Source: Desulfobulbaceae bacterium (GTDB lineage Bacteria; Desulfobacterota; Desulfobulbia; Desulfobulbales; Desulfocapsaceae). From it: 64,000 bases of DNA. The stretch is taken from positions 1 through 64,000 of the forward strand of contig QKIH01000107.1 in assembly GCA_003249645.1 (NCBI GenBank). The letters are read 5' to 3'. The first letter of the stretch is position 1. Every line of letters begins with the position of its first letter. Both the position numbers and the translations under genes were made by a program. A model generated the notes under the pieces. The model did no database searches. It saw nothing but the letters and a program-made list of their open reading frames with translations, and was not told where the DNA came from. Positions 1 to 64,000 of this stretch are shown here, piece by piece.

Positions 1-70
1 CAGGCCGGTTAATAATCTCTGCATTATAAATTGATCTCCTTTCTTTGGTCGGAAATTTGATCAATTTATG

Positions 71-104
71 AGGCATACCAAAACGTTTTGGTATGCCTTT
101 TTTT
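71..104 (+). terminator. Intrinsic terminator, perfect 14-bp stem
   Basis: Positions 71-98 form a perfect 28-base palindrome (AGGCATACCAAAAC and its complement) followed by a run of T at 98-104. This is a rho-independent terminator for a plus-strand gene that ends left of the window. The complementary strand has no T-run after the stem, so it probably works in one direction only. Confidence 0.85.
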
Positions 105-107
105 ATG

Positions 108-562
108 CTAAGAATTTTTTATCCCCTTTCTTTGAGGGAGAGCCGTAATATCAAATCGTAAGGCTAAATGATTATTGTTGGTCTTGTAGCTTAAGACCTC
201 CTTCCTGTTTTGGCACTTATTGCATTTTACACGAGGTTTTTCGCAATAAGCTGGATTCCACTCATTGTTGCAAACCGGTGAATGGAGTTGTTGTTTTTTG
301 ATTCCCAACGTTTCGGATAAACATCTTCTCTTCCACGAAATAGTTGTCTGAACAGTGAGATTTTCTCTTCAGTAGATGACTGAGAATGAATTTTTGAAGA
401 GGGTGTAATCGGTTGGTGAACTTTTACGGTGTGCTTGATGATTGACGAGGAAACAATAGGTGTAGCAGTTTGTTTAAGCCGTGCATTCTCCTTACGCAGT
501 TCTTCTATTTCTGCTAAAGCTTCTTGAAGATGTTTTTTCAGGCTTTCTAAATCATCTGGCAT
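108..562 (-). pseudogene. Frameshifted remnant of a TOTE-type primase/helicase protein (N-terminal part)
   Basis: Two overlapping minus-strand frames together match the N-terminus of proteins annotated as TOTE conflict system archaeo-eukaryotic primase (identified from memory of the family). The first frame (562 down to about 290) gives a coiled coil rich in E, K and L, then EEKISLFRQLFRGREDVYPK and RWESK, a hallmark block. The second frame (308 to 108) continues with HSPVCNNEW and CEKPRVKCNKCQNR, the Cys-rich block that normally follows at once. The frames switch in the A-rich tract near 290-300, so a small indel broke the gene. After CQNR the sequence no longer resembles the family and stops, so the primase core and helicase are gone. 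A dead relic of a defence/conflict gene. Confidence 0.7.
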
Positions 563-602
563 TTAACCATCCGACAAGTACGGGGGGCAGAGGTTTGGAA
601 CT

Positions 603-893
603 CTAAGATTGTGGAACGAAGTTTATTTCCAGCTTATATCCGACTGCCCGTGCGTAATCCTCAATCGTGGATAGTTTGGGTGATATCTTGGAATTAACAT
701 TTTCAAGCCGGGAGACGTTGCTCTTTTTTGTGTGCAGAAGTTCGGCGAGTTCCTCTTGAGTGAATCCGGCATCTTTACGAATTTTAATAAGCTGTTTTCT
801 GAGTTCGTAAGCTGAAGACAATCGGTCGTATTCACTTTTAACTTCTGGGTTTTGTAATGCTTTCTTTTTGAAATCTTTTAATGATGTTCTCAT
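603..893 (-). CDS. higA: HigA-type antitoxin (XRE helix-turn-helix)
   Basis: 96 residues. The N-terminal 35 residues are charged and helical. Residues about 38-90 are an XRE helix-turn-helix (FTQEELAELLHTKKSNVSRLEN), followed by a short beta tail (GYKLEINFVP) typical of HigA antitoxins. Its ATG overlaps the stop codon of the upstream toxin by 4 bases, so the pair is translationally coupled in the toxin-first order usual for higBA. It would neutralise the toxin and repress the operon, probably through the palindrome at 1222-1239. It lies in island DNA next to a tRNA attachment scar, a common setting for such modules. Confidence 0.85.
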   Translation of the reverse strand: MRTSLKDFKKKALQNPEVKSEYDRLSSAYELRKQLIKIRKDAGFTQEELAELLHTKKSNVSRLENVNSKISPKLSTIEDYARAVGYKLEINFVPQS

Positions 894-1213
894 GATTTCA
901 CCTCTTTTAGTCTTTTTCTGGCTGTTGCTAATTCTTTTTTGGGTGTTTTTTGAGATTTTTTGATGAATGAGTGGAGGATAATTATTTCCTTGCCTTTAAC
1001 AGTGCAGAAGAAAGATCTGCCAATCCCTTCTGTTCCTTTAGCCCTGATCTCAAACAGCCCTTCACCCATTGCTTTGGTATAAGGTAAACCTAGTGCTGGA
1101 CCGAATTCCTCTATCATTTCTGCGATGTGAAGGAAGTTTGCTAAAATCCCAGGTGGAAATGATAGCGTCGCTTGCTCGACCTTGTCGCTGTAAAAAGTTA
1201 TATTCCAGTTCAT
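890..1213 (-). CDS. higB: HigB/Gp49-family toxin (RelE/ParE superfamily)
   Basis: 107 residues, a normal length for phage Gp49-like HigB toxins. Family features include GLPYTKAMGEGLFEIRAKG, then FFCTVKGKEIIILHSFIKKSQKTPKKELATARKR near the C-terminus, where basic residues and the conserved H-F-KK-KTP block form the RNA-binding, mRNA-cleaving face in this family. First gene of the pair; its stop overlaps the higA start. The start is the ATG at 1213, 9 bases downstream of a perfect palindrome that probably carries the autoregulatory operator. The family cleaves mRNA at the ribosome; activity here is inferred. Confidence 0.85.
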   Translation of the reverse strand: MNWNITFYSDKVEQATLSFPPGILANFLHIAEMIEEFGPALGLPYTKAMGEGLFEIRAKGTEGIGRSFFCTVKGKEIIILHSFIKKSQKTPKKELATARKRLKEVKS

Positions 1214-1221
1214 GATTAAAG

Positions 1222-1239
1222 GTTATCATAAATGATAAC
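1222..1239. promoter_or_regulatory. Palindromic operator upstream of higBA
   Basis: GTTATCAT-AA-ATGATAAC is a perfect 8-bp inverted repeat with a 2-base spacer, ending 9 bases upstream of the higB ATG. A TATGAT hexamer lies inside the repeat on the minus strand. Position and symmetry fit a binding site for dimeric HigA that represses its own promoter. Confidence 0.65.
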
Positions 1240-1426
1240 AATGTCAATGGCTATTGCGCCTTGATTTTGATAAGATTTTTAGACGATTGTTAGACGTTTT
1301 AATCGAAATAGATCCATATTAGACGAAATAAGTAGGGGGGAAAAACGAAATTGCCGTTTTAGGTAACTCGTTAATTTCTTTTAATAACAGATAGTTATGA
1401 TTGTGTCTGAAAACAGGGGTAGACGC

Positions 1427-1473
1427 CTTGGGAGCAGGAAGTCGAGAGTTCGAATCCCTCCGCCCCGACCACT
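1427..1473 (+). other. 3' half of a tRNA-Pro(UGG) gene, attachment-site scar
   Basis: The segment reads from the anticodon loop (TTGGGA, anticodon TGG, then the 3' anticodon stem GCAGG) through the T-loop TTCGAAT to an acceptor strand CGCCCCG-A-CCA. The 5' half, which should start CGGGGCG with the D-arm, is absent, so this is not a working tRNA. Such 3' fragments are left where an integrative element used a tRNA 3' end as its attachment site. The tRNA's own terminator still follows at 1483-1518, which suggests that the element lies to the left, with the intact gene at its far end outside this window. One T-stem mismatch is present. Confidence 0.75.
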
Positions 1474-1482
1474 TATAAGTAA

Positions 1483-1518
1483 AAAGCCAAACAGTTACAT
1501 GATGTTTGGCTTTTTTGT
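1483..1518 (+). terminator. Intrinsic terminator after the tRNA-Pro fragment
   Basis: Arms at 1483-1495 (AAAAAGCCAAACA) and 1505-1517 pair perfectly around a 9-base loop and end in a T-run. It is most simply the original terminator of the tRNA-Pro gene. Confidence 0.8.
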
Positions 1519-1902
1519 TTGTCATCTCTGATCCGCCCATCTTGACAACGTATTTCAGTCATCTTACCGTCCGAATATACCTCTCACGTCTTACCAGCTA
1601 TTTGTTGGCTGAGATATTTTCAAAGCTGCAACCCACCATGTTCAAGACTTTTGAGGTATTTCAAAAAAAGGAGACATGAGGTCAGATCTGAAAACTGACA
1701 TCTTGGAAATGATCAACGGCGAGTGATTGAGCTATGCCTTTTTTGTTGTTTCCCCGGCCGTGTTTCTTTTTAGGATAGAGATCATAAGTTGTTCACTCCC
1801 GCTGACAATTCATTCCTGTAACACCAAAGACACACTACTTTTTAGACAACCAGTACAATACCGGGGAAAAGTCCTGGGATCGTCATGGATTATGGAGGTC
1901 CT
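1519..1902. other. Intergenic stretch with one short leader-like ORF
   Basis: No full gene is visible. A 16-codon ORF at 1676-1726 (MRSDLKTDILEMINGE) has an excellent Shine-Dalgarno (AAGGAG, 1668-1673). It could be the truncated start of a lost gene or a leader peptide. The rest should hold the promoter of the flavin oxidase gene, but I see no convincing -35/-10 pair. Confidence 0.3.
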
Positions 1903-3282
1903 ATGAGTAATTATTTGGAAGATTTGAAAGATAAAGTGTCAGGGGTTGTTGTCACATCTGCTGACGAAGGGTATGACACTGCCCGCACCAGTTGGAATCT
2001 TTTTATCGACCAGCGACCAGATGTTGTTGTAGTAGCTGAGAGTGAGGCTGACGTAGCTGCGGCCATATCATATGCAAATGATGCTGCAGTACCGGTTACA
2101 GTGCAGGCAACGGGACATGGGCAGCCGAAAACATGTGCGGGCGGTGTTCTCATCAATACCTCAAAGCTCAATTCTGTTAAAATCGACCCTGTTTCCAAAA
2201 CAGCAGTAATTGGAGCCGGTGTCCGTTGGAAAGAAGTTATCGAGGCTGCTTATCCGTATGGTCTTGCCCCTATTTCCGGTTCATCACCTAACGTTGGTGT
2301 GGTTGGATACACAATAGGCGGTGGGTACGGGATCACATCACGAAAGCATGGTTTGGCGATTGATAACGTTCGTGATTTCCGCATAGTACTCCCCAATGGT
2401 CAGGTAACCCTTGCATCATCTGATGAGAATCCTGATCTTTTCTTTGCAGTATTAGGAGGTGGCGGATCCTATGGCGTCGTTACCGAGATGACCATCTACC
2501 TCCATGGGCATTCAGAGGTTTTCGGAGGATCTGTTATGTTTGATGCATCTCGAGCATCAGAGATCTATATTGCATATGCAGAATGGACGTCGGGACTTCC
2601 CGATGAAGTTAGCTCCGCTATCCATATTATGAATTTCCCGCCTGCACCCTTTATTCCTGAATTTCTCCGGGGACGATCTATGGTAATTGTTATTGCCTGT
2701 GTATGCGGACAGATGGAGCATGCTGAAGAATGGCTGAAGCCGATGCGCTTAATGGAGGGTGCAGAATTAGATTCTTTTCATAAAATGCCTTATACAGAGT
2801 CAGGTGCTATCTTTCAAGATCCTGTTGATCCGCTTCCGGCAAATGGTCGGGGCGTATTGCTTCATGATTTCACTGCAGAGACAGCTGCAGCGTTTTTAGA
2901 TGCCATCGGCCCGATACCAGCTTCCCCTAATCTGATGATTCAATTGCGTCATTTGGGGGGTGCGATCACTGGCAATAGTGACCCTCGCGTATGTATCATG
3001 AGAAACCGCAAGGCCAAATACCTTGCATATCTGCTTGGCGTGCCCATGCCGGGTAATCCTCCTGAATCGATGGCTGCGCATGCCGAAAATGTATTCAAAA
3101 GAATAGAGCCATGGGTGTTGTCGCGCGGCCCTCTCAACTGGCTTGGTGAGGGTGCCGTGGAACCATCTTCAATCCGATCTGTCTTTTCGGAAGAAGAATA
3201 CACACGTATTAAAACGGTAAAGGAGTCGATAGATCCGCTCAATCGATTCTCCAATGCTGGTTTGGGTATTATTGATAAGTAA
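1903..3282 (+). CDS. FAD-linked oxidase, berberine bridge enzyme-like
   Basis: About 459 residues, a normal length for the family. The N-terminal PCMH-type FAD domain (about 25-205) shows TGHGQ, where the His is the usual 8-alpha-histidyl FAD site, then GSSPNVGVVGYTIGGGYG, the loop that in bicovalent members holds a Cys. Here it reads S-S, so flavin attachment is probably mono-covalent. The C-terminal BBE motif reads DPLNRFSNAGLG. I chose the ATG at 1903 because GGAGG at 1894-1898 sits just before it; an upstream in-frame ATG at 1885 lacks a site. Members oxidise sugars, alcohols or alkaloids with O2; the substrate here is unknown. It sits between two tRNA-Pro-like scars and may be island cargo. 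Confidence 0.85.
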   Translation: MSNYLEDLKDKVSGVVVTSADEGYDTARTSWNLFIDQRPDVVVVAESEADVAAAISYANDAAVPVTVQATGHGQPKTCAGGVLINTSKLNSVKIDPVSKTAVIGAGVRWKEVIEAAYPYGLAPISGSSPNVGVVGYTIGGGYGITSRKHGLAIDNVRDFRIVLPNGQVTLASSDENPDLFFAVLGGGGSYGVVTEMTIYLHGHSEVFGGSVMFDASRASEIYIAYAEWTSGLPDEVSSAIHIMNFPPAPFIPEFLRGRSMVIVIACVCGQMEHAEEWLKPMRLMEGAELDSFHKMPYTESGAIFQDPVDPLPANGRGVLLHDFTAETAAAFLDAIGPIPASPNLMIQLRHLGGAITGNSDPRVCIMRNRKAKYLAYLLGVPMPGNPPESMAAHAENVFKRIEPWVLSRGPLNWLGEGAVEPSSIRSVFSEEEYTRIKTVKESIDPLNRFSNAGLGIIDK

Positions 3283-3375
3283 GATGTTTATCCGCTGCAT
3301 TTGGATTTGCGATAAAAGATTGGACTCTCAATTGCGCCAATATTCTATGATGTGGTGGCCATATTATAGAATATG

Positions 3376-3419
3376 TTGGGGAACAGAAAGTTGAGGGTTC
3401 GAACTTTTTGCTCTGACCA
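3376..3419 (+). other. Decayed tRNA-Pro-like 3' end, second attachment scar
   Basis: TTGGGG, a GAGGG-TTCGAAC T-arm and a terminal GCTCTGACCA line up with the 1427-1473 tRNA-Pro 3' half, but with many C-to-T and G-to-A-type changes and one missing base. Like that copy it is followed at once by an intrinsic terminator. I read it as an older attR-like duplicate. Chance resemblance cannot be excluded because the stem is mostly G-T pairs. Confidence 0.5.
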
Positions 3420-3427
3420 GGAAAAAT

Positions 3428-3461
3428 AAAAGGGTTTTCGGTTTTTCCGAAAACCCTTTTT
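3428..3461. terminator. Bidirectional intrinsic terminator
   Basis: Arms 3428-3441 (AAAAGGGTTTTCGG) and 3447-3461 pair perfectly around a T5 loop. T-rich tails lie on both sides, so it can stop transcription from the flavin oxidase (plus) and from the converging TauE-like gene (minus). Confidence 0.85.
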
Positions 3462-3498
3462 GGCGTTTTGGGGGATGCTGCTTCAAAGAAGATGGATA

Positions 3499-4302
3499 TC
3501 AGCTGAAAAAGCCCCACATCATTTTAGTGGCAACAACGTAGAGGAAAAAAGCAAAGATCCGTTTCAGCTTGTCAACAGGAAGTGCATGTGCAAGTCGGGC
3601 TCCTAAAGGCGCAGTCAGCATACTCAACAAAACAATAAAACCAAGAGCCGGCAGATAGACATATCCAAGGCTGTAGGGAGGTAAACCTTCGGCGTGGAGG
3701 TTATTGATAATGTAGCCGAATGCTCCTGCCACAGCGATGGGAAATCCGATTGCCGCAGATGTTCCTATGGCACGATGTGCGGCCACGTTACACCAAAGCA
3801 TAAAAGGGACTGATAACGAGCCGCCTCCAATACCGACAAGGCTTGAGACGATACCTATGATACCTCCCATGCTGAACATGCCGGCTGTGCCGGGTATTTG
3901 TCTGGAGGCTTTTGGCTTTTTATTGATAATCATCTGGGTGGCAACACTGTAAAGAAAGATGCAGAAAAACGCTTTAAGGAAGCCTGTTGATAACCGGGAA
4001 GCAACAATGGTTCCGAGAAAGGTGCCGAGGAGAATGCCGGGAATAATTCTTTTCACAATGTCCCAATCGACTGCACCCCGCTTATGGTGAGACATAAAAC
4101 TGGAAACTGAAGTGAACATTATGCTGGCAAGAGAGGTCCCCAATGCAATATGCATTATCACTTCCGGATTTATTCCCTGTCTTGCCAGACAGAAGATGAG
4201 CATGGGGACTATCACCAGACCGCCTCCAACCCCGAGCAATCCAGCCAAAATGCCGGCAATTAAACCAACGGCCATATACATTAGTGCTGTTTCAATAAAC
4301 AT
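3499..4302 (-). CDS. TauE/SafE-family membrane exporter
   Basis: 267 residues with about eight membrane helices in two related halves. Each half carries the family repeat: GLLGVGGGLVIVPML near residues 22-36 and SLVGIGGGSLSVPFML near 153-168. The family moves sulfite, sulfonates such as sulfoacetate, or related anions across the inner membrane. The start ATG has AAAGGAAAG upstream. No sulfonate catabolic gene lies next to it, so the substrate is open. It is transcribed alone and ends at the bidirectional terminator. Confidence 0.85.
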   Translation of the reverse strand: MFIETALMYMAVGLIAGILAGLLGVGGGLVIVPMLIFCLARQGINPEVIMHIALGTSLASIMFTSVSSFMSHHKRGAVDWDIVKRIIPGILLGTFLGTIVASRLSTGFLKAFFCIFLYSVATQMIINKKPKASRQIPGTAGMFSMGGIIGIVSSLVGIGGGSLSVPFMLWCNVAAHRAIGTSAAIGFPIAVAGAFGYIINNLHAEGLPPYSLGYVYLPALGFIVLLSMLTAPLGARLAHALPVDKLKRIFAFFLYVVATKMMWGFFS

Positions 4303-4341
4303 CGTCTTTCCTTTTTTGCTGTCTTAGCCCAATAATTCTGA

Positions 4342-4680
4342 TTAAACAAAGTGGGCGATATATCTGGATACAGATGCATCGCCATCCGTATGATGATTTT
4401 TCGCTGCAACGAGACTAAAGGTGTGTACAGTTCTTGCAACTTTCATCAGATCATAAGAAAGTGTTAGTTTGATATCATGTACAGAGAAAACCAAATCGTC
4501 AATAAGATGTTGAGGAAAATGATAGTCCAGGTACATTGGCAGATTGCGAAAAAAGTGAGCGTGAAATTTATTGCTTGACCATCTGCATTAGCCATATCAG
4601 GATGGGCCGAATCAATCCATGAAGCCTGCTTCTTTTACCCACTCTACGGTGAGATCCAGCGCCTTTCTAGATACGATGCT
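4342..4680 (-). pseudogene. Broken minus-strand coding remnants, family not recognised
   Basis: One open frame (4536 to 4342, extendable upstream through NKFHAHFFRNLP) has protein-like composition with blocks such as MYLDYHFPQHLIDDL and TLSYDLMKVARTVHTF. A separate fragment in another frame (about 4680 to 4612) ends KALDLTVEWVKEAGFMD and looks like the C-terminus of a different protein. Neither is a whole domain and no usable ribosome-binding site is evident. I interpret them as leftovers of genes lost beside the island scars. I do not recognise the families. Confidence 0.35.
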
Positions 4681-4690
4681 CGAACATTAG

Positions 4691-5059
4691 TTGAATTTTT
4701 TCCTTGGCAATGATGTGCGAAGGACAGAACGAAAGCGTGGCATTCAGACATTGGGCGAGCACACCTACCAGCTGAATAAGCTGGGGAAGTATGCTCGCTG
4801 CGCCCTGTATCGGAGCAAAGTTTGTTCTAGTCGCCTTGTTTTGACTATCTCAAGTCCGCCCAGGAGACCGCGGCAGTGTACCTCTGCAACGAGTGGATGT
4901 TCACCAAGTCTATTAACGCCTTCTGAAAAAGTAGGCGCAAGTTACCGGATTCTGCTGATCATATCTATTTCCACGAAGATATTCAGCGTTTCAATGGCGA
5001 CAGCGGCGGCTATGGTGTCTGGTTCCTCTCGCGGGATCAGTTTTGGTATATTTAGTTAG
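4691..5059 (+). pseudogene. Degraded plus-strand coding remnant with frame change and internal stop
   Basis: The frame from 4691 begins plausibly (RKRGIQTLGEHTYQLNKLGK and YARCALYRSK). Near 4820-4840 the better protein-like reading moves to the frame of 4846: DYLKSAQETAAVYLCNEW, then an in-frame TGA after INAF, then DSADHIYFHEDIQRFNGD and GGYGVWFLSRDQFWYI before TAG. A frameshift plus a stop suggests a decayed gene. The TGA could in theory be read through, but no structure supports it. Family not recognised. Confidence 0.4.
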
Positions 5060-5082
5060 AATTGAAGATAGAGATTTCGATA

Positions 5083-5589
5083 TTAGTCAGGTGCTGCTGC
5101 AAGCAGGTAAGAACAATTGGCTGATCCACTAACATTTGTACCCGTAGTAACTGCATTAATATGCAATTGAGTAAGCCAGCTAAATGTAAGATCAACATAT
5201 GCTGAATAGGTACCGTCCGATTGTGTTGTCGTATCAACCGCTACTGAAGGGCCGGCAGAATTTTCCGGGGTTACAACTATATGGATTGACACTCCACCTG
5301 TTGGGGGAGAAACGTAACCAGTCACTTGAAAGCGCATGCTTGCGTTTGCCAAATCACCTATATCAATAAATTCAGTCCAGGTAATAGAACATGGATCATG
5401 CATGCTCGTTCCACTCGTTGCAGCATGTGCTGGCAGAATGACAGACTCCACAAGCGGGACGCCCCACTTGGCAGGCAGCAGATTATACGCAGCAAGGGTT
5501 GTAACTCCACCAACGATATTCTTTATAATTTTACGACGTCCGGCATTTTCAGCAGCGGCATCATTTAGTTTTTCACTGTCAACAGTCAT
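5083..5589 (-). CDS. Tat-type exported protein, probably Ig-like fold
   Basis: 168 residues. The N-terminus has a twin-arginine motif (GRRKIIKN, about residues 18-25), a modest hydrophobic stretch, then VPLVESVILPAHA followed by ATS, a likely cleavage site. This W-x-x-P-V-x-x-S-V-x-LPAHA pattern recurs in a class of small bacterial exported proteins. The mature part is rich in T, S, V and G with alternating beta patterns (SIHIVVTPENSAGPSVAV) and two Cys, suggesting a single immunoglobulin-like or beta-sandwich domain. GGAGAG-like Shine-Dalgarno precedes the ATG. Function unknown. Confidence 0.65.
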   Translation of the reverse strand: MTVDSEKLNDAAAENAGRRKIIKNIVGGVTTLAAYNLLPAKWGVPLVESVILPAHAATSGTSMHDPCSITWTEFIDIGDLANASMRFQVTGYVSPPTGGVSIHIVVTPENSAGPSVAVDTTTQSDGTYSAYVDLTFSWLTQLHINAVTTGTNVSGSANCSYLLAAAPD

Positions 5590-6095
5590 ACGTTTTCTCT
5601 CCAGGATGTTATATCTAAATTTATTATACTTACCAGTAATTAAAAAATGATGAATAATTTAATTTATTGATGGCTGGCAGATCAAGAGATTTTTCTAAAA
5701 GGATAGTGGTAGTGGTGAAAATATTCATTATTTTTAGTTGTTTTTGAGTCGTGATTGGATTGATTCAAATACGAAAAAGGTGTTAGATGGTCGTTGCAAT
5801 AGCAACCAAAATAAGTGTCTCTGAGAAATAGATCTCATTTTTGCATCATTCTGGATGCAAGCAGTGTGTCAGATCAGGTCTGGATTTCTGCGCCTAGATT
5901 AATGAGGGTTACTTTAAAGAAGGGGGCATAGTAAATTTGCCTTTACTGTCTATGTAAGAGCAGCTTCAGCCATATCTTTTTCGTTATCTGATATTTTTTA
6001 TTATTTATTTTTCTGTCAATGTGGTAGGAGCTGTAACGGTATAATATTTTGAATAAATTTTTCTGATAACGATAAAGTCAATTGATTAGCAAGTG
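5590..6095. other. AT-rich intergenic region
   Basis: About 500 bases without a credible gene between the divergent exported-protein gene and the diguanylate cyclase. A small inverted repeat TGCATC-N6-GATGCA lies near 5838-5855. No clear promoter or RNA structure was recognised. Confidence 0.3.
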
Positions 6096-7349
6096 ATGCT
6101 GGATATCAAAACACTCTTCATTCTATTGGGGACATCTCATTTAATTGGTGCGATAGTTATCGGCTGTTTAGCCTTTAGCAACCGTGAATTGAAAGGGGTT
6201 AAAGAGTGGGCTGCAGGCCGGGTGTTGGCGGCGCTCGCCATCCTTGCTCTGGTGCTGAGATACGGTATCATTCCTGAATATTTCTCTGTTATCACAGGAA
6301 ATCTTTTACTGTATCTTGGTCTGTATTCCGCTTTGTGCGGTAACTACAAAATCATGGGGCGCAAACCGCTTTTACGGCATCGATGGTTTATCGTCTTTCT
6401 TTTCGTCTATCTTTCCATCTTGTTTAACTGGACTGTTTTTGAGGCCAATTATACATATCGGGTAGCCTTGGTCAGCTTTGTCAATACCATGTTCATGATC
6501 TTGCTGATCCATTCTCTGTGGTCAAAAAACAATGAGGAAACACTCTATTCCAAGAACCTGCTCATAACCTCCTACCTTGTCCTGGGAACAAGTGAAAGCC
6601 TTAAAGCTGTTATTTTGCTGACACGGACACAGCCGGAAACAAGTTTGTTTGATGACAATACCTTGACGGCTATTCCCATGTTTATTGCATGCTGCTGTTC
6701 AATTTTAACATCAATTGGTTACCTGGCGCTGGTTGTTGAGAAGCTCAATCAGACATTAATAGGTCTTTCTGAAAAAGATCCTCTTACCGATGTTTTAAAT
6801 CGACGTGCCTTCTTTAAACAGGCAGAAAGGATACTAAGGCTTAATAAAAAAAACTCCGCGGAAATGTCTGTGCTTTTCCTTGATATCGACTATTTCAAGG
6901 CGATCAATGACACCTACGGACATGAAGTGGGGGATTGTGTTTTGAAACAGGTTTCTCAGGCTACTGCAGAATTACTGGGTAACCAGAGCTGTTTTGCCCG
7001 TTTTGGCGGAGAAGAGTTCTGCATTATGCAGCTGGATAAAAATGCAGAACAGGCCATGGCTCTTGCTGAACATATCCGGAAGGCCATTAAAGCAATGTGC
7101 CCCGTTCAAAAAATGGAGGCTGGTGCTGTTACATGCAGCATTGGAGTCTCGTCGAAAAAGCAGAAACCATCTTTGACCGCATTAAACGATCTGCTGTATG
7201 AAGCTGACTGCGCGATGTATCGTGCCAAGAAATTGGGCAGGGATCAGGTCTGCCTGTATAGCCCGGATATGAAACTCGAGTCAGAAAATTATTATCAAAA
7301 CATGGTAGATCAGACAGAATTACATCTTACTCATATTCGACTCCGGTAA
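6096..7349 (+). CDS. Membrane diguanylate cyclase (GGDEF)
   Basis: About 417 residues. The N-terminal half (residues 1-210) has around six or seven hydrophobic helices, an uncharacterised membrane sensor. A GGDEF domain follows (about 225-390), with DPLTDVLNRRAF at its start, DIDYFKAINDTYGHEVGD and an active-site GGEEF at about 304-308. The inhibitory I-site (RxxD five residues before GGEEF) is replaced by GNQS, so product inhibition is probably absent. The start is ATG 6096 or GTG 6093; neither has a strong ribosome site. Predicted to make cyclic di-GMP at the inner membrane. Transcribed alone, convergent with aspA. Confidence 0.85.
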   Translation: MLDIKTLFILLGTSHLIGAIVIGCLAFSNRELKGVKEWAAGRVLAALAILALVLRYGIIPEYFSVITGNLLLYLGLYSALCGNYKIMGRKPLLRHRWFIVFLFVYLSILFNWTVFEANYTYRVALVSFVNTMFMILLIHSLWSKNNEETLYSKNLLITSYLVLGTSESLKAVILLTRTQPETSLFDDNTLTAIPMFIACCCSILTSIGYLALVVEKLNQTLIGLSEKDPLTDVLNRRAFFKQAERILRLNKKNSAEMSVLFLDIDYFKAINDTYGHEVGDCVLKQVSQATAELLGNQSCFARFGGEEFCIMQLDKNAEQAMALAEHIRKAIKAMCPVQKMEAGAVTCSIGVSSKKQKPSLTALNDLLYEADCAMYRAKKLGRDQVCLYSPDMKLESENYYQNMVDQTELHLTHIRLR

Positions 7350-7364
7350 GCTGAAAAACAGCTT
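7347..7364 (+). other. Small hairpin after the diguanylate cyclase gene
   Basis: AAGCTG-AAAAA-CAGCTT overlaps the stop codon of the GGDEF gene. It lacks a T-run, so it may stabilise the mRNA end rather than terminate. Confidence 0.3.
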
Positions 7365-7455
7365 GAATCTGGTGTCGCCTGATCAAATAATTAAGGTTTT
7401 TCGTCGATCCTCCAGTCATCAATCGGTAGAAAGGCGCATTTCGCAATATTACAAA

Positions 7456-8865
7456 CTATCTCCTGAAATATTTAGGGTGCATCAGATTTTCCACCGACAG
7501 CAGTTCGTTCAGATGGTCTTCATCGACCAGTTTTTCTTCAAGGACAATTTCTTTGACTGTTCTTCCTGTTTCCAATGCTTTTTTTGCTATCTCCGCAGAT
7601 TTCTCATAACCTATGATCGGATTGAGAACTGTAACAATGCCAATACTGTTTAATACCATTTCACGACAGCGCTCGGCATTGGCGGTGATGCCTGTTACAC
7701 AGCGCTCTCGCAGTACTCTGCTGCCGCGCTTTAATTCTTCAAGCATCATAAACAGCTTAAAAGCGATAACCGGCTCCATAACGTTGAGCTGTAGCTGTCC
7801 CGCTTCTGCTGCCAGGGTAACCGTTACGTCCGCGCCAATTACTGCAAAGGCAAGCTGGTTGACGACTTCGGGGATGACCGGGTTCACCTTGCCGGGCATG
7901 ATGGATGAGCCTGGCTGCATTTTCGGCAGGTTTATTTCATTTAAACCGGCTGTAGGCCCTGATGAGAGCAGCCTCAAATCGTTGCATATCTTTGAAAGTT
8001 TAACGGCAACGCGGCGCAGAATGCCGGACAGCTGGACATAGGCCCCGGTGTCTGAAGTGGCCTCGATCAGATCCTCAGAGGTTTTCATCGGCAGCCCAGT
8101 CAGCCTGCGCAGATGGTCGACTGCTACCGGAGCATAGCCGGGAGGAGCATTAACGCCGGTGCCGATAGCAGTTGCGCCGAGGTTGATCTCATAAAACAGT
8201 TCAAAAGCAGTCTGTAACCGGTCTATGTCCTCTTCAATGGTCGTACCGAAGGCTTTGAATTCCTGCCCCAATGACATCGGTACCGCATCCTGCAGCTGGG
8301 TTCGCCCCATCTTGATGATGTCTTTAAACTCCTTTCCTTTCTCTTTGAAGGCAAGAGAGAGTTTATGCAGACTTTTCATCAGATCTGGAATAATCAAGAG
8401 AAGGGCGAGCCTGAAGGCGGTAGGATAGGCATCATTGGTTGATTGAGAGCAGTTGATATGGTTATTGGGATGGATGATGTCATAGCGTCCCTTTTCATAA
8501 CCCAGAATTTCAAGAGCCTTGTTGGCGATAACCTCATTGGCATTCATGTTGGTAGAGGTTCCGGCTCCGCCTTGGATGACATCGACAACAAACTGGTCGT
8601 TAAGCTCCCCATTGATCACTGCGTCGCACGCCCTGAGTATGGCATCGGTGATGTCTTCAGGGAGGACTTCCAAATCCCTGTTTGCCAATGCGGCGGCTTT
8701 TTTCACATAACCAAAGGCTTTTATGAAGCGCGGTTCAATAGATATGGGAATATCTGTGATCTTGAAATTTTCAACGGCCCGCTGGGTCTGAATGCCATAA
8801 TAGCAGGTGTTGGATATTTCCATTTCACCGAGAAAGTCATGCTCCGTTCGTGTTGTGTTTTCCAT
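7456..8865 (-). CDS. aspA: Aspartate ammonia-lyase
   Basis: About 469 residues. Reversibly removes ammonia from L-aspartate to give fumarate. The aspartase/fumarase signature GSSIMPGKVNP is present, along with aspartase-type stretches STNMNANEVIANKALEILG, DLIEATSDTGAYVQLSG, LRLLSSGPTAGLNEINLP and the C-terminal SVENLMHPKYF, all close to E. coli AspA as remembered. I chose the Met at 8865 (ENTTRTEHDFLGE); a longer frame begins at 8892 but has no family support. An APC permease lies just upstream, and the two may form an amino acid uptake/deamination unit. In an anaerobe the fumarate could serve as electron acceptor. Confidence 0.92.
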   Translation of the reverse strand: MENTTRTEHDFLGEMEISNTCYYGIQTQRAVENFKITDIPISIEPRFIKAFGYVKKAAALANRDLEVLPEDITDAILRACDAVINGELNDQFVVDVIQGGAGTSTNMNANEVIANKALEILGYEKGRYDIIHPNNHINCSQSTNDAYPTAFRLALLLIIPDLMKSLHKLSLAFKEKGKEFKDIIKMGRTQLQDAVPMSLGQEFKAFGTTIEEDIDRLQTAFELFYEINLGATAIGTGVNAPPGYAPVAVDHLRRLTGLPMKTSEDLIEATSDTGAYVQLSGILRRVAVKLSKICNDLRLLSSGPTAGLNEINLPKMQPGSSIMPGKVNPVIPEVVNQLAFAVIGADVTVTLAAEAGQLQLNVMEPVIAFKLFMMLEELKRGSRVLRERCVTGITANAERCREMVLNSIGIVTVLNPIIGYEKSAEIAKKALETGRTVKEIVLEEKLVDEDHLNELLSVENLMHPKYFRR

Positions 8866-8925
8866 AAGTTCTCGACAGAAGAGAAAAGGCATCCCCTGTG
8901 CTGAAGCCGGGTTATGCTTTTCGTT

Positions 8926-10344
8926 TTAATTTTTTGTGACTGATTCGATATCGGATTGTAACGATTCTTCAGCCTCTTGCAGGAGCTCTGCTATGGATAC
9001 GGTTTCAAAAAGCGGTTTCTTCATTCGTAATTTGACCCAGAGACCGCTCCACAGGGCGGCAAGACCCAGAAAGATGCTGGCGTAAGAGTAGATGTCACCG
9101 CGCATTCCTGTTCCGTCTTCGGGCCAGATTGCATAAATCATGTAAACGAGTCCCAGAAAGCTTATGACCGGCAGAGTAATGCCGAACGGCGATTTGAACG
9201 ATCTTTTTATCTTCGGATACCTGATGCGAAGGATAATTACATTGAGGTTGGCGATCATGTAGCAGATCATCCAGCCGATACAGCCGGCCAGTATCAGTGT
9301 GACAATCGCTGCGGCATCTGAAATGCCGGTACCAAGCAGGACAATGGTGATGGCAAATACGGTGAGGATGCCGACATAGGGTACACCGAAGCGGTTCAGT
9401 TTGCCGAAGGCAGCTGGAAACTGGCCTTCATTGGCCATGCCGTAGAGCATTCTCGGTACGGCGGCAATAAAGGTATTCAGGGTGCTGGCAGTAGCTACCA
9501 GGCTGATTATGCCGATCCATATCTGTCCGTTGCGGCCGAGTACCGCCATGGCTGCATCAACATGGGGGTGGGCCGAGGTGCCCAGTTCTTCCATGCTGAC
9601 ATATTTCAGCGCCATAAAACCGAACAGCAGGTCTGATACAAAAATAATTACCAGCGCTGATATCATGGCCAGCGGTATGAATCGTTGAGGATGTTTTACT
9701 TCCTCAGCCATCGGGCAGACAAATTCCATCCCCACGAAGAGCCAGAAAGCAATGCCCAGCATGGAGAGAACACCTCCTCCTGCCGCCATATCAAAATGAA
9801 GGCTGGTTTCAAGAGCCCTTCCTGTGCCCAGATCAAAAAGTCCGATGATCGAGAGAATGATCATGGAGATGATCATGGTTGATGCAAAGATAACCTGTGA
9901 CACAGCAAATGATTTTGCCCCGAGCAGGTTGATAAGCGTCAGTATGACCATAAGGAGAAAGGCCCAGGCGGATGCCGGGACTGCAAGATCAGGAAAAAAG
10001 ATATCCCGGATTACCAGGCCTGCAACAGAAGACTCTGCGGCATTGGATAAGGTTGAAACGGCGAAGTATCCGGCAAGTACAGCGAAGATCCCCATAAACC
10101 GGCCCATGGTAGGCAGGGTGTAATGGTTGATGCCGCCGGAAAGAGGAATTATTGACGAAAGTTCGGCAAAAGAGAATGCAACAAAAAGATTGATAAACAG
10201 TGCAATGATAACAGCCACTGAAAAAGCGGGGCCGCCAAGACCGAAGCCCTGGCCCAGCATGACCAGGGCGGTTGATGATACTACGATGCCGACGGCAGTA
10301 CAGATTGCCGCCGTTAAACCAATTTCCCTTCTAAGACCAGACAT
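8926..10344 (-). CDS. APC-family amino acid permease
   Basis: 472 residues with about 12 membrane helices. The N-terminus (REIGLTAAICTAVGIVVSSTALVML) matches helix 1 of the amino acid-polyamine-organocation superfamily, where an unwound G-rich segment binds the substrate backbone. The C-terminal 45 residues are cytosolic and acidic. It is followed 60 bases later by aspA, so aspartate or a related amino acid is a reasonable guess; specificity cannot be read from sequence. A structured inverted repeat lies about 150 bases upstream of its ATG. Confidence 0.85.
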   Translation of the reverse strand: MSGLRREIGLTAAICTAVGIVVSSTALVMLGQGFGLGGPAFSVAVIIALFINLFVAFSFAELSSIIPLSGGINHYTLPTMGRFMGIFAVLAGYFAVSTLSNAAESSVAGLVIRDIFFPDLAVPASAWAFLLMVILTLINLLGAKSFAVSQVIFASTMIISMIILSIIGLFDLGTGRALETSLHFDMAAGGGVLSMLGIAFWLFVGMEFVCPMAEEVKHPQRFIPLAMISALVIIFVSDLLFGFMALKYVSMEELGTSAHPHVDAAMAVLGRNGQIWIGIISLVATASTLNTFIAAVPRMLYGMANEGQFPAAFGKLNRFGVPYVGILTVFAITIVLLGTGISDAAAIVTLILAGCIGWMICYMIANLNVIILRIRYPKIKRSFKSPFGITLPVISFLGLVYMIYAIWPEDGTGMRGDIYSYASIFLGLAALWSGLWVKLRMKKPLFETVSIAELLQEAEESLQSDIESVTKN

Positions 10345-10497
10345 AGCTCATCCAAATATTATTAAAGACCGTACCTCTTGCTGAGATCAGCATTCACATA
10401 AGGCATGGGCCGAACCCCAATACTTTCGGGCCATTTTAACAAAAGTATAAGATAAAACTATGATTCCTTCTCTATACTTGTTGAATTTACCCTAAAA

Positions 10498-10587
10498 GTG
10501 TCTTCGAGCAGTTCAGGCAAGCCATCATTTTTAATGGCCGTAACACACCCCTGCGGCCTGAACATGCTCATAGGTGAATGAAGACAC
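10498..10587 (-). ncRNA. Candidate structured RNA element (nested inverted repeats)
   Basis: Three nested pairings are visible: GTGTCTTC (10498-10505) with GAAGACAC (10580-10587); AGCAGTTCAGGC (10507-10518) with GCCTGAACATGCT (10556-10568, one bulge); and an inner hairpin GCCAT/ATGGC (10521-10525 with 10534-10538). It lies 40 bases after the aminotransferase stop and 150 bases before the permease start on the same strand. It could be a leader regulatory RNA for permease-aspA, an unusual 3' end, or a small mobile repeat. No T-run follows. Confidence 0.45.
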
Positions 10588-10626
10588 CGTTATCCGGGGA
10601 AAATATACACCCCGATTGTGCACCTA

Positions 10627-12060
10627 TTACTCACACATCTCATCTACAGCGCTCAATGCATAATCAAGTGCATCGATCGCTTTATCCATATCTTCCCGGG
10701 ATATGGTAAGAGACGCCCCAATTCTAAGAGTATTAGGTACAAAGCCGCCAAGCAGAACGCCTTTTTCAAGACACTTGTTCAACACCATGGCAACCGGTTT
10801 TGAAGCCGGATTGTCGGCAAAAGCAGTATTACGGTCAGCTTCTACAAACGGTTCTTTAGTCTCTTTGTTCTTGACCAGCTCAACCTGCCAGAACATGCCG
10901 TATCCGCCGATAAATCCGACGCATTTATGCTTTTCCTGGAGTTCGCGGAGCTTAGAACCGAAGTATTCACCCTTTTCTGCAGCCTTGTTGATGATATCGT
11001 TTTTAATCAGGTATTTGAGGTTGGCAACCGCTGCGGCCATGGCGATCGGATGTCCGGAAAAGGTGGAAACATGATTCCATCTTACAGAATCCATGAATTT
11101 GGCGATCTCCTTACTCACGATAACAGCACCAGCCCCGATAGATGAACTGGTAAGTCCTTTGGCGACAGTGATAATGTCAGGTTTCACCTCGCCGCCGCCC
11201 ATTTTCTGGTAGCCGAACCAGGTACCAAGACGGCCGAATCCCATCAATACCTCGTCAACGATCATCAGGATGCCGAGTCTTCTGGTCATCTGATATATTT
11301 GTGGGAGGTATTCCATCGGCGGAACAATGGTTCCTGCACCGAAAGCGGGTTCTGTGATCATTGCCGCAACCTGGTCAACACCATGGTTGCGGATGAACAT
11401 TTCAGTAGTATGTACGCAAGGCAGTTTGCCGTCGGGAAGAGCGGATTTACATTCCGGATAGGTGTGTCCGACAGAACATCTGTAGCACAGCGGGGCAGGG
11501 CACTTGATGGTTGCCCCGTATCCCTGGCCAGGTACCTGCTTAACCAGCTTGTCTGATTCGCGGGAAATATGGGAGCGTCCTGCATACACCCTGTTGAGAC
11601 CTACAGCAACGCCTGAAATGCCGTGGTAGGAGTGCTCTCTGGTTGCGATAAACTCCTTCCCGGTAAAGAGACGGGCAATAATCGTTGCGACCTCAACGGA
11701 TTCCCCTCCTGAGTTGGTGAAACGAACTTTTCCGGCCCACCCCTCTTCTCCCAACAGATCTTCCACCAGTATTTTGGCCACTTCGGCTTTATAATCCGTC
11801 GAGTAGATGTCCCATACAAAGCCATACCGATCAAGTGCTTCCTTGATGGCGTTCTGGATTTCCGGAACATTTTGCCCCGAGTTGACACAGTAGAGCTGGT
11901 TGAACATATCCAGCAGCCGGGTGCCGTCAGGCATAATCAGATAATCGCCTTCAGTTCGTTCAATCGGGCAGGATTTGTATTCTTCTGCAGTGACAAAAGG
12001 GTGCAGCAGATATTTGCTGTCCCATTCGTTGACTTGATTCCAATCTGTTTTGTTTGACAT
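10627..12060 (-). CDS. Class III PLP aminotransferase
   Basis: 477 residues, normal for class III (fold type I) transaminases such as beta-alanine, taurine or GABA:pyruvate enzymes. DEVLMGFGRLG (about 269-279) contains the PLP-binding Asp, and DIITVAKGLTSSS places the Schiff-base Lys at 301. A Cys-rich segment (residues about 187-215, five Cys including CYRC) resembles the CYRCPFG segment common in this class. It transfers an amino group from an omega-amino acid or amine to a keto acid. It lies downstream of the ABC transporter genes but is separated from them by a terminator hairpin, so it may have its own promoter. Confidence 0.85.
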   Translation of the reverse strand: MSNKTDWNQVNEWDSKYLLHPFVTAEEYKSCPIERTEGDYLIMPDGTRLLDMFNQLYCVNSGQNVPEIQNAIKEALDRYGFVWDIYSTDYKAEVAKILVEDLLGEEGWAGKVRFTNSGGESVEVATIIARLFTGKEFIATREHSYHGISGVAVGLNRVYAGRSHISRESDKLVKQVPGQGYGATIKCPAPLCYRCSVGHTYPECKSALPDGKLPCVHTTEMFIRNHGVDQVAAMITEPAFGAGTIVPPMEYLPQIYQMTRRLGILMIVDEVLMGFGRLGTWFGYQKMGGGEVKPDIITVAKGLTSSSIGAGAVIVSKEIAKFMDSVRWNHVSTFSGHPIAMAAAVANLKYLIKNDIINKAAEKGEYFGSKLRELQEKHKCVGFIGGYGMFWQVELVKNKETKEPFVEADRNTAFADNPASKPVAMVLNKCLEKGVLLGGFVPNTLRIGASLTISREDMDKAIDALDYALSAVDEMCE

Positions 12061-12116
12061 CGTTCACTCCAAAAAAGAGGGGCTTCTATTTCCTTATTTT
12101 TATTATATAAATGAAA

Positions 12117-12147
12117 GAGTTCGGCAAATTTCTTTTTTGCCGAACTC
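12117..12147 (-). terminator. Terminator after the ABC binding-protein gene
   Basis: GAGTTCGGCAAA (12117-12128) pairs with TTTGCCGAACTC (12136-12147). On the minus strand the hairpin begins 11 bases after the binding-protein stop and is followed by CTTTCATTTATATAAT, a moderately T-rich tail. It would end or attenuate the transcript before the aminotransferase gene. Confidence 0.7.
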
Positions 12148-12157
12148 ATCCGATTAA

Positions 12158-13246
12158 TTATTTTGGTTCAATAACCATTGAAGAAGGCGGTTCCCATCCT
12201 TCCGGGGCCCAGACATGATTTTTTGGAAACTGGTCAATAGTATCCTTTTCCATATTTAATCCGTCAGTCCACACATATTTCGGTACCTGGTTCTCCTCGT
12301 TGGCGTTTCTGACGATCATGTTCAGCAAAATCCTTGCATTGGTAAGAGAGTGACCGGTTACACCGTAATCAATTGCACCGTTTTTAATGTATGGGATGGT
12401 TGCCTGGAACGGATAGGCCATTACCACGTCAATGTCGTTGGTTTTTCCAGCTTCGATGAGGGCGTTTGCAACACCGTGGGCCTGTGCTTCAACAACGAAG
12501 AAGGCGTTGATGTCAGGATGGGCGTTCATGATATTCTCAGCAATAGACTGTCCAATTGCCGGATCTTCGCTGTCGCCCCATTGCTCTGCAACGACTTCGA
12601 TTCCAGGGTAATTTTGCAGTGCAGCATGGGCGCCTTTGTTGATCGCTTCTGTGTAGGTGCTTCCAGCAGGGCCGGCAAGGATTGCGATCTTGCCTTTTCC
12701 TTCGAGTTTCTTACCGATCCAGTCGATACCTTTGAAACCGAACTGAAAGTCATTTTCGCAGATATAACCCTTGAGCTTATCGGTTATCGCTGCCTCACCG
12801 ATGAAGTATACCGGAATACCTTTGTCCGCTGCTTCTTCAGATACCATGGTGAGTGCTTCTGCGCTGGTAGGGGCGATAACAAGAGCATCTACGCCTTTTT
12901 GGACCATGTTCTCGATCTGGCTGATCTGCCCTTGAATATCTTCGTATCCATTGGCGGCAAGAATGGTTACGCCAGCCCCTGTTGCTGCAGCTTCAGTCAG
13001 GAAACCATAGGACTGGTTTACAAAATAAGGGCTGCTGAGAGATGGAATACTGATACCAATCTTTATTTTTTTCTCAGGCACTACTCGATCCCATTTTTCC
13101 CATACCCGGGAACCCCAAGGGTAGACGTCTTCAGCAATAATTCCCTGCCAGTTGTCGTCATAATCATTTGCCAAGGCAGTCAGTGGTGTAACGCCAAAAC
13201 ACATTGCTGCTACTGCACAACATAATTTTTTACTCCAGTTTCCCAT
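12158..13246 (-). CDS. Periplasmic substrate-binding protein, RbsB-like ABC transporter
   Basis: 362 residues. A signal peptide (KKLCCAVAAMCFGVTPLTALA) leads into a type I periplasmic binding fold: KIGISIPSLSSPYFVNQSYG at the first beta strand, then GVDALVIAPTSAEAL and KGKIAILAGPAGSTYTEAINKG, as in ribose/galactose binding proteins and LacI-type regulators. It delivers its ligand to the permease and ATPase encoded just upstream. Members of this class bind sugars, autoinducer-2, purine nucleosides or polyols. The link to an aldehyde oxidoreductase in the same operon argues against a plain sugar role but does not settle it. Confidence 0.88.
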   Translation of the reverse strand: MGNWSKKLCCAVAAMCFGVTPLTALANDYDDNWQGIIAEDVYPWGSRVWEKWDRVVPEKKIKIGISIPSLSSPYFVNQSYGFLTEAAATGAGVTILAANGYEDIQGQISQIENMVQKGVDALVIAPTSAEALTMVSEEAADKGIPVYFIGEAAITDKLKGYICENDFQFGFKGIDWIGKKLEGKGKIAILAGPAGSTYTEAINKGAHAALQNYPGIEVVAEQWGDSEDPAIGQSIAENIMNAHPDINAFFVVEAQAHGVANALIEAGKTNDIDVVMAYPFQATIPYIKNGAIDYGVTGHSLTNARILLNMIVRNANEENQVPKYVWTDGLNMEKDTIDQFPKNHVWAPEGWEPPSSMVIEPK

Positions 13247-13271
13247 TTTTTTCTCCTTTATTTCTTTTACT

Positions 13272-13302
13272 CATACCATCGGCAGTTATTGCAAGTGGTA
13301 TG
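13272..13302 (-). other. Intergenic hairpin between permease and binding-protein genes
   Basis: CATACCA (13272-13278) pairs with TGGTATG (13296-13302) around a 17-base loop with an inner GCA/TGC pairing. Such elements between permease and binding-protein genes often protect one side of the message; that role is inferred. Confidence 0.4.
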
Positions 13303-13370
13303 AACAAAACGTGATTGCTCACATGCCAGGTATTGTTTGTTCCCTAATTTCCGAGAAAGCGACCTGCCTT

Positions 13371-14345
13371 CTATTTCTTCATTTTGTCGATGACCACTGC
13401 GATGATAATGATGAAACCAACGATGACCTGCTTGACAAAGGATGAGACCCCGATCAGATCAAACCCGTTTGACAGTGCTGATAAAAAGAGTGCGCCAAGT
13501 ATTACGCCGCCAAGTTTGCCGACTCCGCCCTGGAAGGTAACTCCGCCGACGACGCAGGCTGCGATTGAATCCATCATCAGCGAGCCGCCAAGATTAGGCT
13601 GTCCGGAATTAATTCTTGAGGTCAGGATTGCAGCGCAAAGCCCTGTGAGCAGACCTGCTCCGGCAAAGAGGCCGATAGTCACCTTGTTGACGTTTACACC
13701 GGCGAGTCTCAGTGCCTCGGGGTTTCCTCCGACTGCATAAATGTATCTGCCGAACCGCATGCGATAGAGGATGATGGCCATCAGTACGATAACTGCGATG
13801 GTGATAATAACCGGCAGGGGAACTGACAGAACTTTTGCATAAGCAAGGTCTTTGAACCCTTTAGGCAGATTGTAGATTGTCAATCCTTTGGAAATAATCA
13901 GAGCCAGGCCGTTGCATATCGACATGGAACCTAGAGTGACGGCAAAAGAATCAATACGAAAGATGGCGACCACAAAGCCGTTGAATACGCCGACGAGCAG
14001 GCCGATCAGAATAGGCGTCATCCAGCCTGCCATTACCCCGTATTCTTTTGCAACGATGGCCGAGACCACACTGCACAGACCGATTATCGCCCCCAGCGAG
14101 ACGTCTACTCCGCCTGTCAGAATAACCAGCATCTGACCCATTGAAATCAGGGCGAGGAAGCAGGCCTGTCTGGTTAAGATAACACTGTTGCCAATGGTGA
14201 AAAATCGGGGGTTGATTATCCCCATAACAAGAATCAGGGCCACAAAAACAATCAGGAGCATGCCAGTTGAGTTATAGATTTTCTTCAACCTTGCCTTAAT
14301 CCCATTGTCTTCGGCGGTCAGTAAATTTGCCTGTGTCATTTCCAT
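13371..14345 (-). CDS. RbsC-like ABC transporter permease
   Basis: 324 residues, mostly hydrophobic with 8-10 membrane helices. The family signature ILTGGVDVSLGAIIGLCSV lies near residues 75-93 and AVGGNPEALRLAGVNV, the coupling-helix region that contacts the ATPase, near 205-220. The later GGSLMMDSIAACVVGGVTFQGG block is also typical of RbsC/XylH permeases. Encoded between the ATPase and the binding protein; it forms the inner-membrane channel of the same importer. Confidence 0.88.
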   Translation of the reverse strand: MEMTQANLLTAEDNGIKARLKKIYNSTGMLLIVFVALILVMGIINPRFFTIGNSVILTRQACFLALISMGQMLVILTGGVDVSLGAIIGLCSVVSAIVAKEYGVMAGWMTPILIGLLVGVFNGFVVAIFRIDSFAVTLGSMSICNGLALIISKGLTIYNLPKGFKDLAYAKVLSVPLPVIITIAVIVLMAIILYRMRFGRYIYAVGGNPEALRLAGVNVNKVTIGLFAGAGLLTGLCAAILTSRINSGQPNLGGSLMMDSIAACVVGGVTFQGGVGKLGGVILGALFLSALSNGFDLIGVSSFVKQVIVGFIIIIAVVIDKMKK

Positions 14346-14418
14346 CGTCGTCTACCAATAGATTTTTAACTGCGTTTGCGGGTTCAATACCCTTTCACTC
14401 TTAATACTGATGAGTTTT

Positions 14419-15939
14419 CTAATTCTTGTAGCCAAAGGCGTAGGCTAGAATTTCATCACTTGTTGTCTCTTCTGTTTTTACTGTTTTCACTACTCTGCCC
14501 TGGCACATCACGACGATCCGGTCGCACATTCCCATGATTTCCTGGAGTTCGTAGGAAACAATAACGATTCCGGAACCTGCTTTGGTAAGCTTGTTCATGA
14601 ATTCGTAGATCTCAATTTTCGCTCCAACATCAACTCCTGCTGTCGGCTGATTGAACAGGAACACCTCTCCCTTGGAACACAGGGCGCGTGCCAGCAAGAC
14701 TTTCTGCTGGTTGCCGCCGCTCAGTGTCTCGACTATTGTCTTTACCGACGGGGTCTTGATATTGAGTTTTTTCTTGTAGTCATCAGCGGTGTTCTGCACT
14801 TTCCTGCTGTTGATCAGGTTTACAATTTTTTGGGAAAAATCTTTGTAGGATGAGATGACAACGTTTTCAGCAACCGAGAGATTCATGAGTAAACCCATGG
14901 TTTTTCTATCCCTTGGTATGAATGCGATATTGTTGTCCAGGGCCGCTCTGGTAGAAGATTTCCTCAGCGGCTGCATCTTGTTATTATGGAAGATCTCGAC
15001 TTCTCCGGAGTCATAACTGTCCACACCGAAGGCGGAACCGAGCACCTCTTCAAATCCGCAGCCGACAAGGCCAAAAATGCCGACAACCTCGCCTGAGTGC
15101 AGATTGAAACTGACATCATCGAAAAATTTATTGCGTGATAATTTGTTTATTCGAAGTATCTCATGTCCAATGGGCGCCTTGGCTTTCGGGTATTTGTTCT
15201 GGACTTCCTTGCCGATCATCAGGGGAATCAGGTCGTCAAGCCCTTTGATGTCGGCCATTTCAACGGTGTCGACATATTTCCCGTTTCTGAATACCGTTGC
15301 CCGGTCAGCCAGTTCTTTCAGCTCGCCGCTTCGATGAGAGATGTAGATAACACCGGCCCCGTTGTTTTTCAGGCGGACGATGTTTTTAAAAAGGATGTTT
15401 TTTTCTTTGTCAGTCAGTGAAGTGGTCGGTTCATCCAGAATCAGAATCTTGACATCGTTATTGAGCGCCTTGACGATATTTATCATCCTGAGTTCGGCAA
15501 CGTTGAGATCGGCAGCCATTCTGGTGGGATCGATAGGGTAGCCGAACTCTTCAAACATCCTGCTGGTTTCCTCTATCTGCTTCTTGTGATTAATCAGCCC
15601 ATTCTCGATTATTTCAGAGCCGAGAAAGACGTTTTCGGCAACTGACATATGGGGAATGAAGGTTACTTCCTGATAGATGGTGTAAATGCCCAACTGGTTG
15701 GCGTGGCTGGGGCTTTTGATTTCAACCTCTTTCTTGTCGATGCATATGCTGCCGCCGGTATCCATCTTGTGGGCACCTGAAAGGATCTTGATAAAGGTTG
15801 ATTTCCCTGCACCGTTTTCTCCAACCAATGCATGCACTTCACCTTTTCGGAGTTCAAAGCTGATATCATCAAGCGCAAGAACTCCTGGAAAACTCTTGGT
15901 GACTTTGAACATTGATAATAATTCGGCCTTTCGCTCCAT
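14419..15939 (-). CDS. RbsA-like ABC transporter ATPase, two fused nucleotide-binding domains
   Basis: 506 residues, as usual for RbsA/MglA-type duplicated ATPases. Domain 1 has an intact Walker A (GENGAGKST), a variant signature (LNVAELRMINIVKAL) and an intact Walker B (ILILDEPTTSL). Domain 2 has the usual degenerate Walker A (GLVGCGFEEV) and a good signature (LSGGNQQKVLLARAL). Its Walker B reads LFNQPTAGVDVG where relatives have LDEPT: both the Mg-binding Asp and the catalytic Glu are changed, to Asn and Gln. Only one composite site may therefore hydrolyse ATP. Second gene after the aldehyde oxidoreductase in the operon. Confidence 0.9.
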   Translation of the reverse strand: MERKAELLSMFKVTKSFPGVLALDDISFELRKGEVHALVGENGAGKSTFIKILSGAHKMDTGGSICIDKKEVEIKSPSHANQLGIYTIYQEVTFIPHMSVAENVFLGSEIIENGLINHKKQIEETSRMFEEFGYPIDPTRMAADLNVAELRMINIVKALNNDVKILILDEPTTSLTDKEKNILFKNIVRLKNNGAGVIYISHRSGELKELADRATVFRNGKYVDTVEMADIKGLDDLIPLMIGKEVQNKYPKAKAPIGHEILRINKLSRNKFFDDVSFNLHSGEVVGIFGLVGCGFEEVLGSAFGVDSYDSGEVEIFHNNKMQPLRKSSTRAALDNNIAFIPRDRKTMGLLMNLSVAENVVISSYKDFSQKIVNLINSRKVQNTADDYKKKLNIKTPSVKTIVETLSGGNQQKVLLARALCSKGEVFLFNQPTAGVDVGAKIEIYEFMNKLTKAGSGIVIVSYELQEIMGMCDRIVVMCQGRVVKTVKTEETTSDEILAYAFGYKN

Positions 15940-15986
15940 ACCTGCAGTTACTCCTGAAAAAGCTTTTTCCTTGAATTGAATTCCGG

Positions 15987-17831
15987 TTACGAGAACTGAC
16001 TGATGTTCAGCTCTTCCAGAAGAAGTTCGCTGGGTTGCAGTGTCTCATGGTCGTAGCCAACTTCGTCGAGATACTCATTAACAAGCAGATCGAGGTCGAT
16101 CTTGACATTGCTTGTCGGACCCTCTGCAAGCGGAGGGTTGCCAAGAACCCGTTCAGGGAATTTGAATGATTTGAAATGGATTCCGGCCTTGAGATTGAAA
16201 AGATGGCGCATGACCGATATCCTCGATCCGGTTTTGTTGAACGACTCTTCGCTCCAGTCATTGCCGTCGGCCAGTCTCAGGGTTTCAACGACATCCCTGT
16301 AATCGACTATGGAAAGACAAAAGGTGCATAAGCCGAGACAACTGAGGGCGTGGGTAAGATTGACATTGTCGATATGATATTTTGCGCGGCCGGAAAGATT
16401 GTCATTGGTCATTTCAGGCTGTTGGTAGCCTCCGACAGGAAAGGTCGTAGACCCTTGTGTGTGTCTTGCCGGTGTCGCGTCGGTGTAATAGGTGAGGGCA
16501 AGACCTGCAGACCATCTCGGATCATGGGCGGGCAGGGCCTCATTTCTGACTGCAATGGCAAAATCGGCAGTCTCTTCACCAAAGGTGCTGATGGCGTGAT
16601 CAAAGCCTTTCATCAGTGTTGCGCCCAGGGCCTCGCCTCTGCCGATCTGTTCTACGAGGGTGATAATCGATTCTGTATCGCCCCAGGTCAGTTCCAGCCC
16701 CGCTGTATGTTCGCCTGTGATGAATCCTTTCTCAAAAGATTCAATCGCGTAGCCGCATAGTCCGCCGCAGCCGATGGTGTCCATGCCGTAGCGGTTGCAG
16801 AGATCGTTTATCTTGATCAGTGAGGCGGCAGAATCGTTTAGCAGGTTCGAGCCGGTAAGTGCCATGCTTTCATATTCAGCTTTATGGACGCTGGTTGCTG
16901 TTTTGTATGGACCTGACTCGACCTTCTCATGGCCGCCGCATCCGATAACGCAGGAAGAACAGTTGTATTTTTTGCTCCTGTAAGTCTCCATCACCTCTTC
17001 GGTAATGGCTTCCGGGGCTTTGATGTCTGCTTTGGTTCCGGCCCAATTCTTGATCGGGGCATCGCCGACGTTTACACAGGTCTCGTAAAACATGGCGGTG
17101 CCGCGTCCGGACAGCCCTTGTGCAAAGGGGTTGTTTTTGAGCCCTTTTGCCATTTTCTGCCGCTTTTCCCTGAATAATTCTGGGCTTGCAACGGTCGTTT
17201 TTTTCTTGCCCTTGACAACAATGGCTTTCACCCGCTTTGAGCCCATAACTGCGCCAAGACCTGATCTGGCAGCCATCCGTCCCTTGTCGGTGGAAATGCC
17301 GGCAATCATGGATAAGTTTTCTCCGGCAGGACCAATGCAGGCAACTTCGCAATCTTTGCCATGGATACGTTTCAGTTCGTCGTCAGTTTCATAGCAATCC
17401 ATGCCCCAGAGAGAGGCGGCATCAAGAAGCTGCACTGAGCTTTCGTCGAGGTAAAGGTAGACGGGGGTGTTTGATATTTCAGAGAGAAGAATAACATCCA
17501 CTCCAGTCTCTTTCATGCGTCTGCCGAAGTACCCGCCACTGTTTGCGTCACCCCAACCGCCGGTGGAAGGGGATTTGCCAAACACCATGTAACGATCGGC
17601 CCCGATAAAACCTGTGCCGGTGAGATATCCTGGAGCAAAACCGAGAATGTTTTCAGGGCCGAGTGCGTCAGCTGCCGGGTTCATCTTTTCCATCAGCAGT
17701 CTGACACCTATACCGTAACCGCCGAGGTATTCATTGAATAAAAAGGGTGATATCTCGGTTGTCTGATGCGTTCCCTGTCGGAGCTTGACTTCAATGATTT
17801 TTCTGTTTACAGGTGCCATTCGATTTTCCAT
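15987..17831 (-). CDS. Aldehyde:ferredoxin oxidoreductase family protein
   Basis: 614 residues, standard for the AOR family of tungsten (or molybdenum) bis-pterin enzymes that oxidise aldehydes to acids with ferredoxin. The [4Fe-4S] ligands are visible: Cys291, Cys294 and Cys298 in NCSSCVIGC, and a later Cys in SCLGLCTFC (about 496-503). The N-terminal GGYGIGVRLL and FGKSPSTGGWGDANSGGYFG match the pterin-binding domain. It lies between an XRE-cupin regulator and a complete sugar-type importer on one strand, so it may oxidise an aldehyde formed from the imported compound. The start could also be the Met at 17819; neither site has a strong Shine-Dalgarno. Confidence 0.88.
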   Translation of the reverse strand: MENRMAPVNRKIIEVKLRQGTHQTTEISPFLFNEYLGGYGIGVRLLMEKMNPAADALGPENILGFAPGYLTGTGFIGADRYMVFGKSPSTGGWGDANSGGYFGRRMKETGVDVILLSEISNTPVYLYLDESSVQLLDAASLWGMDCYETDDELKRIHGKDCEVACIGPAGENLSMIAGISTDKGRMAARSGLGAVMGSKRVKAIVVKGKKKTTVASPELFREKRQKMAKGLKNNPFAQGLSGRGTAMFYETCVNVGDAPIKNWAGTKADIKAPEAITEEVMETYRSKKYNCSSCVIGCGGHEKVESGPYKTATSVHKAEYESMALTGSNLLNDSAASLIKINDLCNRYGMDTIGCGGLCGYAIESFEKGFITGEHTAGLELTWGDTESIITLVEQIGRGEALGATLMKGFDHAISTFGEETADFAIAVRNEALPAHDPRWSAGLALTYYTDATPARHTQGSTTFPVGGYQQPEMTNDNLSGRAKYHIDNVNLTHALSCLGLCTFCLSIVDYRDVVETLRLADGNDWSEESFNKTGSRISVMRHLFNLKAGIHFKSFKFPERVLGNPPLAEGPTSNVKIDLDLLVNEYLDEVGYDHETLQPSELLLEELNISQFS

Positions 17832-17878
17832 TTAAATTAGGGGCTTGTCGAATATGTAGAATGTATTTTGGGTTATGA

Positions 17879-18487
17879 TTACCAGACCGCCGGTGTCCAC
17901 ACGAAAAGTATCTCTGCCACCTGCGTCCCGTTGTTTTTCCAGCTATGGGGGATAACGCCATCGAAATAGAATGTGTCACCCTCTTTGAGTTTGAAATTTT
18001 TGTTATCAACCCTGAAATCAATCTCGCCACGGAGAACGAAAAGAAATTCCTCGCTTCCCTCAGGGTGGGTTGTATCGTCATCTGAATTTGATCCGCCACC
18101 TGGTTCGATAGTGGTCAGGATGGGCTGCATCTTCTTCATATAAACAGCCTCAGTAAGAAACGCGCTTTTAGACTTGCCGTCAGGGTAGTTGATAATTCTG
18201 CGTTCGTTTTCTGAGATCAGGCAGCTTTGTCCGCTGCGCAGCCAGTTTACCTGACGCCCTAGCGAGATCTCACCGTTGGCTGCTGTTTTATCATTAAGAA
18301 ACTCTGACATCTGGATGTTCAAGGCTTCTGCCAGCTTTCTCAGCATGGTGACAGAAGGCTTGGCAGTTCCGTGCTCAAGCTGTGATATGTATGACTTGGA
18401 ACACCCGACAAGATTCGCAAGCTGCTCAATTGTCAGATTCAGCTTGTTTCTTTTCTGTTTGAGCCTTTCATTGAATGAAAGTTGCAT
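17879..18487 (-). CDS. XRE-cupin transcriptional regulator (copy A)
   Basis: 202 residues: an XRE helix-turn-helix (about 8-62, recognition region SKSYISQLEHGTAKPSVTML) joined to a C-terminal small-ligand cupin (about 125-200, HPEGSEEFLFVLRGEI and GDTFYFDGVIPHSWKN). The C-terminal WTPAVW is shared with copy B at 20250-20861. Members of this architecture sense metabolites or metals through the cupin. It lies at the head of the AOR-ABC operon, with a perfect AAAGTTAA/TTAACTTT palindrome upstream that is a likely operator. The helix-turn-helix is nearly identical to that of copy B, so both may bind the same sites. Confidence 0.9.
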   Translation of the reverse strand: MQLSFNERLKQKRNKLNLTIEQLANLVGCSKSYISQLEHGTAKPSVTMLRKLAEALNIQMSEFLNDKTAANGEISLGRQVNWLRSGQSCLISENERRIINYPDGKSKSAFLTEAVYMKKMQPILTTIEPGGGSNSDDDTTHPEGSEEFLFVLRGEIDFRVDNKNFKLKEGDTFYFDGVIPHSWKNNGTQVAEILFVWTPAVW

Positions 18488-18563
18488 TTTGCCTCCTTGT
18501 CAAAATGTCGCGCTTGAATGGTTGTGCAGCAAGTTCAGAGACTCCGTCTAATTATCACAAAAA

Positions 18564-18586
18564 AAAGTTAACTGATGCTTAACTTT
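18564..18586. promoter_or_regulatory. Palindrome AAAGTTAA-N7-TTAACTTT, candidate XRE-cupin operator
   Basis: Two perfect 8-bp arms (18564-18571 and 18579-18586) around a 7-base spacer, 77 bases upstream of the XRE-cupin copy A start. The same GTTAAC core recurs in other intergenic regions of this gene set (18878, 35301, 35454, 38646-39455). Confidence 0.6.
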
Positions 18587-19345
18587 CAGCTAAAAAACCA
18601 CCCGAGTTTACCGATGTCAAGTTGTTTTTCAATCATTGCTTTATTAACTCTTGTTCGTGCATTATTCAATAATCTAATAAACATATAGAAAACAACTATA
18701 TAAGATGTTTTTGTTGAGTTTAGAAATGATGAACAACGGTTAGCAGGTGTTATGGCTCTATGTGCTGAAGTAAAACTCATTGCCGCTCATAGATGTTGAT
18801 AACCAGTTGATATAATTGTTATGTGTGTAAATATCAGGCAAAGGACCTGATGACATCGGAGGAAAATATTATAAAAAGTTAACTGGAAAAGTTTACAAAA
18901 CAGTAAACCGGGTTACAGATTTGTAAAAAAGATATCAGAGCAGGAAATTGTTACCAGCTGGAGCAGGGAAGATGTCTGTGCTGCAAGAAAACGTTAGGTG
19001 AGTTAATTAAGGCTGTCGGCTGAAGTGCTGGAGTCATATGCTTAATATTGTAAGGTTAAAGTTTGAACAGGAAGGGAGGAGCAGAATGTAGGTGCTGTGT
19101 TGAGAAGCTTGTTTTTCTCCTATTTGTGGTCATGTGAGCCTGCCAGCTTACTCACAGTGAGGAGCATCTGTGTATTAATTGAAATATGAAAATCACAAAA
19201 ATGAAATATTTGAGGCCGTTCTCATTTCCACTATTTTTTTTTGAATGCGCAGGATTCGCTTCTCCATAAAAAAGATTCTTATTCAAAATGAGATCCTTTA
19301 TCACTTCTTGGCAGGTTCTTGCTGGTCGAGAACCCGATTATCTCT
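18587..19345. other. Long AT-rich intergenic region
   Basis: About 760 bases with no credible coding sequence between yqeC and the XRE-cupin A operon. It contains the 18878-18908 half-site cluster and a weak hairpin GGTTCT/AGAACC at 19314-19334 just after the yqeC stop. A 64-codon minus-strand frame at 18586-18780 lacks a ribosome site and any recognisable domain. Confidence 0.35.
18878..18908. promoter_or_regulatory. Cluster of GTTAAC/GTTTAC half-sites
   Basis: GTTAAC (18878-18883) is followed by GTTTAC-N6-GTAAAC (18891-18896 and 18903-18908), an inverted pair. It matches the core seen at 18567 and at 20134-20174, and may be part of the same XRE-cupin control region. Confidence 0.4.
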
Positions 19346-20083
19346 TTAAAACACTCTTGTTAAACTCCCTTGGTGAAGGCTGCCGTAAATGGTTGTGGTT
19401 TTTCCGATCTTTTGCGCAAGTATAGCAGCATTGTTTCTCTGTTTCGGCGATTCCGCCTTATTCAGAAACAGTATCTTTTCACCTGCGGCCTTGCCGAAAA
19501 GACCGTCCGGATGTTCGATGAGCTTTTCGAGATGTGACAGGGAGACAGTTTCTCCCTTAGTTGCACCTGTTAGCTGCGAAAAGATCTCAAGCCGATGAAT
19601 AAGCCTCTCTGAGACTTCGGCGCCAATAACCTGAATGTCTATGACGCCGATAGTTTTGGTGGTAAAAGCCGGAATAACCGGTTCGGAATCTTTCCATCCT
19701 TTGAGGGATTTTTCGGCTGCTCCATCTGCTTCAATCAGAATCAGATCAAAGGATGATAATCTCTGTTCTAATTGTGGAAGTGGTACGCCTGTCAATTTAT
19801 TCGTGCCGTCAATTAAAACGCCGCCGACATAGATACCGGGTTCAGACATTGTTTTTTTTGCAAACAGGCTTCCCTCCGTATCAATCGCATTATACTGATG
19901 GGGGCCGGGGACAAAAATCTTAGTACTGGTTGTGACCAGCACTCTCATTCCTCGAGCTGCAGCTTCTGCAGCAAGCTTGAACATCAGGGATGTTTTCCCG
20001 CCCGAACCGATAATTGCGACAATGTCATTGTTTGCTATGTTAAAACCGTTGAGAAAACTGTCGGTTAGCGTTTTTTTATCCAT
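19346..20083 (-). CDS. yqeC: YqeC-type selenium-dependent hydroxylase accessory protein
   Basis: 245 residues, full length for YqeC. The nucleotide-binding loop IIGSGGKTSLMFKLA (about 24-38) and RVLVTTSTKIFVP are hallmarks of the family, and LILIEADGAAEKSLKGW in the middle is also characteristic. YqeC is one of the marker proteins of the selenium-dependent molybdenum hydroxylase system; a role in handling the labile selenium cofactor is proposed but not proven. It is divergent from XRE-cupin copy B, with 160 bases between them holding palindromic half-sites. Confidence 0.85.
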   Translation of the reverse strand: MDKKTLTDSFLNGFNIANNDIVAIIGSGGKTSLMFKLAAEAAARGMRVLVTTSTKIFVPGPHQYNAIDTEGSLFAKKTMSEPGIYVGGVLIDGTNKLTGVPLPQLEQRLSSFDLILIEADGAAEKSLKGWKDSEPVIPAFTTKTIGVIDIQVIGAEVSERLIHRLEIFSQLTGATKGETVSLSHLEKLIEHPDGLFGKAAGEKILFLNKAESPKQRNNAAILAQKIGKTTTIYGSLHQGSLTRVF

Positions 20084-20132
20084 AAGTACAGTTTTTCTTA
20101 AATTCTACCGTAATAATGAAGTTGAAATAAAA

Positions 20133-20174
20133 AGTTTACTGTACTCTAGCTAAACTGTAGAGTATCGGGTAAAC
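20133..20174. promoter_or_regulatory. Overlapping palindromes between yqeC and XRE-cupin B
   Basis: AGTTTA (20133-20138) pairs with TAAACT (20151-20156), ACTCTA (20143-20148) with TAGAGT (20158-20163), and GTTTAC (20134) with GTAAAC (20169-20174). These overlapping inverted repeats sit between two divergent genes and resemble the GTTWAC sites elsewhere in the cluster. Probably the operator of XRE-cupin B. Confidence 0.5.
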
Positions 20175-20249
20175 ATTGCATCTCAGCTCAATTGCTGCTG
20201 CTGAACTATTATAGAACGAATCCCTGATAATTTATAGGATGGAGTGCGC

Positions 20250-20861
20250 ATGCCGCCGCTTATTAGTGAAAGACTGCGAAAGTCACGAAAACAGAAGAAG
20301 TTAACCATTGCTCAACTTGCCAGTCTTGTTGGATGTTCAAAATCATATATTTCCCAGCTGGAGCACGGGACGACCAAACCGTCTGTGACCATGCTTGGAA
20401 AGCTGGTGGACGCTCTTGATGCTCATATTACAGACTTTTTCGATGAGGACCGAGGTGGGGTCAGTGTAACTGAATCTCAATCGGTCGAATCAGAGCGTGC
20501 GATAATCAGCAATGAGTGTCTGGTCCGGGTGAAGGACAGAAGGACCATCGATTATCCGGATGGCAAGACCCGCAGCCATTTTCTCACCCGGGCCGTTTAT
20601 CATAAAAAGATGCAGCCTATTTTTACTATTATCGAACCGGGCGGCGAGTCTCAGTCTGATGAAGATATCATTCATCCTGAGGGCAGCGAGGAGTTCGTTA
20701 TCGTGCTCAAGGGTGAAATAGAGTTTGAGATCAATGGTGAAAAATTTCCTATCCAGAAAGGGGACTCACTCTACTTTGAAGGCAATATCCCGCATAAATG
20801 GCGTAATGTAACCAAAGAAACAGCCGAAGTCCTCTTTGTCTGGACGCCGGCCGTCTGGTGA
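20250..20861 (+). CDS. XRE-cupin transcriptional regulator (copy B)
   Basis: 203 residues. Helix-turn-helix at about 5-60 (SKSYISQLEHGTTKPSVTML), then a cupin (about 125-203) with HPEGSEEFVIVLKGEIEF, GDSLYFEGNIPHKW and the terminal WTPAVW. The ATG at 20250 has GGAG five bases ahead; a GTG at 20244 overlaps that site. It is nearly identical to copy A in the recognition helix and points toward the end of the long hydroxylase operon, which stops 10 bases away on the other strand. Likely a ligand-responsive regulator of the cluster. Confidence 0.9.
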   Translation: MPPLISERLRKSRKQKKLTIAQLASLVGCSKSYISQLEHGTTKPSVTMLGKLVDALDAHITDFFDEDRGGVSVTESQSVESERAIISNECLVRVKDRRTIDYPDGKTRSHFLTRAVYHKKMQPIFTIIEPGGESQSDEDIIHPEGSEEFVIVLKGEIEFEINGEKFPIQKGDSLYFEGNIPHKWRNVTKETAEVLFVWTPAVW

Positions 20862-20871
20862 CGGGAAAACA

Positions 20872-21579
20872 TTATTTATACAATTTTTTCGGCGGGAATG
20901 AATAATGGCCGACTTTGCTTTGTCTCAATCCCAGTGAGGCAAAGGCCTCGGCGAATTTAAGCGCTACGGTGCATGGATCGACAACGACAATCTTGTAGCG
21001 TTCTTCAAGTTCTTTTGTATACCCGGTCATGCCGGCGCAGCCTAGCACAATAACCTCTGCGCCGTCTGCCTCCACAGCCTTTTCGACAACTTCGAGCAGC
21101 CTTTTGACCGTGAGCGCCGGATCTGACTCCGACTGGGCAACGCTTATGTCGAGGCTTCTCACTGATGCTAGCGAGTGGTGGCTGATATGGTGCAGGGCCT
21201 GGTGGATACGGGTCGGAACCCTCCTTTTGACCGGGGTGATGACCGTAAAGCGGGCTCCAAGCATGGATGCAGCATGGATGCTCGCTTCGCCGATACCGAT
21301 CACGGGGATTTGTACCATTTCTTTCGCTGCTTCAAGGCCTGGATCGGAAAAACAGGCGATGACCACCGCATCGAAGCCGTCCGTTTCGGCCTGTTTCACC
21401 AGTTTGAGCATTTCAGGAATGGAATAGGCTTCATCGACAGCACATTCAAGGGTGATCGGTCCCTTGTCCGGGCAGATTACCTGTAATTCGGTCTCGTTGC
21501 CGGCAATTTTTTTCAACTCTTTTTCGATATGAAGAGTCATATCAAGAGAGGTGTTCGGATTGATTACACAAATTTTCAT
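20872..21579 (-). CDS. Hydantoin racemase-like Asp/Glu racemase family protein
   Basis: 235 residues. N-terminal KICVINPNTSLDMT is typical of hydantoin racemases. Two catalytic Cys are in place: Cys76 in VIACFSDPGLEAA and Cys181 in VLGCAGMTGY, which act as the acid/base pair in this cofactor-free family. The enzymes invert 5-substituted hydantoins or related compounds such as allantoin. Last gene of the 13-gene minus-strand run that also encodes a dihydropyrimidinase-type enzyme, which makes a hydantoin or ring-amide substrate plausible. Spaced 13 bases after the mocA-like gene. Confidence 0.85.
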   Translation of the reverse strand: MKICVINPNTSLDMTLHIEKELKKIAGNETELQVICPDKGPITLECAVDEAYSIPEMLKLVKQAETDGFDAVVIACFSDPGLEAAKEMVQIPVIGIGEASIHAASMLGARFTVITPVKRRVPTRIHQALHHISHHSLASVRSLDISVAQSESDPALTVKRLLEVVEKAVEADGAEVIVLGCAGMTGYTKELEERYKIVVVDPCTVALKFAEAFASLGLRQSKVGHYSFPPKKLYK

Positions 21580-21592
21580 AAAAAAGATCTCA

Positions 21593-22195
21593 TTAGCGGT
21601 AAGTTAAGCCATTCAAATAATATTTTTCATACTCCTCGGGAGTGTCGATATCGATCAGGACAGCAGGGTCATCGACATCGTGGGCAACGCGATGCAGGCT
21701 GTCATCCTGAAACAGAAATCTGGCGCCCTGATCGCCTGCAGCATGGAGCAATCTTGGAAATACGGACTGGCCAAGAATTACCGGGTTGCCCCTCTGCTCT
21801 TTATAAACCGGATACAGGACGTCTGGTCTTGCGGCGATAAACGCTGCGATTAACTCCGTGATGAGACCTGCGCTTAAAAAGGGCTGGTCACAGAGCATAA
21901 AAAGAGCCCCGTCACATTTACCAGACACCTCCTGTACGCCGGCAATAAGTGAACTGGCCTGCCCTGATTTAAAATCAGGATTGACAATGATTTTACAGAG
22001 CTTGACCAATTCTGCCTTTCGGCGTATCCGGTCTGCATTGGCACCCAGTACCAGCACCGGCTGATTGAAGCCGGCCTCGCGTACAACTGAAATTGCATGG
22101 TCGAGCATGCTCCTGCCGGCTATTTCGAGAAGCTGTTTGGGTTGCCCCTTTCTCGACGAGCTGCCTGCAGCAAGGATAACAGCCTGTAATTTCAT
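21593..22195 (-). CDS. mocA: MocA-like molybdenum cofactor cytidylyltransferase
   Basis: About 200 residues. The nucleotidyltransferase signature LAAGSSSRKGQPKQLL lies at the N-terminus and LFMLCDQPFLSAG in the middle. This fits MocA, which adds CMP to molybdopterin to give the dinucleotide cofactor of xanthine dehydrogenase-family enzymes. A longer frame reaches 22384 but would run into the preceding Fe-S subunit gene; the Met at 22195 has AAGGA upstream and begins exactly at the family N-terminus. Encoded with both hydroxylases that would need the cofactor. Confidence 0.88.
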   Translation of the reverse strand: MKLQAVILAAGSSSRKGQPKQLLEIAGRSMLDHAISVVREAGFNQPVLVLGANADRIRRKAELVKLCKIIVNPDFKSGQASSLIAGVQEVSGKCDGALFMLCDQPFLSAGLITELIAAFIAARPDVLYPVYKEQRGNPVILGQSVFPRLLHAAGDQGARFLFQDDSLHRVAHDVDDPAVLIDIDTPEEYEKYYLNGLTYR

Positions 22196-22241
22196 GCTGT
22201 TATCCTTATTTCTGGCCATCTGTGCATATAGCGGATAAGAG

Positions 22242-22733
22242 TTATGGTTTTGACTGGCAGCAGATTGTCGGGTCGGCAGCCTGCTGAATCGCTCTGATAA
22301 TGCTTGTATAGCCTGTGCAGCGGCAGATATTGCCCCTGATCGTTTCCCGGATCTCCTCTTCTGTCGGGTGGGGATTGCGAACAAGCAGATCCTTGGCGAC
22401 CAGAATCATACCAGGAGTACAGAAGCCGCATTGTACGGCAGCCTGTTCAAGAAAAGCGTCCTGGATCGGATCGAGTTTCCCCGGGGCCGGGGCCACGCCT
22501 TCGATGGTGATGATCTCGGCGCCTGCAACGGCAGTGACTAAAGTTATACAGGCCAGGACAGGATCACCGTTTACCAGAACGGTGCAGGCTCCGCATTCAC
22601 CGGTGCCGCAGCCGTACTTGGTTCCTGTCAGTCCTAAGGTGTCATGGATGACATTGCTGAGAAGCTCATTGTCTGTAACGACGACATCATATTCTTCTCT
22701 GTTTATATTCAAAGTGATATGTTGTTTGTTCAC
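22242..22733 (-). CDS. Molybdenum hydroxylase [2Fe-2S] subunit 1
   Basis: About 163 residues with two [2Fe-2S] domains: a plant-type ferredoxin (GCGTGECGACTVLVNG and a later LAC) and a four-helix domain (CGFCTPGM and CRCTGY). It carries electrons from the Mo centre to the FAD subunit. The start is GTG at 22733, preceded by AAGGGAGA; it overlaps the stop of the FAD-subunit gene as GTGA, implying coupled translation. A longer ATG frame from 22760 would overlap that gene by 31 bases without a good site. Third gene of hydroxylase set 1 (order: large, FAD, Fe-S). Confidence 0.9.
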   Translation of the reverse strand: MNKQHITLNINREEYDVVVTDNELLSNVIHDTLGLTGTKYGCGTGECGACTVLVNGDPVLACITLVTAVAGAEIITIEGVAPAPGKLDPIQDAFLEQAAVQCGFCTPGMILVAKDLLVRNPHPTEEEIRETIRGNICRCTGYTSIIRAIQQAADPTICCQSKP

Positions 22734-23629
22734 GCGGCATCTCCCTTGGCTCTTACCCATGCTATCTGAAACACATCCATAAAGATTACGGCAGCTACTT
22801 TACGGCGATACTCTGCTGTTGAGCGTATATCGTCGATCGGAGTGATTGTGTCGGCCACCAGCTGAGCAGCCTTTTGAATCAGCTCGCTTTCAGGGCCTGA
22901 GATTTCCTGCCCGCCCAAAATATCATCCACCTTGTCGATGAGCAGGGTGGTTGGTCCGCATGAACCAACGGCAACCTTGCAACTTTCGCAGGTGTTTCCG
23001 TTACGCTGCACCACGACAGAAATATTGATCTTGGCAATATCGGCGCCGACCCTTTCCATCTTTTTGAATTCGCTGCCGGTGTTTTCTGAAGGCAGAGGGA
23101 CGTTGATGCAGTAAAGCACCTCATTTGCCTGGATGGTGGTTTTTCCGGGACCTGCAAGAAAATCTCTCAGAGCAACTTCTCGCTCTCCATTCACCGACTT
23201 CAGGGTAACGGAACTGCCCAGAGTCAGCAGGCCCGGTACTGTGTCGGCAGCAGGAGAAGCTGTGCAGATATTGCCGGCAATAGTTGCCATGTTGAGGATC
23301 TGCAGCTTGCCGACGGAAGAAACGCCCTGATGCAGGGCATTTATCGTTGGCAGGCCGCTGCAGGCGGCGGCAACCTTTTTCAATTTTGCAGCAGCACCGA
23401 TCTTTAAAATACCGTCCTGAACTGTGATGCAGGCAAGTTCTTCGATCTTCATGGTGCTGATTACGCGTTTAGGCGCTTTGCGCCCTTCTTTCATCTGGGG
23501 GATTAAATCGGTTCCTCCAGCCATCAGTTTTGTTTCCACGCTTGTGTCAGCCAGCAGTTCATAGAGTTCTGTCATGCTGGTTGGCTGGAAAAAATCAAAA
23601 TCATTGGTGATGATTCTAGAATTATGCAT
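22730..23629 (-). CDS. Molybdenum hydroxylase FAD subunit 1
   Basis: 299 residues, CoxM/XdhB type. FAD pyrophosphate-binding segments are visible: LMAGGTDLIPQMKEG (about 35-49) and TIAGNICTASPAADT (about 115-129). The C-terminal CO-dehydrogenase flavoprotein domain ends with DDIRSTAEYRRKVAAVIF. It passes electrons from the [2Fe-2S] clusters to NAD or another acceptor. Lies between the large and Fe-S subunit genes of set 1, with a 15-base gap to the former and a 4-base overlap with the latter. Confidence 0.9.
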   Translation of the reverse strand: MHNSRIITNDFDFFQPTSMTELYELLADTSVETKLMAGGTDLIPQMKEGRKAPKRVISTMKIEELACITVQDGILKIGAAAKLKKVAAACSGLPTINALHQGVSSVGKLQILNMATIAGNICTASPAADTVPGLLTLGSSVTLKSVNGEREVALRDFLAGPGKTTIQANEVLYCINVPLPSENTGSEFKKMERVGADIAKINISVVVQRNGNTCESCKVAVGSCGPTTLLIDKVDDILGGQEISGPESELIQKAAQLVADTITPIDDIRSTAEYRRKVAAVIFMDVFQIAWVRAKGDAA

Positions 23630-23643
23630 TGTTGTGACCCCTC

Positions 23644-25992
23644 TTAGGAATTTATGCCAGCTTCTTCGATGCGTTTCAGAACCTTTTCCGGGGTCATGGG
23701 AGCATCATTGATTCTGATACCGAGAGCGTTGTATACGGCATTGGCCACTGCTCCTGCGGTTGCATTGTTTGCGGCTTCGCCGACTCCCTTGGCGCCGAAA
23801 GGACCGCTGGGCTCATAGGTGTTGGCGAAAAATACCTGCAGATCGTCGATCATCGGCATTTCTTTGGCTGTATACATCTTATAATCCATCAAACCTGCGT
23901 TGCATGTCAGGTGACCGGTTTCCGGATTGTAGTCGGAGTCTTCAAGCAGAGCCAGGGCAACGCCACGGCAGAGACCGCCCTCGAGCTGACCGGCGGTGAG
24001 CTTTGGATTCATGACAGTTCCGGCATCAACGGCCGCAACGGCTCGTGTTGTTCTGATCTCACCTGTCCAGGTGTCCACTTCAACCTCGATGAAGTTGGTG
24101 ACAAAGCATGGCGGACAGTTAGTCTGGCGGTGGCTGGAAACACCAATTGCTGTTCCCCAGCCTTTGAACTGGGCGGTTTTGGCAGCCTCGCCGACAGTGA
24201 TCTGTTTGTCGGTCCCTTCAAGGAAGATAAGGCCTTCACCGGTTACCGGATTCGGCTTAATTTGCAGGGCTTCCGGGTTGACATCAAGCAGCTTTGAAGC
24301 GATTTCAAGGATTGTCTTCTTGGCAATGGTCGCGGCCCTGAGGGCAGCAGCGCCGCCGCAATAGATACCCCTGGTGGCGTGGGTGCAGACGTCATACCCA
24401 GTGGTTGCGGTGCTTGATGGTGAAACTCCAATAAGCTCAACGCCGATTCCCAGTTCTTCACCGACTATTTTGGCAATTGCATCCAGGGTTCCTCCGCCGT
24501 GACACATGAGGGCGGTGGAAACATCGGCTGAGCCGTCTTCGTTGATTTTCACCATGGCGGTTGAATAGTCGATAACCTCACCCGGCTGCGGGGCACCTGT
24601 TCCTGAAGTGTGAAAACCCCTGCCGACACCTATGCCTCTTCTGAAGCGTCCGGTTTTCTCCTCCGGCTTTCCGCGGTCATCCCAGCCGATCATCTCCCGG
24701 CCCTTGACGAGCATTTCTTCAACGCCGCAGCTTCTGATGATGGATCGAACAGTCGGCCCCTGACCCCAGAAGGTCTGTCCGAGTCCGACATAGTTTTTCA
24801 GGCGCAGTTCAATGGGATCCATGCCGAGTTTATCGGCGATCATATCCATCAGAGACTCGACAGCAAAAGTTACCTGCGGGTTGCCGTAGCCCTGCATCGC
24901 ACAGGCTGGAGCCTTGTTGGTGTAGACGCCTGTTCCTGCAAAGCGAAGGGCGGGCATCCTGTAAAGAGAGACAAACCAACCTGCCATGCAGCCCAGCAGC
25001 GGGTAAATCTGGATATTGTGTGCACCGGCATCTACCAGGGTCTCAAGCTGTCCGGCGGTGATAAGGCCGTCCTTGGTGACACCGTACTTCAGCTTGATTC
25101 TGGAAGGATATTTACAGTGATTATACATATCCTCTTCGCGGGTCAGGATCAGCTTGACCGGTTTGCCTGCTTTGCGGGCAAGGGCTACGCAGATGGCAAT
25201 CGGTGTATTCATCTGGATGGAGGAACCGAAGGCCCCGCCGATGGTGACCCGATGGACATTGACCTTGCTGAGCGGGATATCAAAAATCCGGCCGAGCAAC
25301 TGTCTGGTGTTATGGATTGACTGGGTGGTAGGCCATACGGTTATGCCACCGTCTGCCTCAGGTTTGCAGACGACACCCTTGGTCTCCATCTGGCCATGGT
25401 AAACGCGGCCGGTGGAGAAACTGTCTTCAACTATCAGGTCTGCCTTGGCAAAGCCTTCTGCGAGATCTCCTTCTTCGATAACGCGCTGACAGGCAATATT
25501 GTGCTCGATGGGGAGCACCTTGTCGCCAAGCATGACCTCGTCATAGAGAGCTGTGCAGCCGTCTTCCATGGCCCTTACCGGATCAAAGACACCGGGAAGC
25601 AGCTCGTATTCTACCTTAACCGTGGCAAGCGCTTTTTCTGCAAGGGCCTCGGTCGGTGCGGCGACGGCCATAACACCTTCGCCCACATGACGGATGATAT
25701 TGGGAAGAACCGTGCGGTCCCGGTAGGTCCGTTCCGGGATGCTGACCTGACGCTCGTTGTACACCTTCTTAGGCACATCGTCATAGGTTAGGCACACAGC
25801 ACCCATTGCCTCTGCCTCGGAGGTGTCCACTGAGATGATTCTGGCGTGGGGGTGCGGAGAGCGCAATACCCTGGCAAACAGCATTCCCGGCAGGATAACA
25901 TCGCAAGAGAAAATCTCCGCTCCGGTAACTTTTCCAAAGCCGTCCTTTTTCTGGGTATCTCTACCTACACTGAAGAATTTTTTTTCTGACAT
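23644..25992 (-). CDS. Molybdenum hydroxylase large (Mo-cofactor) subunit 1
   Basis: 782 residues, xanthine dehydrogenase/aldehyde oxidase family. An a/b hammerhead domain (about 20-125) precedes the Mo-cofactor domains. The proposed catalytic Glu lies in GPFGAKGVGEAANN near the C-terminus. Two cofactor loops differ from the common form: GGAFGSSIQ instead of GGGFGGKE, and MQGYGNPQ instead of RGFGxxQ, so the loop Arg is Gln. These differ from large subunit 2, so the two enzymes probably act on different compounds. GGAG lies seven bases before the ATG. The linked yqeB, yqeC and mocA suggest a selenium-containing Mo site. Confidence 0.9.
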   Translation of the reverse strand: MSEKKFFSVGRDTQKKDGFGKVTGAEIFSCDVILPGMLFARVLRSPHPHARIISVDTSEAEAMGAVCLTYDDVPKKVYNERQVSIPERTYRDRTVLPNIIRHVGEGVMAVAAPTEALAEKALATVKVEYELLPGVFDPVRAMEDGCTALYDEVMLGDKVLPIEHNIACQRVIEEGDLAEGFAKADLIVEDSFSTGRVYHGQMETKGVVCKPEADGGITVWPTTQSIHNTRQLLGRIFDIPLSKVNVHRVTIGGAFGSSIQMNTPIAICVALARKAGKPVKLILTREEDMYNHCKYPSRIKLKYGVTKDGLITAGQLETLVDAGAHNIQIYPLLGCMAGWFVSLYRMPALRFAGTGVYTNKAPACAMQGYGNPQVTFAVESLMDMIADKLGMDPIELRLKNYVGLGQTFWGQGPTVRSIIRSCGVEEMLVKGREMIGWDDRGKPEEKTGRFRRGIGVGRGFHTSGTGAPQPGEVIDYSTAMVKINEDGSADVSTALMCHGGGTLDAIAKIVGEELGIGVELIGVSPSSTATTGYDVCTHATRGIYCGGAAALRAATIAKKTILEIASKLLDVNPEALQIKPNPVTGEGLIFLEGTDKQITVGEAAKTAQFKGWGTAIGVSSHRQTNCPPCFVTNFIEVEVDTWTGEIRTTRAVAAVDAGTVMNPKLTAGQLEGGLCRGVALALLEDSDYNPETGHLTCNAGLMDYKMYTAKEMPMIDDLQVFFANTYEPSGPFGAKGVGEAANNATAGAVANAVYNALGIRINDAPMTPEKVLKRIEEAGINS

Positions 25993-26088
25993 ACTGACTC
26001 CATTTCAGTTTTTTCAGAGTCCATCTACATATTGTATGAGACTTATTATAAAAAAATATCGATTACAGATCCTTGCCCAGCGGCCCTG

Positions 26089-26658
26089 TTACCAGACCGG
26101 AGGGGAAAAGACGAACAGCACTTGTGCCGACTCGTCTGTGTTATTCATCCACTTATGGGGTAATTCGCCGTCAAAATAGAGGGTGTCGCCCTCTTTGAGC
26201 GTGATTTTTTCTCCGTCTACTACGAACTCCATTTCACCTTTCATGATCAAAACGAATTCTTCACTGTTTTGCCTGTGCCTCAGATGACAGTCCTGGCTGG
26301 AGTTGCCCCCCGGTTCCACCACGGTGATAATTGGCTGCATGCTTTTCTGTGAGACGGCTGCAGTCAAGGGCTGGGAATAAATCAGGCCCATTGGGTACTG
26401 CAGGGTCTGCCGCTGGTCAAAAGGCAGGTGAAAGCTTGCTTTGGTATTGCTGCCGTTTTCTTTCAACAGATTGGCAACACTGGTCTGCAGTTCATTGGCA
26501 ATCGTGCCGAGTACGGCAAGGGAAGGGGAGGACAGCCCGTTCTCAATCTGAGAAAGATACGATTTGGAGCAGCCTGCAGCCTGTGCCAGGGTATCGAGGG
26601 TCAGATCGTTGGCCAATCTGTACTTTTTTATCTGTGCACCCAGTTCTTTTCCGTTCAT
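26089..26658 (-). CDS. XRE-cupin transcriptional regulator (copy C)
   Basis: 189 residues. Helix-turn-helix at about 6-60 (SKSYLSQIENGLSSPSLAVL) and a cupin at about 115-189 (HRQNSEEFVLIMKGEMEF, GDTLYFDGELPHKW), ending FSPPVW. It is the most divergent of the three XRE-cupins: the recognition helix and cupin metal-site residues vary (HLRHRQNSEE where A and B have HPEGSEE), so it may bind a different ligand or site. It is encoded inside the long hydroxylase operon between yqeB and large subunit 1, so it is co-expressed with the enzymes. Confidence 0.88.
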   Translation of the reverse strand: MNGKELGAQIKKYRLANDLTLDTLAQAAGCSKSYLSQIENGLSSPSLAVLGTIANELQTSVANLLKENGSNTKASFHLPFDQRQTLQYPMGLIYSQPLTAAVSQKSMQPIITVVEPGGNSSQDCHLRHRQNSEEFVLIMKGEMEFVVDGEKITLKEGDTLYFDGELPHKWMNNTDESAQVLFVFSPPVW

Positions 26659-26682
26659 ATCGATTTGGTCAGTTATTGTTGT

Positions 26683-27480
26683 CTAGTGATTAATGCTGGT
26701 CAGAACCGCTTCGAGAACTGCTCCGCCAAGCCCGAGGCTCTTGTCTGATATGAGGTTGATATCGACGCCTTCACGCGGTTCCATATCGCCGATTTTCAGT
26801 CCTTTTGTAACTTCAATACCATCCCTGATCAGCCCTCTTACCGTGCCGGTGATGGCTGTTTTTACCGGAACAGAGCCGACTGTTGCGACTATGTCTCCGG
26901 CTTTTACCAGGTCACCAAGCTTGACTTGAGCCTTGAAGAGGCCGTCGGCAGGTGCGCGAAGAACCCGGTCAACATCGAATCCCATTACTTTTCCGGGGAT
27001 TCCGGTGTTCTTCTCAGCACTGCCCTTGTAGAGCACTCTGCCGCAGTTCGGGCCGCGGTTGGTTTCCACCACCGCGTGGACATCCAGCCCTGCGGTAAAT
27101 CCGGGGCCGAGGCCGATGACAAGCTGTGCTTCATCCATACGGGTACCGAGATTGCGTTTAGCCAGGATTGCATCGATGACGATCTGCGGTTTTCTGTCTC
27201 TTATGGTGTCCCACTGCGGATCAATCACAACGGGAATCTCGCCTCGCTCAATAGCCCTGTCCATCTCGCCACTGTCTGTGCAGAGAACGCCTGTAACCTT
27301 GTCGACAACGATACTGTGGTCGTAAACCGCCTCACAGAAAGAGACTCGTCTCCTGACCGCCATGGGTTTGGCAATCTCCAGCATGCTGATATGTCTGAAA
27401 CCGGACCGGTAAAGCCGCCAGGCTATGCCTGAGGCCATTTCGCCGGCCCCTTTGATGATTATTGAGGTATCACGAAACAT
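26683..27480 (-). CDS. yqeB: YqeB-type selenium-dependent molybdenum hydroxylase protein
   Basis: 265 residues, normal for the EF2563/YqeB family. Begins with a Rossmann-like IIKGAGEMASGIAWRLYRSGF, then EIAKPMAVRRRVSFCEAVYD, where RRxVSFxEAVYxG is the family hallmark; a later GLGPGFTAGLDVHAVVETNRG is also diagnostic. The C-terminal lipoyl-like half (GLFKAQVKLGDLVKAGDIVATVG) is typical as well. YqeB co-occurs with selD and selenium-dependent Mo hydroxylases in comparative genomics; its step is unproven. GGAAG lies before the ATG, two bases after the MoeA-like stop. Confidence 0.9.
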   Translation of the reverse strand: MFRDTSIIIKGAGEMASGIAWRLYRSGFRHISMLEIAKPMAVRRRVSFCEAVYDHSIVVDKVTGVLCTDSGEMDRAIERGEIPVVIDPQWDTIRDRKPQIVIDAILAKRNLGTRMDEAQLVIGLGPGFTAGLDVHAVVETNRGPNCGRVLYKGSAEKNTGIPGKVMGFDVDRVLRAPADGLFKAQVKLGDLVKAGDIVATVGSVPVKTAITGTVRGLIRDGIEVTKGLKIGDMEPREGVDINLISDKSLGLGGAVLEAVLTSINH

Positions 27481-27482
27481 AG

Positions 27483-28529
27483 TTATCTTCCAAAGCTGCA
27501 GTTAGGGAAAACACAGGTCGGACAGTTCAGGCAGAGTCCGCCGTGGCCAAGGGCATAAATCTCTTCCGGCGATATCTTCTCTCCGGCAAGTACCCTTGGA
27601 AAAACAAGATCAAACAGGGTTATGTGGCTGTGAAAGACACAGGCTGGCAGGCCGAGCACGACAATTCCGTCAAGGTTGCCCATGAGAAACATTGCGCCGG
27701 GCAGCACCGGGGTGCCGTACAGTTCTATGGTGGTTCCTGACTTGCGCACTCCCTGGCGGGTGACGTCGTCGGCATCAATGGAAAGACCGCCGGTAAGAAG
27801 GATTATTTCAGCTCCTGCTGCCTTTGCTTCTAAGATCTTTTCAGCAATAATATCTGCATTATCCGGGGCATTATCCTTTGAGATAAGCTCAGCCTCGTAG
27901 TCGCGAATCTTCTGGCCGATAAAATCATCAAAGCGGTCTTCGATTTTGCCGGTCATAATCTCGCTGCCGGTGACAACCGCTGCAACCTTGAGGTTCTTGT
28001 AGGGCAGGATGGAGACAACCGGGCCGGATTCCTTGATGATATCGGCAACCCTGTCAAGACGGGAGGCATCAATGGTAAGAGGGATGATCCTTGTGCCGGC
28101 TACCTTCTCTCCCTGCTTGACCGGAATAGTTGATTTGCGGGTGGCAAAAGAGATGTCGCCCAGGCTGTTGATTTTCATCAATGCCTCAACATTCACTTTG
28201 AGGATGCCTGCCGCATCTGCGGTCATATCTGATTTCCCTTCCGAAGGGCTGGACCAGCTCAATCCTTCTCCCACGGCCATTTCACTGATGCGGAGCGCCG
28301 CATCATCCTCGTGGATGGTTTTGTCATCAAGATCCAGGATGAAGAGATTGTTTTTACCGCAGCTTTCAAGGACCGGTATATCTTCCTGTCTGATTATGTG
28401 GCCACGTTTGAAAACAGCGGTTTTAGATTTACCGGGGATAATCTGGGTGATGTCGTGGGACAGCACAGTGCCGACAGCATCACGCACGCTGATAGTTTTG
28501 TATCCGGTTTTATTGGTTTCGTTACACAC
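27483..28529 (-). CDS. MoeA-like molybdopterin-binding protein with Cys-rich tail
   Basis: About 349 residues. An N-terminal MoeA-like region (SVRDAVGTVLSHDITQIIPG) is followed by a MoCF-biosynthesis domain (VVTGSEIMTGKIEDRF and ILLTGGLSIDADDVTRQG, the pterin-binding GGxS site). The last 18 residues (CLNCPTCVFPNCSFGR) hold four Cys and may bind metal. This variant accompanies YqeB/YqeC hydroxylase clusters, where it may insert Mo into a dedicated cofactor. Start choice: a TTG at 28553 has no ribosome site, whereas GTG 28529 has GAGG eight bases ahead; I prefer the latter. Packed between the amidohydrolase and yqeB genes. Confidence 0.82.
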   Translation of the reverse strand: MCNETNKTGYKTISVRDAVGTVLSHDITQIIPGKSKTAVFKRGHIIRQEDIPVLESCGKNNLFILDLDDKTIHEDDAALRISEMAVGEGLSWSSPSEGKSDMTADAAGILKVNVEALMKINSLGDISFATRKSTIPVKQGEKVAGTRIIPLTIDASRLDRVADIIKESGPVVSILPYKNLKVAAVVTGSEIMTGKIEDRFDDFIGQKIRDYEAELISKDNAPDNADIIAEKILEAKAAGAEIILLTGGLSIDADDVTRQGVRKSGTTIELYGTPVLPGAMFLMGNLDGIVVLGLPACVFHSHITLFDLVFPRVLAGEKISPEEIYALGHGGLCLNCPTCVFPNCSFGR

Positions 28530-28565
28530 AACAAGATCCTCAAGTTTATTCAAAAAAGTGTTCAG

Positions 28566-29978
28566 CTATCGCAAGGTGCAAAAAGGCGTCTCTTTACTAT
28601 CCACAACAAGCGGAGTAAGGCCGCGGGCGGTAACGGTTTCTTTGCCGGCGGGTGTTGTGATAATGGTTGAACCGGTGCCGAAAATTCTGCCGCGATGCAT
28701 GACGGCTTGGCCCTGGTTGAAGGTCATAACTGGTTTAAGTCTGTTTGTATCCACTACCGTGATGTCGGCATCTGCACCGATACTGAAGTGCCCCTTATCG
28801 ACAAGGCCCAGAATTCTTGCCGGATTGTAGGAGGCCTTTCTGGCAAAATCATTCATGCTCATTGCTTCGAGTCTGACGAGGGCAAGTCCTTTTTCAACGG
28901 TGACATTTCTAGGAATCCCGCCGCCGTCAGTGCTTATGCAGTCAACGACGTATGAAGAGTCGTCGCGTCTGGCGGTGGCAATCCGTAATCGTGGTATCTC
29001 CGGATTTACGGCAAAGCTGATGGTAATGTCGGTGTTTTTTGAACGCCAGTAATCGACAGCCTTCTGACCGGTAGTGAGGATGACCACGCCGCCAAGTTCC
29101 TGATTGACCTGGGCCCAGCCTTCGTAAATGGCCTTCTCAAGACCAGCTTCGGTTGTCTCGTAGTTTCTGGCCTCAAGACACATGACTGTGACCTGGCTCA
29201 GGGGAACACCGTTTTTGCACTCGCCGCTGGTGCCGTTAACCGGGGAGAGGTAACTCTCGCTGACAATATTCGGGTTCTCTTTTAATAGTGAGAGTGCAAT
29301 CTCAGCTTCTGCATGGCAGTCGATTACCCGGCCTCTGCAGTAGCTGTTGATGTGCGCCATGTGGATATTGCGATTTGCGGTTATCTTGATTGCTTCCTGG
29401 AATCCGCCGATATCTGATCTGGTGGCAAGAGAACCCGCGTGGAAGGCAAGATAGGCTCCTCTTTCAAGGGCAACATCGATGGCTGTTGCTGTTGCTTCAG
29501 GCGTAAGAGGGTAGTGGCCGCCGAGAATTTTGAAGCCGATTGCTCCCGCTTTCAAGTTGTCTGTAAGCAGGTTTTCAAGTTCGGCTCGTGACGGATTGGT
29601 GTCTTTTACGGTGTCACCGGGGCGGACATAGTTGATGCAGGCGATATTCAGGCCGCAGCCGTAATCTTTAGCTATCTCAAGAACGCTGTTGATTGGGCCG
29701 GACATGTCCAGTGCGGTTGTTACGCCGGCAAGGGCCATCATCTTGTGGGCAAAACGGCCGCCAAGCCATGCCGAAGCGTGCATGTGAAGATCGACAAGGC
29801 CTGGAATGATATTGAGGCCGGTAACATCTACGGCGTCTTTGGCTGCACCTGCACTGATTGATGGTGCTATCTCTGCAATCTTGCCATCCTTGACGGCAAG
29901 ATCATATCGACCGGAAAGATTGTTTGCCGGATCGTTTACCGTGCCGTTTTGTAGTACGAGATCGTATATGTAGCTCAT
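28566..29978 (-). CDS. Amidohydrolase-family metal-dependent hydrolase
   Basis: 470 residues of the amidohydrolase superfamily. Visible metal ligands are the His pair in GLVDLHMHA (about 61-69), the probable carboxylated Lys in GAIGFKILGGHYP (about 149), and His in AYLAFHAGS and IHMAHINSY. The C-terminal beta domain follows (GADADITVVDTNRLKPV). It should hydrolyse a cyclic or linear amide; it is closest in style to D-aminoacylase/dihydroorotase-like proteins, without a firm match. AGGA precedes the ATG. It follows a second cyclic amidase in the same operon, so the pair may carry out successive ring-opening steps on the hydroxylated product. Confidence 0.8.
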   Translation of the reverse strand: MSYIYDLVLQNGTVNDPANNLSGRYDLAVKDGKIAEIAPSISAGAAKDAVDVTGLNIIPGLVDLHMHASAWLGGRFAHKMMALAGVTTALDMSGPINSVLEIAKDYGCGLNIACINYVRPGDTVKDTNPSRAELENLLTDNLKAGAIGFKILGGHYPLTPEATATAIDVALERGAYLAFHAGSLATRSDIGGFQEAIKITANRNIHMAHINSYCRGRVIDCHAEAEIALSLLKENPNIVSESYLSPVNGTSGECKNGVPLSQVTVMCLEARNYETTEAGLEKAIYEGWAQVNQELGGVVILTTGQKAVDYWRSKNTDITISFAVNPEIPRLRIATARRDDSSYVVDCISTDGGGIPRNVTVEKGLALVRLEAMSMNDFARKASYNPARILGLVDKGHFSIGADADITVVDTNRLKPVMTFNQGQAVMHRGRIFGTGSTIITTPAGKETVTARGLTPLVVDSKETPFCTLR

Positions 29979-30019
29979 GGTTTAATCCTGATTATAGGCG
30001 TGTTAGTTTAGTCGGATGA

Positions 30020-31408
30020 TCAGATCGTTCCGGTTTTTCCTGCTATGAATCTGCCTTCTCCAGCATTGCCCTTCACTTCACCTTTTTCCGCTATCAGCTT
30101 GCCGCGGAGAAAAACAAAATCCGGTGAAGAGACCGTGTTCATGTCCTGATAAAGACTGTAGTCAATCTTTAGTTCCTTGTGGGTTGCTCCGAGTTTGCGT
30201 TTTCCTGAAAGGTCGAAGATGGCAAGGTCTGCATCTGAACCGACGTTAATAGCGCCTTTCTGCGGATACAGGCCGAAAATTTTGGCCGGATTTTCGCAAA
30301 GCTGTTTGACGATGCCGGTAAGGGTTGTGCGGCCGTCCATGAAGCCATGCTGAAGCATGATCGGCACCAAACATTCCATTCCGGGAACTCCGTTTGGTGC
30401 ATTGAAGACCTTGTCCCACTGCGGCATCTTTTTAGAAGAATGGCTGGCTGCATGATCTGATGCGACAACATCGATGAGCCCCTCGCTTACCGCCTGCCAG
30501 AGGCTTTCCTGGTCTTCAGGTTTGCGCAGAGGTGGCGACATTTTTGCAACCGCACCCATCTCGTCAAACTTTTCCTCGTTCAGGAGCAGATAGTGAGGGC
30601 AGGTTTCGGTGTAGAATTTCTGGCCGTCCCACTGCTTGAACAGGCGGACGACATCAAGTGCTTTGGCGGTGCTCAGATGCGGCAGATAGGTGTCGCAGCC
30701 GGCAGTTTTTGCAAGACTTAAAAACCTGAAAACGGCCTCTGCCTCACTCAGTTCCGGGTGTGATGCGGCATAGTATTTCGGATGTTCTTTACCTTGAGCG
30801 ATGAACTTCTCTTCCATGTAATCGATGAGTGCGCCGTTTTCAGCATGGGCAGCAAGCAGACCGCCGTTCTCAGCAACAACCGTCATGATTTTCAGGAGCT
30901 GCTCATCCTCAAGCATCATGCCGCGCTTGCGATAGGCCATGAATACCTTGAACGATGAAATGCCAAGCTCAATCATTGCCGGAATGGATTGTTCGCACTC
31001 TGCGACATCATCGGCCAGGAGGGTGCAGTGAAGACTGAAGTCGACAGTGCTGGTATCTTCGCCCTCTTTGACGAAGTCTTTCATCGCTTCGGCCAGCGGC
31101 TTGTCAACGCCCCATGCCTTAACGGAACCCACGTAGGGAATAAGGGTCGTGATGCCCTCGGCAGCGGCGGCCCTTGAAAGGGAGTTGATACGGTCGATGT
31201 AGACGGAGTGCAGATGGGCATCGATGATTCCAGGCAGCACATATCTGCCTTCAACATTGATGGTTTCCTTTGCGGCGAATTCTTCTTCAGGAGAGAGGAT
31301 ATCTGTTATCCTTTCTCCAGAAATGAGAAGAGTCGCAGGGGTGATTTTCCCACCGGTAACTACCATGCCGCCGGTAATTGCGGTATCTGCTTGTGGCATC
31401 GTTTGCAT
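30020..31408 (-). CDS. Cyclic amidohydrolase, dihydropyrimidinase/hydantoinase type
   Basis: About 462 residues. Metal-site features are GIIDAHLHSVY (HxH), the Lys of SSFKVFMAYRKRG (expected to be carboxylated), LLAAHAENG, TYLPHLSTAKAL and the ETCPHYLLLNEE block, which is typical of dihydropyrimidinases, hydantoinases and allantoinases. Members open cyclic ureides. The frame is open to 31486, but family alignment starts near MPQADTAITGG, so I use the Met at 31408; no start has a clear Shine-Dalgarno. A hairpin at 31455-31476 lies in the upstream part. Encoded between large subunit 2 and the second amidohydrolase. Confidence 0.85.
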   Translation of the reverse strand: MQTMPQADTAITGGMVVTGGKITPATLLISGERITDILSPEEEFAAKETINVEGRYVLPGIIDAHLHSVYIDRINSLSRAAAAEGITTLIPYVGSVKAWGVDKPLAEAMKDFVKEGEDTSTVDFSLHCTLLADDVAECEQSIPAMIELGISSFKVFMAYRKRGMMLEDEQLLKIMTVVAENGGLLAAHAENGALIDYMEEKFIAQGKEHPKYYAASHPELSEAEAVFRFLSLAKTAGCDTYLPHLSTAKALDVVRLFKQWDGQKFYTETCPHYLLLNEEKFDEMGAVAKMSPPLRKPEDQESLWQAVSEGLIDVVASDHAASHSSKKMPQWDKVFNAPNGVPGMECLVPIMLQHGFMDGRTTLTGIVKQLCENPAKIFGLYPQKGAINVGSDADLAIFDLSGKRKLGATHKELKIDYSLYQDMNTVSSPDFVFLRGKLIAEKGEVKGNAGEGRFIAGKTGTI

Positions 31409-31454
31409 ATTTTGGACACTATTCGGGTGTTCAATACGGGTGTATTGCAGTTGG

Positions 31455-31476
31455 CCGGACACATTGCTGTGCCCGG
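31455..31476 (-). other. Hairpin before the dihydropyrimidinase-type gene
   Basis: CCGGACACA (31455-31463) pairs with TGTGCCCGG (31468-31476) with one mismatch around a 4-base loop. If translation starts at 31408 it lies in an intercistronic space of about 90 bases and could mark an RNA processing point; if at 31486 it is coding. Confidence 0.35.
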
Positions 31477-31499
31477 CTAATCTCATTGTTTGATTGTTT

Positions 31500-33794
31500 C
31501 TACTTGTTGTTTAACGCCTTGAGGATGGCCTCGGGAGATGCGGGCAGATCGTTTATCGGGGCGCCGATAGCATCGCAGACAGCATTGACAAAGGCTGGCG
31601 CCGAGGGGACCGAGGATGGTTCTCCAAGGCCCTTTGCGCCAAATGGTCCAAGACCGCCTCCCGATTCAATCATGTCGGTTTGCATTTCGGGGACATCCAT
31701 GGTGGTAGGAATGAGATAGGTGGCAAGATTCGGATTAAGGGTTTTTCCCTTGTCGTATTTTATTCCTTCCATCATTCCATAACCAAGACCATAGATGGCC
31801 CCACCTTCGATCTGTCCTTCAGCACTCAGCTTGTTCACTGCCTGTCCTGCATCGTAGCAGGATACATATTTAAGCAGTTTTGCTTCGCCCGTGTCGGTAT
31901 TTACTGCAACTTCCACCGCGTGTGATCCAAAGGTGAAGTCGGCAAAAACCTGGCCCTGGCCGGAAGTAAAATCCATAAACTCACGTGCCGGGGCATTAAA
32001 CTGGGCAAGGTTGAACAGCTCTACACCGTCTGATGCACAGATTTTTACAAGCTGCTGGAGCGGCATGTTTTTCTCTGGCGCCGACTCAACAATTACCTGG
32101 TGATCAATCAGATCAAGCTCTTCGATTGAAACCTCAAGATACTTGGCCGCGGTGGTGAGTAAATTCTCACGGATAGCTTTAGAGGCTTTCAGCGTGGCAT
32201 TACCGGACATGTATAACATTCTTGTTGCTGTGGTTGTGCCGGCAAGCGGCGTCAGAGAGGTGTCACCGAAATAAACGGTGACATCATCCATGTCGACACC
32301 GAGCACTTCTGCCGCGATGGAAGCAAGTGAAGATGTCTGACCGCAGCCGATATCCTGGACGCCGCAGCGGATAACCACACTGCCGTCAAGCTCGATTGAC
32401 ACATAAGAACGGGAGGTGTCATGGAGGAAGGTCATGCGGCCATAGCTCATCATGGAAGATGCCATGCCCTGTCCGATAAGGATGTTCGGCTTGTCGGAGA
32501 TAGTCTTTTCTCCAAGCATCTCCATAACTTTGATGCCTGTCGCCTCTGTTTCGACTGCATTTTCCAGCACACGTCCAGTTGCCAGGGCATCTCCCTTATG
32601 CAGATAATTCTTACGGCGAAATTCGAGTGGGTCCATACCCAGTGCTTTGGCAGCCTCATTCATCTGACGCTCGTAAGCGAAGCAGACCTGGGCGCCGCCG
32701 AATCCACGGTTGGCACTGGCAAAGGTGTTGTTGGTCAGTACGGTTCTGGTATCAACTTTAACCGTTTCAGAGTCATACGGTCCAACCGCTTTGACTGTTG
32801 AGTAAAGGAGAATCCACGGGCTCAGGTAGACGTAGGCTCCTGCATCGGAGAGGATGTCCACCTGCTGGGCAACGATCTTGCCGTCTTTGGTAACACCGGT
32901 TTTATACTCCATCGTATAGGCGTGACGCTTGCCGTGGGAGATAAGGGATTCTTCCCTTGTCCAGGTCATTGCGCATGGTTTTCCTGTCTTGAAGACTACC
33001 AGTGCGAGATAAGTTTCAACCGTGATGTCTTCCTTGCCGCCGAATCCACCGCCGACCATCGGGGCAATGACCCTGACCCTGTTCTGGGCAATGCCGAGAA
33101 CCTCTGCAATTCCCCTGAAGTGCTCAATAACCTGGGTTGATGCGCGAATGGTGATAACGCCGTCTTCTCCAAGCCAGGCGGTACCGCATTCCGGTTCCAT
33201 ATAGATGTGGTCGACCTGGGGCACAGTGTAGGTGTTCTCGATGATCAGGTCTGCCTTGGCAAAACCTTCTTCTACGTTTCCTTTTCTGACCTTGTACTGA
33301 CAGACAAGGTTAGTGTCGTCTTCGCCTACAAGGTACGCGCCGGGCTTAAGTGCCTCTGCCGGGTCAAAGACGCCCTCGAGTTCTTCGTATTCGACCTTGA
33401 TCAGCTTGAGAGCTTCGTCGCAGATCTCTGGTGTCTCGGCAGCTACGATGGCAACTGCCTCGCCGTAAAAACGGACTTTCTTGTCGGCAAGTACCCTGTA
33501 CAACCCTTCAAATCCGCCTACTGTGTGAGTTTGACCGAATTTGGTAACGGTTTCGTTGTTCGGAACATCCTTTGCGGTAAGAACGATTTCTACCCCCGCG
33601 AGTGCCTCAGCTGCACTGGTGTCGATGCTGACCAATTTGGCGGCGGCATGGGCGCTTCTCAGCGCTTTGACATACAGCATGCCGGGGATTTCATTGTCGC
33701 CGGCGTAGTTGGTCTTGCCAAGCACTTTCTCCCATGCATCGTGTCTCGGCATGGGTTTTCCAATAATGCGAAAATTTTTATCTTTATAGGACAT
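31500..33794 (-). CDS. Molybdenum hydroxylase large (Mo-cofactor) subunit 2
   Basis: 764 residues, xanthine dehydrogenase family. A hammerhead domain (about 20-130) is followed by the cofactor domains with the canonical GGGFGGKEDI loop and NRGFGGAQ, and the catalytic Glu region GPFGAKGLGEPSS near the C-terminus. The canonical loops contrast with large subunit 1. AGGGAG lies before the ATG. The genes of set 2 run FAD, Fe-S, large, whereas set 1 runs large, FAD, Fe-S, so the two sets are not a recent tandem duplication. Confidence 0.9.
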   Translation of the reverse strand: MSYKDKNFRIIGKPMPRHDAWEKVLGKTNYAGDNEIPGMLYVKALRSAHAAAKLVSIDTSAAEALAGVEIVLTAKDVPNNETVTKFGQTHTVGGFEGLYRVLADKKVRFYGEAVAIVAAETPEICDEALKLIKVEYEELEGVFDPAEALKPGAYLVGEDDTNLVCQYKVRKGNVEEGFAKADLIIENTYTVPQVDHIYMEPECGTAWLGEDGVITIRASTQVIEHFRGIAEVLGIAQNRVRVIAPMVGGGFGGKEDITVETYLALVVFKTGKPCAMTWTREESLISHGKRHAYTMEYKTGVTKDGKIVAQQVDILSDAGAYVYLSPWILLYSTVKAVGPYDSETVKVDTRTVLTNNTFASANRGFGGAQVCFAYERQMNEAAKALGMDPLEFRRKNYLHKGDALATGRVLENAVETEATGIKVMEMLGEKTISDKPNILIGQGMASSMMSYGRMTFLHDTSRSYVSIELDGSVVIRCGVQDIGCGQTSSLASIAAEVLGVDMDDVTVYFGDTSLTPLAGTTTATRMLYMSGNATLKASKAIRENLLTTAAKYLEVSIEELDLIDHQVIVESAPEKNMPLQQLVKICASDGVELFNLAQFNAPAREFMDFTSGQGQVFADFTFGSHAVEVAVNTDTGEAKLLKYVSCYDAGQAVNKLSAEGQIEGGAIYGLGYGMMEGIKYDKGKTLNPNLATYLIPTTMDVPEMQTDMIESGGGLGPFGAKGLGEPSSVPSAPAFVNAVCDAIGAPINDLPASPEAILKALNNK

Positions 33795-33809
33795 GAATGG
33801 ACTCCCTGA

Positions 33810-34277
33810 CTATTGTTGTTTTTTCGCTGCACTATCGATTGCGTCGACTATCTTCTGATACCCGGTGCAGCGGCAGAGATTACCTGACATGCCTTCACGG
33901 ATTTCATCTCTGGACGGTGATGGATTTTTTTCAAGAAAGGCGGTGGCGGAAAGAACCATTCCGGCAGTGCAGTAACCGCACTGGATAGCTCCGCAGTTCA
34001 CAAATGCCTCCTGCATTGCTGACGGGTTTTCTTTTGTTCCAAGTCCTTTTAAAGTTGTAATTTCAGTTCCGTCTGCCGAAGGGGCAAGAACCAGACAGCT
34101 GTTTACTGCTTTGCCGTCCATGATAACCGTGCAGACACCACAGTCGCCGTCGCTGCAGCCGTCTTTTACTTCCTTGGCTTTTGCGCCGTCCCGGAGAGCA
34201 CTGAGAAGAGACTGGGTTGGCCCTACTTCAAGCTTTTTCAGTTTACCGTTAAGGGTAATTTCTATTTGTATACTCAT
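33810..34277 (-). CDS. Molybdenum hydroxylase [2Fe-2S] subunit 2
   Basis: 155 residues. First cluster ligands lie in GCSDGDCGVCTVIMDG with a later NSC; the second cluster is CGYCTAGM with CRCTGY near the C-terminus. Electron transfer subunit of set 2. AAGGAG precedes the ATG; it is 12 bases downstream of the FAD subunit gene and 15 bases upstream of large subunit 2, so the three are one transcript. Confidence 0.9.
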   Translation of the reverse strand: MSIQIEITLNGKLKKLEVGPTQSLLSALRDGAKAKEVKDGCSDGDCGVCTVIMDGKAVNSCLVLAPSADGTEITTLKGLGTKENPSAMQEAFVNCGAIQCGYCTAGMVLSATAFLEKNPSPSRDEIREGMSGNLCRCTGYQKIVDAIDSAAKKQQ

Positions 34278-34289
34278 TATGCTTACTCC

Positions 34290-35144
34290 TTAAGCGAATG
34301 CATCGGTTAATGCTCGTGCCAGAATGTTGGCTGCAACGTGGCGGCGGTAATCGGCAGATCCGCGAATATCGCTGATTGGCGAGATGTCTGCCTGAACGGC
34401 TTCACAGCAGTCTGTTATAAACTGGTTGTCAAAAGGTTTTCCTTTGGCTGCTTTTTCAACAGAAACAGCCCGCAGGGGAACCGGGGCGACAGCGCCGAAG
34501 GCCACGGCAATATCGTGGCAGATGTTGTCTTCTCTGTCGATAATGACTGACATATTGGCAACTGAGATGGCTGCGCCGCTTCTCTGTCCAACCTTGGCAA
34601 AACGACTCCAGATTCCGGATTGAGGTGTTGTGAAACTGAATCCGGTGATTATTTCGTCGTTTCCTCGCTCGGTGATTTTGTAGCCCTTGAAAAAGGAGGT
34701 GAGCGGAACCTGTCTGGTTAAGCCGTCGTTTGAGATGAGATGTACATCGGCATCAAGGGTCAGTAGGACAGGTGCAGTATCGGCACTCGGAGAAGCGTTG
34801 GCGATGTTCCCGCCTATGGTTGCTCTGTTTCTTGTAAGCGGTGAGCCCAGGCTTTTTGCGGCGCTGGCTAATACGGAGCATTTCTCTATGATCAAGTCGC
34901 TTTCGAGGAGATCAGCCATGGTTACCGCGGCGCCAATGAGTATGCGGCCACCTTCTTCTTTAATCTCTTGAAACTCATTCAGCTTCGAGATGTCCAACAG
35001 GGCAGTCGGATACGGTGCTCCCCGCCTTGCGGCTGGAATAAAATCAGTTGTACCGGCAACGGTCTTGAAACCTGTCGGTAACTGTCCAAGTAGGTCGGTG
35101 AACTCACTGTAAGACCGAGGACGAAAGTATTTTACTTCACTCAC
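34290..35144 (-). CDS. Molybdenum hydroxylase FAD subunit 2
   Basis: About 284 residues. FAD-binding segments VAGTTDFIPAARRG and TIGGNIANASPSADT are clear, and the C-terminus carries SDIRGSADYRRHVAANIL. The start is GTG at 35144 with AAGGAG six bases ahead; a frame from an upstream ATG at 35186 has no ribosome site and adds a non-family tail. First gene of the 13-gene minus-strand run, directly downstream of a promoter region rich in GTTAAC palindromes. Confidence 0.9.
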   Translation of the reverse strand: MSEVKYFRPRSYSEFTDLLGQLPTGFKTVAGTTDFIPAARRGAPYPTALLDISKLNEFQEIKEEGGRILIGAAVTMADLLESDLIIEKCSVLASAAKSLGSPLTRNRATIGGNIANASPSADTAPVLLTLDADVHLISNDGLTRQVPLTSFFKGYKITERGNDEIITGFSFTTPQSGIWSRFAKVGQRSGAAISVANMSVIIDREDNICHDIAVAFGAVAPVPLRAVSVEKAAKGKPFDNQFITDCCEAVQADISPISDIRGSADYRRHVAANILARALTDAFA

Positions 35145-35618
35145 TGTATTCTCCTTTTGAGATGGTCGTGATCGTGTGGCACCCAAAATTTGCTGCCATA
35201 GCTTTTAAGTTCTTTATTCTGAAGGTGTAACAGGTTGCCTGCTGTTTTTGTTATGGCGAACTTCTGTAAAACACCTTGTTTGTTGACTCTTAACTTTTTA
35301 GTTAACTTAATCGTAGGTACACTATACATTAAAGTACACTCACAGTGAACACTTTTTTCATTGGCTTGATGTATGATTAAAATGACCATGTGATTAAGTG
35401 GTTGTAAATAGGTTGTTATGTGTGTATTTTGTTTGTTGTGTTTTTTTCTCAGGGTTAACAAAAGCTGGTTTGAATCGCGGTTCAGTGAATTTAAAGTTCA
35501 TTATAGCTTTACTTTTGTTTGACAAAGCAAGAATAGGGTGTGTACTATTGGTGAACTTTTATTTTAGCTTTCTAATATCCACTAAACTCAAAAAATCAAA
35601 TCATAATAAGCGACGCTC
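35145..35618. other. Divergent promoter region of the hydroxylase operon and racemase gene
   Basis: No gene is visible. The region is AT-rich and contains the TTAACT-TTTT-AGTTAA palindrome, another GTTAAC at 35454-35459, and two copies of GTACACT (near 35317 and 35334) beside an AGTGAACACT. This is where the transcripts of the 13-gene operon (minus) and the Asp/Glu racemase (plus) should begin. Confidence 0.5.
35290..35307. promoter_or_regulatory. Palindrome TTAACT-TTTT-AGTTAA(CT), candidate XRE-cupin operator
   Basis: Perfect 6-bp arms (35290-35295 and 35300-35305) around TTTT, the second arm itself being the palindrome AGTTAACT. It lies 146 bases upstream of the FAD subunit 2 GTG. It shares the GTTAAC core with the palindrome before XRE-cupin A and the sites upstream of the Liv operon. 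Confidence 0.55.
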
Positions 35619-36338
35619 ATGGAAACTATAGGCATTCTTGGCGGAATGGGACCGATGGCCACGGTAAATTTAACTCAGGCGATAGTAGAAAATACTCTGG
35701 CCGATACTGATCAGCAGCATCCGCCTGTAATCGTTGACTCGAATACGCGAATCGCAGACAGGACTGCTTTTCTACTAGGCCGTTCAGCTTTAGATCCCAG
35801 ACCGGAGATGTTGCTGGCAGCTGCCAGGTTAGAGAAGTCAGGTGTTTCCTGTATCGTTATGCCGTGTAATACAGCGCATGCTTTCTATGATGATATTGCG
35901 GCTGGGACTAAAACGGAGGTTCTCCACATGATTGAAGAGACGGCCTGTTGGATACAAAAAAAATATCCGGGGCAGAAAAAGATCGGCGTTCTTGCGACTC
36001 AGGGAACCTACAATGCCAACGTGTATAAAGCTGGTCTGGAAAAATATGGTCTGGAGCAGATTGTGCCGGACATGGAAGGGCAGATGGCTGTTACCAGCCT
36101 GATCTATGATGGTATCAAGGCGAACAGGTTTGATTTTGATATGACGGATTACAGGGGCGCCATTGATAGAATGAGAAATGAACACCAGGTTGATGTGATC
36201 ATTCTGGGTTGCACAGAGTTGTCTGTTGCCCATAGATTACACAAGGTTGCCGGTATTTTTGCCGACCCGTTGCAGGTAGTTGCAAGAGTCGCCATTGAAA
36301 GGGTTGGCGGCAGGGTCACCTGTGAAATTCATCAGTAA
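35619..36338 (+). CDS. Aspartate/glutamate racemase family protein
   Basis: 239 residues. N-terminal METIGILGGMGPMATVNL is the typical start of the Asp/Glu racemase (YgeA/RacX) group. The two catalytic Cys are Cys83 in MPCNTAH and Cys197 in LGCTELS. It would interconvert D- and L-forms of an acidic or similar amino acid without cofactor. It is divergent from the hydroxylase operon and shares its control region; a hydantoin-racemase-like gene sits at the far end of that operon, so both ends of the cluster carry an enantiomer-handling enzyme. Confidence 0.88.
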   Translation: METIGILGGMGPMATVNLTQAIVENTLADTDQQHPPVIVDSNTRIADRTAFLLGRSALDPRPEMLLAAARLEKSGVSCIVMPCNTAHAFYDDIAAGTKTEVLHMIEETACWIQKKYPGQKKIGVLATQGTYNANVYKAGLEKYGLEQIVPDMEGQMAVTSLIYDGIKANRFDFDMTDYRGAIDRMRNEHQVDVIILGCTELSVAHRLHKVAGIFADPLQVVARVAIERVGGRVTCEIHQ

Positions 36339-36340
36339 CC

Positions 36341-36785
36341 TTAACTTTTGGCTAATTTTGAAATCGTTGAGGTTCTAAGTGGCAAGGCTAAAAATATTCC
36401 ATTTTTTGTAAGCTCTACCAACTGAAAAGACGGTTCTGGAATATGCTGGGTCATTGCAGCTATAAAATCCTGCGGGGTAAAGATTTGAAAGATTTTCTTA
36501 TTCTTCCCACGAGCCATCTTTGAATGGTAGAGAACTGTGTAGGTCTTCTCGAAATATTTCAATTTTTCCAAAGAAAATGTATTACGGATTATATACTGGA
36601 AGAGGTTTTCAATGCCGTTTTGGTCGTCTGGTTTAATTCGAACTTCACTGTGTACGTTAAAATTTCGACACATGCTGCCAGGCCATCAACATCTTGATAA
36701 ATGCATTATTGATCAGCCCTCTTTCTTGAGCATCTTCAGCACATGGGCCCGGAACAGTATCAGCATAAAGAAGAGAAATAATAAT
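36341..36785 (-). pseudogene. IS91-like (Y2) transposase remnant
   Basis: The open frame 36673-36341 contains FNVHSEVRIKPDDQNGIENL, FQYIIRNTFSLEKLKYFEKT and FTPQDFIAAMTQHIPEPSFQL, which match the C-terminal half of IS91/IS801-type transposases (PF04986-like). The expected QLVRYYGWYSN then breaks to QLVELTKNG. Upstream, other frames supply RAHVLKMLKKEG and INNAFIKMLMAWQH, the block that should precede, so at least two frameshifts are present. A dead fragment just after the racemase stop codon. Confidence 0.65.
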
Positions 36786-36821
36786 CTCTTTTTGATTATT
36801 CACTGTTGTTTCATCATATAT

Positions 36822-36839
36822 TAACCAAGCAGTTGGTTA
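36822..36839. promoter_or_regulatory. Palindrome TAACCAA-GCAG-TTGGTTA, candidate TetR operator
   Basis: Perfect 7-bp arms with a 4-base spacer, about 240 bases upstream of the EFR1 gene. Length and symmetry are those of TetR-family operators, and the operon's second gene encodes a TetR regulator, so autoregulation is likely. Confidence 0.5.
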
Positions 36840-36964
36840 TAAAAATCTTTCAAGATTGCACAATGCGTTTAAGGACACCTGGTGCTTTTGAGAAGTAGTA
36901 TGCAGAGGGGAAGTTGAGCATATATAACCGCTGGTGTTTATGTAACTAACGGTTATGTTTTGTT

Positions 36965-36993
36965 TTGACATTGTAACGCGATTGATGTATTGG
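36965..36993 (+). promoter_or_regulatory. Possible sigma-70 promoter for the EFR1-TetR operon
   Basis: A consensus -35 TTGACA (36965-36970), 17-base spacer and a weak -10 TATTGG (36988-36993). It lies just downstream of the ATAACCG/CGGTTAT inverted repeat. Confidence 0.35.
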
Positions 36994-37078
36994 GTTCGGT
37001 AACCGGTGGTTGTTTTATGACTTCCGGTTGGGTGCTGAAATGAGGTGAAGCTGAATGTATTAAAGGTGGAGGGTTCAT

Positions 37079-37879
37079 ATGAACATAGAAAGGGTGAAGG
37101 TTGCGGGTTTTTCACCAACAGGAACTACAATGAAGGTTCTTGAAGGAATTGTGGCAGGGATTGGCTGGGATAAGGTCGAAATACTTGATATAACTTTACA
37201 AGAGTGTAGAAGGAGGTATCTTCGAGTTAATGAAAAAGATCTTCTTGTGGTTGGAGTCCCTGTTTATATGGGGCGGGTACCGGCATTGCTTGAAAATTGG
37301 CTTCAATCAATCCAGGCCCAGAACACCCCTGTAGTGTGCGTAGTTGTTTACGGGAACCGTGCATATGAAGACGCCTTGCTTGAATTGAGTGACACGCTTG
37401 AACAATGCGGCTGTATAACTATTGCCGGTGCTGCGTTTATTGGTGAGCATTCTTTTGCCGATGAGAAATTTGATGTGGCACTTGGGAGACCTGATGAAAA
37501 GGATATGGCTGCATCCAGCAATTTTGGTATGAAAATCAGGGAGAAGCTAGAGAAGATTCCTGTCATTTCTGAGGAAGCAAGAGTTACCCTGCCAGGAAAC
37601 TTTCCATATGGCGGTATAACAAAACTATGGGACGTTGACTTTATTGAGGTTCAGGAAGGTTGTATCCAGTGTGGTCTCTGTGCAGAAAAGTGTCCGACAG
37701 GCGCAATAGACCCAAAAGAAAGCTCCCGAATCAATATAAGTGAGTGCATTACCTGTTGTAGTTGTATAAAGGTTTGCCCGGAAAGTGTCCGAAAGATTAA
37801 GGAGGGACCTGTGCATGATGCCCAACACAGGTTGTATGATAATTTCAGAGAACCAAAGAAAGCAGAATGTTTTGTATAG
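37079..37879 (+). CDS. EFR1-type flavodoxin plus 2[4Fe-4S] ferredoxin protein
   Basis: 266 residues. The N-terminal flavodoxin-like domain (about 5-170) has FSPTGTT at the FMN phosphate loop and GVPVYMGRVP. The C-terminal ferredoxin domain carries two [4Fe-4S] motifs: Cys195, 198, 201, 205 (CIQCGLCAEKC) and Cys223, 226, 229, 233 (CITCCSCIKVC). Such EFR1 proteins are soluble electron carriers or reductases of anaerobes; partners are unknown. Followed 47 bases later by a TetR gene in the same direction. Excellent ribosome site. Confidence 0.88.
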   Translation: MNIERVKVAGFSPTGTTMKVLEGIVAGIGWDKVEILDITLQECRRRYLRVNEKDLLVVGVPVYMGRVPALLENWLQSIQAQNTPVVCVVVYGNRAYEDALLELSDTLEQCGCITIAGAAFIGEHSFADEKFDVALGRPDEKDMAASSNFGMKIREKLEKIPVISEEARVTLPGNFPYGGITKLWDVDFIEVQEGCIQCGLCAEKCPTGAIDPKESSRINISECITCCSCIKVCPESVRKIKEGPVHDAQHRLYDNFREPKKAECFV

Positions 37880-37926
37880 GACTAGGAGATCCTGGTAAGA
37901 AAGATTTATAAATTTCAGGGTGTAAG

Positions 37927-38553
37927 ATGGGCATTGCCGAAAGAAAAAAGAGAGAAAAACAACAGAGAAGAAATGAAATAATTTCAGCGGCAAAGAAGTT
38001 GTTTTTTTCAGGATCATACGAAGATGTGACCATGAATCAGATTGCAGATGAGGCTGAGCTGAATAAAGCCACTCTGTATTTATATTTTAAAAATAAAGAA
38101 GCCCTGTTTGCTGAGCTGGTCTTCATGGGAGTGCAAATACTTAAGGAAATGTTTCTGGAGTGCAAGACAGAAAATATCACGGGTGGTGAGCAAGTGATGC
38201 GTATGGGCAGTGCCTACTATCGTTTTGCGAAAGATTACCCTGAATATCTCCGTCTCATTACTTTTTATGGCACAGAAAGGTTTTCAAAAGAAAAACCCTA
38301 TGGAGATGAAATAGGCAGCGGCTATGGTGTGTGCCGCCTTATTCTGCAGGATGCCATTGAGGGAGGTATTAATGATGGATCAGTCAGGGGTGATCTTGAT
38401 CCTTTTCTTACCTCAATGTATATGATGATATCTTTCATGGGGGTTCTCTCTATGGAAGACAAATGGAGAAGGGTGATTGAAGGGCAGGATTACTCTTATG
38501 AATATTTTGTAGCTGAGTTTTTCAATTTCATAAGGCCAACCATTTCCCGGTAA
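37927..38553 (+). CDS. TetR-family transcriptional regulator
   Basis: 208 residues. The N-terminal helix-turn-helix lies at about 18-66, with MNQIADEAELNKATLYLYFK as the recognition unit. The C-terminal ligand-binding domain is all-helical (MRMGSAYYRFAKDYPEYLRL, with the familiar F-x-x-x-x-P-E pattern of AcrR-type regulators). It probably represses its own operon through the palindrome at 36822-36839. AGGGTG lies before the ATG. Confidence 0.88.
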   Translation: MGIAERKKREKQQRRNEIISAAKKLFFSGSYEDVTMNQIADEAELNKATLYLYFKNKEALFAELVFMGVQILKEMFLECKTENITGGEQVMRMGSAYYRFAKDYPEYLRLITFYGTERFSKEKPYGDEIGSGYGVCRLILQDAIEGGINDGSVRGDLDPFLTSMYMMISFMGVLSMEDKWRRVIEGQDYSYEYFVAEFFNFIRPTISR

Positions 38554-39505
38554 TGAGGGGAATATGTCACTCAATCATTGACATGAGCCCTTCCAGGAAT
38601 TCCTCGTCACCCAAGTGATAAGTAATTGGTAATTAGAATAAAACGGTTAACAAAACATGTTATCCTCATTCCGCTGCGCTCCACTGGACTCGCTGAATCT
38701 CGCCGCTGAACTTAAACGGCAATATTGCCATATCGAAGTTCTGAATTTTCTTCATTCACATCAACTTTAGATTATTCCTGACAACCTCAATTTCGCTATC
38801 AATAAAAGGCGAATTATCAGGTTTTCTTTAAGCATAGTTCTGTGATGTCTCAGATCGAATGTGGCTTTGTATAGTTGATGTGAATCGCCCCCGAAGCCTT
38901 ATAAACACATGATTTCTAATCAATCCTGAGCGGCTGTATTCAGCAGTGTAGGTTCTGCCATAAGGCTCTTTTGTCAAGATAGTTTCTTTTATCTTCTTTC
39001 AGCATGTAGCGAGTCCTCTTCTTGTATCGTGTATCTATTCATTTCCCTGTTCTTTGCCATGCGGTATTCGGGATAAAATTATTTTTCTTCGTCTTCACTC
39101 GAATCTGCGTGAAAACTTAAGCCTCCAAGTTTGGGATTGGTTTACTAATACTGGATACCATAATGTTGTTTTTGTTAACAGTTTGTGAATATAGTTTTAT
39201 GTAATCTTTGCTAGAACTTGTAACTACCAGAAATTGCAAGGGATTAATGTTTGTTAATTATTTCTTGACTTTTAGGTTAACAAATGGTTTTTTTTCTTAA
39301 ATATGTTTCATATAAGTTAACTTTGAAAAACGTGTGTAACAATTTTGTAAACAATGACCTATTTGTTAGTGTCACCTATTTCTGCTGAAATCGGCCTTGT
39401 CGTATCGGGGGATTAATATGCGGCTGGAAGATGCGGCTGCTGTTGGCAAGTTAACCATTTAAGTAGACGTAATTTAACACAATACTTTTGCAACCAGGAG
39501 AGAGA
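38554..39505. other. Long intergenic control region of the Liv operon
   Basis: About 950 bases with no gene. It contains the perfect palindrome GGCAATATTGCC (38718-38729) and a set of GTTAAC sites (listed separately). Part near 38660-38715 has a GC-rich CGCTGCGCTCCACTGG stretch that looks like degraded repeat DNA. A -35-like TTGACT lies at 39265-39270 beside a GTTAAC. Confidence 0.4.
38646..39455. promoter_or_regulatory. Array of GTTAAC sites upstream of the Liv operon
   Basis: Five GTTAAC hexamers lie at 38646, 39174, 39276, 39316 and 39450, with GTAAAC at 39347. A 6-base palindrome is expected about once per 4 kb by chance, so five in 0.8 kb stands out even in AT-rich DNA. The same core forms perfect palindromes upstream of XRE-cupin A and of the hydroxylase operon. 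Confidence 0.5.
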
Positions 39506-40666
39506 ATGAAAAAGAAACTCAGCTTATTAGTCATGGCAGGATTTCTTACTGCATCTTCAGCCGCTATGGCAGCAGATGTTGTTAAAATTGGTTTTATGGG
39601 ACCGATGACCGGAGCCAATGCCGCTCAGGGCATGGGCGCTAAAAATGCCTTCGATCTGGCAATCAAACTGGCAAATAAATCAGGCGAGTATCCCTACACC
39701 CTTGAAACTGTTGCTTTGGATGATGCATCAGATCCGGCTACCGGTGCGAATGCTGCGACCAAACTCGTTTCTGATAAGGAGGTTGTTGCCGCCACTGGTC
39801 ATTGGAACAGCCCGGTTGCCCGTGCGACCATTCCGATATTCCATGAAAACAACACAGCACTCATTGTATGGGGTGCCATCGGTGTGGATCTGACTGATAA
39901 ATATGGCAAAATGTATCCGGAAATCACCAGGGTTTGTCCTAAGCTTGACGCAGAGAATATCTATCTTGCCGACTTCTTGAATGAAAAGGGCTACAAGACT
40001 TTTTCAGTAATACATGACAACTCTGCTTATGGCGTCGACTGTCAGACTTATATGGACAGTTCGCTTAAAAATTTCGGTGCGGAAGTTCTTTCAACCGATG
40101 CGATCAATGTCGGCGAAAAAGACATGATGCCGGTTCTCACCAAAGCGGTGGCCACTCATCCACAAGCTGTTTATTACGGCGGTGTTGTAACAGAAGCAGC
40201 TCTTCTTAAACTGCAGATGAATAAAATAGGCCTGAAAAATTCTCTGTTCTGCGGCATTTCAGGTATTGCAGACGAAAAATTCAATGAGGTTGCAGGTAAG
40301 TCAGCAGAAGGTACCGTTATTGTCAAGCCTGGCGACTCCAGCAAGGTTGCTGGTTGGGATGCTTTCGTTGCCGCATATGATGCTGAAAACTATTCTGAAC
40401 CGATGGGTGCATACGGCAAATACTCTTATGATGCTGCAAATATCATCCTTGCTGCCTTAAAGCAGGTTGGACCGGACAGAGCAAAGGTTGCAGAGGCTAT
40501 TCGAAATATCAAATACCAGGGTCTGCTCGGCGAGTACACTTTTGATGAGACAGGACAGACCACCCTTCTTGATATGACCATCATGGTCAGCCAGGACGGA
40601 CAATGGGTTAACTGGGAAGACTCCTTGTATAAAAGTGGTGAACGTAAACTTATCGGTTTGAAATAA
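39506..40666 (+). CDS. Periplasmic binding protein, Liv-type ABC transporter
   Basis: About 386 residues. A signal peptide (KKKLSLLVMAGFLTASSAAMAA) precedes a type I periplasmic binding fold of the branched-chain amino acid/amide class: VKIGFMGPMTGANAAQGMG, LVSDKEVVAATGHWNSPVA, GEKDMMPVLTKAVATHPQAVYYGG. AGGAG lies before the ATG at 39506; an upstream TTG is not needed. Ligands in this class include amino acids, urea, amides and aromatic acids. Control-region sites shared with the hydroxylase cluster suggest that it may import that pathway's substrate or a related compound. Confidence 0.88.
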   Translation: MKKKLSLLVMAGFLTASSAAMAADVVKIGFMGPMTGANAAQGMGAKNAFDLAIKLANKSGEYPYTLETVALDDASDPATGANAATKLVSDKEVVAATGHWNSPVARATIPIFHENNTALIVWGAIGVDLTDKYGKMYPEITRVCPKLDAENIYLADFLNEKGYKTFSVIHDNSAYGVDCQTYMDSSLKNFGAEVLSTDAINVGEKDMMPVLTKAVATHPQAVYYGGVVTEAALLKLQMNKIGLKNSLFCGISGIADEKFNEVAGKSAEGTVIVKPGDSSKVAGWDAFVAAYDAENYSEPMGAYGKYSYDAANIILAALKQVGPDRAKVAEAIRNIKYQGLLGEYTFDETGQTTLLDMTIMVSQDGQWVNWEDSLYKSGERKLIGLK

Positions 40667-40765
40667 GCGCAAAGCCTACGTTTCTCTTCAAAGATCAAGC
40701 CGGTTTGAACCCTTTTGCAGGGAACGGACCGGCTGAAAAATACTTTTCCTACCAAGGAGAACACT

Positions 40766-41692
40766 GTGTCACTGGTTTTTTTACTGCACCTGAAAAACAG
40801 CATAATGCTTGGTGCGCAATATTCCCTGATCGCCATTGGGTTTACCTTGTTTTTCGGAGCTCTTAATGTCGTTGTCTTCTGTCAGGGGGCATTTTATATC
40901 CTTGCTTCCTTTATCGCGGCAGGATTGCTTTCACTGTTTATGGGGGCTGGATCTTTCGGTCCTGTTGTTTTCGGCTGTATAGTCTTTGCCATTTTTTTTC
41001 TGGCAATGTGTTTAACAGGCTGCGTCGGCATGCTGGTGGAGCGCAGTACCATAAGACCTTTCAGATCGGCACCGCTGGTGATGCCCATCCTTTCGACCAT
41101 CGCGGTAGGTATTGTGGTTGAGCAGCTGCTCAAGCTTTTCTATCCTCAAGGCTCTAATCCGCAGGTATTTCCTGAAGTGTTTCCGGATGCAGGAATGATG
41201 TTGGGCAGTCTTTATGTTTCAGCAGGGGAACTTGTGATTCTCGGCACAACAATCATCACCTTCACCGGAATTTACCTCTTTTTGAGCAAAACCAGACTGG
41301 GTTCCCATATTGTGGCAATATCGCAGGACTTCGAAGCTGCCCATCTCATGGGGATCAATGTTGACCGGGCTATCTATACCACCTTCTTTATCGGGGCAAG
41401 CCTGGCTGCAATCGCAGGATTTATGAACGGAATTTATTATACCGTCTTCAGATATGATATGGGTGCAATGGCTGGAATCAAAGGCTTTTCAGCGTCGGTA
41501 GTAGGGGGACTTGGTTCGGTATACGGTGCAGTTATCGGTGGTTTTCTCATGGCCTTTACAGAGACATTCGCCGCCGCGTACATACCTGGGGGATCCGCTA
41601 TTCGCGATGTGTTCTCCTTCGGAATTCTGCTGTTATTTCTCATCCTTCGCCCTTCAGGAATTATCGGCCAGAATTCACTGGAAAAAGTTTAA
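40766..41692 (+). CDS. LivH-like ABC permease
   Basis: About 308 residues with 8-9 membrane helices. SLIAIGFTLFFGALNVVVFCQGAFY at the N-terminus and GIKGFSASVVGGLGSVYGAVIGG near residues 240-262 are characteristic of LivH permeases. The start is GTG at 40766 with AAGGAG six bases ahead; a frame from 40715 has no site and would add a hydrophilic tail. It follows the binding-protein gene by 99 bases and precedes livM. Confidence 0.88.
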   Translation: MSLVFLLHLKNSIMLGAQYSLIAIGFTLFFGALNVVVFCQGAFYILASFIAAGLLSLFMGAGSFGPVVFGCIVFAIFFLAMCLTGCVGMLVERSTIRPFRSAPLVMPILSTIAVGIVVEQLLKLFYPQGSNPQVFPEVFPDAGMMLGSLYVSAGELVILGTTIITFTGIYLFLSKTRLGSHIVAISQDFEAAHLMGINVDRAIYTTFFIGASLAAIAGFMNGIYYTVFRYDMGAMAGIKGFSASVVGGLGSVYGAVIGGFLMAFTETFAAAYIPGGSAIRDVFSFGILLLFLILRPSGIIGQNSLEKV

Positions 41693-41716
41693 CCCATATA
41701 CACTGGAGAGAACACC

Positions 41717-42868
41717 GTGAAAAAAAACACATCACCTGCAGCAGGATTTATCTTTTCCTCAATTATTTATGCTGCTGTCGTCATCTTCATGGCTGTAGAT
41801 GATCTATACATCAGCCTGGGCCTGATAGTCGCTTTTGCTGCGGGTATCATCACCGCAGTCAAAACCGGTTTTTGGCAAAGAGCCCTGGGTTCTATTAATG
41901 ATAATACCGGCAAGATGACTGTCCTGGCTGGAATATTCACCCTTATTCTGCCTTTGCTCTTTTTGAATAACCCCTATGTGATTCACATTTTCACCCTTGC
42001 CTGCATATACTGCATCGCCACATTAGGACTCAATATTCAGGTGGGGAGTGCCGGCATGGTCAATTTCGCCCAGGGGGCGTTCTTTGGTGTCGGCGCCTAC
42101 GTTTCAGCGCTTCTGGATGTTCATTTTGGTTTTCCGTTCTGGATTACACTGCCGGCGGGAATGGCCGCAGCGGGAATCATGGGACTGCTCATGGGCCTGC
42201 CGACCTTGAAAACCCGTGAATACCACCTCTCGCTTGTCACAATTGCCTGCGCCTACATCAGTTTCCTGCTGGTGATGAATTTCAAGTGGACCGGTGGACC
42301 TGACGGCATCCCGGATATTTCCAAGCCAGTTATTTTCGGCATGGAGATCGGGCAGAAAATAACGCTCGGCAGCATCACCATTCCAGGTGTGATGACCTAT
42401 TGCTATATGGTTCTCGCTTTTCTTGCACTTGCGCTGATAGCGGCCCGCCGCCTGCAGAACTCATGGTACGGTCTTGCCTGGAATGCGATCCGCGATGATG
42501 AAATCTCCTCACGCTGCTACGGTTTGTCTCTGACTCGCTCAAAGCTTGAGGCTTTTGCCTTCGGTTCTATTTTTGCGGGAGCGGCTGGCGCCCTCTACGC
42601 CCACTTCATAGGGTTTATGTCGACTGAAAACATGAGCTTCCAGATCGGGTTGCTCTTGGTATGCATGGTGATTCTCGGCGGTATGGATAACCTGGCGGGA
42701 GTACTTGTCGGCACCTTGCTGCTTATCATTATTCCGGAAAAGCTGCGGGCATTCGAAGATTACAGGATGCTTTCCTACGGGCTTGTTCTAATACTCATGC
42801 TGATCTTCAGGCCGGAGGGGATTCTGCCATCCAAGCCAAGAATGTTCAACTTAACAGGGAGGGGCTAA
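41717..42868 (+). CDS. LivM-like ABC permease
   Basis: 383 residues. After an N-terminal hydrophobic extension, the LivM core has GLNIQVGSAGMVNFAQGAFFGVGAY, KTREYHLSLVTIACAY and WNAIRDDEISSRCYGL, the last being the coupling segment for the ATPases. The C-terminus reads GGMDNLAGVLVGTLLL. GTG start with GGAGAG ahead. Forms the second half of the Liv-type channel. Confidence 0.88.
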   Translation: MKKNTSPAAGFIFSSIIYAAVVIFMAVDDLYISLGLIVAFAAGIITAVKTGFWQRALGSINDNTGKMTVLAGIFTLILPLLFLNNPYVIHIFTLACIYCIATLGLNIQVGSAGMVNFAQGAFFGVGAYVSALLDVHFGFPFWITLPAGMAAAGIMGLLMGLPTLKTREYHLSLVTIACAYISFLLVMNFKWTGGPDGIPDISKPVIFGMEIGQKITLGSITIPGVMTYCYMVLAFLALALIAARRLQNSWYGLAWNAIRDDEISSRCYGLSLTRSKLEAFAFGSIFAGAAGALYAHFIGFMSTENMSFQIGLLLVCMVILGGMDNLAGVLVGTLLLIIIPEKLRAFEDYRMLSYGLVLILMLIFRPEGILPSKPRMFNLTGRG

Positions 42869-42871
42869 ACC

Positions 42872-43666
42872 ATGACTGTACAGCATAATTTCAGAAAACC
42901 GCTCCTTACCACCACCAATCTCACTATGCAGTTTGGCGGTCTCAAGGCACTGAACAGTGTGGATCTGTCCATCAATGAAGGACAGATATTCGGACTGATC
43001 GGTCCAAACGGTGCGGGAAAAACAACTTTTTTCAATATGCTGACCGGTATCTACCGGCCGACAAGTGGTGATGTTATCCTTGATAACACTTCTATCGTTG
43101 GGAAAACTCCGGCAGAAATAGCTAACGCGGGAACCATCAGGACTTTTCAGACCTGCCGCCTCTGGGACAATATGTCAATTCTGGAGAACTTGTTGCTCGG
43201 CACCTATATGAGAGAAAAGCCAGGGCTGTTCCAGACCCTGTTTCAGTACACCAAAGTGAAGACGGATTTTACCAGAAAAGCGGAAGAAGCCCTTGCCGTT
43301 GTCGAAAAGTTCGATCCGGCACTGGCCAGTGACTATAACCGCAAGGTAAGTGAACTCTCCCTCGTCGACCGTCGCAGGGTGGAGATCTCAAGAGCAATCC
43401 TTGCACGTCCCCGGCTGCTGCTTCTCGATGAACCCGCTGCAGGAATGGATCCGTCAGAAACCCGTCAACTGATGGGGGATATTACCAAACTGCAGGAAAG
43501 GTATCCGAAAATGAGCATTTTAGTTATTGAGCACGACATGACGGTTATTTCGGGCATGGCAGAGCAGGTGGCCATCCTCAATTTCGGAACCAAAATTGCC
43601 CAGGGAACCTTTGACGAAGTCAAGAACAATCCCGAAGTCATCGCCGCATATCTTGGAGGTGAATAA
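42872..43666 (+). CDS. LivG-like ABC ATPase
   Basis: 264 residues. Walker A GPNGAGKTT (about 43-51), Walker B LLLLDEPAAGMD and the switch His in VIEHDM are intact. The signature, usually LSYGQQRR or LAYGDQRR, reads LSLVDRRRVEI here, so the Gly is lost. With LivF it powers the importer; because LivF has a perfect signature, the two composite ATP sites may be unequal. Ends at the first base of livF (TAATG overlap). Confidence 0.88.
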   Translation: MTVQHNFRKPLLTTTNLTMQFGGLKALNSVDLSINEGQIFGLIGPNGAGKTTFFNMLTGIYRPTSGDVILDNTSIVGKTPAEIANAGTIRTFQTCRLWDNMSILENLLLGTYMREKPGLFQTLFQYTKVKTDFTRKAEEALAVVEKFDPALASDYNRKVSELSLVDRRRVEISRAILARPRLLLLDEPAAGMDPSETRQLMGDITKLQERYPKMSILVIEHDMTVISGMAEQVAILNFGTKIAQGTFDEVKNNPEVIAAYLGGE

Positions 43667-44364
43667 TGCTTCTTCAGCTGAATTCCGTATCGACCAGTTA
43701 CGGCAAAATTAAAATGCTGGATAAGGTATGTCTGAGTGTCGACACCGGTGAAGTGGTCTGTCTGCTTGGCTCAAACGGGGCCGGGAAAAGCACTACCATT
43801 AAAACGATTCTTGGCATGGTAAAGTCGAACAACGGCCAGATTCTTTTTGACGGTCAGGATATCGGCAAGATGAAAACATATGAAGTGATCAGGAAGGGAA
43901 TTTCTGTTGCTCCTGAGGGCAGGCGCCTGTTCCCGAGGATGACCGTGGAACAGAATCTGGAGATCGGTCTTGCCGCAAACCAGGAAGACTCAGCAGAATT
44001 GAAAGACCGAGTTTACCAGCTGTTTCCGGTGCTGAAAGACCGGGTTAATCAGGCCGCCGGAACACTCTCCGGCGGTGAGCAGGCAATGGTTGCCATCTCA
44101 AGAGCACTTATGCAGAAACCAAAACTTCTTATCCTTGATGAGCCTTCCTTCGGCTTGGCTCCGCTCCTGGTTGAAGCCTTTTATAACACCATCATTGAAA
44201 TAAGCAGGCAAGGTACGACCATTCTGCTGTCCGAACAGAATGCGGGTAAGGCCCTTGAGGTCTCAGACCGCGGCTATGTCCTCCAGAAGGGAGCCATCTA
44301 TGCATCCGGAACCAAGCAGGAGTTAATGGAAAACGATCTTGTTCGTAAATGCTATCTTGGCTGA
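43666..44364 (+). CDS. LivF-like ABC ATPase
   Basis: 232 residues. Walker A GSNGAGKST, signature LSGGEQAMVAISRAL and Walker B LLILDEPSFGLAP are all intact. The family-typical GRRLFPRMTVEQNLEIG follows the Q-loop region. GGAGG lies just before the ATG, which overlaps the livG stop. Last gene of the transporter operon, followed by a large hairpin. Confidence 0.9.
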   Translation: MLLQLNSVSTSYGKIKMLDKVCLSVDTGEVVCLLGSNGAGKSTTIKTILGMVKSNNGQILFDGQDIGKMKTYEVIRKGISVAPEGRRLFPRMTVEQNLEIGLAANQEDSAELKDRVYQLFPVLKDRVNQAAGTLSGGEQAMVAISRALMQKPKLLILDEPSFGLAPLLVEAFYNTIIEISRQGTTILLSEQNAGKALEVSDRGYVLQKGAIYASGTKQELMENDLVRKCYLG

Positions 44365-44484
44365 GCGATGAGCCTGCATGGGGCAGGGACTGTGAAAACG
44401 ATCACTGTTCAATGAAAACCTTTATTTCAAACCAGTTACAATCAATCAAATAAATCGTTGTTGACTGTTCTGCAGTGACACTTT

Positions 44485-44535
44485 GGGCTCCTTGCTTCCA
44501 GATCCGGTTTTGGATTCTTCTGGCAGGAGCCCTTT
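44485..44535 (+). terminator. Terminator after the Liv operon
   Basis: GGGCTCCT (44485-44492) pairs with AGGAGCCC (44525-44532), with an inner CCAGA/TCTGG pairing, followed by TTTGTAATT. A long but credible intrinsic terminator with a short T-run. Confidence 0.6.
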
Positions 44536-44807
44536 GTAATTATGAAAAATAGCTGAACTAATTACGTTTTACAGTTGGAGTTGTTCTATGAGTCATCACA
44601 GGAAATGTTGGCCGCATTTTCTACGGATGATTTTTTTTGTGGAGATATCGAATCGTTTTCTATATTGATGGCCGGTTTCTGTTTGGTTGCCGGTCAGCTG
44701 TTAAAGTTGAATTATGAACTGGAGATATTCAATCAATGCGACAGCGTTATGATCAGCATAGAGCCGATGAGATTGGGAGATCTGGCATTATTAAAAATGA
44801 GGAGAAA
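44536..44807. other. Intergenic region before the CoA-disulfide-reductase-like gene
   Basis: An 83-codon plus-strand frame (44575-44826, TTG start) crosses it but overlaps the next gene and has no recognisable domain. Otherwise nothing is evident beyond the GAGGAG ribosome site at 44799-44804. Confidence 0.3.
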
Positions 44808-46532
44808 ATGGCTAAAAAAATATTGATTATCGGGGCAGTGGCCCTGGGACCTAAAGTTGCCTGCAGGTTGCGCAGAATCGATCCTGAGGCAGAAATTACA
44901 GTTCTTGACCGTGACAATGTTATTTCATATGGCGGCTGCGGTATCCCTTACTATATCGGAGGAGATATCGCTGATATTGAAGGGCTACGCTCAACCCAGT
45001 CCCATGCAGTGAGAAACCAGAAATTCTTTGAAGAGGTAAAGGGTGTAAAGGTTCTCTGCGAGGTTGAAGCTCTTGAAATACTGAGAAAAGAAAAAAAGGT
45101 TCGTGTACGGCATCTTAGCGAGAATAATCGTGAAGAGCTGATGGAATATGACAAACTGGTCATCGCGACAGGTGCTTCACCGGTTCGGCCGCCTTTTCCA
45201 GGCTCCGATCTGCCGAATGTCTGTATAGTCTCAAACCTGCATCACGCAGAAGAGATTAAAAAACGTATTGCCCAGGGCAAGGTCGGCAAGGCTGTTGTGA
45301 TCGGCGCCGGTGCAATCGGTATTGAAATGGCTGAGGCCTTAACTGATCTGTGGGGGGTTGAAACCACCATTATTGAAATGGCAGATCAGGTGCTTCCGGC
45401 GGCTCTTGGTAAAAACGTGTCCACCGTTGTGCAGCGTCAGCTCGAGGAGAATAACGTCAAGGTGATGATCTCTGCCAGAGTCAAAGAGATTACCAAGGCT
45501 GATGATTCTGAAGAATTGACTGTTGTTACCGACAGGAATGAGATTCCATGTGATCTGGTTGTCCTGTCAGCCGGCGTGCGACCGAATACGGAGTTGGCCA
45601 GACAGGCCGGTATTGCACTTGGCACCTTCGGCGGTATCCTGGTTGATAGGAGAATGAGAAGCAGCGATCCGGATATTTATGCCGGTGGTGACTGTACTGA
45701 AATCCGCAATCTGATCAGCGGCGAGAATATGATGATGCCGCTTGGCTCTCTCGCCAATCGTCAGGGCAGGGTGATTGCAACTAATATCAGCGGTGGATCT
45801 TCACACTTTAAAGGGACTGTCGGCACTTTCTGCATGAAGGTTTTTAATATGGGGGTTTCAAAAACCGGCCTTTCCAGTCAGCAGGCGGCCCGGGCAGGTT
45901 TTGATCCGGTTTGCTCTATTGTTTCTCAAGCTGACCGTGCCCATTTTTATCCAAGCTCCCAGGTGATGTATATGACCCTGGTAGCAGACAGAAAGAGCCG
46001 TAAGATCCTTGGAATAGAGGCTGTCGGTAAGATGGGTGATGCGGTTAAGGCCCGTGTTGATGCGGTAGCGTCACTCTTGAAGACCGGCCATTGTGATGTT
46101 GATGATATCTGCGGACTCGAGACCGGTTATGCGCCGCCTTTTGCCTCTGCTATGGATGTCATCAATAATGCCGGCAACGTACTCGATAATATTCTTGAAG
46201 GCCGCAATGCCACCATTGACCCGGTTGGTTTTCTGAAAGAGTTTCATAACAGCGATATCAAGGTTCTGGATGTTCGTGACAAGGTGCAGGCAGAAAGTTT
46301 CATTGCTAAGTACGGTGGGCGGTGGATCAACATCCCTCAGGATCAGCTGCGTACCAGGCTGCAAGAGGTTCCGACCGATGAACCCCTTTTCGTCCTCTGC
46401 GATACCGGAACACGTTCATATGAAGCACAGGTTGTACTGGTCGCCAACGGTATTACCAATACAAGGAATATCCAGGGCGGATTTTCCCTGATTAAAGTCA
46501 ATGAGGCGAATTTCATCTGCCACGTTGACTGA
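44808..46532 (+). CDS. CoA-disulfide reductase-like flavoprotein fused to rhodanese
   Basis: About 574 residues. The N-terminal pyridine nucleotide-disulfide oxidoreductase has FAD motif IIGAVALGPKVACRL, active-site SYGGCGIPYYIGG with a single redox Cys (about residue 43) as in CoA-disulfide/persulfide reductases, an NADH motif VIGAGAIGIEMAEAL, and DIYAGGDCTE for the second FAD segment. A C-terminal rhodanese domain (about 475-574) has the catalytic Cys in LCDTGTRSYEA. Such fusions reduce CoA- or protein-bound persulfides with NAD(P)H. Start is ATG 44808 with GAGGAG ahead. Transcribed after the Liv terminator. Confidence 0.88.
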   Translation: MAKKILIIGAVALGPKVACRLRRIDPEAEITVLDRDNVISYGGCGIPYYIGGDIADIEGLRSTQSHAVRNQKFFEEVKGVKVLCEVEALEILRKEKKVRVRHLSENNREELMEYDKLVIATGASPVRPPFPGSDLPNVCIVSNLHHAEEIKKRIAQGKVGKAVVIGAGAIGIEMAEALTDLWGVETTIIEMADQVLPAALGKNVSTVVQRQLEENNVKVMISARVKEITKADDSEELTVVTDRNEIPCDLVVLSAGVRPNTELARQAGIALGTFGGILVDRRMRSSDPDIYAGGDCTEIRNLISGENMMMPLGSLANRQGRVIATNISGGSSHFKGTVGTFCMKVFNMGVSKTGLSSQQAARAGFDPVCSIVSQADRAHFYPSSQVMYMTLVADRKSRKILGIEAVGKMGDAVKARVDAVASLLKTGHCDVDDICGLETGYAPPFASAMDVINNAGNVLDNILEGRNATIDPVGFLKEFHNSDIKVLDVRDKVQAESFIAKYGGRWINIPQDQLRTRLQEVPTDEPLFVLCDTGTRSYEAQVVLVANGITNTRNIQGGFSLIKVNEANFICHVD

Positions 46533-46556
46533 TAGGCGAAGTAGTGCCATAAGAAA

Positions 46557-46590
46557 CAGGCCGGCAGGAGAATTTCCTGCCGGCTTGTTT
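46557..46590 (+). terminator. Terminator after the rhodanese-fusion gene
   Basis: Arms 46557-46569 and 46575-46588 (core GCCGGCAGGA/TCCTGCCGGC) form a strong GC-rich stem followed by TTT. It separates this gene from the converging SLH-protein gene. Confidence 0.75.
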
Positions 46591-46639
46591 ACTCTGCGTT
46601 CTTTCAGATGACATAATTTAATACAAGCAATACATGTGA

Positions 46640-48631
46640 TTATTCTAGCGCTCTGCCGTCAACAACGAGTTTGTGTCCATTCAGATCGATATTTTTTATT
46701 TCTCCGCTTAAAGAACTGAGATACGAATCACCGGTGAGCTTCCATTTGCTGGCATTGTCGAGATGAAGAGATATTTTTCCGCCTTCGTTACCATTGTTGA
46801 TTGATCCGTTAAGTTGAGAACCCTCAGTTAATGTCATCTCCAGGGACGAGATCTGGTCAACGATGATTTTTCCGCTGATTTTCTGGTTGATTGCTTCAAA
46901 ATTACAGGTTCCGCCATTTTTGCCGATGACTCCCCAGCCATTCCGGGCATCGTTGCCGACAACTTTCAGGAATATATCGTTAAACGGGTTAAGCAGCACA
47001 TTTTGGAGTTTAACGTTGCAGGAAGTATTTGTCACATACAGCATATCGCCATTATGTGAGGTGAGGCTGCCGCCTTCCATGGAAAAGGAACTGCGGCCCT
47101 GTTCGGCGTCTCCAGACATGCTTTGATAAATCATAATGTTCTGCAGGTTCTGGACATTTTCTTTACGCATATTGCCGGAAACAATGCAGTCTTTCAGGGC
47201 GACTGAATTTTTCCCTTCAATCACCACTGCTTCAGAGGATGTTGCTGTTAATGTTGCATCGCTGACCTTGATGTCTGCTGTGCTGTATATGGATGGAGAG
47301 CCTTCTCCATGGGCCGTATAGGTTCCGCCCTTGACTGTTAATACGCCGCCGCCGCGGTCTGTTCGCAAGGCAGCAGAGGAGCGCCCCTGGGTTTCAATCT
47401 GTGAATTGGTTATATTCATTTTGCCGCCGCCGGTTACCATAATACCGCCGGAACTGCCTTGTGTGGTGCTGATGGTGCAGTCATTGACAATAACTTCGGT
47501 TCCCTTGCCGTAGGAGAAAATTCCGTTGCCGCCGTGGGTAGAGGACTTGATGGTACTGTTATTGATTGTTGCCCTGGAGCCGTTCATTGCCAGAAAAGCA
47601 GCATTGCTGCCGTAAAAATTACATGCATCGCCTTCAGCGGCCTGGCCGCCGGTTTTTTCGATGATAACGTCTGTTAAAACAACATTAACATCTCCGTCTG
47701 CACGTAACGCATTTTCGCTGTCGGATACGGAGCTAAAGGTCTTGCTGCTAATGTCTTTGGTTGCCATGTAAGCACTGCTGCCATGATCTACCGTTCCGGG
47801 ATTCATTCCCGGCATCATCCCGGGTTTCCCGCCAGGAGCACCAGGCCCGCCCGGTTTTCCAGGTTCTCCATGGGGTTGTCCTAAAAATGACAGGGGATAG
47901 AGGATGCCGACAATATCTGTTCGAGATACTGCAGCTGATGCATTGAAATTGCCGTCCGCGTCGGCTTTGAGAACCTGTATTCTTGCAAGAGTTGCGACTG
48001 CTTTTTTCATATCTTCTGATAGGGTCTCACCATCTTTGAAGGCGGAAACATCAGAGGAAACCATGAAAGGAGGCATGCCGTTGTTGATTTCACTACGGTA
48101 AAGCCAGAGTGCAAGCTGGCCTTTTGTCACAGGTTGATTAGGGAAGAATTTCTCTCCATCTTCAAAAATTCTGCTGGCTTTGCCATTGATAACAGCCATA
48201 TACGCATAGTTCTTATCTGGTATGTCATCATAACCGCTTCCGGTCTGCGCATACTTGTATTTGTTGAAAAGCATCAGAGCAAGATCTTGCCGGGATAGCT
48301 GATCTTTCGGATGAAACAGTTTCATTCCTTCCGGATCGGTTATTATTTTTTTTTCGAAAAGGTAATCGATGTAAGCGTTTATTGATGCGGTCGATGCATC
48401 AAGATCGATGAAATAATCGGATGTTGTTTTATCTTCAAGAGCTGCCGCCTCCATCATCGGTCCTCCGGGCGGGTTGCCGATTTCTCCTGGAGGCGGACCG
48501 TTTTGGGGAATGTTATTGGGCGGCATCGTCCCAGGCGATTGTGCCGAGACATTCTGTGCCGATAGGCAGGTCAGGAATAAAGTTAAGAAGAGGAGAGTTT
48601 TAACCCGTATTGATTTTTGCTCGTGCATCAT
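46640..48631 (-). CDS. Exported protein with SLH-like repeats, Pro/Gly-rich linker and beta-helix
   Basis: 663 residues. A signal peptide (LLFLTLFLTCLSAQNVSA) is followed by an MPPNNIPQNG/PPGG-rich stretch, about two S-layer-homology-like repeats (residues about 70-240, for example YIDYLFEKKIITDPEG and FFPNQPVTKGQLALWLYRSE), a collagen-like Gly-Pro-Met linker (about 250-285), then about 370 residues of polymorphic-toxin-free beta-helix repeats rich in N, G, S and T (ATINNSTIKSSTHGGNGIFS). It probably sits on the cell surface as an adhesin or matrix protein. AAGGA precedes the ATG. No passenger-release or sorting domain is visible. A diguanylate cyclase gene lies just upstream, perhaps a regulatory link. 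Confidence 0.75.
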   Translation of the reverse strand: MMHEQKSIRVKTLLFLTLFLTCLSAQNVSAQSPGTMPPNNIPQNGPPPGEIGNPPGGPMMEAAALEDKTTSDYFIDLDASTASINAYIDYLFEKKIITDPEGMKLFHPKDQLSRQDLALMLFNKYKYAQTGSGYDDIPDKNYAYMAVINGKASRIFEDGEKFFPNQPVTKGQLALWLYRSEINNGMPPFMVSSDVSAFKDGETLSEDMKKAVATLARIQVLKADADGNFNASAAVSRTDIVGILYPLSFLGQPHGEPGKPGGPGAPGGKPGMMPGMNPGTVDHGSSAYMATKDISSKTFSSVSDSENALRADGDVNVVLTDVIIEKTGGQAAEGDACNFYGSNAAFLAMNGSRATINNSTIKSSTHGGNGIFSYGKGTEVIVNDCTISTTQGSSGGIMVTGGGKMNITNSQIETQGRSSAALRTDRGGGVLTVKGGTYTAHGEGSPSIYSTADIKVSDATLTATSSEAVVIEGKNSVALKDCIVSGNMRKENVQNLQNIMIYQSMSGDAEQGRSSFSMEGGSLTSHNGDMLYVTNTSCNVKLQNVLLNPFNDIFLKVVGNDARNGWGVIGKNGGTCNFEAINQKISGKIIVDQISSLEMTLTEGSQLNGSINNGNEGGKISLHLDNASKWKLTGDSYLSSLSGEIKNIDLNGHKLVVDGRALE

Positions 48632-48798
48632 AGTGTTCCTTTCATCAAAAAAAAATGATCACTTGAATCTTTCTGGCCATGGATGTGATCATAAGCATCC
48701 TGTACCGTGCAATCCGAATGGTCGTGTTCGTTAGTGACCAAGGATAATGCAATATTGAATTGCCGTGGGTTAATTTTTGTAATGCTGCACGGAGGGGC

Positions 48799-49566
48799 TT
48801 AAATAGAATCTGAAAAGAAATGAACCCTGTTTCTGCCGCTGTCTTTGGCAGTATATAAGGCGTTATCGGCATCCTTGATTAATTCGTCCAGATTGACCAG
48901 TCCTTCGTTCTTGCTGCTTACTCCGATGCTGACAGTAATGCTGATTTTTTTCTCTTCAAATACCATAGTTGAATTTCTGATCAGCACGGAAATTCGTTCG
49001 GCTATTTGCAATGCTTCTGTGCTGTCAGTATTGGGCAGCAGAATTAAAAATTCTTCACCGCCGTATCTGGCCAATATGTCGTATCTTCTGATTTCTGATT
49101 TGAGGATGTCAGCAGACCATTTCAGGGTCTGGTCGCCAATATCATGGCCGTACCGGTCATTGATCTGTTTGAAATAATCGATGTCAATAAAGAGAAGCGA
49201 GATCGGTTCAAGAGATCTGTTTCTCCTGTCTATAACTGTCTGTGCCTGATCGTGAAAATGGCGCCGGTTTGAAATTTCAGTGAGTTCGTCAAAACGGGCC
49301 ATTTTGTCGAGATTACGTCTTAGATCATCTATCTCGCGAATAAGTTTAATGTAGGGGTAGGTAACTAACGGGGCAACAATGGCCGGAGTTACAATATGAG
49401 CCAGCAGAAGAATATTTCTGCAATCAGGTTTGTTGATGAGAACAATGATGAACGTCCCTATGAACAGAGATAGGATAATAGAGATCAGGGTGCATAAAAC
49501 AACGCTCACACCGGTGGAGTATCTGCTAGAAAGCTTTTTTACCAAATCATACATTTGACGGCTCAA
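48799..49566 (-). CDS. Membrane diguanylate cyclase (GGDEF)
   Basis: 255 residues. Two membrane helices (about 20-44 and 52-74) and a short linker lead to a GGDEF domain (about 85-250) with DELTEISNRRHF, DIDYFKQINDRYGHDIGD and active-site GGEEF at 169-173. The I-site RRYD (160-163) is exactly five residues ahead, so cyclic di-GMP feedback is likely. It precedes the SLH/beta-helix surface protein gene on the same strand, a pairing that fits control of surface adhesion. Confidence 0.88.
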   Translation of the reverse strand: MSRQMYDLVKKLSSRYSTGVSVVLCTLISIILSLFIGTFIIVLINKPDCRNILLLAHIVTPAIVAPLVTYPYIKLIREIDDLRRNLDKMARFDELTEISNRRHFHDQAQTVIDRRNRSLEPISLLFIDIDYFKQINDRYGHDIGDQTLKWSADILKSEIRRYDILARYGGEEFLILLPNTDSTEALQIAERISVLIRNSTMVFEEKKISITVSIGVSSKNEGLVNLDELIKDADNALYTAKDSGRNRVHFFSDSI

Positions 49567-49642
49567 CTGAATTTCCGATCGGTCATGCCTGCTCTTTCCT
49601 TGAATTATTATATGAAACTGGCGGGTAAAGATAAAGCTGAAG

Positions 49643-49676
49643 CGAAAAAAAAGTCTGATTTACTCATGAAATCAGA
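49643..49676 (-). terminator. Minus-strand terminator upstream of the GGDEF gene
   Basis: TCTGATTT (49654-49661) pairs with AAATCAGA (49669-49676) around 7 bases. On the minus strand the stem is followed by CTTTTTTTTCG. No minus-strand gene lies upstream of it, so it either insulates against antisense transcription from the thiE side or acts as an attenuator in a long GGDEF leader. Confidence 0.6.
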
Positions 49677-49683
49677 TTTGATG

Positions 49684-49711
49684 TTGACGCAGTACATTAA
49701 CCGGGTAAAGT
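49684..49711 (+). promoter_or_regulatory. Likely promoter of the TPP-riboswitch transcript
   Basis: -35 TTGACG (49684-49689), a 16-base spacer and -10 TAAAGT (49706-49711), about 40 bases before the riboswitch. Confidence 0.45.
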
Positions 49712-49751
49712 AATCCTGAAGTGCATTACAGATGGTGCGCAAAAATTTGTG

Positions 49752-49833
49752 ACAGTGTTAGGGGTGCCTCTTGCACAGAGGCTGAGAAATACCCTTGAAC
49801 TTGAACTGGTTCATACCAGCGGAAGGAAACACG
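49752..49833 (+). ncRNA. TPP riboswitch (THI element)
   Basis: The conserved pyrimidine-sensor helix is present: GGGGTGCC at 49761, an AGAGG arm, then GGCTGAGAAATACCC with the invariant CTGAGA. The pyrophosphate-sensor part follows (TGAACTGGTTCATACCAGCGGAAGG). It senses thiamine pyrophosphate. A terminator hairpin starts 27 bases downstream, so regulation is most likely by transcription termination. It controls thiE and the NRAMP-like transporter gene. Confidence 0.92.
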
Positions 49834-49859
49834 GACACGATTGTATATTTTATTTATAC

Positions 49860-49899
49860 AAGGCCTGTTCAGCTTTTTCTGCTGGGCAGGCCTTTTTTT
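49860..49899 (+). terminator. Riboswitch-controlled terminator
   Basis: AAGGCCTG (49860-49867) pairs with CAGGCCTT (49887-49894), with an inner CAGC/GCTG stem, followed by T7. It ends 13 bases before the thiE start and is the expression platform of the TPP riboswitch. Confidence 0.88.
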
Positions 49900-49912
49900 A
49901 TGGGGTGGGATT

Positions 49913-50539
49913 ATGGGGAAAACTTCTTTTTTTACTGTGGGAGCAAGGGCGCTTTACTGTTTTGCTGATTCGGTGCATTTGTGCAGACAACTGCTTGCCG
50001 GAGGTGCTCAAATTATTCAGTTACGTGCAAAAGGGCTTGCTGATCGTGAGTTTTATGAACTTGCCAGGCAGGTTCAGCAGGTGATCAGAGAACATCCATC
50101 CGATGCGAAATTAATCATTAATGATCATGTCGAGACAGCCTTTGCTCTAAAGACTGACGGCTTGCATGTCGGTCAGGATGATGGTGATTTTCGAGCGGTA
50201 ATCAGGCAGGCGCCGGCTGAAATGCTTATCGGAGTGTCGGTTAAAACGGTGGAGCAGGCAAAGGATGCAGAAGATGCAGGAGCTGCATATGTCGGTGCCG
50301 GTGCGGTGTTCCCAACCGCTACCAAGCCTGACAGCAGGGTAATCGGGCTAGACGGGCTGAGCCGGATTGTTCAGGCTATCAGTATCCCGGTTGTTGCCAT
50401 AGGCGGAATTGATGGCGAGAACATCGCCCTGACAATAAAAGCTGGGGCAAGCTATTGTGCCGTTATTTCAGCAATTAACGACGCTGAGAATAAAAAAGAA
50501 GCTATTGAAGCTCTACAACTAAAAATCGGGGTGAGATGA
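49913..50539 (+). CDS. thiE: Thiamine-phosphate synthase
   Basis: About 208 residues, normal for ThiE. It joins HMP-pyrophosphate and thiazole phosphate to thiamine monophosphate. TIM-barrel motifs: LLAGGAQIIQLRAKGL, LIINDHVETAFALKTDGLHVGQDD, and GAGAVFPTATKPDSRVIGLDGL (the phosphate-binding TxTK region). The frame is open back to 49841, but that part lies inside the terminator; ATG 49913 follows it. Controlled by the TPP riboswitch. Its stop overlaps the next start by 4 bases (ATGA). Confidence 0.9.
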   Translation: MGKTSFFTVGARALYCFADSVHLCRQLLAGGAQIIQLRAKGLADREFYELARQVQQVIREHPSDAKLIINDHVETAFALKTDGLHVGQDDGDFRAVIRQAPAEMLIGVSVKTVEQAKDAEDAGAAYVGAGAVFPTATKPDSRVIGLDGLSRIVQAISIPVVAIGGIDGENIALTIKAGASYCAVISAINDAENKKEAIEALQLKIGVR

Positions 50540-51747
50540 AAAATAGAACAATGAATTTCTTTAAACAGATGGGTCCGGCGTGGATTATCAGTGCCGTTGC
50601 CTGCGGCCCGGCAACGCTGGCCTCGGTATCAAAGGCCGGGGCTGCCTATTCGTATAGCCTGTTCTGGGTTGTGCTGCTCAGTGCAGTTTTGGGCACGACA
50701 GCACAATATCTTGCAGCGAAAACCGGAGTCCTCAGCGGTAAGGGAATTATTAAGACAACCGAAGAGTATTTGGGTAAAACCTGGGCATGGATACTCACTA
50801 TTGATGCCCTCGCTGCAACCTGGCTTGCGGCCATGGTTTTAATGAATGCTCTTTCAGGCGTTTTTTCTGTTCTCATTGGCATACAGACACCCTTCTGGGG
50901 TGTTTTTTTCGGAGCGGCAATCTGCTTGTTGCTGGTTGGCGGTGGTTATCGGAGTTTTGAATTTTTCTGCAAACTGCTCGTCGCCTTTGTTGTTATCTGT
51001 TTTATCGTTGTGCTGTGCATGGCAGATATCGACTCGACAAAACTGGTGCAGGGACTAATTCCCAGCGTGTCAGGGGGCGTTGATGCCGCTCTGCTTGCTG
51101 CTGCAATTATGGGCGGAGCTGTTCATGTCACGATCATCGGCATGCATACCTATACAGTCAATGAGAGGGTATGGAAAATTCATGACCTGCCACTAGCTAG
51201 AATAGACACTCTGCTTTCAATGGGTCTTGCCTTCGGCTTATACAGTGCTGCTATTTTTCTTGTTTCGGCGGCGGTATTGAATCCAAATCAGATAGTCATC
51301 ACAAAAGCAACCGATGCAGCCCTGGCCTTGGCTCCGCTGCTTGGCGAGAGGGCTATGCTGGTCTTCCTGATTGGTCTTTTTGCCGCGGCGCTTTCCACCA
51401 TTTCTCCTACATTCCTGGCAGGAGCATATTTCGTCAGTGATAAAATGGGTTGGGGGCTTGCAGTGAAAGATAAACGTTTTGCTGCTGTTATCGTTGCCGG
51501 CTGTATGCTCAGTATGGCAGGACCGTTTCTCAAAGGCGGATTTTTCGTTCTTCTGCCGCTCATGCTTGCCCTCGGACTTGTCGGAACGCCTGTCATTCTG
51601 GTGATTCTGATGTATCTGCTGAATCGCAGGCGTTTAGGTCTCCATGCTCCCAACGGTTTGTTCATCAATGTGCTAGGCGTACTGACAATTGTGGTGACAA
51701 CTTTTCTGGCCCTAAGATTTCTCTACACACAAATCGGTGGAGCCTGA
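50536..51747 (+). CDS. NRAMP-fold transporter lacking the metal-binding motifs, thiamine-regulated
   Basis: 403 residues with about 11 membrane helices. The N-terminus MGPAWIISAVACGPATLASVS aligns with NRAMP helix 1 (GPGFLxxxxxxDPGN), but the metal-binding Asp-Pro-Gly is Cys-Gly-Pro. Helix 6, normally containing MPH, reads GGAVHVTIIGMHTY. Both coordination motifs are therefore gone and a metal substrate is unlikely. Coupled to thiE by a 4-base overlap and under the same TPP riboswitch, so I infer uptake of thiamine, its pyrimidine (HMP) or thiazole precursor. Most databases would probably label it divalent metal transporter by fold. Confidence 0.82.
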   Translation: MKNRTMNFFKQMGPAWIISAVACGPATLASVSKAGAAYSYSLFWVVLLSAVLGTTAQYLAAKTGVLSGKGIIKTTEEYLGKTWAWILTIDALAATWLAAMVLMNALSGVFSVLIGIQTPFWGVFFGAAICLLLVGGGYRSFEFFCKLLVAFVVICFIVVLCMADIDSTKLVQGLIPSVSGGVDAALLAAAIMGGAVHVTIIGMHTYTVNERVWKIHDLPLARIDTLLSMGLAFGLYSAAIFLVSAAVLNPNQIVITKATDAALALAPLLGERAMLVFLIGLFAAALSTISPTFLAGAYFVSDKMGWGLAVKDKRFAAVIVAGCMLSMAGPFLKGGFFVLLPLMLALGLVGTPVILVILMYLLNRRRLGLHAPNGLFINVLGVLTIVVTTFLALRFLYTQIGGA

Positions 51748-51815
51748 TTCTGATTCAGCCCCGTAATAGACTGGCACTGCTTTATACCCTTGTCTATTCC
51801 AGTTGATTCACAAAA

Positions 51816-51861
51816 AAAAGACGTATCTGACAAGTTCCTGCACCTGGGATACGTCTTTTCT
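51816..51861 (+). terminator. Terminator after the thiE operon
   Basis: AAAAGACGTATC (51816-51827) pairs with GATACGTCTTTT (51848-51859) around a 20-base loop; T-rich end. A-tracts on the other side make it partly bidirectional. Confidence 0.8.
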
Positions 51862-52001
51862 CCCTTTCTTGATTCATGCCGATAACCATCGCAACGTCAC
51901 GTGTTTACGGCCTCTTGTGAAATTGAAAAATGAAAGATCACCGTCTGAAATTGACACTCTGCATAACTTTGTGAGAAAATAGAACTGATCTTGTCAGGTG
52001 T

Positions 52002-55000
52002 GTGAAGAAATTCTTTAACCGAGAAACAAAAACCGGAAGAGTTCTCATGATGTACGATGACATGGTAAAAAAAACACCAGCAGGTACTTCGTACGGTTTT
52101 TTCAAATATTTTTCCCTGATCTTTGTTGGTCTGGCCGCGTCATCTCTTACTATAGCGGCGGGCTATTATTATCATGAAAAACAGGATGTTTATCGAAAAA
52201 TTGCCGATCAGGAAAGGCTTACAGTTGATGCCGGAAACACACTGATCAACGAGATTCTTCGTCCGGGTTTTTTCGATTTGAATATCATCGCCTCCCTGGC
52301 GGAACGCAGCTTCAACAGCCGGATTGATTCCTTGTCTGTAGCCGAGTCGTTGTCCGAGTTTGAAGATTTACTCTTCATTGTTTCAGGCAGCAAGCCGGAG
52401 TACGATCAGTGCGGGTTTATAGATGCCACTGGAATGGAGCAGATCAGGATAAAACATGATGATAAAAACGGGCCTGTCAAAATAGCCGGAGAGCAACTGC
52501 GGAAAAGATCTGGTAGTGATTATTTTACCGAAACGATAAAGCTCTCGAAAAATCAGTTGTACATATCTCCCATTGAACTCAATGCTGAAAGTGAAAAAGC
52601 AGAAACGCCGTCTAAGCCGGTGATTTATTTAGGACGGCCGGTTATCAACAATAAGGGAGAAAAAGTCGGAATAGTCCTGATAACTTATAAAGCAATGGTG
52701 CTGCTGGATAAGCTTGGTCAATGGTCCAATGATTTTGTGGGTTCGCTGACGCTTTTAAATCGTGAAGGGTTTTATATTTTTACCAAAAACAAAACACCGT
52801 CCCTGGGCGGCATACTCACTGAACGGCAGAATCAGAGTCTCAAAGACTTTCAGCCTGAGCTCTGGCAGCTTCTTACCAGTGGAAAAAGAGAAGGACAGCA
52901 ATTGCTGGGTGACACCCTGTACACCTATAAGTTAGTCAGTCTTTTAAGGAAGAAAAATGATCATGTCGTTTCTGAAAACGGCACCGGTATGAATAATTCG
53001 GCAGCTGAACAGCAAGAGGGGTACCGCTGGATTCTGGTTTCACAGCTCTCATCGGATGTTTTGAATTCATTATATGCAAAAGTAAGGAAGAAGTACCTGG
53101 TGGGACTGCCGTTTGGTCTGCTTGTGCTTGGTCTTTTCTCTCTATTGCTTGCAAGAGCGTACAGTAAGAGGTTGCAGTCAGAACTGGCATTAAAACAGCT
53201 GAATAATGGTCTGGAGGAAATCGTCAGAAACCGTACAGAAGAGCTTTCTGCCAGAAATATACAGCTCAGTGAGGAGATAGAAAACAGCAATCTGATTGAG
53301 AAGGCTCTGGTCGAGAGTGAAAAACGTTATCGGTCAATCATGGAGGCAATGGAGGACGGAATTTACATAACAAGCTCAGATTATGTGGTTGAGTATGCAA
53401 ATTCAGCACTGAAGAAAAAGATCGGTTTTGATCCAACCGGGTGGAAATGCTACAAGGGCCTGTATAACCGCGAGGAAAAGTGTCCATGGTGTATATTTTC
53501 TGATCTGCAGGAGGGGGTTACGGAATATTATGAAATTACTTCGGAGGAGAACAATGTCTATCATGTTTCAAATACGATTATTAATTATGAAGGTGATAAA
53601 AAGGGCAAGCTGACCATTTTCAGAGATATTACTGATTTTAGAAAAACTCAGCAGGATCTTGAACGGACCGAAGAACAATATTCAAAGTTGATCCAGACCA
53701 TGAAAGAAGGTCTGCTTTCAGTTGATACGGAATCCAGAATCACTTTTTGCAACAATGCAATCTGCTCAATGCTGGGATACTCACGGGAAGAGTTGGTCGG
53801 CAAGGAGATGGTGTCAATTCTTGATGAAACCAATGCACGAATATTTCAGAAAGAGTTCGGAAAACGGGTGCATGGCGTTGCTGAAACATACGAACTGACC
53901 TTGCTGGGACGTGATGGCCGACGAATCGTTACCCACGTCAGTCCTGAAATCCTTCGGGATGATGATGACAATTTCATTGGCGGACTGGGTGTTGTCACCG
54001 ATATCACGGCTATTAAGGCGGCTCAGGAAGAAAAACTGATGCTCGAGAGCAAATTGCAGCAGGCTCAGAAGATGGAGGCCCTGGGAACTCTTGCCGGTGG
54101 CATCGCACATGATTTCAACAATATTCTGGCTGCAATACTGGGCTATGGTGAGATGGCAAAAGAAAAAGTTGCTGCATCAAGTGATGCTGATTTACGTGAA
54201 TTGATCTCGGAAATTGTTACAGCTGGACATCGTGCTGAAAAACTGGTGCAGCAGATTCTTACATTTTCACGACAGAAGAAACAGAAAAAACAGCCTCTGG
54301 AGGTTGGCCCGCTGATAAAAGAAACCATTAAACTGCTGCGCTCTGCTACTTCAACAACCATAATGTTTAAAACTGATATCGATCAGAGCGTCGGCAGGGT
54401 CATTGCCGACCCGACCCAGATTCATCAGATTATCATGAATCTCTGTACCAACAGCTGTCAATCCATGACGCCGTCCGGCGGTATATTGAAGTTGATGTAT
54501 GAAAAGGTTTCTTTGAATGGAGAAAAGGCCGAACTGCTGCGGGTCGATGAGGGGGAGTATGGCTGTCTCACCGTGTCGGATACAGGAAGCGGAATAAAGA
54601 AAGAGATCATAGAACTTATTTTTGATCCGTTTTTCACCACCAAGGAAATCGGCAAGGGAACGGGGCTCGGTCTGGCGATGGTTCATTCGATAGTGCAGGA
54701 TCTTGAGGGAGCAGTTTCTGTTGATTCGAGAATTGGAGAGGGAACGACTTTTCAAATTTACCTGCCGGTAACGGGCGAGGTCGAAGATGAAATACCGGCA
54801 ATCAGTGAAAGTGTGTTTATGGGGAGTGGTGAGAAAATAGCGTGGATTGATGATGAGAAACCACTGGTGCTGCTTGGGTGTAAGATGCTAAAATCTCTCG
54901 GTTATAAACCTGATGGATACTCAGACAGCGAGGAGTTCATTGATGAGTTTCAACGTGATCCCGATCAGTTCGATATGATCATATCTGATTTTAATATGCC

Positions 55001-55199
55001 GAAGATGAATGGTATGGAGCTTTTTGACAGGGTAAGAGAAATCAACAAGGATGTTCCATTTGTAATGTGTTCGGGATACAGTGAACAGATCAATGAAACA
55101 AATGCCCGTGACATGGGATTAAACTCATACCTTGCCAAGCCGGTAAGAAAAAGTGACATAGCTCTTGCTGTGTATGCCTCATTGCACAGGTTCAGTTAA
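52002..55199 (+). CDS. Hybrid sensor histidine kinase
   Basis: 1065 residues. A membrane helix (about 37-56), a periplasmic sensor (about 57-362, Cache-like length), a second helix (367-387) and a coiled coil are followed by two PAS domains (about 440-548 and 555-670). PAS 1 holds three Cys in [17 protein letters not shown] (482-498). HisKA has GGIAHDFNN with phospho-His703, the HATPase carries DTGSGI and GKGTGLGL, and a C-terminal receiver has phospho-Asp996 in [13 protein letters not shown]. The GTG start at 52002 has only a weak site; Met16 is an alternative. Transcribed alone. Confidence 0.88.
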
Positions 55200-55343
55200 T
55201 TCTCGTGCATCTACCTGTTTTCTTTGATTACGGATTGATCTTTATGCCCTGTCTGCTCAATGGACATGTAATCCTAGCTATAACAGCACGCCTGCTGCTG
55301 CGGCACAGCTTATTAAACCTGAATAAGAGTGAAGGAAATTACG

Positions 55344-55712
55344 ATGGTCGATCAGAGACAGTATGAGCAGCAGTTAAAAGAAATAGCAGAGAAAATTGAT
55401 CTGCTAGCCGATGATCATGACCCGGATTGTATAGAACAGACAGCCAGACGGCTGGAAAAACTGCAATATGCTCCGCCGGTGCCTGTCCAGATAGAGACCT
55501 TTCTGCGACTGAACAAAAGAGCCTTGCAGGCAGAAGCTGATAAAATCAGTCGCTTAAATGATAGTCTTGAAAACAAGTCAGAACAATTTATATTTGAGCA
55601 GAACATCCAGAGTATTAATATATTGCTTTATTATTACAAAAAACTTCAGCTTCTACGAGATGATGATCCTGAATCCTGGGATGAGATAGATGAGCTGTAT
55701 GTCCATGATTAA
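55344..55712 (+). CDS. Small helical hypothetical protein
   Basis: 122 residues from the ATG at 55344 (AAGGA eight bases ahead; an in-frame GTG lies at 55329). It is acidic and mostly helical, with likely coiled-coil stretches (QQLKEIAEKIDLLAD and LKRALQAEADKISRLNDSLE-like heptads) and an acidic tail. I recognise no family. It lies 15 bases before the dioxygenase-like gene and is probably cotranscribed with it. Confidence 0.6.
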   Translation: MVDQRQYEQQLKEIAEKIDLLADDHDPDCIEQTARRLEKLQYAPPVPVQIETFLRLNKRALQAEADKISRLNDSLENKSEQFIFEQNIQSINILLYYYKKLQLLRDDDPESWDEIDELYVHD

Positions 55713-55727
55713 AAAAGGGTGGAATAT

Positions 55728-56543
55728 ATGAACAGTGACAATGCAGATCGAAAGGGACAGGTAGTTTATTTTTCACATGGCGGCGGGCCTCTTCCCATTC
55801 TTGGAGACAAGAGTCATGCAGCTATGGTTGCTTTTATGCAGCAGCTTCCAGGCCTGTTAACAAAACCTGAGGCAATAGTTGTTGTCAGTGCTCACTGGGA
55901 AGAAAAGGTTCCTACCCTGCTTGGCAGCATAAGCCCCTCAATGTTTTATGATTATTACGGTTTTCCTGAAGAATCCTATTCTATTCAATATCCGGCGCCA
56001 GGGGAGCCTGCGCTGGCTGATACTATTGCAGATCTTTTTCGAAAACAGGATCTGGAGGTGTCGATAGACAGCCAGCGCGGTTTTGATCATGGACTTTATA
56101 TCCCCCTTATGATGATGTATCCGGAAGCTGATATCCCATCTATTCAACTCTCTCTCACCAGAGGGCTTAATCCGGTTCACCATCTGAAAGTCGGTAATGC
56201 TTTGAGGGAGCTGCTTAATGAAAATGTTCTAATCGTTGGCTCCGGCTTCTCTTTTCATAACATGCATGCATTTGTCTGGAATGGAGAGAAACCCGCTGAC
56301 CCAGCCAATGACCAGTTTCAGGACTGGTTGATTGATGTCTGCACCAATAAAAACTATCAGCAGCAGGAGCGTGAGAAACTGCTTGCCGATTGGAGGGGTG
56401 CCCCTTCATCCGGATACTGTCATCCGAGAGAAGAACATCTGATGCCTGTTCATGTCTGTCAGGGAGCGGCAGGCAATGCAGGGGATAAAGTCTTCGACGA
56501 CTATATTCTTGGCAAACGAAGCGTAGCTTTTCTCTGGAAATAG
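55728..56543 (+). CDS. LigB/DODA-type class III extradiol dioxygenase family protein
   Basis: About 271 residues, standard for the 4,5-DOPA dioxygenase group. The metal-binding His are visible in YFSHGGGP (about 14-21), VVSAHWE (about 55), RGFDHGLYIPL (about 118) and HPREEHLMPVHV (near 230). Classical members cleave catechols with O2; some relatives in anaerobes have non-oxygenase roles, and YgiD-like proteins bind zinc. In this setting activity is uncertain. Start ATG 55728 follows GGGTGG. Confidence 0.85.
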   Translation: MNSDNADRKGQVVYFSHGGGPLPILGDKSHAAMVAFMQQLPGLLTKPEAIVVVSAHWEEKVPTLLGSISPSMFYDYYGFPEESYSIQYPAPGEPALADTIADLFRKQDLEVSIDSQRGFDHGLYIPLMMMYPEADIPSIQLSLTRGLNPVHHLKVGNALRELLNENVLIVGSGFSFHNMHAFVWNGEKPADPANDQFQDWLIDVCTNKNYQQQEREKLLADWRGAPSSGYCHPREEHLMPVHVCQGAAGNAGDKVFDDYILGKRSVAFLWK

Positions 56544-56703
56544 CTTTCGGATTAATCGAACTGCTGGGTTGGTGAATACAGACGTTAAATGATGTTAAGG
56601 GCTGACAAAAGACAGAAAACGCTGTTCGGACGTCGGGCAGATTGCTTGTGCTGAATGCTGGTGTTGTTCTTGTGTTGCTCCGGTTTCTTGGCAGGGATGG
56701 TTG

Positions 56704-57786
56704 TTATTCTGTCTCGTCAATCTTCTGCAGTCCTTCCATCAATACTGCCATAAAATCGCCTATCGGCTCCATTTGGGTAAACTCTGACGGCATCCCCTTG
56801 GAATAGCTGAAGCTGCCTTCTTTTTCATTCAACAAATGGTAGACCGCGTCTTTATTGCTCAGTTTCTGGTAGCGGGCGTATATGATTTGGCCTTCGTTAA
56901 AAAGGACAGCCGCTTTTCCGTCAGTTAAGGTAAACTTGATGATGCCGGTTTTTTGTGAAGAGTTGATCATCTGGAGGAGATCTACGGTTGAGACATCGGA
57001 GAGCTGGCCTGACATGCCGGATGAAATGTTGCCGGAGCGCAGGGCAGCCATTTGGGCACGCTTTATCAGAAGCTTGAATAGGAAGAGCTGCAGAATCGGG
57101 TACTTCACTATGACATTACGGAAGTTTTTGATACTGAGCATCGCAAGCCTGGATGGCTCAACGGTGTGAACTGTACGGGAGATCGGCTCGCCGGAGAGTA
57201 GACTCATTTCGCCGAAGATATCTCCCGGACTTAATTTTGCAATAGTTGAACCATCATCGTTTAATACTGCAAGGCATCCTTCAAGAACGATGTGCAGATT
57301 TGAGCCTGGATCACCTTTTTTTACCACCACTTTGTCTACGGGAATCTTCTTCAGATCAAGCATGAGTGTAAGATCTGTCAGAGCATCGTCTTCAAGCGGA
57401 GAAAATATTTTTAAGGCGCGTAATATGCCGAAAAATCTATCAAGATGCTGTTTTCGTCTTTTTTCCTCTGCTTCATTCAGCAGTTTCATCTGGACGGTAG
57501 CGTAGTCTTTTTCTTTTTTATATTCAAAATGAACAAGCCCCTCGCAGCCGCCGCAGTCAAATCGTGTCTTTGACTGGCTCATCTTGGTGTAACCGCCAAA
57601 ACTGTTGGTGGCGACAACAATCTCTTTGATTTTCTCGGCCAGGAAGAGACAGCATGGCTTGTAAGATGATATTGAAATAGCGGAGTTGGCGACTTTTATC
57701 TCTTCGCCAAGGTTGTAGATGGGACACGATTTTTCCTGTGTTATAAGGAAAATGGCGTCTTTAAGTTTTTCATTCTTTTTCAGCAT
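56704..57786 (-). CDS. Cyclic nucleotide-binding-like protein with DUF4388 domain
   Basis: 360 residues in three parts. Residues 1-90 hold two Cys pairs (KPCC and FDCGGCEG), as in TIGR04076-type small proteins of anaerobes, and may bind metal. A cyclic nucleotide-binding domain (about 121-240) has GDIFGEMSLLSGEPISRTV, the phosphate-binding cassette. The C-terminal DUF4388/PATAN domain (about 258-345) has GQLSDVSTVDLLQMINSSQKTG. Such proteins signal in deltaproteobacterial regulatory networks; partner and ligand are unknown. Divergent from the alkyltransferase-like gene. Confidence 0.8.
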   Translation of the reverse strand: MLKKNEKLKDAIFLITQEKSCPIYNLGEEIKVANSAISISSYKPCCLFLAEKIKEIVVATNSFGGYTKMSQSKTRFDCGGCEGLVHFEYKKEKDYATVQMKLLNEAEEKRRKQHLDRFFGILRALKIFSPLEDDALTDLTLMLDLKKIPVDKVVVKKGDPGSNLHIVLEGCLAVLNDDGSTIAKLSPGDIFGEMSLLSGEPISRTVHTVEPSRLAMLSIKNFRNVIVKYPILQLFLFKLLIKRAQMAALRSGNISSGMSGQLSDVSTVDLLQMINSSQKTGIIKFTLTDGKAAVLFNEGQIIYARYQKLSNKDAVYHLLNEKEGSFSYSKGMPSEFTQMEPIGDFMAVLMEGLQKIDETE

Positions 57787-57966
57787 AAGATTTTATTCGG
57801 CCTTGCATAAGCATACTCTTTACAGCAAAAGAAAGAACTCTATCTTTATTTTTGTATCACATATGGTTAAGAAAATACAAAAAATTCAGATGCTGAATAG
57901 CGAGCAATGATTCTTTCTTATCTGGATTTTTAATAGTTCAAGGGCGATTTAACTGGAAGAAAATGA

Positions 57967-58302
57967 ATGAGAGAAAAAGAAAGAAGACAGAGACAGACCT
58001 TTACCGAAAATGTAATCGCTGTCGTGCGCTCAATTCCCTCAGGAAAGGTTTCAACCTACGGCATGGTGGCTCAATATGCCGGCAACAGGATGGCCGCCAG
58101 ACAGGTGGCCAGAGTCCTGCACTCATGTTCGGAAAAAGAAGCACTCCCGTGGCACCGGGTAGTGAATAGGGACGGCCGGATTGTCATCTCGTATGACCAG
58201 GCAATTATTCAACGGCTGTTGCTCGAAGATGAGGGTATAGAAATCGGCCCGGGTGACAGGATCTGTCTGGAGAAATATCTCTGGCGGGCTGAGTCGGAAT
58301 AG
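57967..58302 (+). CDS. Alkyltransferase-like DNA repair protein (ATL)
   Basis: 111 residues, MGMT DNA-binding domain only. VRSIPSGKVSTYGMVAQYAG and ARQVARVLHSC are the helix-turn-helix and arginine-finger segments. The active-site motif, PCHRV in true methyltransferases, reads PWHRVV: the acceptor Cys is Trp, so it cannot accept alkyl groups. ATL proteins flag O6-alkylguanine for nucleotide excision repair. GGAAG precedes overlapping ATGs at 57963 (other frame) and 57967. Confidence 0.9.
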   Translation: MREKERRQRQTFTENVIAVVRSIPSGKVSTYGMVAQYAGNRMAARQVARVLHSCSEKEALPWHRVVNRDGRIVISYDQAIIQRLLLEDEGIEIGPGDRICLEKYLWRAESE

Positions 58303-58317
58303 AGCAGAGGATTAGAA

Positions 58318-58914
58318 TTAAGACTTATCTTTTTCGGTTTTATGTCTGTAATAGCATTGAGCGCAAAGTGACTCATATTCTACATTTTTTTCACCTTCTA
58401 TTGCCACCTGGTCACCGGTAAAGACAAATTCCCCGTCGATTTTTCTGGTGTTGGCGACGGCTTTTCTGCCGCATTTGCAGATGGTTTTTAACTCCTCCAG
58501 GCTGTGTGCCAGCAGCAGAAGCTGTTCGGATCCCTTGAATCCCTTGAGTTGAAAATCGGTTCTCAGACCATAACAGATGACGGGGATGTCAAGCAGAACA
58601 GCCACTTCAAAAAGCTGTGTGACCTGATCGGAAGTGAGAAACTGTGCTTCATCGACCAGGACGCAATTAATATCACCGGCTTTTTCATTTTCCTTCTCTA
58701 TCAGATTGAAGAGATTTTCTGAAGGCTTTACAAGTTTATCAACTTCACGCACAACACGCAGTCGGGAGATAATACATTGCTGACCTTTGACATCTACGGC
58801 CGGTTTAAGGATATACGTACGCATTCCTCGTTCCTGGTAATTATAGGCAACCTGTATAAGCGCTGTAGTCTTGCCGGAGTTCATAGCTCCGTAGCGGAAA
58901 AAGAGTTTGGCCAT
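58318..58914 (-). CDS. tdk: Thymidine kinase
   Basis: About 198 residues, type II thymidine kinase. P-loop RYGAMNSGKTTALIQ near the N-terminus, Walker B-like CVLVDEAQFL, and the zinc-binding Cys set (CKCGRKA and CAQCYYRH) near the C-terminus. It phosphorylates salvaged thymidine to dTMP. The frame is open to 58971, but the Met at 58914 has GAGGAT ahead and begins right at the family N-terminus. Confidence 0.92.
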   Translation of the reverse strand: MAKLFFRYGAMNSGKTTALIQVAYNYQERGMRTYILKPAVDVKGQQCIISRLRVVREVDKLVKPSENLFNLIEKENEKAGDINCVLVDEAQFLTSDQVTQLFEVAVLLDIPVICYGLRTDFQLKGFKGSEQLLLLAHSLEELKTICKCGRKAVANTRKIDGEFVFTGDQVAIEGEKNVEYESLCAQCYYRHKTEKDKS

Positions 58915-59137
58915 TTGATCCTCTGTCGTGATTGATAATTGTGACCGTAATGCGGCACATACTATAGTCAACCTGCAGATGTTTTAAAAGCCCTTGATCA
59001 ATAGAGACGTATAGATTCGGATCAACATGAAGGCGGGCTGGCTTTGGGGTAGATTATTCTTGTGCTGCCTGCTATATATGAGCTTCAAGAAAAAAATGCC
59101 AATTGGGAAAAATCAAGAGAAGCCCGGGAAGAAAATG

Positions 59138-59335
59138 ATGAGTGATGTAGAAAAGATCAAAGAAGAAATTGCTAAGACAGAAAAAATTCTGTCTGAATCA
59201 ATTGAATACCTGAAGGACAAACCGGATGACTACAGTGCCAAACTGATTGTTATGAGCACTGAGAATCATCTCAACGATTTACTGAAAAAACTTGATTTTA
59301 CAATCATGCAGGAGAGTATTCATAAAAACAGCTAA
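59138..59335 (+). CDS. Small charged helical protein
   Basis: About 65 residues (MSDVEKIKEEIAKTEKILSE...), highly charged and predicted all helical. GGAAG lies before adjacent ATGs at 59135 and 59138; a longer frame from 59027 adds an unlikely hydrophobic start. No family recognised. It lies between thymidine kinase (divergent) and the QueG-like gene (convergent). Confidence 0.5.
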   Translation: MSDVEKIKEEIAKTEKILSESIEYLKDKPDDYSAKLIVMSTENHLNDLLKKLDFTIMQESIHKNS

Positions 59336-59381
59336 AACTATTTCTCTTGTGCCATGTCGAGAAAATTTTAAATGACAGTTT

Positions 59382-60227
59382 TTATTTCGCGTAAGGATTA
59401 CGATTCTCGCAAGGGATTTTTGTCTGGCAGAGTCCGCAGCTGTTAACCGGCCAGCCGAGTTGTTTCTGTTCAACGTAGGGTCTTGTTGTCTGCCGGATAT
59501 ACTCTTTACATTTTTCCTTGTCATGGCCGTCTTTGGTGATTGCTCCTGCCGGGCATCTTCTGGCGCAGGCAAGACAGCTTCCGGATGTGTAGAAGAGACA
59601 CCACTGGGTATGTCGGGTATATTCTCGCGGTGTCGGGGAAAGCTTGATGCTGGCGATTACAGAGCCTGCTCTTATTGCTTTCCCGGCTGCTGTAATTAAT
59701 CCATCCGATAAACCGAATGTGCCGAGGCCTGCAACATGGGCTGTGTGCCTTTCGGACCAGCTTGAGGCAAAACCGTATGACTTCGAAATGTTACGCTGCC
59801 ATTGCGGAAGAAGGGTAGGGGCGCAGGCTTTTATGCCGTTTTGCATAAAGTATTCGACCACTGCCCTGCGTAAGTTTTCGTTAACCATTTCACCAAAATG
59901 TCTTGCCTTACTCCACTCAATGCTGGGCATTGTTTTCTGCTTGCGGTGTGCCAGTCGAGTTTCTTCTGTTTGCGGAAGAATCCAGCTTATTACACTGAGT
60001 TGTTCGGGTCGTGTCCGGGTGTCCGGGAAGGCTGCGGCAAATGCTTCAGAGGGGGACCAGTAAAAATCTGAACCGATATCATTTTTTATGAAATCAAACA
60101 ACCGATCGCTTCCGGCGGCAATGCCGACAAGCGGCTGATCAAAGGCGGGTTTGTCGCTGCCGGGTTCAATGCAGTTATTTCCCCTCTCAGACATCCATTG
60201 ATAAATGAACGATTCGATAGACTTCAT
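59382..60227 (-). CDS. QueG-like double [4Fe-4S] protein
   Basis: 281 residues. The C-terminal third carries two [4Fe-4S] clusters: SCLACARRCPAGAI with a following KC, and SCGLCQTKIPC. The middle part (HVAGLGTFGLSDGLITAAGKAIRAGSVIA) resembles the corrinoid/substrate region of epoxyqueuosine reductases, where the family reads GxGxxGKN. True QueG has longer C-terminal HEAT repeats, which are missing, so this is more likely a paralogue of unknown substrate, such as those found with corrinoid enzymes. GGGAG precedes the ATG. Confidence 0.75.
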   Translation of the reverse strand: MKSIESFIYQWMSERGNNCIEPGSDKPAFDQPLVGIAAGSDRLFDFIKNDIGSDFYWSPSEAFAAAFPDTRTRPEQLSVISWILPQTEETRLAHRKQKTMPSIEWSKARHFGEMVNENLRRAVVEYFMQNGIKACAPTLLPQWQRNISKSYGFASSWSERHTAHVAGLGTFGLSDGLITAAGKAIRAGSVIASIKLSPTPREYTRHTQWCLFYTSGSCLACARRCPAGAITKDGHDKEKCKEYIRQTTRPYVEQKQLGWPVNSCGLCQTKIPCENRNPYAK

Positions 60228-60439
60228 CTCATGTCTCCCTGTAATGAGTTATTATGCTGGAACTATACCGGAGCCAGGCTGTCAACGCAATGGATCTGCC
60301 ATGTGAGAATTACTACTAACTATTTGTCAATCCTATAGTTTATTCTGATTTTATCGAAAATAGCAATTTGACGGATCTATCCTTCGAAAGTAATTATTTA
60401 AGAGATTGTTAAAATGATGGGCTCTTGAGGAGAGATAGA

Positions 60440-61243
60440 ATGGTACCACTTCAACAACGCATATCGGGCTACGCGGATCCTGTAACTTTTGCCGTTTCCT
60501 GCCATTGGCACAGTTTTCCTGAAAAGCCTGAATGGGTTGCTGAAAAAGGACTTGCTATTGAATATTCTCCTAATGCGAAACGTCTTGATGATATTTATCC
60601 CCATCTTGCATCTCTAAAAGAAGACGGGGTTCCTCTCAGGTATCATGCTTTCTTTCCAGGTTTTGAAATAGGTGATGTTGATTATGAACAGGCAGAAAGA
60701 GCAATGGATCTTCATTTCCAGTTTCTCGATCGAATCCATGGCGGCTGCCATAAAACGGTCACTGTTCATGTCGGTCTGAATCCGCAGGCGCCGATTAATC
60801 ATGACAGGGTTATCAGGAATCTTGGTCGCCTGGTTACTTATGGCAGAACGTTAAGGATTACGGTCTGTGTCGAAAACCTCAAGCGAGGTGTTGCAAGTAT
60901 TCCCGAAAATGTCCTGTGCTGGGCGGACCAGAGCGGTTCACGTATCACGCTGGACGTTGGTCATGCCGTATCGTGTGAACTAGTTAGTCGAGGTGAACTG
61001 AGTGGCGCACAAATTGCCGATATGTTTGATCACAGAATCGAGGAAATTCATTTGTACGGCTATGAGACTGATACGCATCTGCCGCCTGCTGATATGAGTC
61101 TTATCGGGCCGGTTATCGATCGGGTTCTGGAGACCAGCTGTCGCTGGTGGACGATTGAATTAAACGACTATGCCGAGATCGATCATACCTTATCGCTGGT
61201 TTCCGGCTACGTTGCTGAAAAACAACTCTCTCTGGTTGCATAA
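60440..61243 (+). CDS. TIM-barrel sugar isomerase/endonuclease IV-like protein
   Basis: About 267 residues. Xylose isomerase-like TIM-barrel pattern: AVSCHWHSFPEKPEW at the first strand, VTVHVGLNPQ, VCVENLKRG (metal-ligand Glu region), ITLDVGHAVS (Asp/His ligands) and EIHLYGYETDTHLPP. The set of His, Glu and Asp residues suggests a divalent-metal site. Members are isomerases, epimerases or AP endonucleases; no closer match was recognised. ATG 60440 has GAGGAGAGA ahead. It converges with the sensor gene with only 3 bases between the stops. Confidence 0.75.
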   Translation: MVPLQQRISGYADPVTFAVSCHWHSFPEKPEWVAEKGLAIEYSPNAKRLDDIYPHLASLKEDGVPLRYHAFFPGFEIGDVDYEQAERAMDLHFQFLDRIHGGCHKTVTVHVGLNPQAPINHDRVIRNLGRLVTYGRTLRITVCVENLKRGVASIPENVLCWADQSGSRITLDVGHAVSCELVSRGELSGAQIADMFDHRIEEIHLYGYETDTHLPPADMSLIGPVIDRVLETSCRWWTIELNDYAEIDHTLSLVSGYVAEKQLSLVA

Positions 61244-61246
61244 CGC

Positions 61247-63421
61247 TCAACTGTCTGACTCTTCCCCGGCGGTGACAATGCTGTTTCTGCCACGCATTTT
61301 TGCACTGTACAGGCAGGTGTCTACCCTGCTGAGAAGTGAGGTCGCTGATTCAGGTTTTCTGTATTCACCGACGCCGAAACTTGCAGTTACCTGCTGATCT
61401 ATCTTGAAATCGTGCTGCTCGATTTTGTCTTTCAGTTTGATGATAAGCTTCTTGGCTTCAGTCAGGCTGGTGTCGGACAATATCAGAAGAAACTCTTCGC
61501 CACCCCATCTGCCGCAGTGATCACTTCGTCTGATTGATGATTTTACAAGGGTTGCAATTTCTTCCAGTACCCTGTCTCCGCTGAGATGACCAAACTGATC
61601 ATTAACCGATTTAAAATGGTCGATATCGAAAATTGCAATGGTCAGCGGTTGACCTGAAATGGAAGCCATCTTCAGTTCAGTGTTCAAGGTCTTTTCGATT
61701 GATCTTCGATTAAAAACCTTGGTCAAATGGTCTACTGTTGCAGAATATTTCAGCTTCATATTCAAGGTGCGCAACTGCTGGGTGTGCTTGCTCATGATGA
61801 ATTGTCGCCAGAGCAGGAAAAGAACAAACAACACGGCAAGGGCACCGACTTGAATAAGCAGCTTTTTATTGAAGAACTGGTTTGAAACCTCTATGTCAAA
61901 CCACTTTTTATAGAGACCTATTTTTTCTTTCTCAGTTAGTGAGGCAATACCTTTGCTGAAAATTGACAGCAGCTGCGGGTTGTCTTTTCGTACCCCAAGT
62001 TTCATCTGGTTTTCCTGGGGGACGGAGCCGACAATCTCGATGTTTTCCAGGGCAAGGGTTTCAATGGTATTAACTACATTCGGCAGACCGTCAATGGTCG
62101 CAAAGGCCTTGTTGGCCGAAACAAGTTTCAGTGCTTCCCGGGTATTTTCGACCTCGATTATCTGTATCTGCGGATAGTTTTCTTTGACATATTCTGTAAT
62201 GAAGAAATATCGCTGCAGGGCGACTGTTTTTCCGAAAAGATCGGAATAACCGCCGATGAAGGTGGCTTCCTTGCGGGTTGCTATGATGGTTGGAAAATTA
62301 AAATAGGGTTGTGAGAAATTGAGATATGAACTGTTTTCCTCTGTCTGGTTAAGCAGAGGGATGACCTGGCATTTTCCATCCTGAATATATTGCAGAGTCT
62401 GTTCCCATGTGGCTGTTTTTATCAGATTAAGCTTTGCTCCGACTCTGGCTGCGACCTTGTTGATCAGATCTGATGAAAGTCCGCTGTGTTTGCCTTCGCT
62501 GTTGATAAAATCAAGCGGCGGCCATGAGGGGTCTACACAGATGTTGACAAGATTGTCACGAAACAGATACTGCTTTTCGGCAACTGAAAGGTTGACCATA
62601 CTCTGCTCATAGAGCTTGTTGGTCTGGAGAAGCCATTTCTTTCGTATTGCATTGAGTTCTGCCGCAGGAATATTATTTAAACCCTTTTGAATGATCGAAT
62701 AGAGCAGCTTGTTTCTGGCTGTAACGCCTATGCGAAGATCGCTGATGAACTCATCTTCGTTAACCTGGAAAGCCAGCTCAATGTCAGACGTCATTTTCTG
62801 GGTAATTATATAGTCGACTACGCCGATTTCCTCCATAAAAGCATCCGCTTCACCCGAGTAAACGGCTTCTATGCACTCAAGAATACTCTTTACCGGCAGC
62901 AGGTGTATTTTGGGATAATATTTAGGAAGAGTATACTCAAGATCAAAACCTTTGGGGATAGCGAGCGTTTTCCCCTCAAGATCATCCATGGTGTAGATGT
63001 CATGCTTCTTTCTTTTACCTGTGAAGATTCCGGAAAGGCTTTTGGCGTACGGTGTCGAAAAACGAAAGAGTTTGTGTCTTTCCGGAAGATCAACGATATT
63101 GAGCATGACGTCGAGTGTATCGTCAGCGATCATCTGGGTAAACTGATCCCAACTGGGGCCTGATATATATTTGATCCTGAGTCCGGTCAGCTGGGCTATG
63201 CGATTCATTACATCAATGCTTATGCCTTGTGGGGAGCCGTTGTCGTAAAAATTGAACGGAGGCCAGTTGGTTTCGTTATGAATGCGGACGGGATTGCTTT
63301 GTTCGATATATTGTAATTCTGCCTGGGTAAGCTCAGCAATCTGTGTTTTGGCGACAGAGGAAAACGGTGCGGCAAGGGAGAAGCAGCAGACGATGATGAA
63401 AAAACGGACAAGCGGGCGCAT
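61247..63421 (-). CDS. Periplasmic double-SBP diguanylate cyclase
   Basis: 724 residues. A signal peptide (1-24) is followed by two tandem SBP_bac_3-type solute-binding domains (about 45-265 and 292-510; VRIHNETNWPPFNFYDNG and VNICVDPSWPPLDFINSE are their matching first strands), one membrane helix (521-540) and a GGDEF domain (about 560-715). Active site GGEEF at 640-644 with the I-site RRSD at 631-634. It probably converts binding of amino-acid-like solutes in the periplasm into cyclic di-GMP output. Transcribed alone, divergent from the HD-domain gene. Confidence 0.9.
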   Translation of the reverse strand: MRPLVRFFIIVCCFSLAAPFSSVAKTQIAELTQAELQYIEQSNPVRIHNETNWPPFNFYDNGSPQGISIDVMNRIAQLTGLRIKYISGPSWDQFTQMIADDTLDVMLNIVDLPERHKLFRFSTPYAKSLSGIFTGKRKKHDIYTMDDLEGKTLAIPKGFDLEYTLPKYYPKIHLLPVKSILECIEAVYSGEADAFMEEIGVVDYIITQKMTSDIELAFQVNEDEFISDLRIGVTARNKLLYSIIQKGLNNIPAAELNAIRKKWLLQTNKLYEQSMVNLSVAEKQYLFRDNLVNICVDPSWPPLDFINSEGKHSGLSSDLINKVAARVGAKLNLIKTATWEQTLQYIQDGKCQVIPLLNQTEENSSYLNFSQPYFNFPTIIATRKEATFIGGYSDLFGKTVALQRYFFITEYVKENYPQIQIIEVENTREALKLVSANKAFATIDGLPNVVNTIETLALENIEIVGSVPQENQMKLGVRKDNPQLLSIFSKGIASLTEKEKIGLYKKWFDIEVSNQFFNKKLLIQVGALAVLFVLFLLWRQFIMSKHTQQLRTLNMKLKYSATVDHLTKVFNRRSIEKTLNTELKMASISGQPLTIAIFDIDHFKSVNDQFGHLSGDRVLEEIATLVKSSIRRSDHCGRWGGEEFLLILSDTSLTEAKKLIIKLKDKIEQHDFKIDQQVTASFGVGEYRKPESATSLLSRVDTCLYSAKMRGRNSIVTAGEESDS

Positions 63422-63655
63422 TGGTGATCTTTATTTTGAATTAGTGTGAACAAAAAATATATAAACTAAGGGTATCGTCTCTGTTGGTCGAATACAAATT
63501 CTTTCTTTCGTTAAAAAGACCTGGCAAGGCATTAAACTGAAAAGAATGATCTAACACGATAAAATCCTTGACAGAAGCTGCTTCCGGGTGCTTGAGATGA
63601 TGGATGGATTGCCCGCAATATAAACTTGATAACAGTATAGGATAAGGAGAAAAAA

Positions 63656-64000
63656 ATGACTATACAGCCAGATCGGGACACGGCGCTTGCACTGTTCAAA
63701 CAATATAATAAAACGGAAAGTCTCTTGAAGCATGCCCTTTCTGTTGAAGCAGTGATGCGGTATTGTGCGCGAAAGAGGGGCGGCGATGAAGAGAAATGGG
63801 GCATTGTCGGTCTGCTCCACGACATCGATTACGAACAGTTTCCAGATCAGCATTGTGTAAAAGCGAGAGAAATTCTTGAAGCAAACGAATGGCCTGAAGA
63901 ATTTGTACGGGCTGTTGTCAGTCACGGCTACGGCATCTGCAGTGATGTTGAACCGCAATCGGAAATGGAAAAGGTGCTTTTCGCCATTGATGAGCTGACC
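63656..64000 (+). CDS. HD-domain hydrolase (cut by the window end)
   Basis: The first 115 codons are present; the gene runs off the right edge. AAGGAG lies before the ATG. The HD motif is visible: LLKHALSVEAVMRYCA, then GIVGLLHDIDYEQFPDQH (His-Asp metal site), then AVVSHGYG. HD proteins of this short type are phosphohydrolases of nucleotides or similar compounds. No domain beyond the HD core can be judged. Confidence 0.8.
   Translation, partial: MTIQPDRDTALALFKQYNKTESLLKHALSVEAVMRYCARKRGGDEEKWGIVGLLHDIDYEQFPDQHCVKAREILEANEWPEEFVRAVVSHGYGICSDVEPQSEMEKVLFAIDELT

Follow-up and report, generated by a model that had tools for sequence, protein, structure and literature searches.

What placed two pieces of a tRNA-Pro gene, each followed by a terminator, on either side of a flavin oxidase gene is the question raised by this locus. 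The window, i.e., the whole stretch of 64,000 nucleotides that was analysed, comprises bases 1-64000 of contig C85 of genome G000, an assembly of 182 contigs that is 87% complete. We consider it highly probable that one tRNA-Pro(UGG) gene took up small integrative cassettes in tandem and that the left 3.5 kb of the window are the remnant of this array. The two tRNA pieces are referred to below as scar 1 and scar 2, and the coordinates of the features are collected in Table 1.

Table 1. Features at the left end of the window, in order along the sequence
Feature	Position	Strand	Basis
Insertion sequence (IS) end	5-144		89% identical to G015 L102 3783-3919
Truncated, frameshifted 5' part of TOTE AEP primase-helicase gene	123-562	-	PF22548 in both frames
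Left-end remnant of the TOTE/higBA cassette	145-206		74% identical to G165 just past the tRNA-Pro terminator
HigA-like antitoxin (XRE/HTH_3)	603-893	-	PF01381, E 4e-9; about 90% to G165 homologue over the reading frame
HigB-like toxin (Gp49)	890-1213	-	PF05973, E 8e-26; 93% identical to G165 homologue
Conserved right end of the element family	1279-1424	+	77-80% identical to sequence before displaced halves
Scar 1, displaced 3' part of tRNA-Pro(UGG), anticodon loop to CCA	1425-1471	+	Sequence match to intact genes
Terminator after scar 1	1481-1515	+	Stem of 12, z -3.0
Flavin oxidase (VAO/PCMH type; mitomycin radical oxidase/EncM-like)	1885-3282	+	PF01565; PDB 9r43, E 2e-80
Scar 2, decayed 3' part of tRNA-Pro	about 3376-3419	+	Alignment with scar 1; aligned part 3379-3419
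Bidirectional terminator after scar 2	3428-3461		Stem of 14, z -3.1 (3428-3460)
TauE/SafE-family protein, first right-flank gene	3499-4302	-	PF01925, E 3e-59; 78% identical protein in G030

Scar 1 starts one base 5' of the anticodon loop and ends with the CCA at 1469-1471, and upstream of the loop the window departs from the tRNA immediately. In a comparison with 58 genomes, 57 of which gave a match at E up to 0.1, it is 98% identical over 47-48 nt to sequences in G041, G054 and G027, which ARAGORN identifies as the intact tRNA-Pro(tgg) genes at L069, L070 and L071; 46 of 47 positions agree with the intact tRNA-Pro(UGG) of three relatives. The 3' half of tRNA-Pro(UGG) that the initial annotation had put at 1427-1473 is thus confirmed, with its position shifted to 1425-1471. 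ARAGORN finds 0 tRNAs in the window, so scar 1 is a fragment only, and the Rfam tRNA family misses it even when E values up to 10 are allowed. Within the window, scar 1 alone gives an ungapped match of at least 27/47 to the tRNA part. The terminator behind it is of the type found after intact tRNA-Pro in G032, G081 and other genomes, and each scar indeed has a terminator of its own, as had been proposed. Read by eye, scar 1 and the intact genes at L069, L070 and L071 have an A-C mismatch in the T stem in common.

The sequence to the left of scar 1 has its counterpart in G165, a complete single-contig genome from the same family as that of the window. Window positions 204-1515 align with the tRNA-Pro(UGG) locus of G165 at 80% identity over 1,346 bp, and the aligned span takes in the truncated TOTE primase gene, higBA, the conserved end of about 150 bp, scar 1 and its terminator. 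Downstream of its intact tRNA-Asn/tRNA-Pro pair, G165 has displaced halves at 3.5 and 7.0 kb, and there are two tandem cassettes of about 3.5 kb, both ending in the conserved end and a displaced tRNA-Pro 3' half; one more half, decayed and with its terminator, lies about 33 kb farther on. The first cassette encodes an 811-aa TOTE AEP primase-helicase (PF22548, E 2e-102; ResIII) together with HigBA and keeps both attachment ends without an integrase, while the second encodes an AAT-type acyltransferase, a TetR/CecR regulator and a 184-aa Xer-like catalytic-domain fragment. Of the two primase pieces in the window, one matches residues 1-94 of the 811-aa protein with 66% identity and the other residues 96-150 with 60%. 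Because of both alignments (204-1515 and 145-206), the left part of the window corresponds to the first G165 cassette minus about 2.1 kb of the primase gene, which the window cassette has lost, with an IS now at its left edge; the window copy retains its right end in addition to 62 bp of the left one. The colinearity shows that scar 1 is the right boundary of the TOTE-primase/higBA cassette. Comparison of the locus in relatives hence yields a colinear tandem array with the intact tRNA-Pro at its near end, and the higBA/primase element that the initial annotation had placed on the left is substantiated by it, the primase being a truncated TOTE AEP primase gene. HigB is also 84% identical to one in G022, where the higBA pair adjoins an intact tRNA-Pro. 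For the four left-end proteins that were submitted to it, PADLOC found related domains but no clear defence system, and a literature search for TOTE with primase returned nothing.

The contig starts inside an IS copy, and the contig break at the window start is attributed to the IS end found there. A second copy of this end, 99% identical, lies in contig C101 of the same genome, and at L102 of G015 the IS end is adjoined by an ISL3-type transposase, with ORFs 2626-3033 and 3040-3552 matching DDE_Tnp_ISL3. The intact tRNA-Pro(UGG) would lie to the left of the contig start, beyond the IS. In the fragmentary G000 assembly 25 tRNAs were found, and ARAGORN, applied to 20 of the 25 tRNA loci (some of which overlap and carry more than one tRNA), named neither an intact tRNA-Pro(UGG) nor a tRNA-Asn, the sole proline tRNA named having the anticodon CGG. 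Among the loci scanned in relatives, 18 of 29 contain tRNA-Asn and tRNA-Pro(UGG) within one locus. Far to the right, the window also carries a TPP riboswitch (49750-49844, plus strand, 68 bits).

We propose that a tyrosine recombinase would join the attachment site of an element, which would carry a copy of the tRNA 3' half, with the anticodon loop of the tRNA-Pro gene in the chromosome. The element's copy would restore the tRNA and the former 3' half would be shifted to the far end, and repeated events would leave one displaced half each, the oldest farthest from the tRNA. The marks expected of a tRNA island are found to a different extent: a displaced 3' fragment at the far end is provided by scar 1 and more weakly by scar 2; an intact tRNA in the same orientation at the near end is present in the colinear G165 array and was not found in the fragmentary G000 assembly; an integrase inside is absent from this part of the window and from the first G165 cassette, and present in same-site elements elsewhere.

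Displaced halves that start at the same loop position and are without the tRNA 5' half occur in 15 other genomes, namely G004, G027, G015, G014, G054, G005, G021, G165 (two), G113, G118, G081, G104, G169, G019 and G042. The displaced and intact tRNA-Pro copies of G004 agree equally with the query (44/47 each), and they are separated by an 8-kb element that carries a primase, a D5-like helicase and a complete phage-type integrase (405 aa, PF00589), the last adjoining the displaced copy. Complete integrases also adjoin displaced halves in G054 and G014. Contig C3 of G015 (L167:4930-6186) has a decayed tRNA-Pro 3' half and a terminator downstream of a gene for a 358-aa Xer-like recombinase, and ARAGORN calls no tRNA at this locus despite the decayed half. 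Pieces of tRNA genes can form by other routes as well, and the window has no integrase gene, which would suit duplication and decay of a tRNA gene in place of site-specific insertion. Such an origin is nevertheless hard to believe, since every displaced copy begins at the anticodon loop, the conserved end of about 150 bp precedes 10 of them, complete integrases adjoin other copies, and unrelated cassettes lie between the copies in G165 and G004. The initial suggestion of repeated insertion at a single tRNA-Pro locus is instead supported by the colinear tandem array of G165 and by the displaced halves in at least 15 other genomes.

The conserved end before scar 1 opens with TTAGACG repeats at 1279, 1290 and 1319 and on its far side runs into the tRNA half; its counterparts precede displaced halves in G165 (twice), G113 and G027. 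The similarity does not track kinship, because G113 belongs to another family of the same order. Most likely, the conserved end would be a recombinase arm region. From 12 aligned copies we built R1, a sequence-only model of 158 positions, which has 34 hits in 17 of 257 genomes of the order; with strict filters, the window's own genome was the only one matched among 395 genomes across the phylum, with none outside the order. The window, which belongs to the training set, scores 125 bits (E 3e-38). Ten of the hits then enter a tRNA-Pro 3' half, five extend to the core, in the expected position, but lack the rest of the tRNA, and the remainder are shorter, decayed or cut by a contig end. The scores are no independent test because most strong hits are in the training set, while the running of these hits into tRNA-Pro is independent. 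The five copies that reach the core without the tRNA half (L165, L166, L167, L197 and L163; core CTTGGGAG/CTTGAGAG) are unexplained by the array model and possibly represent other insertion targets.

Beyond its tRNA part, the conserved end was found neither in phage or plasmid records nor, with two exact patterns, in viral contigs. A second copy in the window's own genome (G000:C115:7135-7202, L160; 95% identity across 66 bp) is cut by the end of a 7.2-kb contig and follows a gene that resembles a hybrid-cluster protein in an ORF reading; it is probably another array member. At L165, L166 and L168 (two in G017, one in G081) a similar GC-rich insert, CCCGGAGTCT...CGCTTAC, sits at or near one place in the conserved end and is perhaps a dispersed repeat. 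An integron-like cassette array was considered and rejected: it requires a recombination site with a conserved single-strand fold, and 10 aligned ends folded with RNA parameters gave 0 conserved pairs.

Scar 2 is far more decayed than scar 1, from which it differs by one one-base gap and 10 aligned mismatches, all of them transitions, compared with 1 mismatch of 47 in scar 1. It fits an older event because of this stronger decay and its greater distance from the tRNA, and would then be an older boundary. One could instead regard scar 1 as the sole insertion boundary, 3376-3419 as a chance resemblance beside the TauE terminator and the oxidase as ordinary chromosomal sequence. The plain scores leave some room for this, with 34 for scar 2 versus 32 for the best background place among 12,788 window segments (scar 1 aside), but none of 5,000 dinucleotide shuffles of scar 2's own region reached its score under either scoring. 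A transition-tolerant scoring, picked only after the mismatches were seen to be transitions, gave 56 for scar 2 versus 34 for the next place elsewhere among 9,812 segments. No decayed copy of the conserved end was found before scar 2, where nothing rose above noise, and Rfam returned chance matches only and no tRNA over the scar region. The terminator is predicted on the minus strand too, where it would also serve the TauE gene and could be that gene's own; however, the tRNA part and terminator together (3379-3461) match the intact tRNA-Pro and terminator of G017 with 75% identity over 83 bp (E 8e-7). Matches to 3379-3461 occur in 13 of 257 genomes; apart from the window, G017 is the clear one that includes the tRNA part, and most of the others cover the terminator only. 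The equal GC of the oxidase and the right flank (0.475 vs 0.463, no difference) would agree with ordinary chromosomal sequence, while the tandem layout has parallels in G165. Taken together, we find a chance origin of scar 2 improbable, and the strongly decayed alignment partner of scar 1 reported initially at 3376-3419 stands.

The oxidase ORF between the two scars likely starts at 1903, behind GGAGG. Its nearest solved structure is the mitomycin radical oxidase 9r43, followed by EncM and 6-hydroxy-D-nicotine oxidase, and its scores with the best NCBIfam models fall far short of their cut-offs. The same oxidase is absent from the relatives (58 genomes), in which the best protein is about 30% identical; a named-genome scan (close relatives only) gave matches in Arthrobacter and Actinoplanes at 35-37%. 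The tRNA-Pro arrays read contain no counterpart of it, and none lies between two scars in relatives. Judged from its position, the inter-scar stretch would most simply be an older cassette and the oxidase its cargo. A comparison of the right-flank genes with the neighbourhood of tRNA-Pro in relatives gave no convincing matches. Between the TauE gene and the ORF at 5083-5589, positions 4600-5060 hold no recognisable intact gene; a 122-aa ORF there has no Pfam match, and the stretch looks like gene remnants.

The TOTE/higBA cassette was probably moved in trans by the recombinase of a related element, because even its G165 version lacks an integrase gene. It is possible, though less probable, that each scar is instead the end of a once autonomous island whose integrase was deleted: the second G165 cassette keeps the 184-aa fragment, related fragments lie near tRNA-Pro in G032, G084 and G157, and the window's primase gene has itself been cut. 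No full-length recombinase was found of the subfamily closest to the G165 fragment, for which the hits with at least 54% identity are all in open frames of 71-206 aa (G165, G153, G084, G032, G157 and G028), several of them close to tRNA-Pro. The first G165 cassette, in contrast, has an intact primase-helicase, an intact higBA, both ends and no room for an integrase, and the TOTE/higBA unit recurs in the window's genus, which speaks for a non-autonomous cassette. We tentatively suggest, as a rather doubtful extension, that integrase-free cassettes with a shared end of about 150 bp may move within one order via trans-acting recombinases and dock serially at tRNA-Pro(UGG), in which case TOTE primase-helicase/higBA would be a minimal self-keeping cassette and the tRNA gene an integron-like platform without an integron.

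The locus thus shows one tRNA gene gathering short, apparently non-autonomous cassettes in tandem. Should the integrase-free unit prove truly mobile, it would represent a compact hitch-hiking element with its own primase-helicase and toxin-antitoxin pair. Finders demanding an integrase inside each island would overlook such units, and the searchable end in model R1, along with the complete reference array of G165, could help to find the recombinase that moves them. This element family looks little studied, and the available portions of the literature on Desulfobacterales islands and tRNA-Pro tandem islands hold no evident description of this array.

Several known systems resemble the array in part. 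Tycheposons are small cargo elements at tRNA genes with their own tyrosine recombinase and, compared by description only, are alike in being small cargo elements at such genes. Cis-mobilizable elements (CIMEs) are stretches of integrase-less DNA between attachment sites that are stacked with relatives; the first G165 cassette, known here from sequence alone, is likewise stacked and integrase-less with both attachment ends, and differs in that one such unit is found again at the same tRNA in a second genus. CIMEs and accretion are named in a report on the ssrA-specific islands of Dehalococcoides (PMC3146451), where the islands are described as following a single RNA gene in tandem; a 3'-end repeat bounds each of them, with a conserved motif just upstream, and 15 islands without an integration module are discussed as cis-mobilizable. 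The tandem arrangement, the 3'-end repeats, the conserved upstream motif and the integrase-less members are all shared with our array. The ssrA islands, however, use a serine recombinase and a 20-bp repeat at their target, the T loop of tmRNA (PMC3146451), whereas here the target is the anticodon loop of tRNA-Pro, the repeat has 45-47 nt, the conserved end is about 150 bp long and the nearby recombinases are tyrosine only. The tRNA islands collected by Islander also combine an intact tRNA with a displaced 3' fragment in the same orientation, and an anticodon-centred crossover is a recorded subsite (PMC4383910), all of which applies to the G165 array too; Islander requires an integrase per island (PMC4383910), so the TOTE/higBA cassette of G165 would be discarded. 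Tandem, partly integrase-less tRNA islands are a known kind; less usual is that two genera share, at one and the same tRNA, a short TOTE/higBA cassette that has a long conserved end and no integrase.

Follow-up and report, generated by a model that had tools for sequence, protein, structure and literature searches.

Gene content and conservation of the operon

The window, i.e. the 64,000-nucleotide stretch of Desulfobulbaceae DNA analysed here, contains an operon of thirteen minus-strand genes extending from 20872 to approximately 35144, with intergenic gaps that range from overlap up to approximately 97 bases. Family scans identified two FAD/[2Fe-2S]/Mo-binding trimers, two amidohydrolase-superfamily proteins, a MoCF_biosynth-domain protein, YqeB, a MocA-like NTP transferase, an XRE-cupin protein and an Asp/Glu/hydantoin racemase. 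Coordinates and families agree almost exactly with the first-pass annotation, which had described a tightly packed minus-strand array with two full large/FAD/[2Fe-2S] hydroxylases and MoeA-like, YqeB, XRE-cupin and hydantoin racemase-like proteins.

34290-35144, minus: FAD1, FAD-binding subunit of hydroxylase 1 (family scan, orthologs)
33810-34277, minus: FeS1, [2Fe-2S] subunit of hydroxylase 1 (family scan)
31500-33794, minus: LSU1, Mo-binding large subunit 1; motifs STQVIEHFRG, GGGFGGKEDIT, ANRGFGG and KGLGE (catalytic Glu)
30020-31486, minus: AH1, hydantoinase/dihydropyrimidinase-type ring hydrolase; metal ligands intact
28566-29978, minus: AH2, amidohydrolase, proposed N-carbamoyl-(D-)aspartate amidohydrolase; conserved metal-site residues
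27483-28553, minus: MoeA-like protein, C-terminal molybdopterin-binding domain (family scan)
26683-27480, minus: YqeB, selenium-type Mo hydroxylase maturation factor (family scan)
26089-26658, minus: XRE1, XRE-cupin regulator (family scan)
23644-25992, minus: LSU2, Mo-binding large subunit 2; motifs TTQSIHNTRQ, GGAFGSSIQMN, AMQGYGNPQ and KGVGE (catalytic Glu)
22730-23629, minus: FAD2, FAD-binding subunit of hydroxylase 2 (family scan)
22242-22760, minus: FeS2, [2Fe-2S] subunit of hydroxylase 2 (family scan)
21593-22195, minus: MocA-like cofactor nucleotidyltransferase; start trimmed from TTG at 22384
20872-21579, minus: RAC, member of the hydantoin/allantoin racemase family with both cysteines (ACFSDPG, GCAGM)
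20244-20861, plus: XRE2, second XRE-cupin regulator
19346-20083, minus: YqeC (family scan)
17879-18487, minus: XRE3, third XRE-cupin regulator

FAD1 has a GTG start at approximately 35144, its open frame running on to 35186, and the MocA frame as first called begins too early, an ATG near 22195 being the likely start. The yqeC gene lies just past the operon, as previously noted, with XRE2 positioned in between. A search for genomes with the same gene order, as had been recommended, identified Desulforhopalus singaporensis (L013/L014/L018) and a MAG contig (L019), in which the order is identical and identities are mostly 62-90% (69-75% for the FAD1 orthologs in L018/L019); since the order is kept in both, the operon is not a chance grouping.

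The two hydroxylases and their maturation

The FAD, [2Fe-2S] and Mo subunits and the catalytic Glu of trimeric Mo hydroxylases of the xanthine oxidase family are all present. LSU1 and LSU2 are approximately 33% identical and, by sequence comparison, are not duplicates: they fall into two sharply separate orthologous groups that are inherited together, with different, almost invariant active-site motifs and the catalytic Glu in both. LSU1 occurred in 16 of the 16 genomes found to contain LSU2, which represent two phyla, and on the same contig in 15. The earlier suggestion of two Mo hydroxylations followed by ring opening is thus supported by two distinct, co-inherited Mo hydroxylases and a ring hydrolase. 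Xanthine dehydrogenase was rejected as an identity for either enzyme, as every XdhA, PucD and Se_dep_XDH cut-off was missed (LSU1 at most 509.5 bits against 783.65; LSU2 475.8 against 780). A relative of LSU2 (43% identity) adjoins a 2-nitroimidazole nitrohydrolase, the product of which is imidazol-2-one.

The good alignment of LSU1 with nicotinate dehydrogenase (3hrd, 312 bits), a known selenium hydroxylase, would accord with a pyridine pathway resembling that for nicotinate in Eubacterium barkeri, the role of enamidase falling to AH2. However, no hydroxynicotinate reductase was seen, and pyridines yield no ureide, which would leave the hydantoinase, carbamoyltransferase and carbamate kinase without a role; we regard such a pathway as highly improbable.

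We infer that the hydroxylases of the operon are probably of the selenium type and contain selenium. The operon YqeB (TIGR03309) scored 335.5 bits against a cut-off of 220 and YqeC (TIGR03172) 191 against 73; the annotated MocA gene was recovered as a MocA-like NTP transferase, although its 158.5 bits fall below the cut-off of the MocA/YgfJ model (TIGR03310; 186). The selenium-type reading had been made to depend on selD, and the genome holds two copies, both above cut-off and each with one in-frame TGA. YqeB was found in 15 of the 16 LSU2 genomes, the search of LSU2 genome G306 yielding none; the count for the phylum is 85 of 297. The genome also carries two yqeB copies, the second of which (L012) adjoins a MocA-like gene and housekeeping genes, with no hydroxylase seen beside it. 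YqeB, YqeC, the MocA-like and MoeA-like proteins and selD would together serve the maturation of both hydroxylases.

Proposed ring opening and aspartate end

AH1 retains all metal ligands of D-hydantoinases/dihydropyrimidinases (HxH, carboxylated Lys, H, H and D), and at 370 bits does not reach the TIGR02033 cut-off of 393, a type B relative in L122 scoring 414. RAC is close to allantoin racemase and possesses two catalytic cysteines in a PF01177 fold, as deduced by alignment to 3qvj.

Residues H65, H67, K150, H180, H209 and D351 of AH2 each show at least 97% conservation across 54 sequences. Among the 50 PDB matches listed in the fold search, the highest TM score (0.66) was obtained with 3gip and 1v4y at approximately 16% identity, the top matches being D-aminoacylases and an N-acyl-D-Glu deacylase. 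A TRAP or DcuC dicarboxylate-type transporter lies within 6 kb in 30 of 57 AH2 loci, while a hydantoinase, carbamoylase, AspA or AspRac is present in 11 of 57. Because of these fold matches and neighbours, a role as second ring opener is less likely, and AH2 probably acts on the opened chain as a deacylase. Of the two cyclic amidohydrolases originally annotated, both indeed belong to the amidohydrolase superfamily, but AH2 is not clearly a cyclic amidohydrolase; as it is found in many other gene contexts, its substrate may be broader.

Two further genes of the window relate to aspartate:

35619-36338, plus: AspRac, amino acid racemase of the aspartate/cysteate type, oriented divergently to FAD1
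7456-8892, minus: AspA, aspartate ammonia-lyase; above equivalog cut-off

AspRac and/or AspA lie beside or within the clusters of the window, D. singaporensis, L019, L020 and L045, AspRac in L020 being located within the operon between LSU1 and AH1. The ring opener is accompanied by AH2 and aspartate racemase (window, D. singaporensis and two more), by a genuine ATCase with carbamate kinase, or by a carbamoylase, and aspartase often adjoins these variants; this exchange of AH2 is evident from the sequences, as are gene content, conserved pairing and conserved catalytic residues. In G306, G491, G550 and G544 the hydroxylases have ATCase and carbamate kinase as neighbours, and a hydantoinase is encoded within the cluster or close to it. 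The cluster ATCases, of which the two scored reached 381 and 371 bits against a cut-off of 237, retain HPLPR and R-x-Q, motifs said to tell genuine from pseudo-ATCases (PMC4016543), and the possibility of a ureidoglycine-type pseudo-ATCase was therefore rejected. As the cluster ATCase is the sole copy found in these four genomes and in G1020, it may also serve as the biosynthetic PyrB. Bacillota clusters also contain AspA, fumarase subunits or malic enzyme (the latter two read from sequence). From these alternative partners of the ring opener, the opened-ring product is very probably N-carbamoyl-aspartate, leading onward to aspartate and fumarate; the first-pass annotation could assign no substrate to this gene combination, whereas comparative genomics now points to these compounds.

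An azole origin of this product competes chiefly with a dihydroorotate-type ring: the hydroxylases would take a pyrimidine carboxylate to orotate or dihydroorotate, and opening of dihydroorotate, by AH1 or by a dihydroorotase, would lead to the same aspartate end. In its favour, the Bacillota clusters combine a dihydroorotase-derived ring opener with ATCase and carbamate kinase, two of them having PyrD nearby, while PyrD/PyrK lie beside LSU1 in G949, PyrE is present in G544, and PyrD, carbamoylase and AspA occur in G752 (read from sequence). Yet in all four Bacillota clusters the His of the dihydroorotase motif is replaced by Tyr (ATDHAPY for ATDHAPH), clusters of type A possess a hydantoinase and a hydantoin-type racemase with neither PyrD nor dihydroorotase, and we know of no natural pyrimidine-4-carboxylate substrate. 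We consider this reading unlikely.

Proposed substrate and known systems

The first-pass annotation regarded the module as self-contained; its own cofactor genes and regulators are indeed present, but AspRac and aspartase appear to be part of it too, as do an amine transaminase, an AOR and a permease in two genomes. The candidate entry genes are:

15987-17831, minus: aldehyde:ferredoxin oxidoreductase (AOR), proposed imidazole-acetaldehyde oxidation; 66% in L013
12158-15939, minus: ABC transporter (binding protein, permease, ATPase); also adjoins the G258 cluster, 60-71%
10627-12060, minus: class III amine transaminase, for which histamine is the proposed substrate
8926-10344, minus: APC-family amino acid/amine permease

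Eight genomes were tested for the transaminase, and it occurred (87%) in just the two that have AOR and permease in their clusters, the match in G260 being 37%; a plasmid search for it gave no match. Its nearest solved relatives are transaminases 5g09/5g2p (556 and 537 bits) and the D. singaporensis taurine enzyme 6jix scored 184 bits, by which identity with the latter was rejected. In G258 and G531 a different aminotransferase lies beside LSU2, with no AOR seen near LSU2.

The adjoining transaminase, AOR and permease suggest histamine as the source of imidazole-4-acetate. Their association with the cluster is confined to two related genomes, and in G099 and the type B clusters their place is taken by a Liv-type ABC importer; both points would suit another imidazole or imidazolone substrate, with these genes as unrelated neighbours. 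The order of AOR, transaminase, permease and AspA is, however, kept beside the operon in D. singaporensis (L013), and the product must still fit N-carbamoyl-aspartate; a different azole thus has a minor, though appreciable, chance of being correct.

We place about even confidence in an O2-independent catabolism comprising double azole hydroxylation, ring opening and aspartate formation, with imidazole-4-acetate the most likely substrate, probably derived from histamine; all substrates and the stereochemistry are those that we infer. Histamine would probably be converted to imidazole-4-acetate by the transaminase and AOR in the window genome and D. singaporensis. The two different hydroxylases would each introduce one oxygen from water onto the azole ring to yield a cyclic ureide, imidazole-4-acetate (C5H6N2O2) becoming hydantoin-5-acetate (C5H6N2O4). 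RAC would racemise the ureide and AH1 would open it to N-carbamoyl-aspartate, from which AH2 would remove the carbamoyl group, giving (D-)aspartate; AspRac would convert D- to L-aspartate, and AspA the latter to fumarate and ammonia. Imidazole-4-acetate is favoured because it is, to our knowledge, the only common azole that yields N-carbamoyl-aspartate after two hydroxylations, via hydantoin-5-acetate.

The cluster is a further variant within the known selenium Mo-hydroxylase/hydantoinase clusters. With the region of E. coli, E. faecalis and C. difficile (xdhABC, ygeWXY, hyuA, yqeA, yqeBC, mocA, ygfK, ssnA, xdhD) it shares Mo hydroxylases, YqeB, YqeC, a MocA-like protein and a hydantoinase (PMC2276186), and its relatives share carbamoyltransferase and carbamate kinase. 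These building blocks, the closeness of RAC to allantoin racemase and PucR-type regulators in Bacillota (read from sequence) would fit a purine/urate pathway resembling E. coli ygeW-hyuA-yqeA-ygfK-ssnA-xdhD, with xanthine-type hydroxylation followed by allantoin-like or diureido intermediates. Such a pathway is, however, quite improbable: tblastn gave no match to ygeW, ygeX, ygeY, ygfK or ssnA in the window, by which an E. coli-type urate cluster was rejected; LSU1 and LSU2 are only approximately 30% identical to XdhA/XdhD and reach no xanthine dehydrogenase cut-off; the linked ATCases have the genuine rather than the ureidoglycine-type motifs; the aspartate racemase and aspartase, which the window has instead together with AH2, would be left without a role; the known allantoin route requires O2-dependent uricase; and separate purine-like clusters exist in G949 and G1020.

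The Rubrobacter ureidoglycine carbamoyltransferase module likewise combines a cyclic amidohydrolase, carbamoyltransferase and carbamate kinase, but its enzyme is a pseudo-ATCase of uricase-dependent purine breakdown (PMC4016543), whereas the cluster ATCases keep the genuine motifs. The three activities of the D-hydantoinase process (hydantoin racemase, D-hydantoinase, D-carbamoylase) match those proposed for RAC, AH1 and AH2, although AH2 is of the amidohydrolase superfamily, unlike the carbamoylases of which we know, and here two Mo hydroxylases would form the ring, while the D-amino acid would go on to racemisation and breakdown. Orotate fermentation by Clostridium oroticum, which starts from a six-membered ring, has carbamoyl-aspartate and aspartate as intermediates in common with our proposal; we know of no Mo hydroxylases in it. 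By pathway logic, the proposal also resembles the HinABCDFLHGIJK pathway by which Pseudomonas putida U grows on histamine under aerobic conditions. That pathway likewise features a permease, conversion of histamine to imidazole-4-acetate and an aspartate/fumarate end (PMC8231116); the one proposed here would employ water-using Mo hydroxylases and a hydantoin intermediate.

A literature search on anaerobic histamine or imidazole breakdown with a hydantoinase or Mo hydroxylase returned nothing relevant. It is possible, if somewhat less than evenly so, that this is the first O2-independent histamine/imidazole-4-acetate route, in which two dedicated selenium-type Mo hydroxylases lead via hydantoin-5-acetate to aspartate, with variants in two phyla that use AH2, ATCase with carbamate kinase, or a carbamoylase. 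Selenium-type Mo hydroxylases with an assigned substrate are few and act mostly on purines and nicotinate (PMC2276186); if the proposal is true, they would gain a third substrate class and a case of two obligate partner enzymes, and an unnamed amidohydrolase family of more than 50 members (AH2) would acquire a function. In the ATCase variant, the chemistry of pyrimidine biosynthesis would run in reverse and yield ATP, a case of ATCase serving energy gain. As D. singaporensis is in culture, the prediction is directly testable; if borne out, it would show one way in which histamine and imidazole acetate are consumed in anoxic sediments and perhaps in guts.

Operon content and relation to known systems

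All thirteen minus-strand genes described in the first-pass annotation were found (20872 to about 35144), and family scans recovered both complete FAD/[2Fe-2S]/Mo trimers, the MocA-like, MoeA-like and XRE-cupin proteins and the hydantoin/allantoin-type racemase, with YqeB scoring above its cut-off. The yqeC gene expected just beyond the operon was also located:

19346-20083, YqeC (family scan)

Of the two proposed cyclic amidohydrolases, AH1 is indeed hydantoinase-type, while AH2 belongs to the superfamily but its model lies nearer to N-acyl-D-amino-acid deacylases. The source genome, a 3.7 Mb MAG (87% complete), holds two yqeB genes and, as regards the suggested selD check, two selD copies above cut-off, each with one in-frame TGA (contigs C83 and C98; loci L001 and L002); the second copy may be real or may reflect MAG contamination. 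The operon finding is real, and more specific than could be seen from the sequence alone. Elsewhere in the window, a TPP riboswitch (49750-49844, plus strand; above gathering score) lies upstream of the gene at 49841.

Among known systems, the closest in kind is the region for selenium-dependent Mo hydroxylases found in E. coli, E. faecalis and C. difficile (PMC2276186, PMC11448449). This region shares YqeB, YqeC and a hydantoinase with the window, where a MocA-like protein would correspond to its MocA, and a carbamoyltransferase and carbamate kinase with relatives of the window cluster. The E. coli-region markers ygeW, ygeX, ygeY, ygfK and ssnA had no match within the window, and the large subunits of the known region are only about 30% identical to those of the window. 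Growth of C. difficile on xanthine and urate required yqeB but not yqeC, and the selenium inference for the window therefore rests mainly on YqeB and selD. A Desulfobacterales MAG contig (L065, 543-21399) carries two other Mo hydroxylases, SsnA-like and nitrilase-family hydrolases, a PrpD-like protein, a TAXI-type transporter and an AH2 gene with a broken reading frame; judging by these names, which were read from sequence, it would be a different N-heterocycle cluster.

Relatives and the two partner hydroxylases

AH2 was found in 4 of the 258 genomes of the order, among them Desulforhopalus singaporensis DSM 12130, a member of the same family as the window (AH2 81% and the second large subunit, LSU2, 90% identical to the window). 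A search for the same gene order revealed that most of the operon is collinear in D. singaporensis and in MAG contig L019; in the former, an aldehyde:ferredoxin oxidoreductase (AOR), a class III transaminase (87%), a permease and an aspartase adjoin the racemase end, as in the window. Genome G258 has the same core parts split over two neighbouring blocks (L020 and L103), with the aspartate racemase between the first large subunit (LSU1) and AH1, and additional XdhC-like, molybdate transporter-like and YqeC genes. A GSA-aminomutase-like class III aminotransferase adjoins LSU2 in G258 (L103, 4548-5891) and G531 (L124, 13209-14681), the two being 80% identical and the genomes distant; it may provide a further point of entry for amines.

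LSU1 shares about 33% identity with LSU2, whereas their orthologs are 49-88% and 54-90% identical to the respective window proteins, and each of the two groups has its own, nearly invariant set of active-site motifs. LSU1 retains the Glu and Arg that contact purines in xanthine oxidase, whereas LSU2 lacks both. LSU1 was present in all 16 LSU2-bearing genomes (eleven from the window's phylum or its relatives and five Bacillota), on the same contig in 15; YqeB occurred in 15 of these 16, whereas in a sample of 297 genomes of the phylum 85 had it.

N-carbamoyl-aspartate as the probable ring-opening product, and the proposed role of AH2

Clusters in G306, G491 and G550 encode hydroxylase 1, LSU2, OTCase, hydantoinase, ATCase and carbamate kinase, and also a Liv-type ABC importer if the contig is long enough; in G544 LSU1 is followed by carbamate kinase and ATCase, with a nearby hydantoinase 57% identical to that of contig L122. 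The two cluster ATCases that were scored lie above the equivalog cut-off, and the cluster ATCases retain HPLPR and R-x-Q, the motifs by which PMC4016543 tells genuine ATCases and pseudo-ATCases apart. Since the cluster copy is the sole ATCase found in G306, G491, G550, G544 and G1020, it may serve biosynthesis too. An ornithine carbamoyltransferase above cut-off lies within the hydroxylase operon of L122 (5085-6017), in the FAD2/FeS2 interval, and L121 and L123 have similar genes at the matching position.

In Bacillota clusters the hydroxylases are joined by ATCase, carbamate kinase and a ring opener derived from dihydroorotase; aspartase is present in G949 and G1020, accompanied by fumarase subunits and malic enzyme, respectively (these two accompanying enzymes were named from sequence rather than by family search). 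G752 carries carbamoylase and aspartase instead, and in window-type clusters AH2 and the aspartate racemase stand in for the ATCase/carbamate kinase or carbamoylase steps. N-carbamoyl-aspartate would be the node common to all cluster variants, and the pathway very probably ends in aspartate. G902 has a second set of these genes (L152, 15300-19998), comprising aspartase, ATCase, carbamate kinase and the dihydroorotase-like ring opener but no Mo hydroxylases, which looks like a catabolic carbamoyl-aspartate module.

Residues H65, H67, K150, H180, H209, D351, R215 and R357 of AH2 are kept at at least 97% across 54 sequences. Its predicted structure (pLDDT 95.9) gave top TM-scores of about 0.66, among the matches listed, to N-acyl-D-glutamate deacylase and D-aminoacylases; its scores to hydantoinases, allantoinases and dihydroorotases stayed below 0.6. 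Of 57 AH2 loci, 30 have a dicarboxylate-type transporter (TRAP or DcuC) no more than 6 kb away, and 11 have a hydantoinase, carbamoylase, aspartase or aspartate racemase nearby. These features would fit an enzyme hydrolysing a dicarboxylic amino acid that bears an N-carbamoyl (or N-acyl) group.

The ring substrate

Rings yielding N-carbamoyl-aspartate by hydrolysis are hydantoin-5-acetate and dihydroorotate. That the ring is of the dihydroorotate type appears unlikely. In favour of such a ring, and against imidazole-4-acetate as the substrate, the opener of the Bacillota clusters has dihydroorotase as a relative and two genomes carry PyrD-like genes nearby; but Tyr replaces the conserved His of the DHAPH motif in all four cases, and this opener is therefore not a canonical dihydroorotase. 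The hydantoinase and hydantoin-type racemase of the window fit the hydantoin-5-acetate ring, which is exactly what two hydroxylations of imidazole-4-acetate produce; histamine as the source of the latter would agree with the presence of the transaminase, AOR and permease. We give imidazole-4-acetate an even chance of being the substrate; hydroxylated twice, it would yield hydantoin-5-acetate, then N-carbamoyl-aspartate and finally aspartate.

An LSU2 relative (43% identity) in Streptomyces adjoins an enzyme making imidazol-2-one:

L126 6993-14313, 2-nitroimidazole nitrohydrolase and Mo hydroxylase genes (Streptomyces sp. NBC_01727 plasmid)

These genes are possibly an imidazol-2-one breakdown cluster, faintly hinting that LSU2-like enzymes handle imidazolones.

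The proposed route would mirror the course of the aerobic Pseudomonas histamine route, which leads to aspartate and fumarate (PMC8231116). The end product is well supported, and the substrate is a testable proposal.

Follow-up and report, generated by a model that had tools for sequence, protein, structure and literature searches.

The canonical Slc11/NRAMP transporters, such as MntH and DraNramp, belong to PF01566, adopt an 11-helix LeuT fold and carry the motifs DPGN and MPH together with proton-pathway acids in TM3. Nramp-related proteins without the metal motif are a known paraphyletic group, mostly uncharacterised, in which some 'G-motif' groups are distinguished (preprint PMC12873925). 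NrmT (EleNRMT) was identified as a Mg2+ transporter through its M-box riboswitch (PMC4072509). The use of 5-oxoproline requires PxpT in Corynebacterium and YcsG in Bacillus, which operon and mutant phenotype link to this organic heterocycle (PMC13274462), although YcsG, under the name MntG, has also been described as importing Mn2+ (PMC10448178). A survey of riboswitch regulons describes 19 orthologue groups of transporters for thiamin and its precursors, and its main text does not mention Nramp (PMC3766115). No report connecting an NRAMP protein to thiamine transport or to a TPP riboswitch was found in the open-access literature, although regulon databases, for example, may hold an earlier mention; in PMC13060092 thiamin is just a component of the growth medium.

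Here, we report a clade of NRAMP-fold proteins, referred to as NRAMPth, that was recognised from a window of 64,000 nucleotides, the whole stretch of Desulfobulbaceae DNA that was analysed. By the same logic as for NrmT, the clade was recognised through an upstream riboswitch, and the two folds match (Z ~42). However, NrmT has an M-box (Mg2+) riboswitch and a role in Mg2+ homeostasis, whereas NRAMPth is accompanied by TPP riboswitches and thiamin genes; no M-box riboswitch was found in the window, nor in any of the 35 GTDB-contig loci scanned. The YcsG model matches that of NRAMPth with Z 38.9 at 16% identity, but the PxpT/YcsG operon holds 5-oxoprolinase where NRAMPth operons hold thiamin genes, and neither the operon in the window nor any annotated haloarchaeal NRAMPth locus showed an oxoprolinase (bacterial neighbours were scanned in part). 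Among the known or predicted TPP-regulated or thi-clustered transporters of HMP, HET or pyrimidine derivatives are CytX, ThiW, ThiXYZ and the SSS-type ThiV. These belong to other protein families than NRAMPth, and a CytX-like NCS1 permease shares its operon in two loci, L046 and L047.

The thiE operon and its transporter

The operon in the window consists of the following features.

49750..49844 (+): TPP riboswitch aptamer (RF00059, cmscan 68 bits, E 3.1e-11, model positions 1-105 of 105)
49860..49894 (+): intrinsic terminator, the riboswitch expression platform (14-bp stem with 8 GC pairs, 7-nt loop, T-run; -25.5 kcal/mol)
49913..50539 (+): thiE, thiamine phosphate synthase (PF02581, E 3.9e-56; TIGR00693, 173.9 bits with a cut-off of 145.1)
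50536..51747 (+): NRAMPth, NRAMP-fold transporter without the canonical metal-site residues, candidate permease for a thiamin precursor (HET); 403 aa (PF01566, E 2.1e-72)
50605..50616 (+): helix-1 motif G24-P25-A26-T27 in place of D-P-G-N (alignment to canonical proteins)
51124..51132 (+): helix-6 motif H197-V198-T199 in place of M-P-H (alignment to canonical proteins)
51813..51862 (+): inverted repeat AAAAGACGTATC...GATACGTCTTTT 3' of the transporter, seen by eye in the sequence and unscored

The full-length aptamer match exceeds the RF00059 gathering score of 54.3 and thereby places the element in the TPP riboswitch class. The leader RNA folds at -58.2 kcal/mol against -39.8 +/- 3.7 for shuffled sequences (z -4.95). 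In folding predictions with the 3' part of the terminator blocked, UUUUUCUGCU from the terminator region base-pairs with the aptamer's 3' bases, a possible antiterminator; such alternative pairing is as expected of an attenuator. The thiE stop and the NRAMPth start share the bases ATGA, giving a 4-base ATG/TGA overlap at 50536-50539, and the inverted repeat downstream is likely to be the terminator that closes the operon. The only further TPP riboswitch in the same genome lies upstream of thiM and another thiE, and no other PF01566 gene was found there, at a genome completeness of 87%; many of the compared genomes are likewise incomplete. Elsewhere in the window, two xanthine-dehydrogenase-type molybdenum hydroxylase subunits (23644-25992 and 31500-33794 (-)) and an aldehyde ferredoxin oxidoreductase (15987-17831 (-)) are encoded, a hint that this region serves purine or aldehyde metabolism, and an S-layer-homology protein of 663 residues with Gly/Pro-rich stretches is encoded at 46640-48631 (-).

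Both the PF01566 match and the predicted fold place the transporter in the NRAMP superfamily in the wide sense. Its AlphaFold model (pLDDT 85.8) superposes on outward-open DraNramp (6d91) with Z 48.5 and an rmsd of 2.4 over 389 residues at 24% identity. The metal site, on the other hand, is gone. The D and N of DPGN and the M and H of MPH are replaced in 54/54 members, 40 bacterial and 14 haloarchaeal, and the equivalents of D56, N59, M230 and H232 are G, T, H and T in every aligned member, position 27 being T or, in two haloarchaea, S. In the window protein, A99 and L102 stand at the positions of the TM3 proton-pathway acids (D131 and E134 in DraNramp). Invariant throughout the 54 members are W16, G24, P25, D90 (a different acid), K146, H197, T199, Y206 and Y236, with a TM6 motif of HVT or HIT, and the commonest canonical residue differs at every one of these positions but P25. 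On this conservation, they are candidates for residues of a new site. The curated NCBIfam models for MntH and Nramp_1 are all scored below their cut-offs (PRK00701, 110.6 of 430; TIGR01197, 71.2 of 272.5; NF037982, 34.1 of 50), and together with the motifs and the tree described below these scores rule out an ordinary MntH. The first-pass annotation of this DNA had described the riboswitch with its terminator ahead of thiE, the 4-base overlap, the NRAMP architecture and the missing helix-6 MPH, all of which were borne out; its reading of helix 1 as CGPA was right in the loss of DPGN and one residue off in register, since Cys23 precedes the aligned GPAT.

Distribution of the clade and its link to thiamin genes

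Proteins 43-69% identical to that of the window occur in five other genomes of the same organism family, canonical Nramps being about 25% identical, and a scan of GTDB contigs gave 35 loci, which come from Desulfobacterota or from bins labelled Deltaproteobacteria and the like. Scores over 395 genomes of the phylum were bimodal, with about 17 genomes carrying close members, most others scoring under 140 bits and a single intermediate reaching 205. That intermediate is a distant Nramp-related protein with the motif GPGT (L078:1483-2718 (-)), whose gene follows one resembling serine dehydratase alpha, with an amino acid permease nearby. Homologues with 40-44% identity are also found on haloarchaeal plasmids (14 loci), and annotated records name all of the haloarchaeal members seen 'divalent metal cation transporter'. 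In a phylogenetic tree, the bacterial members and the 14 haloarchaeal plasmid proteins form one group (SH-aLRT 89, or 99 with L078 included, whose placement is unsafe at a branch length of 4.5), the canonical DPGN proteins are separate from it with a support of 100, and the haloarchaeal set is nested within NRAMPth, for which gene transfer from bacteria to haloarchaea would be the simplest reading. Two further sets of relatives were seen. One, common in Desulfobacterota (L081-L091), is a separate NRAMP-family group marked by NDAGG in TM1 and PW in TM6; on a branch apart from NRAMPth, haloarchaeal Nramp-related proteins with GPGT in TM1 (L107:4001-5224, L108:3983-5191) are encoded ahead of hydantoinase/oxoprolinase A and B genes, a context again pointing to an organic substrate.

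With each Desulfobacterota genome counted once (37 genomes, being the 35 loci plus G000 and G037), an intact same-strand TPP riboswitch precedes NRAMPth in 27; in L046 it is truncated by the contig end, and nine genomes have none. The riboswitch of L056 lies just at the edge of the locus, ahead of the same run of genes. Seven more members came from the phylum sample with short flanks, among which a TPP riboswitch is present in L075 and L076 and absent in five members of one family (L068-L072). By comparison, other NRAMP-family loci had a TPP riboswitch in 0/22 cases, and a carrier genome holds just 0-5 such riboswitches in all. The operon partners of the bacterial members, as judged by Pfam, comprise ThiM, ThiE, ThiD, ThiD-ThiN, TenA, an NMT1/THI5-type ABC transporter (ThiXYZ), TPK, the CytX-like permease and ThiC; L044 also has a Thi4 gene, as the genome search confirmed. 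In the haloarchaea, half of the loci (7/14) have as a neighbour the thiaminase II gene tenA, a second TenA-family gene, thiD or an SSS symporter. In five bacterial loci (L054, L055, L057, L058 and L059) a divergent ThiM precedes NRAMPth and a second ThiM is encoded elsewhere in the genome; in several of these the divergent ThiM matches the ThiM models in two pieces, as if it contained an internal insert.

The thiamine link is thus reproduced in two separate settings, bacterial operons and haloarchaeal plasmids. A chance association is ruled out by the 27/37 versus 0/22 counts and by the independent haloarchaeal clusters. Conserved TPP regulation and thi clustering across genomes are the marks of a transporter of the thiamin pathway, and NRAMPth very probably serves this pathway. 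From thiamine regulation and the loss of metal ligands in a single gene, the first-pass annotation had proposed a transporter of thiamine, HMP or thiazole and had suggested that homologues be examined for TPP riboswitches. The proposal is strengthened by the linkage across the clade and by the replacement of the ligands in every aligned member. Its contrast with a superfamily known for metals holds for this thiamine-linked clade, but is to be qualified by the motif-less Nramp-related proteins already known and by the role of PxpT/YcsG in 5-oxoproline uptake.

PloopX and the gaps in the thiamin pathway

Most bacterial members are followed directly (gap ~0), or after one gene such as DUF2284, by the gene for a protein some 180 residues long that we name PloopX and that has the motifs GDVNSGKT, GGK, APR and FIND (for example L007:2688-3227 and its equivalents, and L093:8272-8805). 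A PloopX homologue lies directly downstream of the transporter in 11/14 haloarchaeal loci, and PloopX occurs at 12 places in the plasmid collection, always next to NRAMPth. PloopX matched no Pfam or NCBIfam family above its cut-off, and its best sequence matches in the PDB, designed PPR repeat proteins, were disregarded. The predicted structure (pLDDT 91) has a RecA-like P-loop fold nearest to the corrinoid adenosyltransferase CobA (Z 13.8, rmsd 2.9 over 140 residues), followed by type II thymidine kinases (Z ~12) and CobU (Z 11.9), which are all small-molecule transferases. A small-molecule kinase would be the natural guess from this model, though a fold match is no proof of function. In Desulfogranum mediterraneum PloopX is interrupted by a stop (L033:7206-7406) and ThiM is kept. 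The DUF2284 protein, a predicted metal-binding protein, is encoded between NRAMPth and PloopX or nearby in L045, L051, L052, L061 and L076.

The carrier genomes were searched for TPK, ThiM, ThiG, ThiC, PloopX, ThiL and Thi4; for Thi4, where FAD proteins gave many weak matches, the count was restricted to the seven hits scoring over 230 bits. Across the 37 genomes TPK and ThiL substitute for one another, with 25 having ThiL only, nine TPK only, one both and two neither, and from this distribution most carriers, including the genome of the window, have no direct known use for free thiamine. Neither ThiG nor Thi4 was found in 20 of the 37 genomes, and every one of these 20 has ThiM or PloopX. Nine of the 20 (G096, G110, G111, G112, G116, G117, G118, G125 and G126) have ThiL but neither ThiG, Thi4, ThiM nor TPK; PloopX is present in 9/9. 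Among the 34 genomes scored for both proteins, 16 have PloopX only, ten ThiM only, eight both and none neither (Fisher p 4e-4, uncorrected for kinship). When kinship is respected, one to five informative pairs are left, all in the expected direction (p 0.06-1), so that this complementarity is not significant and should be taken as suggestive, not proven. ThiM adjoins NRAMPth in five loci without PloopX and never adjoins PloopX, and PloopX was not found in the window's own genome or in its nearest relative G065, both of which carry ThiM.

Individual genomes illustrate what such operons could supply. In L047, a TPP riboswitch is followed by NRAMPth, PloopX, ThiD-ThiN and CytX, which with ThiL would make up a whole salvage route if NRAMPth takes up HET and CytX takes up HMP. 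The TPP operons of G065 are limited to two, one consisting of thiE-NRAMPth and the other of thiM with an ABC transporter after it, and ThiC, ThiG, Thi4 and TPK were not found in searches of this genome. The sole ThiC-like gene of the window's own genome (L109:4740-6062 (-)) is not part of any thi cluster and scores above the ThiC cut-off (TIGR00190) and below that of BzaB; its product may have another role than HMP synthesis. Two classes of ThiC-like proteins, including second copies, were seen among these genomes, at about 640 and at 570-600 bits, the latter possibly a 5-hydroxybenzimidazole synthase.

Substrate and proposed mechanism

On balance, the gene context favours, with moderate confidence, the import of HET (5-(2-hydroxyethyl)-4-methylthiazole) by NRAMPth, although 17/37 carriers can make thiazole via ThiG or Thi4. 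HET can probably also diffuse across membranes. In several loci ThiD is a neighbour of NRAMPth, and haloarchaea have their clusters with tenA and thiD; both would also suit import by NRAMPth of HMP, the pyrimidine precursor, or of a similar aminopyrimidine, for use via ThiD. ThiD or ThiDN is in the operon at many loci, a second TenA gene is part of the haloarchaeal grouping, ThiC is missing in many carriers, and any cell with ThiD could use HMP. Even so, HMP is a rather unlikely substrate: pyrimidine transporters often lie in the same or the divergent operon, namely CytX in L046 and L047, ABC genes in G065 and ThiXYZ-like genes in L042, L044, L045, L048, L056, L061 and L062, which would make a second HMP transporter redundant, and the conserved pairing of NRAMPth with PloopX or ThiM would be left unexplained.

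Thiamine itself, phosphorylated after import by TPK or, where TPK is lacking, by PloopX acting as a thiamine kinase ahead of ThiL, is an unlikely substrate. TPP-regulated transporters are often thiamine importers, as set out in the regulon survey (PMC3766115), TPK is the first gene of the L044 operon and a TPK-like gene, seen in the sequence, precedes NRAMPth in L076. The mutual replacement of TPK and ThiL could be read in the same way, and the gap in the nine genomes would be closed equally well by a PloopX with thiamine kinase activity. However, TPK is absent in 27/37 genomes, that of the window included, and both TPK and PloopX are missing from five genomes, all with ThiM (G000, G065, G100, G103 and G113), so that imported thiamine would be of little use to them barring another kinase. 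The enzymes that join precursors, ThiE, ThiD and ThiN, are moreover encoded in these operons, and imported thiamine needs none of them. Import of a metal (Fe, Mn or Mg) for thiamin enzymes or TPP-dependent enzymes, which membership in PF01566, the Mg2+ and Mn2+ transport ascribed to NrmT and YcsG, the iron used by ThiC and Thi4 and the DUF2284 gene at some loci would favour, is very improbable given the replaced ligands and TM3 acids, the NRAMPth loci scanned, at which no metal riboswitch was seen, and several carriers (G065, G096, G103 and others) in which ThiC, ThiG and Thi4 were not found, an absence that also weakens any tie of the gene to the iron demand of ThiC and Thi4.

With HET as the preferred substrate, the following course may be envisaged. 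At low TPP the riboswitch, if it behaves as others of its class, would let transcription through the terminator so that thiE and the transporter are made. NRAMPth would act as an Nramp-related secondary permease of the LeuT fold, with a site for an organic solute instead of a metal, and would import a thiamin precursor, most likely HET. Inside the cell, HET would be phosphorylated by ThiM in the genome of the window and by PloopX, as a putative kinase, in others; ThiE or ThiN would then join HET-P with HMP-PP, and ThiL would make TPP. We tentatively propose that NRAMPth and PloopX may form an unrecognised transport-and-trap module for B1 salvage in bacteria and archaea, in which a HET permease is paired with a HET kinase of the CobA/thymidine-kinase fold that replaces the unrelated ThiM.

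NRAMP proteins are almost automatically annotated as metal transporters, and a clade for a vitamin precursor, if true, would correct many annotations. It would provide a second case of an organic substrate alongside PxpT/YcsG and would help to show how the LeuT fold shifts between organic and metal substrates. It would also identify a carrier for the thiazole moiety of thiamin, a kind of transporter with few known examples, and would suggest a new kinase that closes the gap in genomes where thiazole phosphate seems unobtainable.
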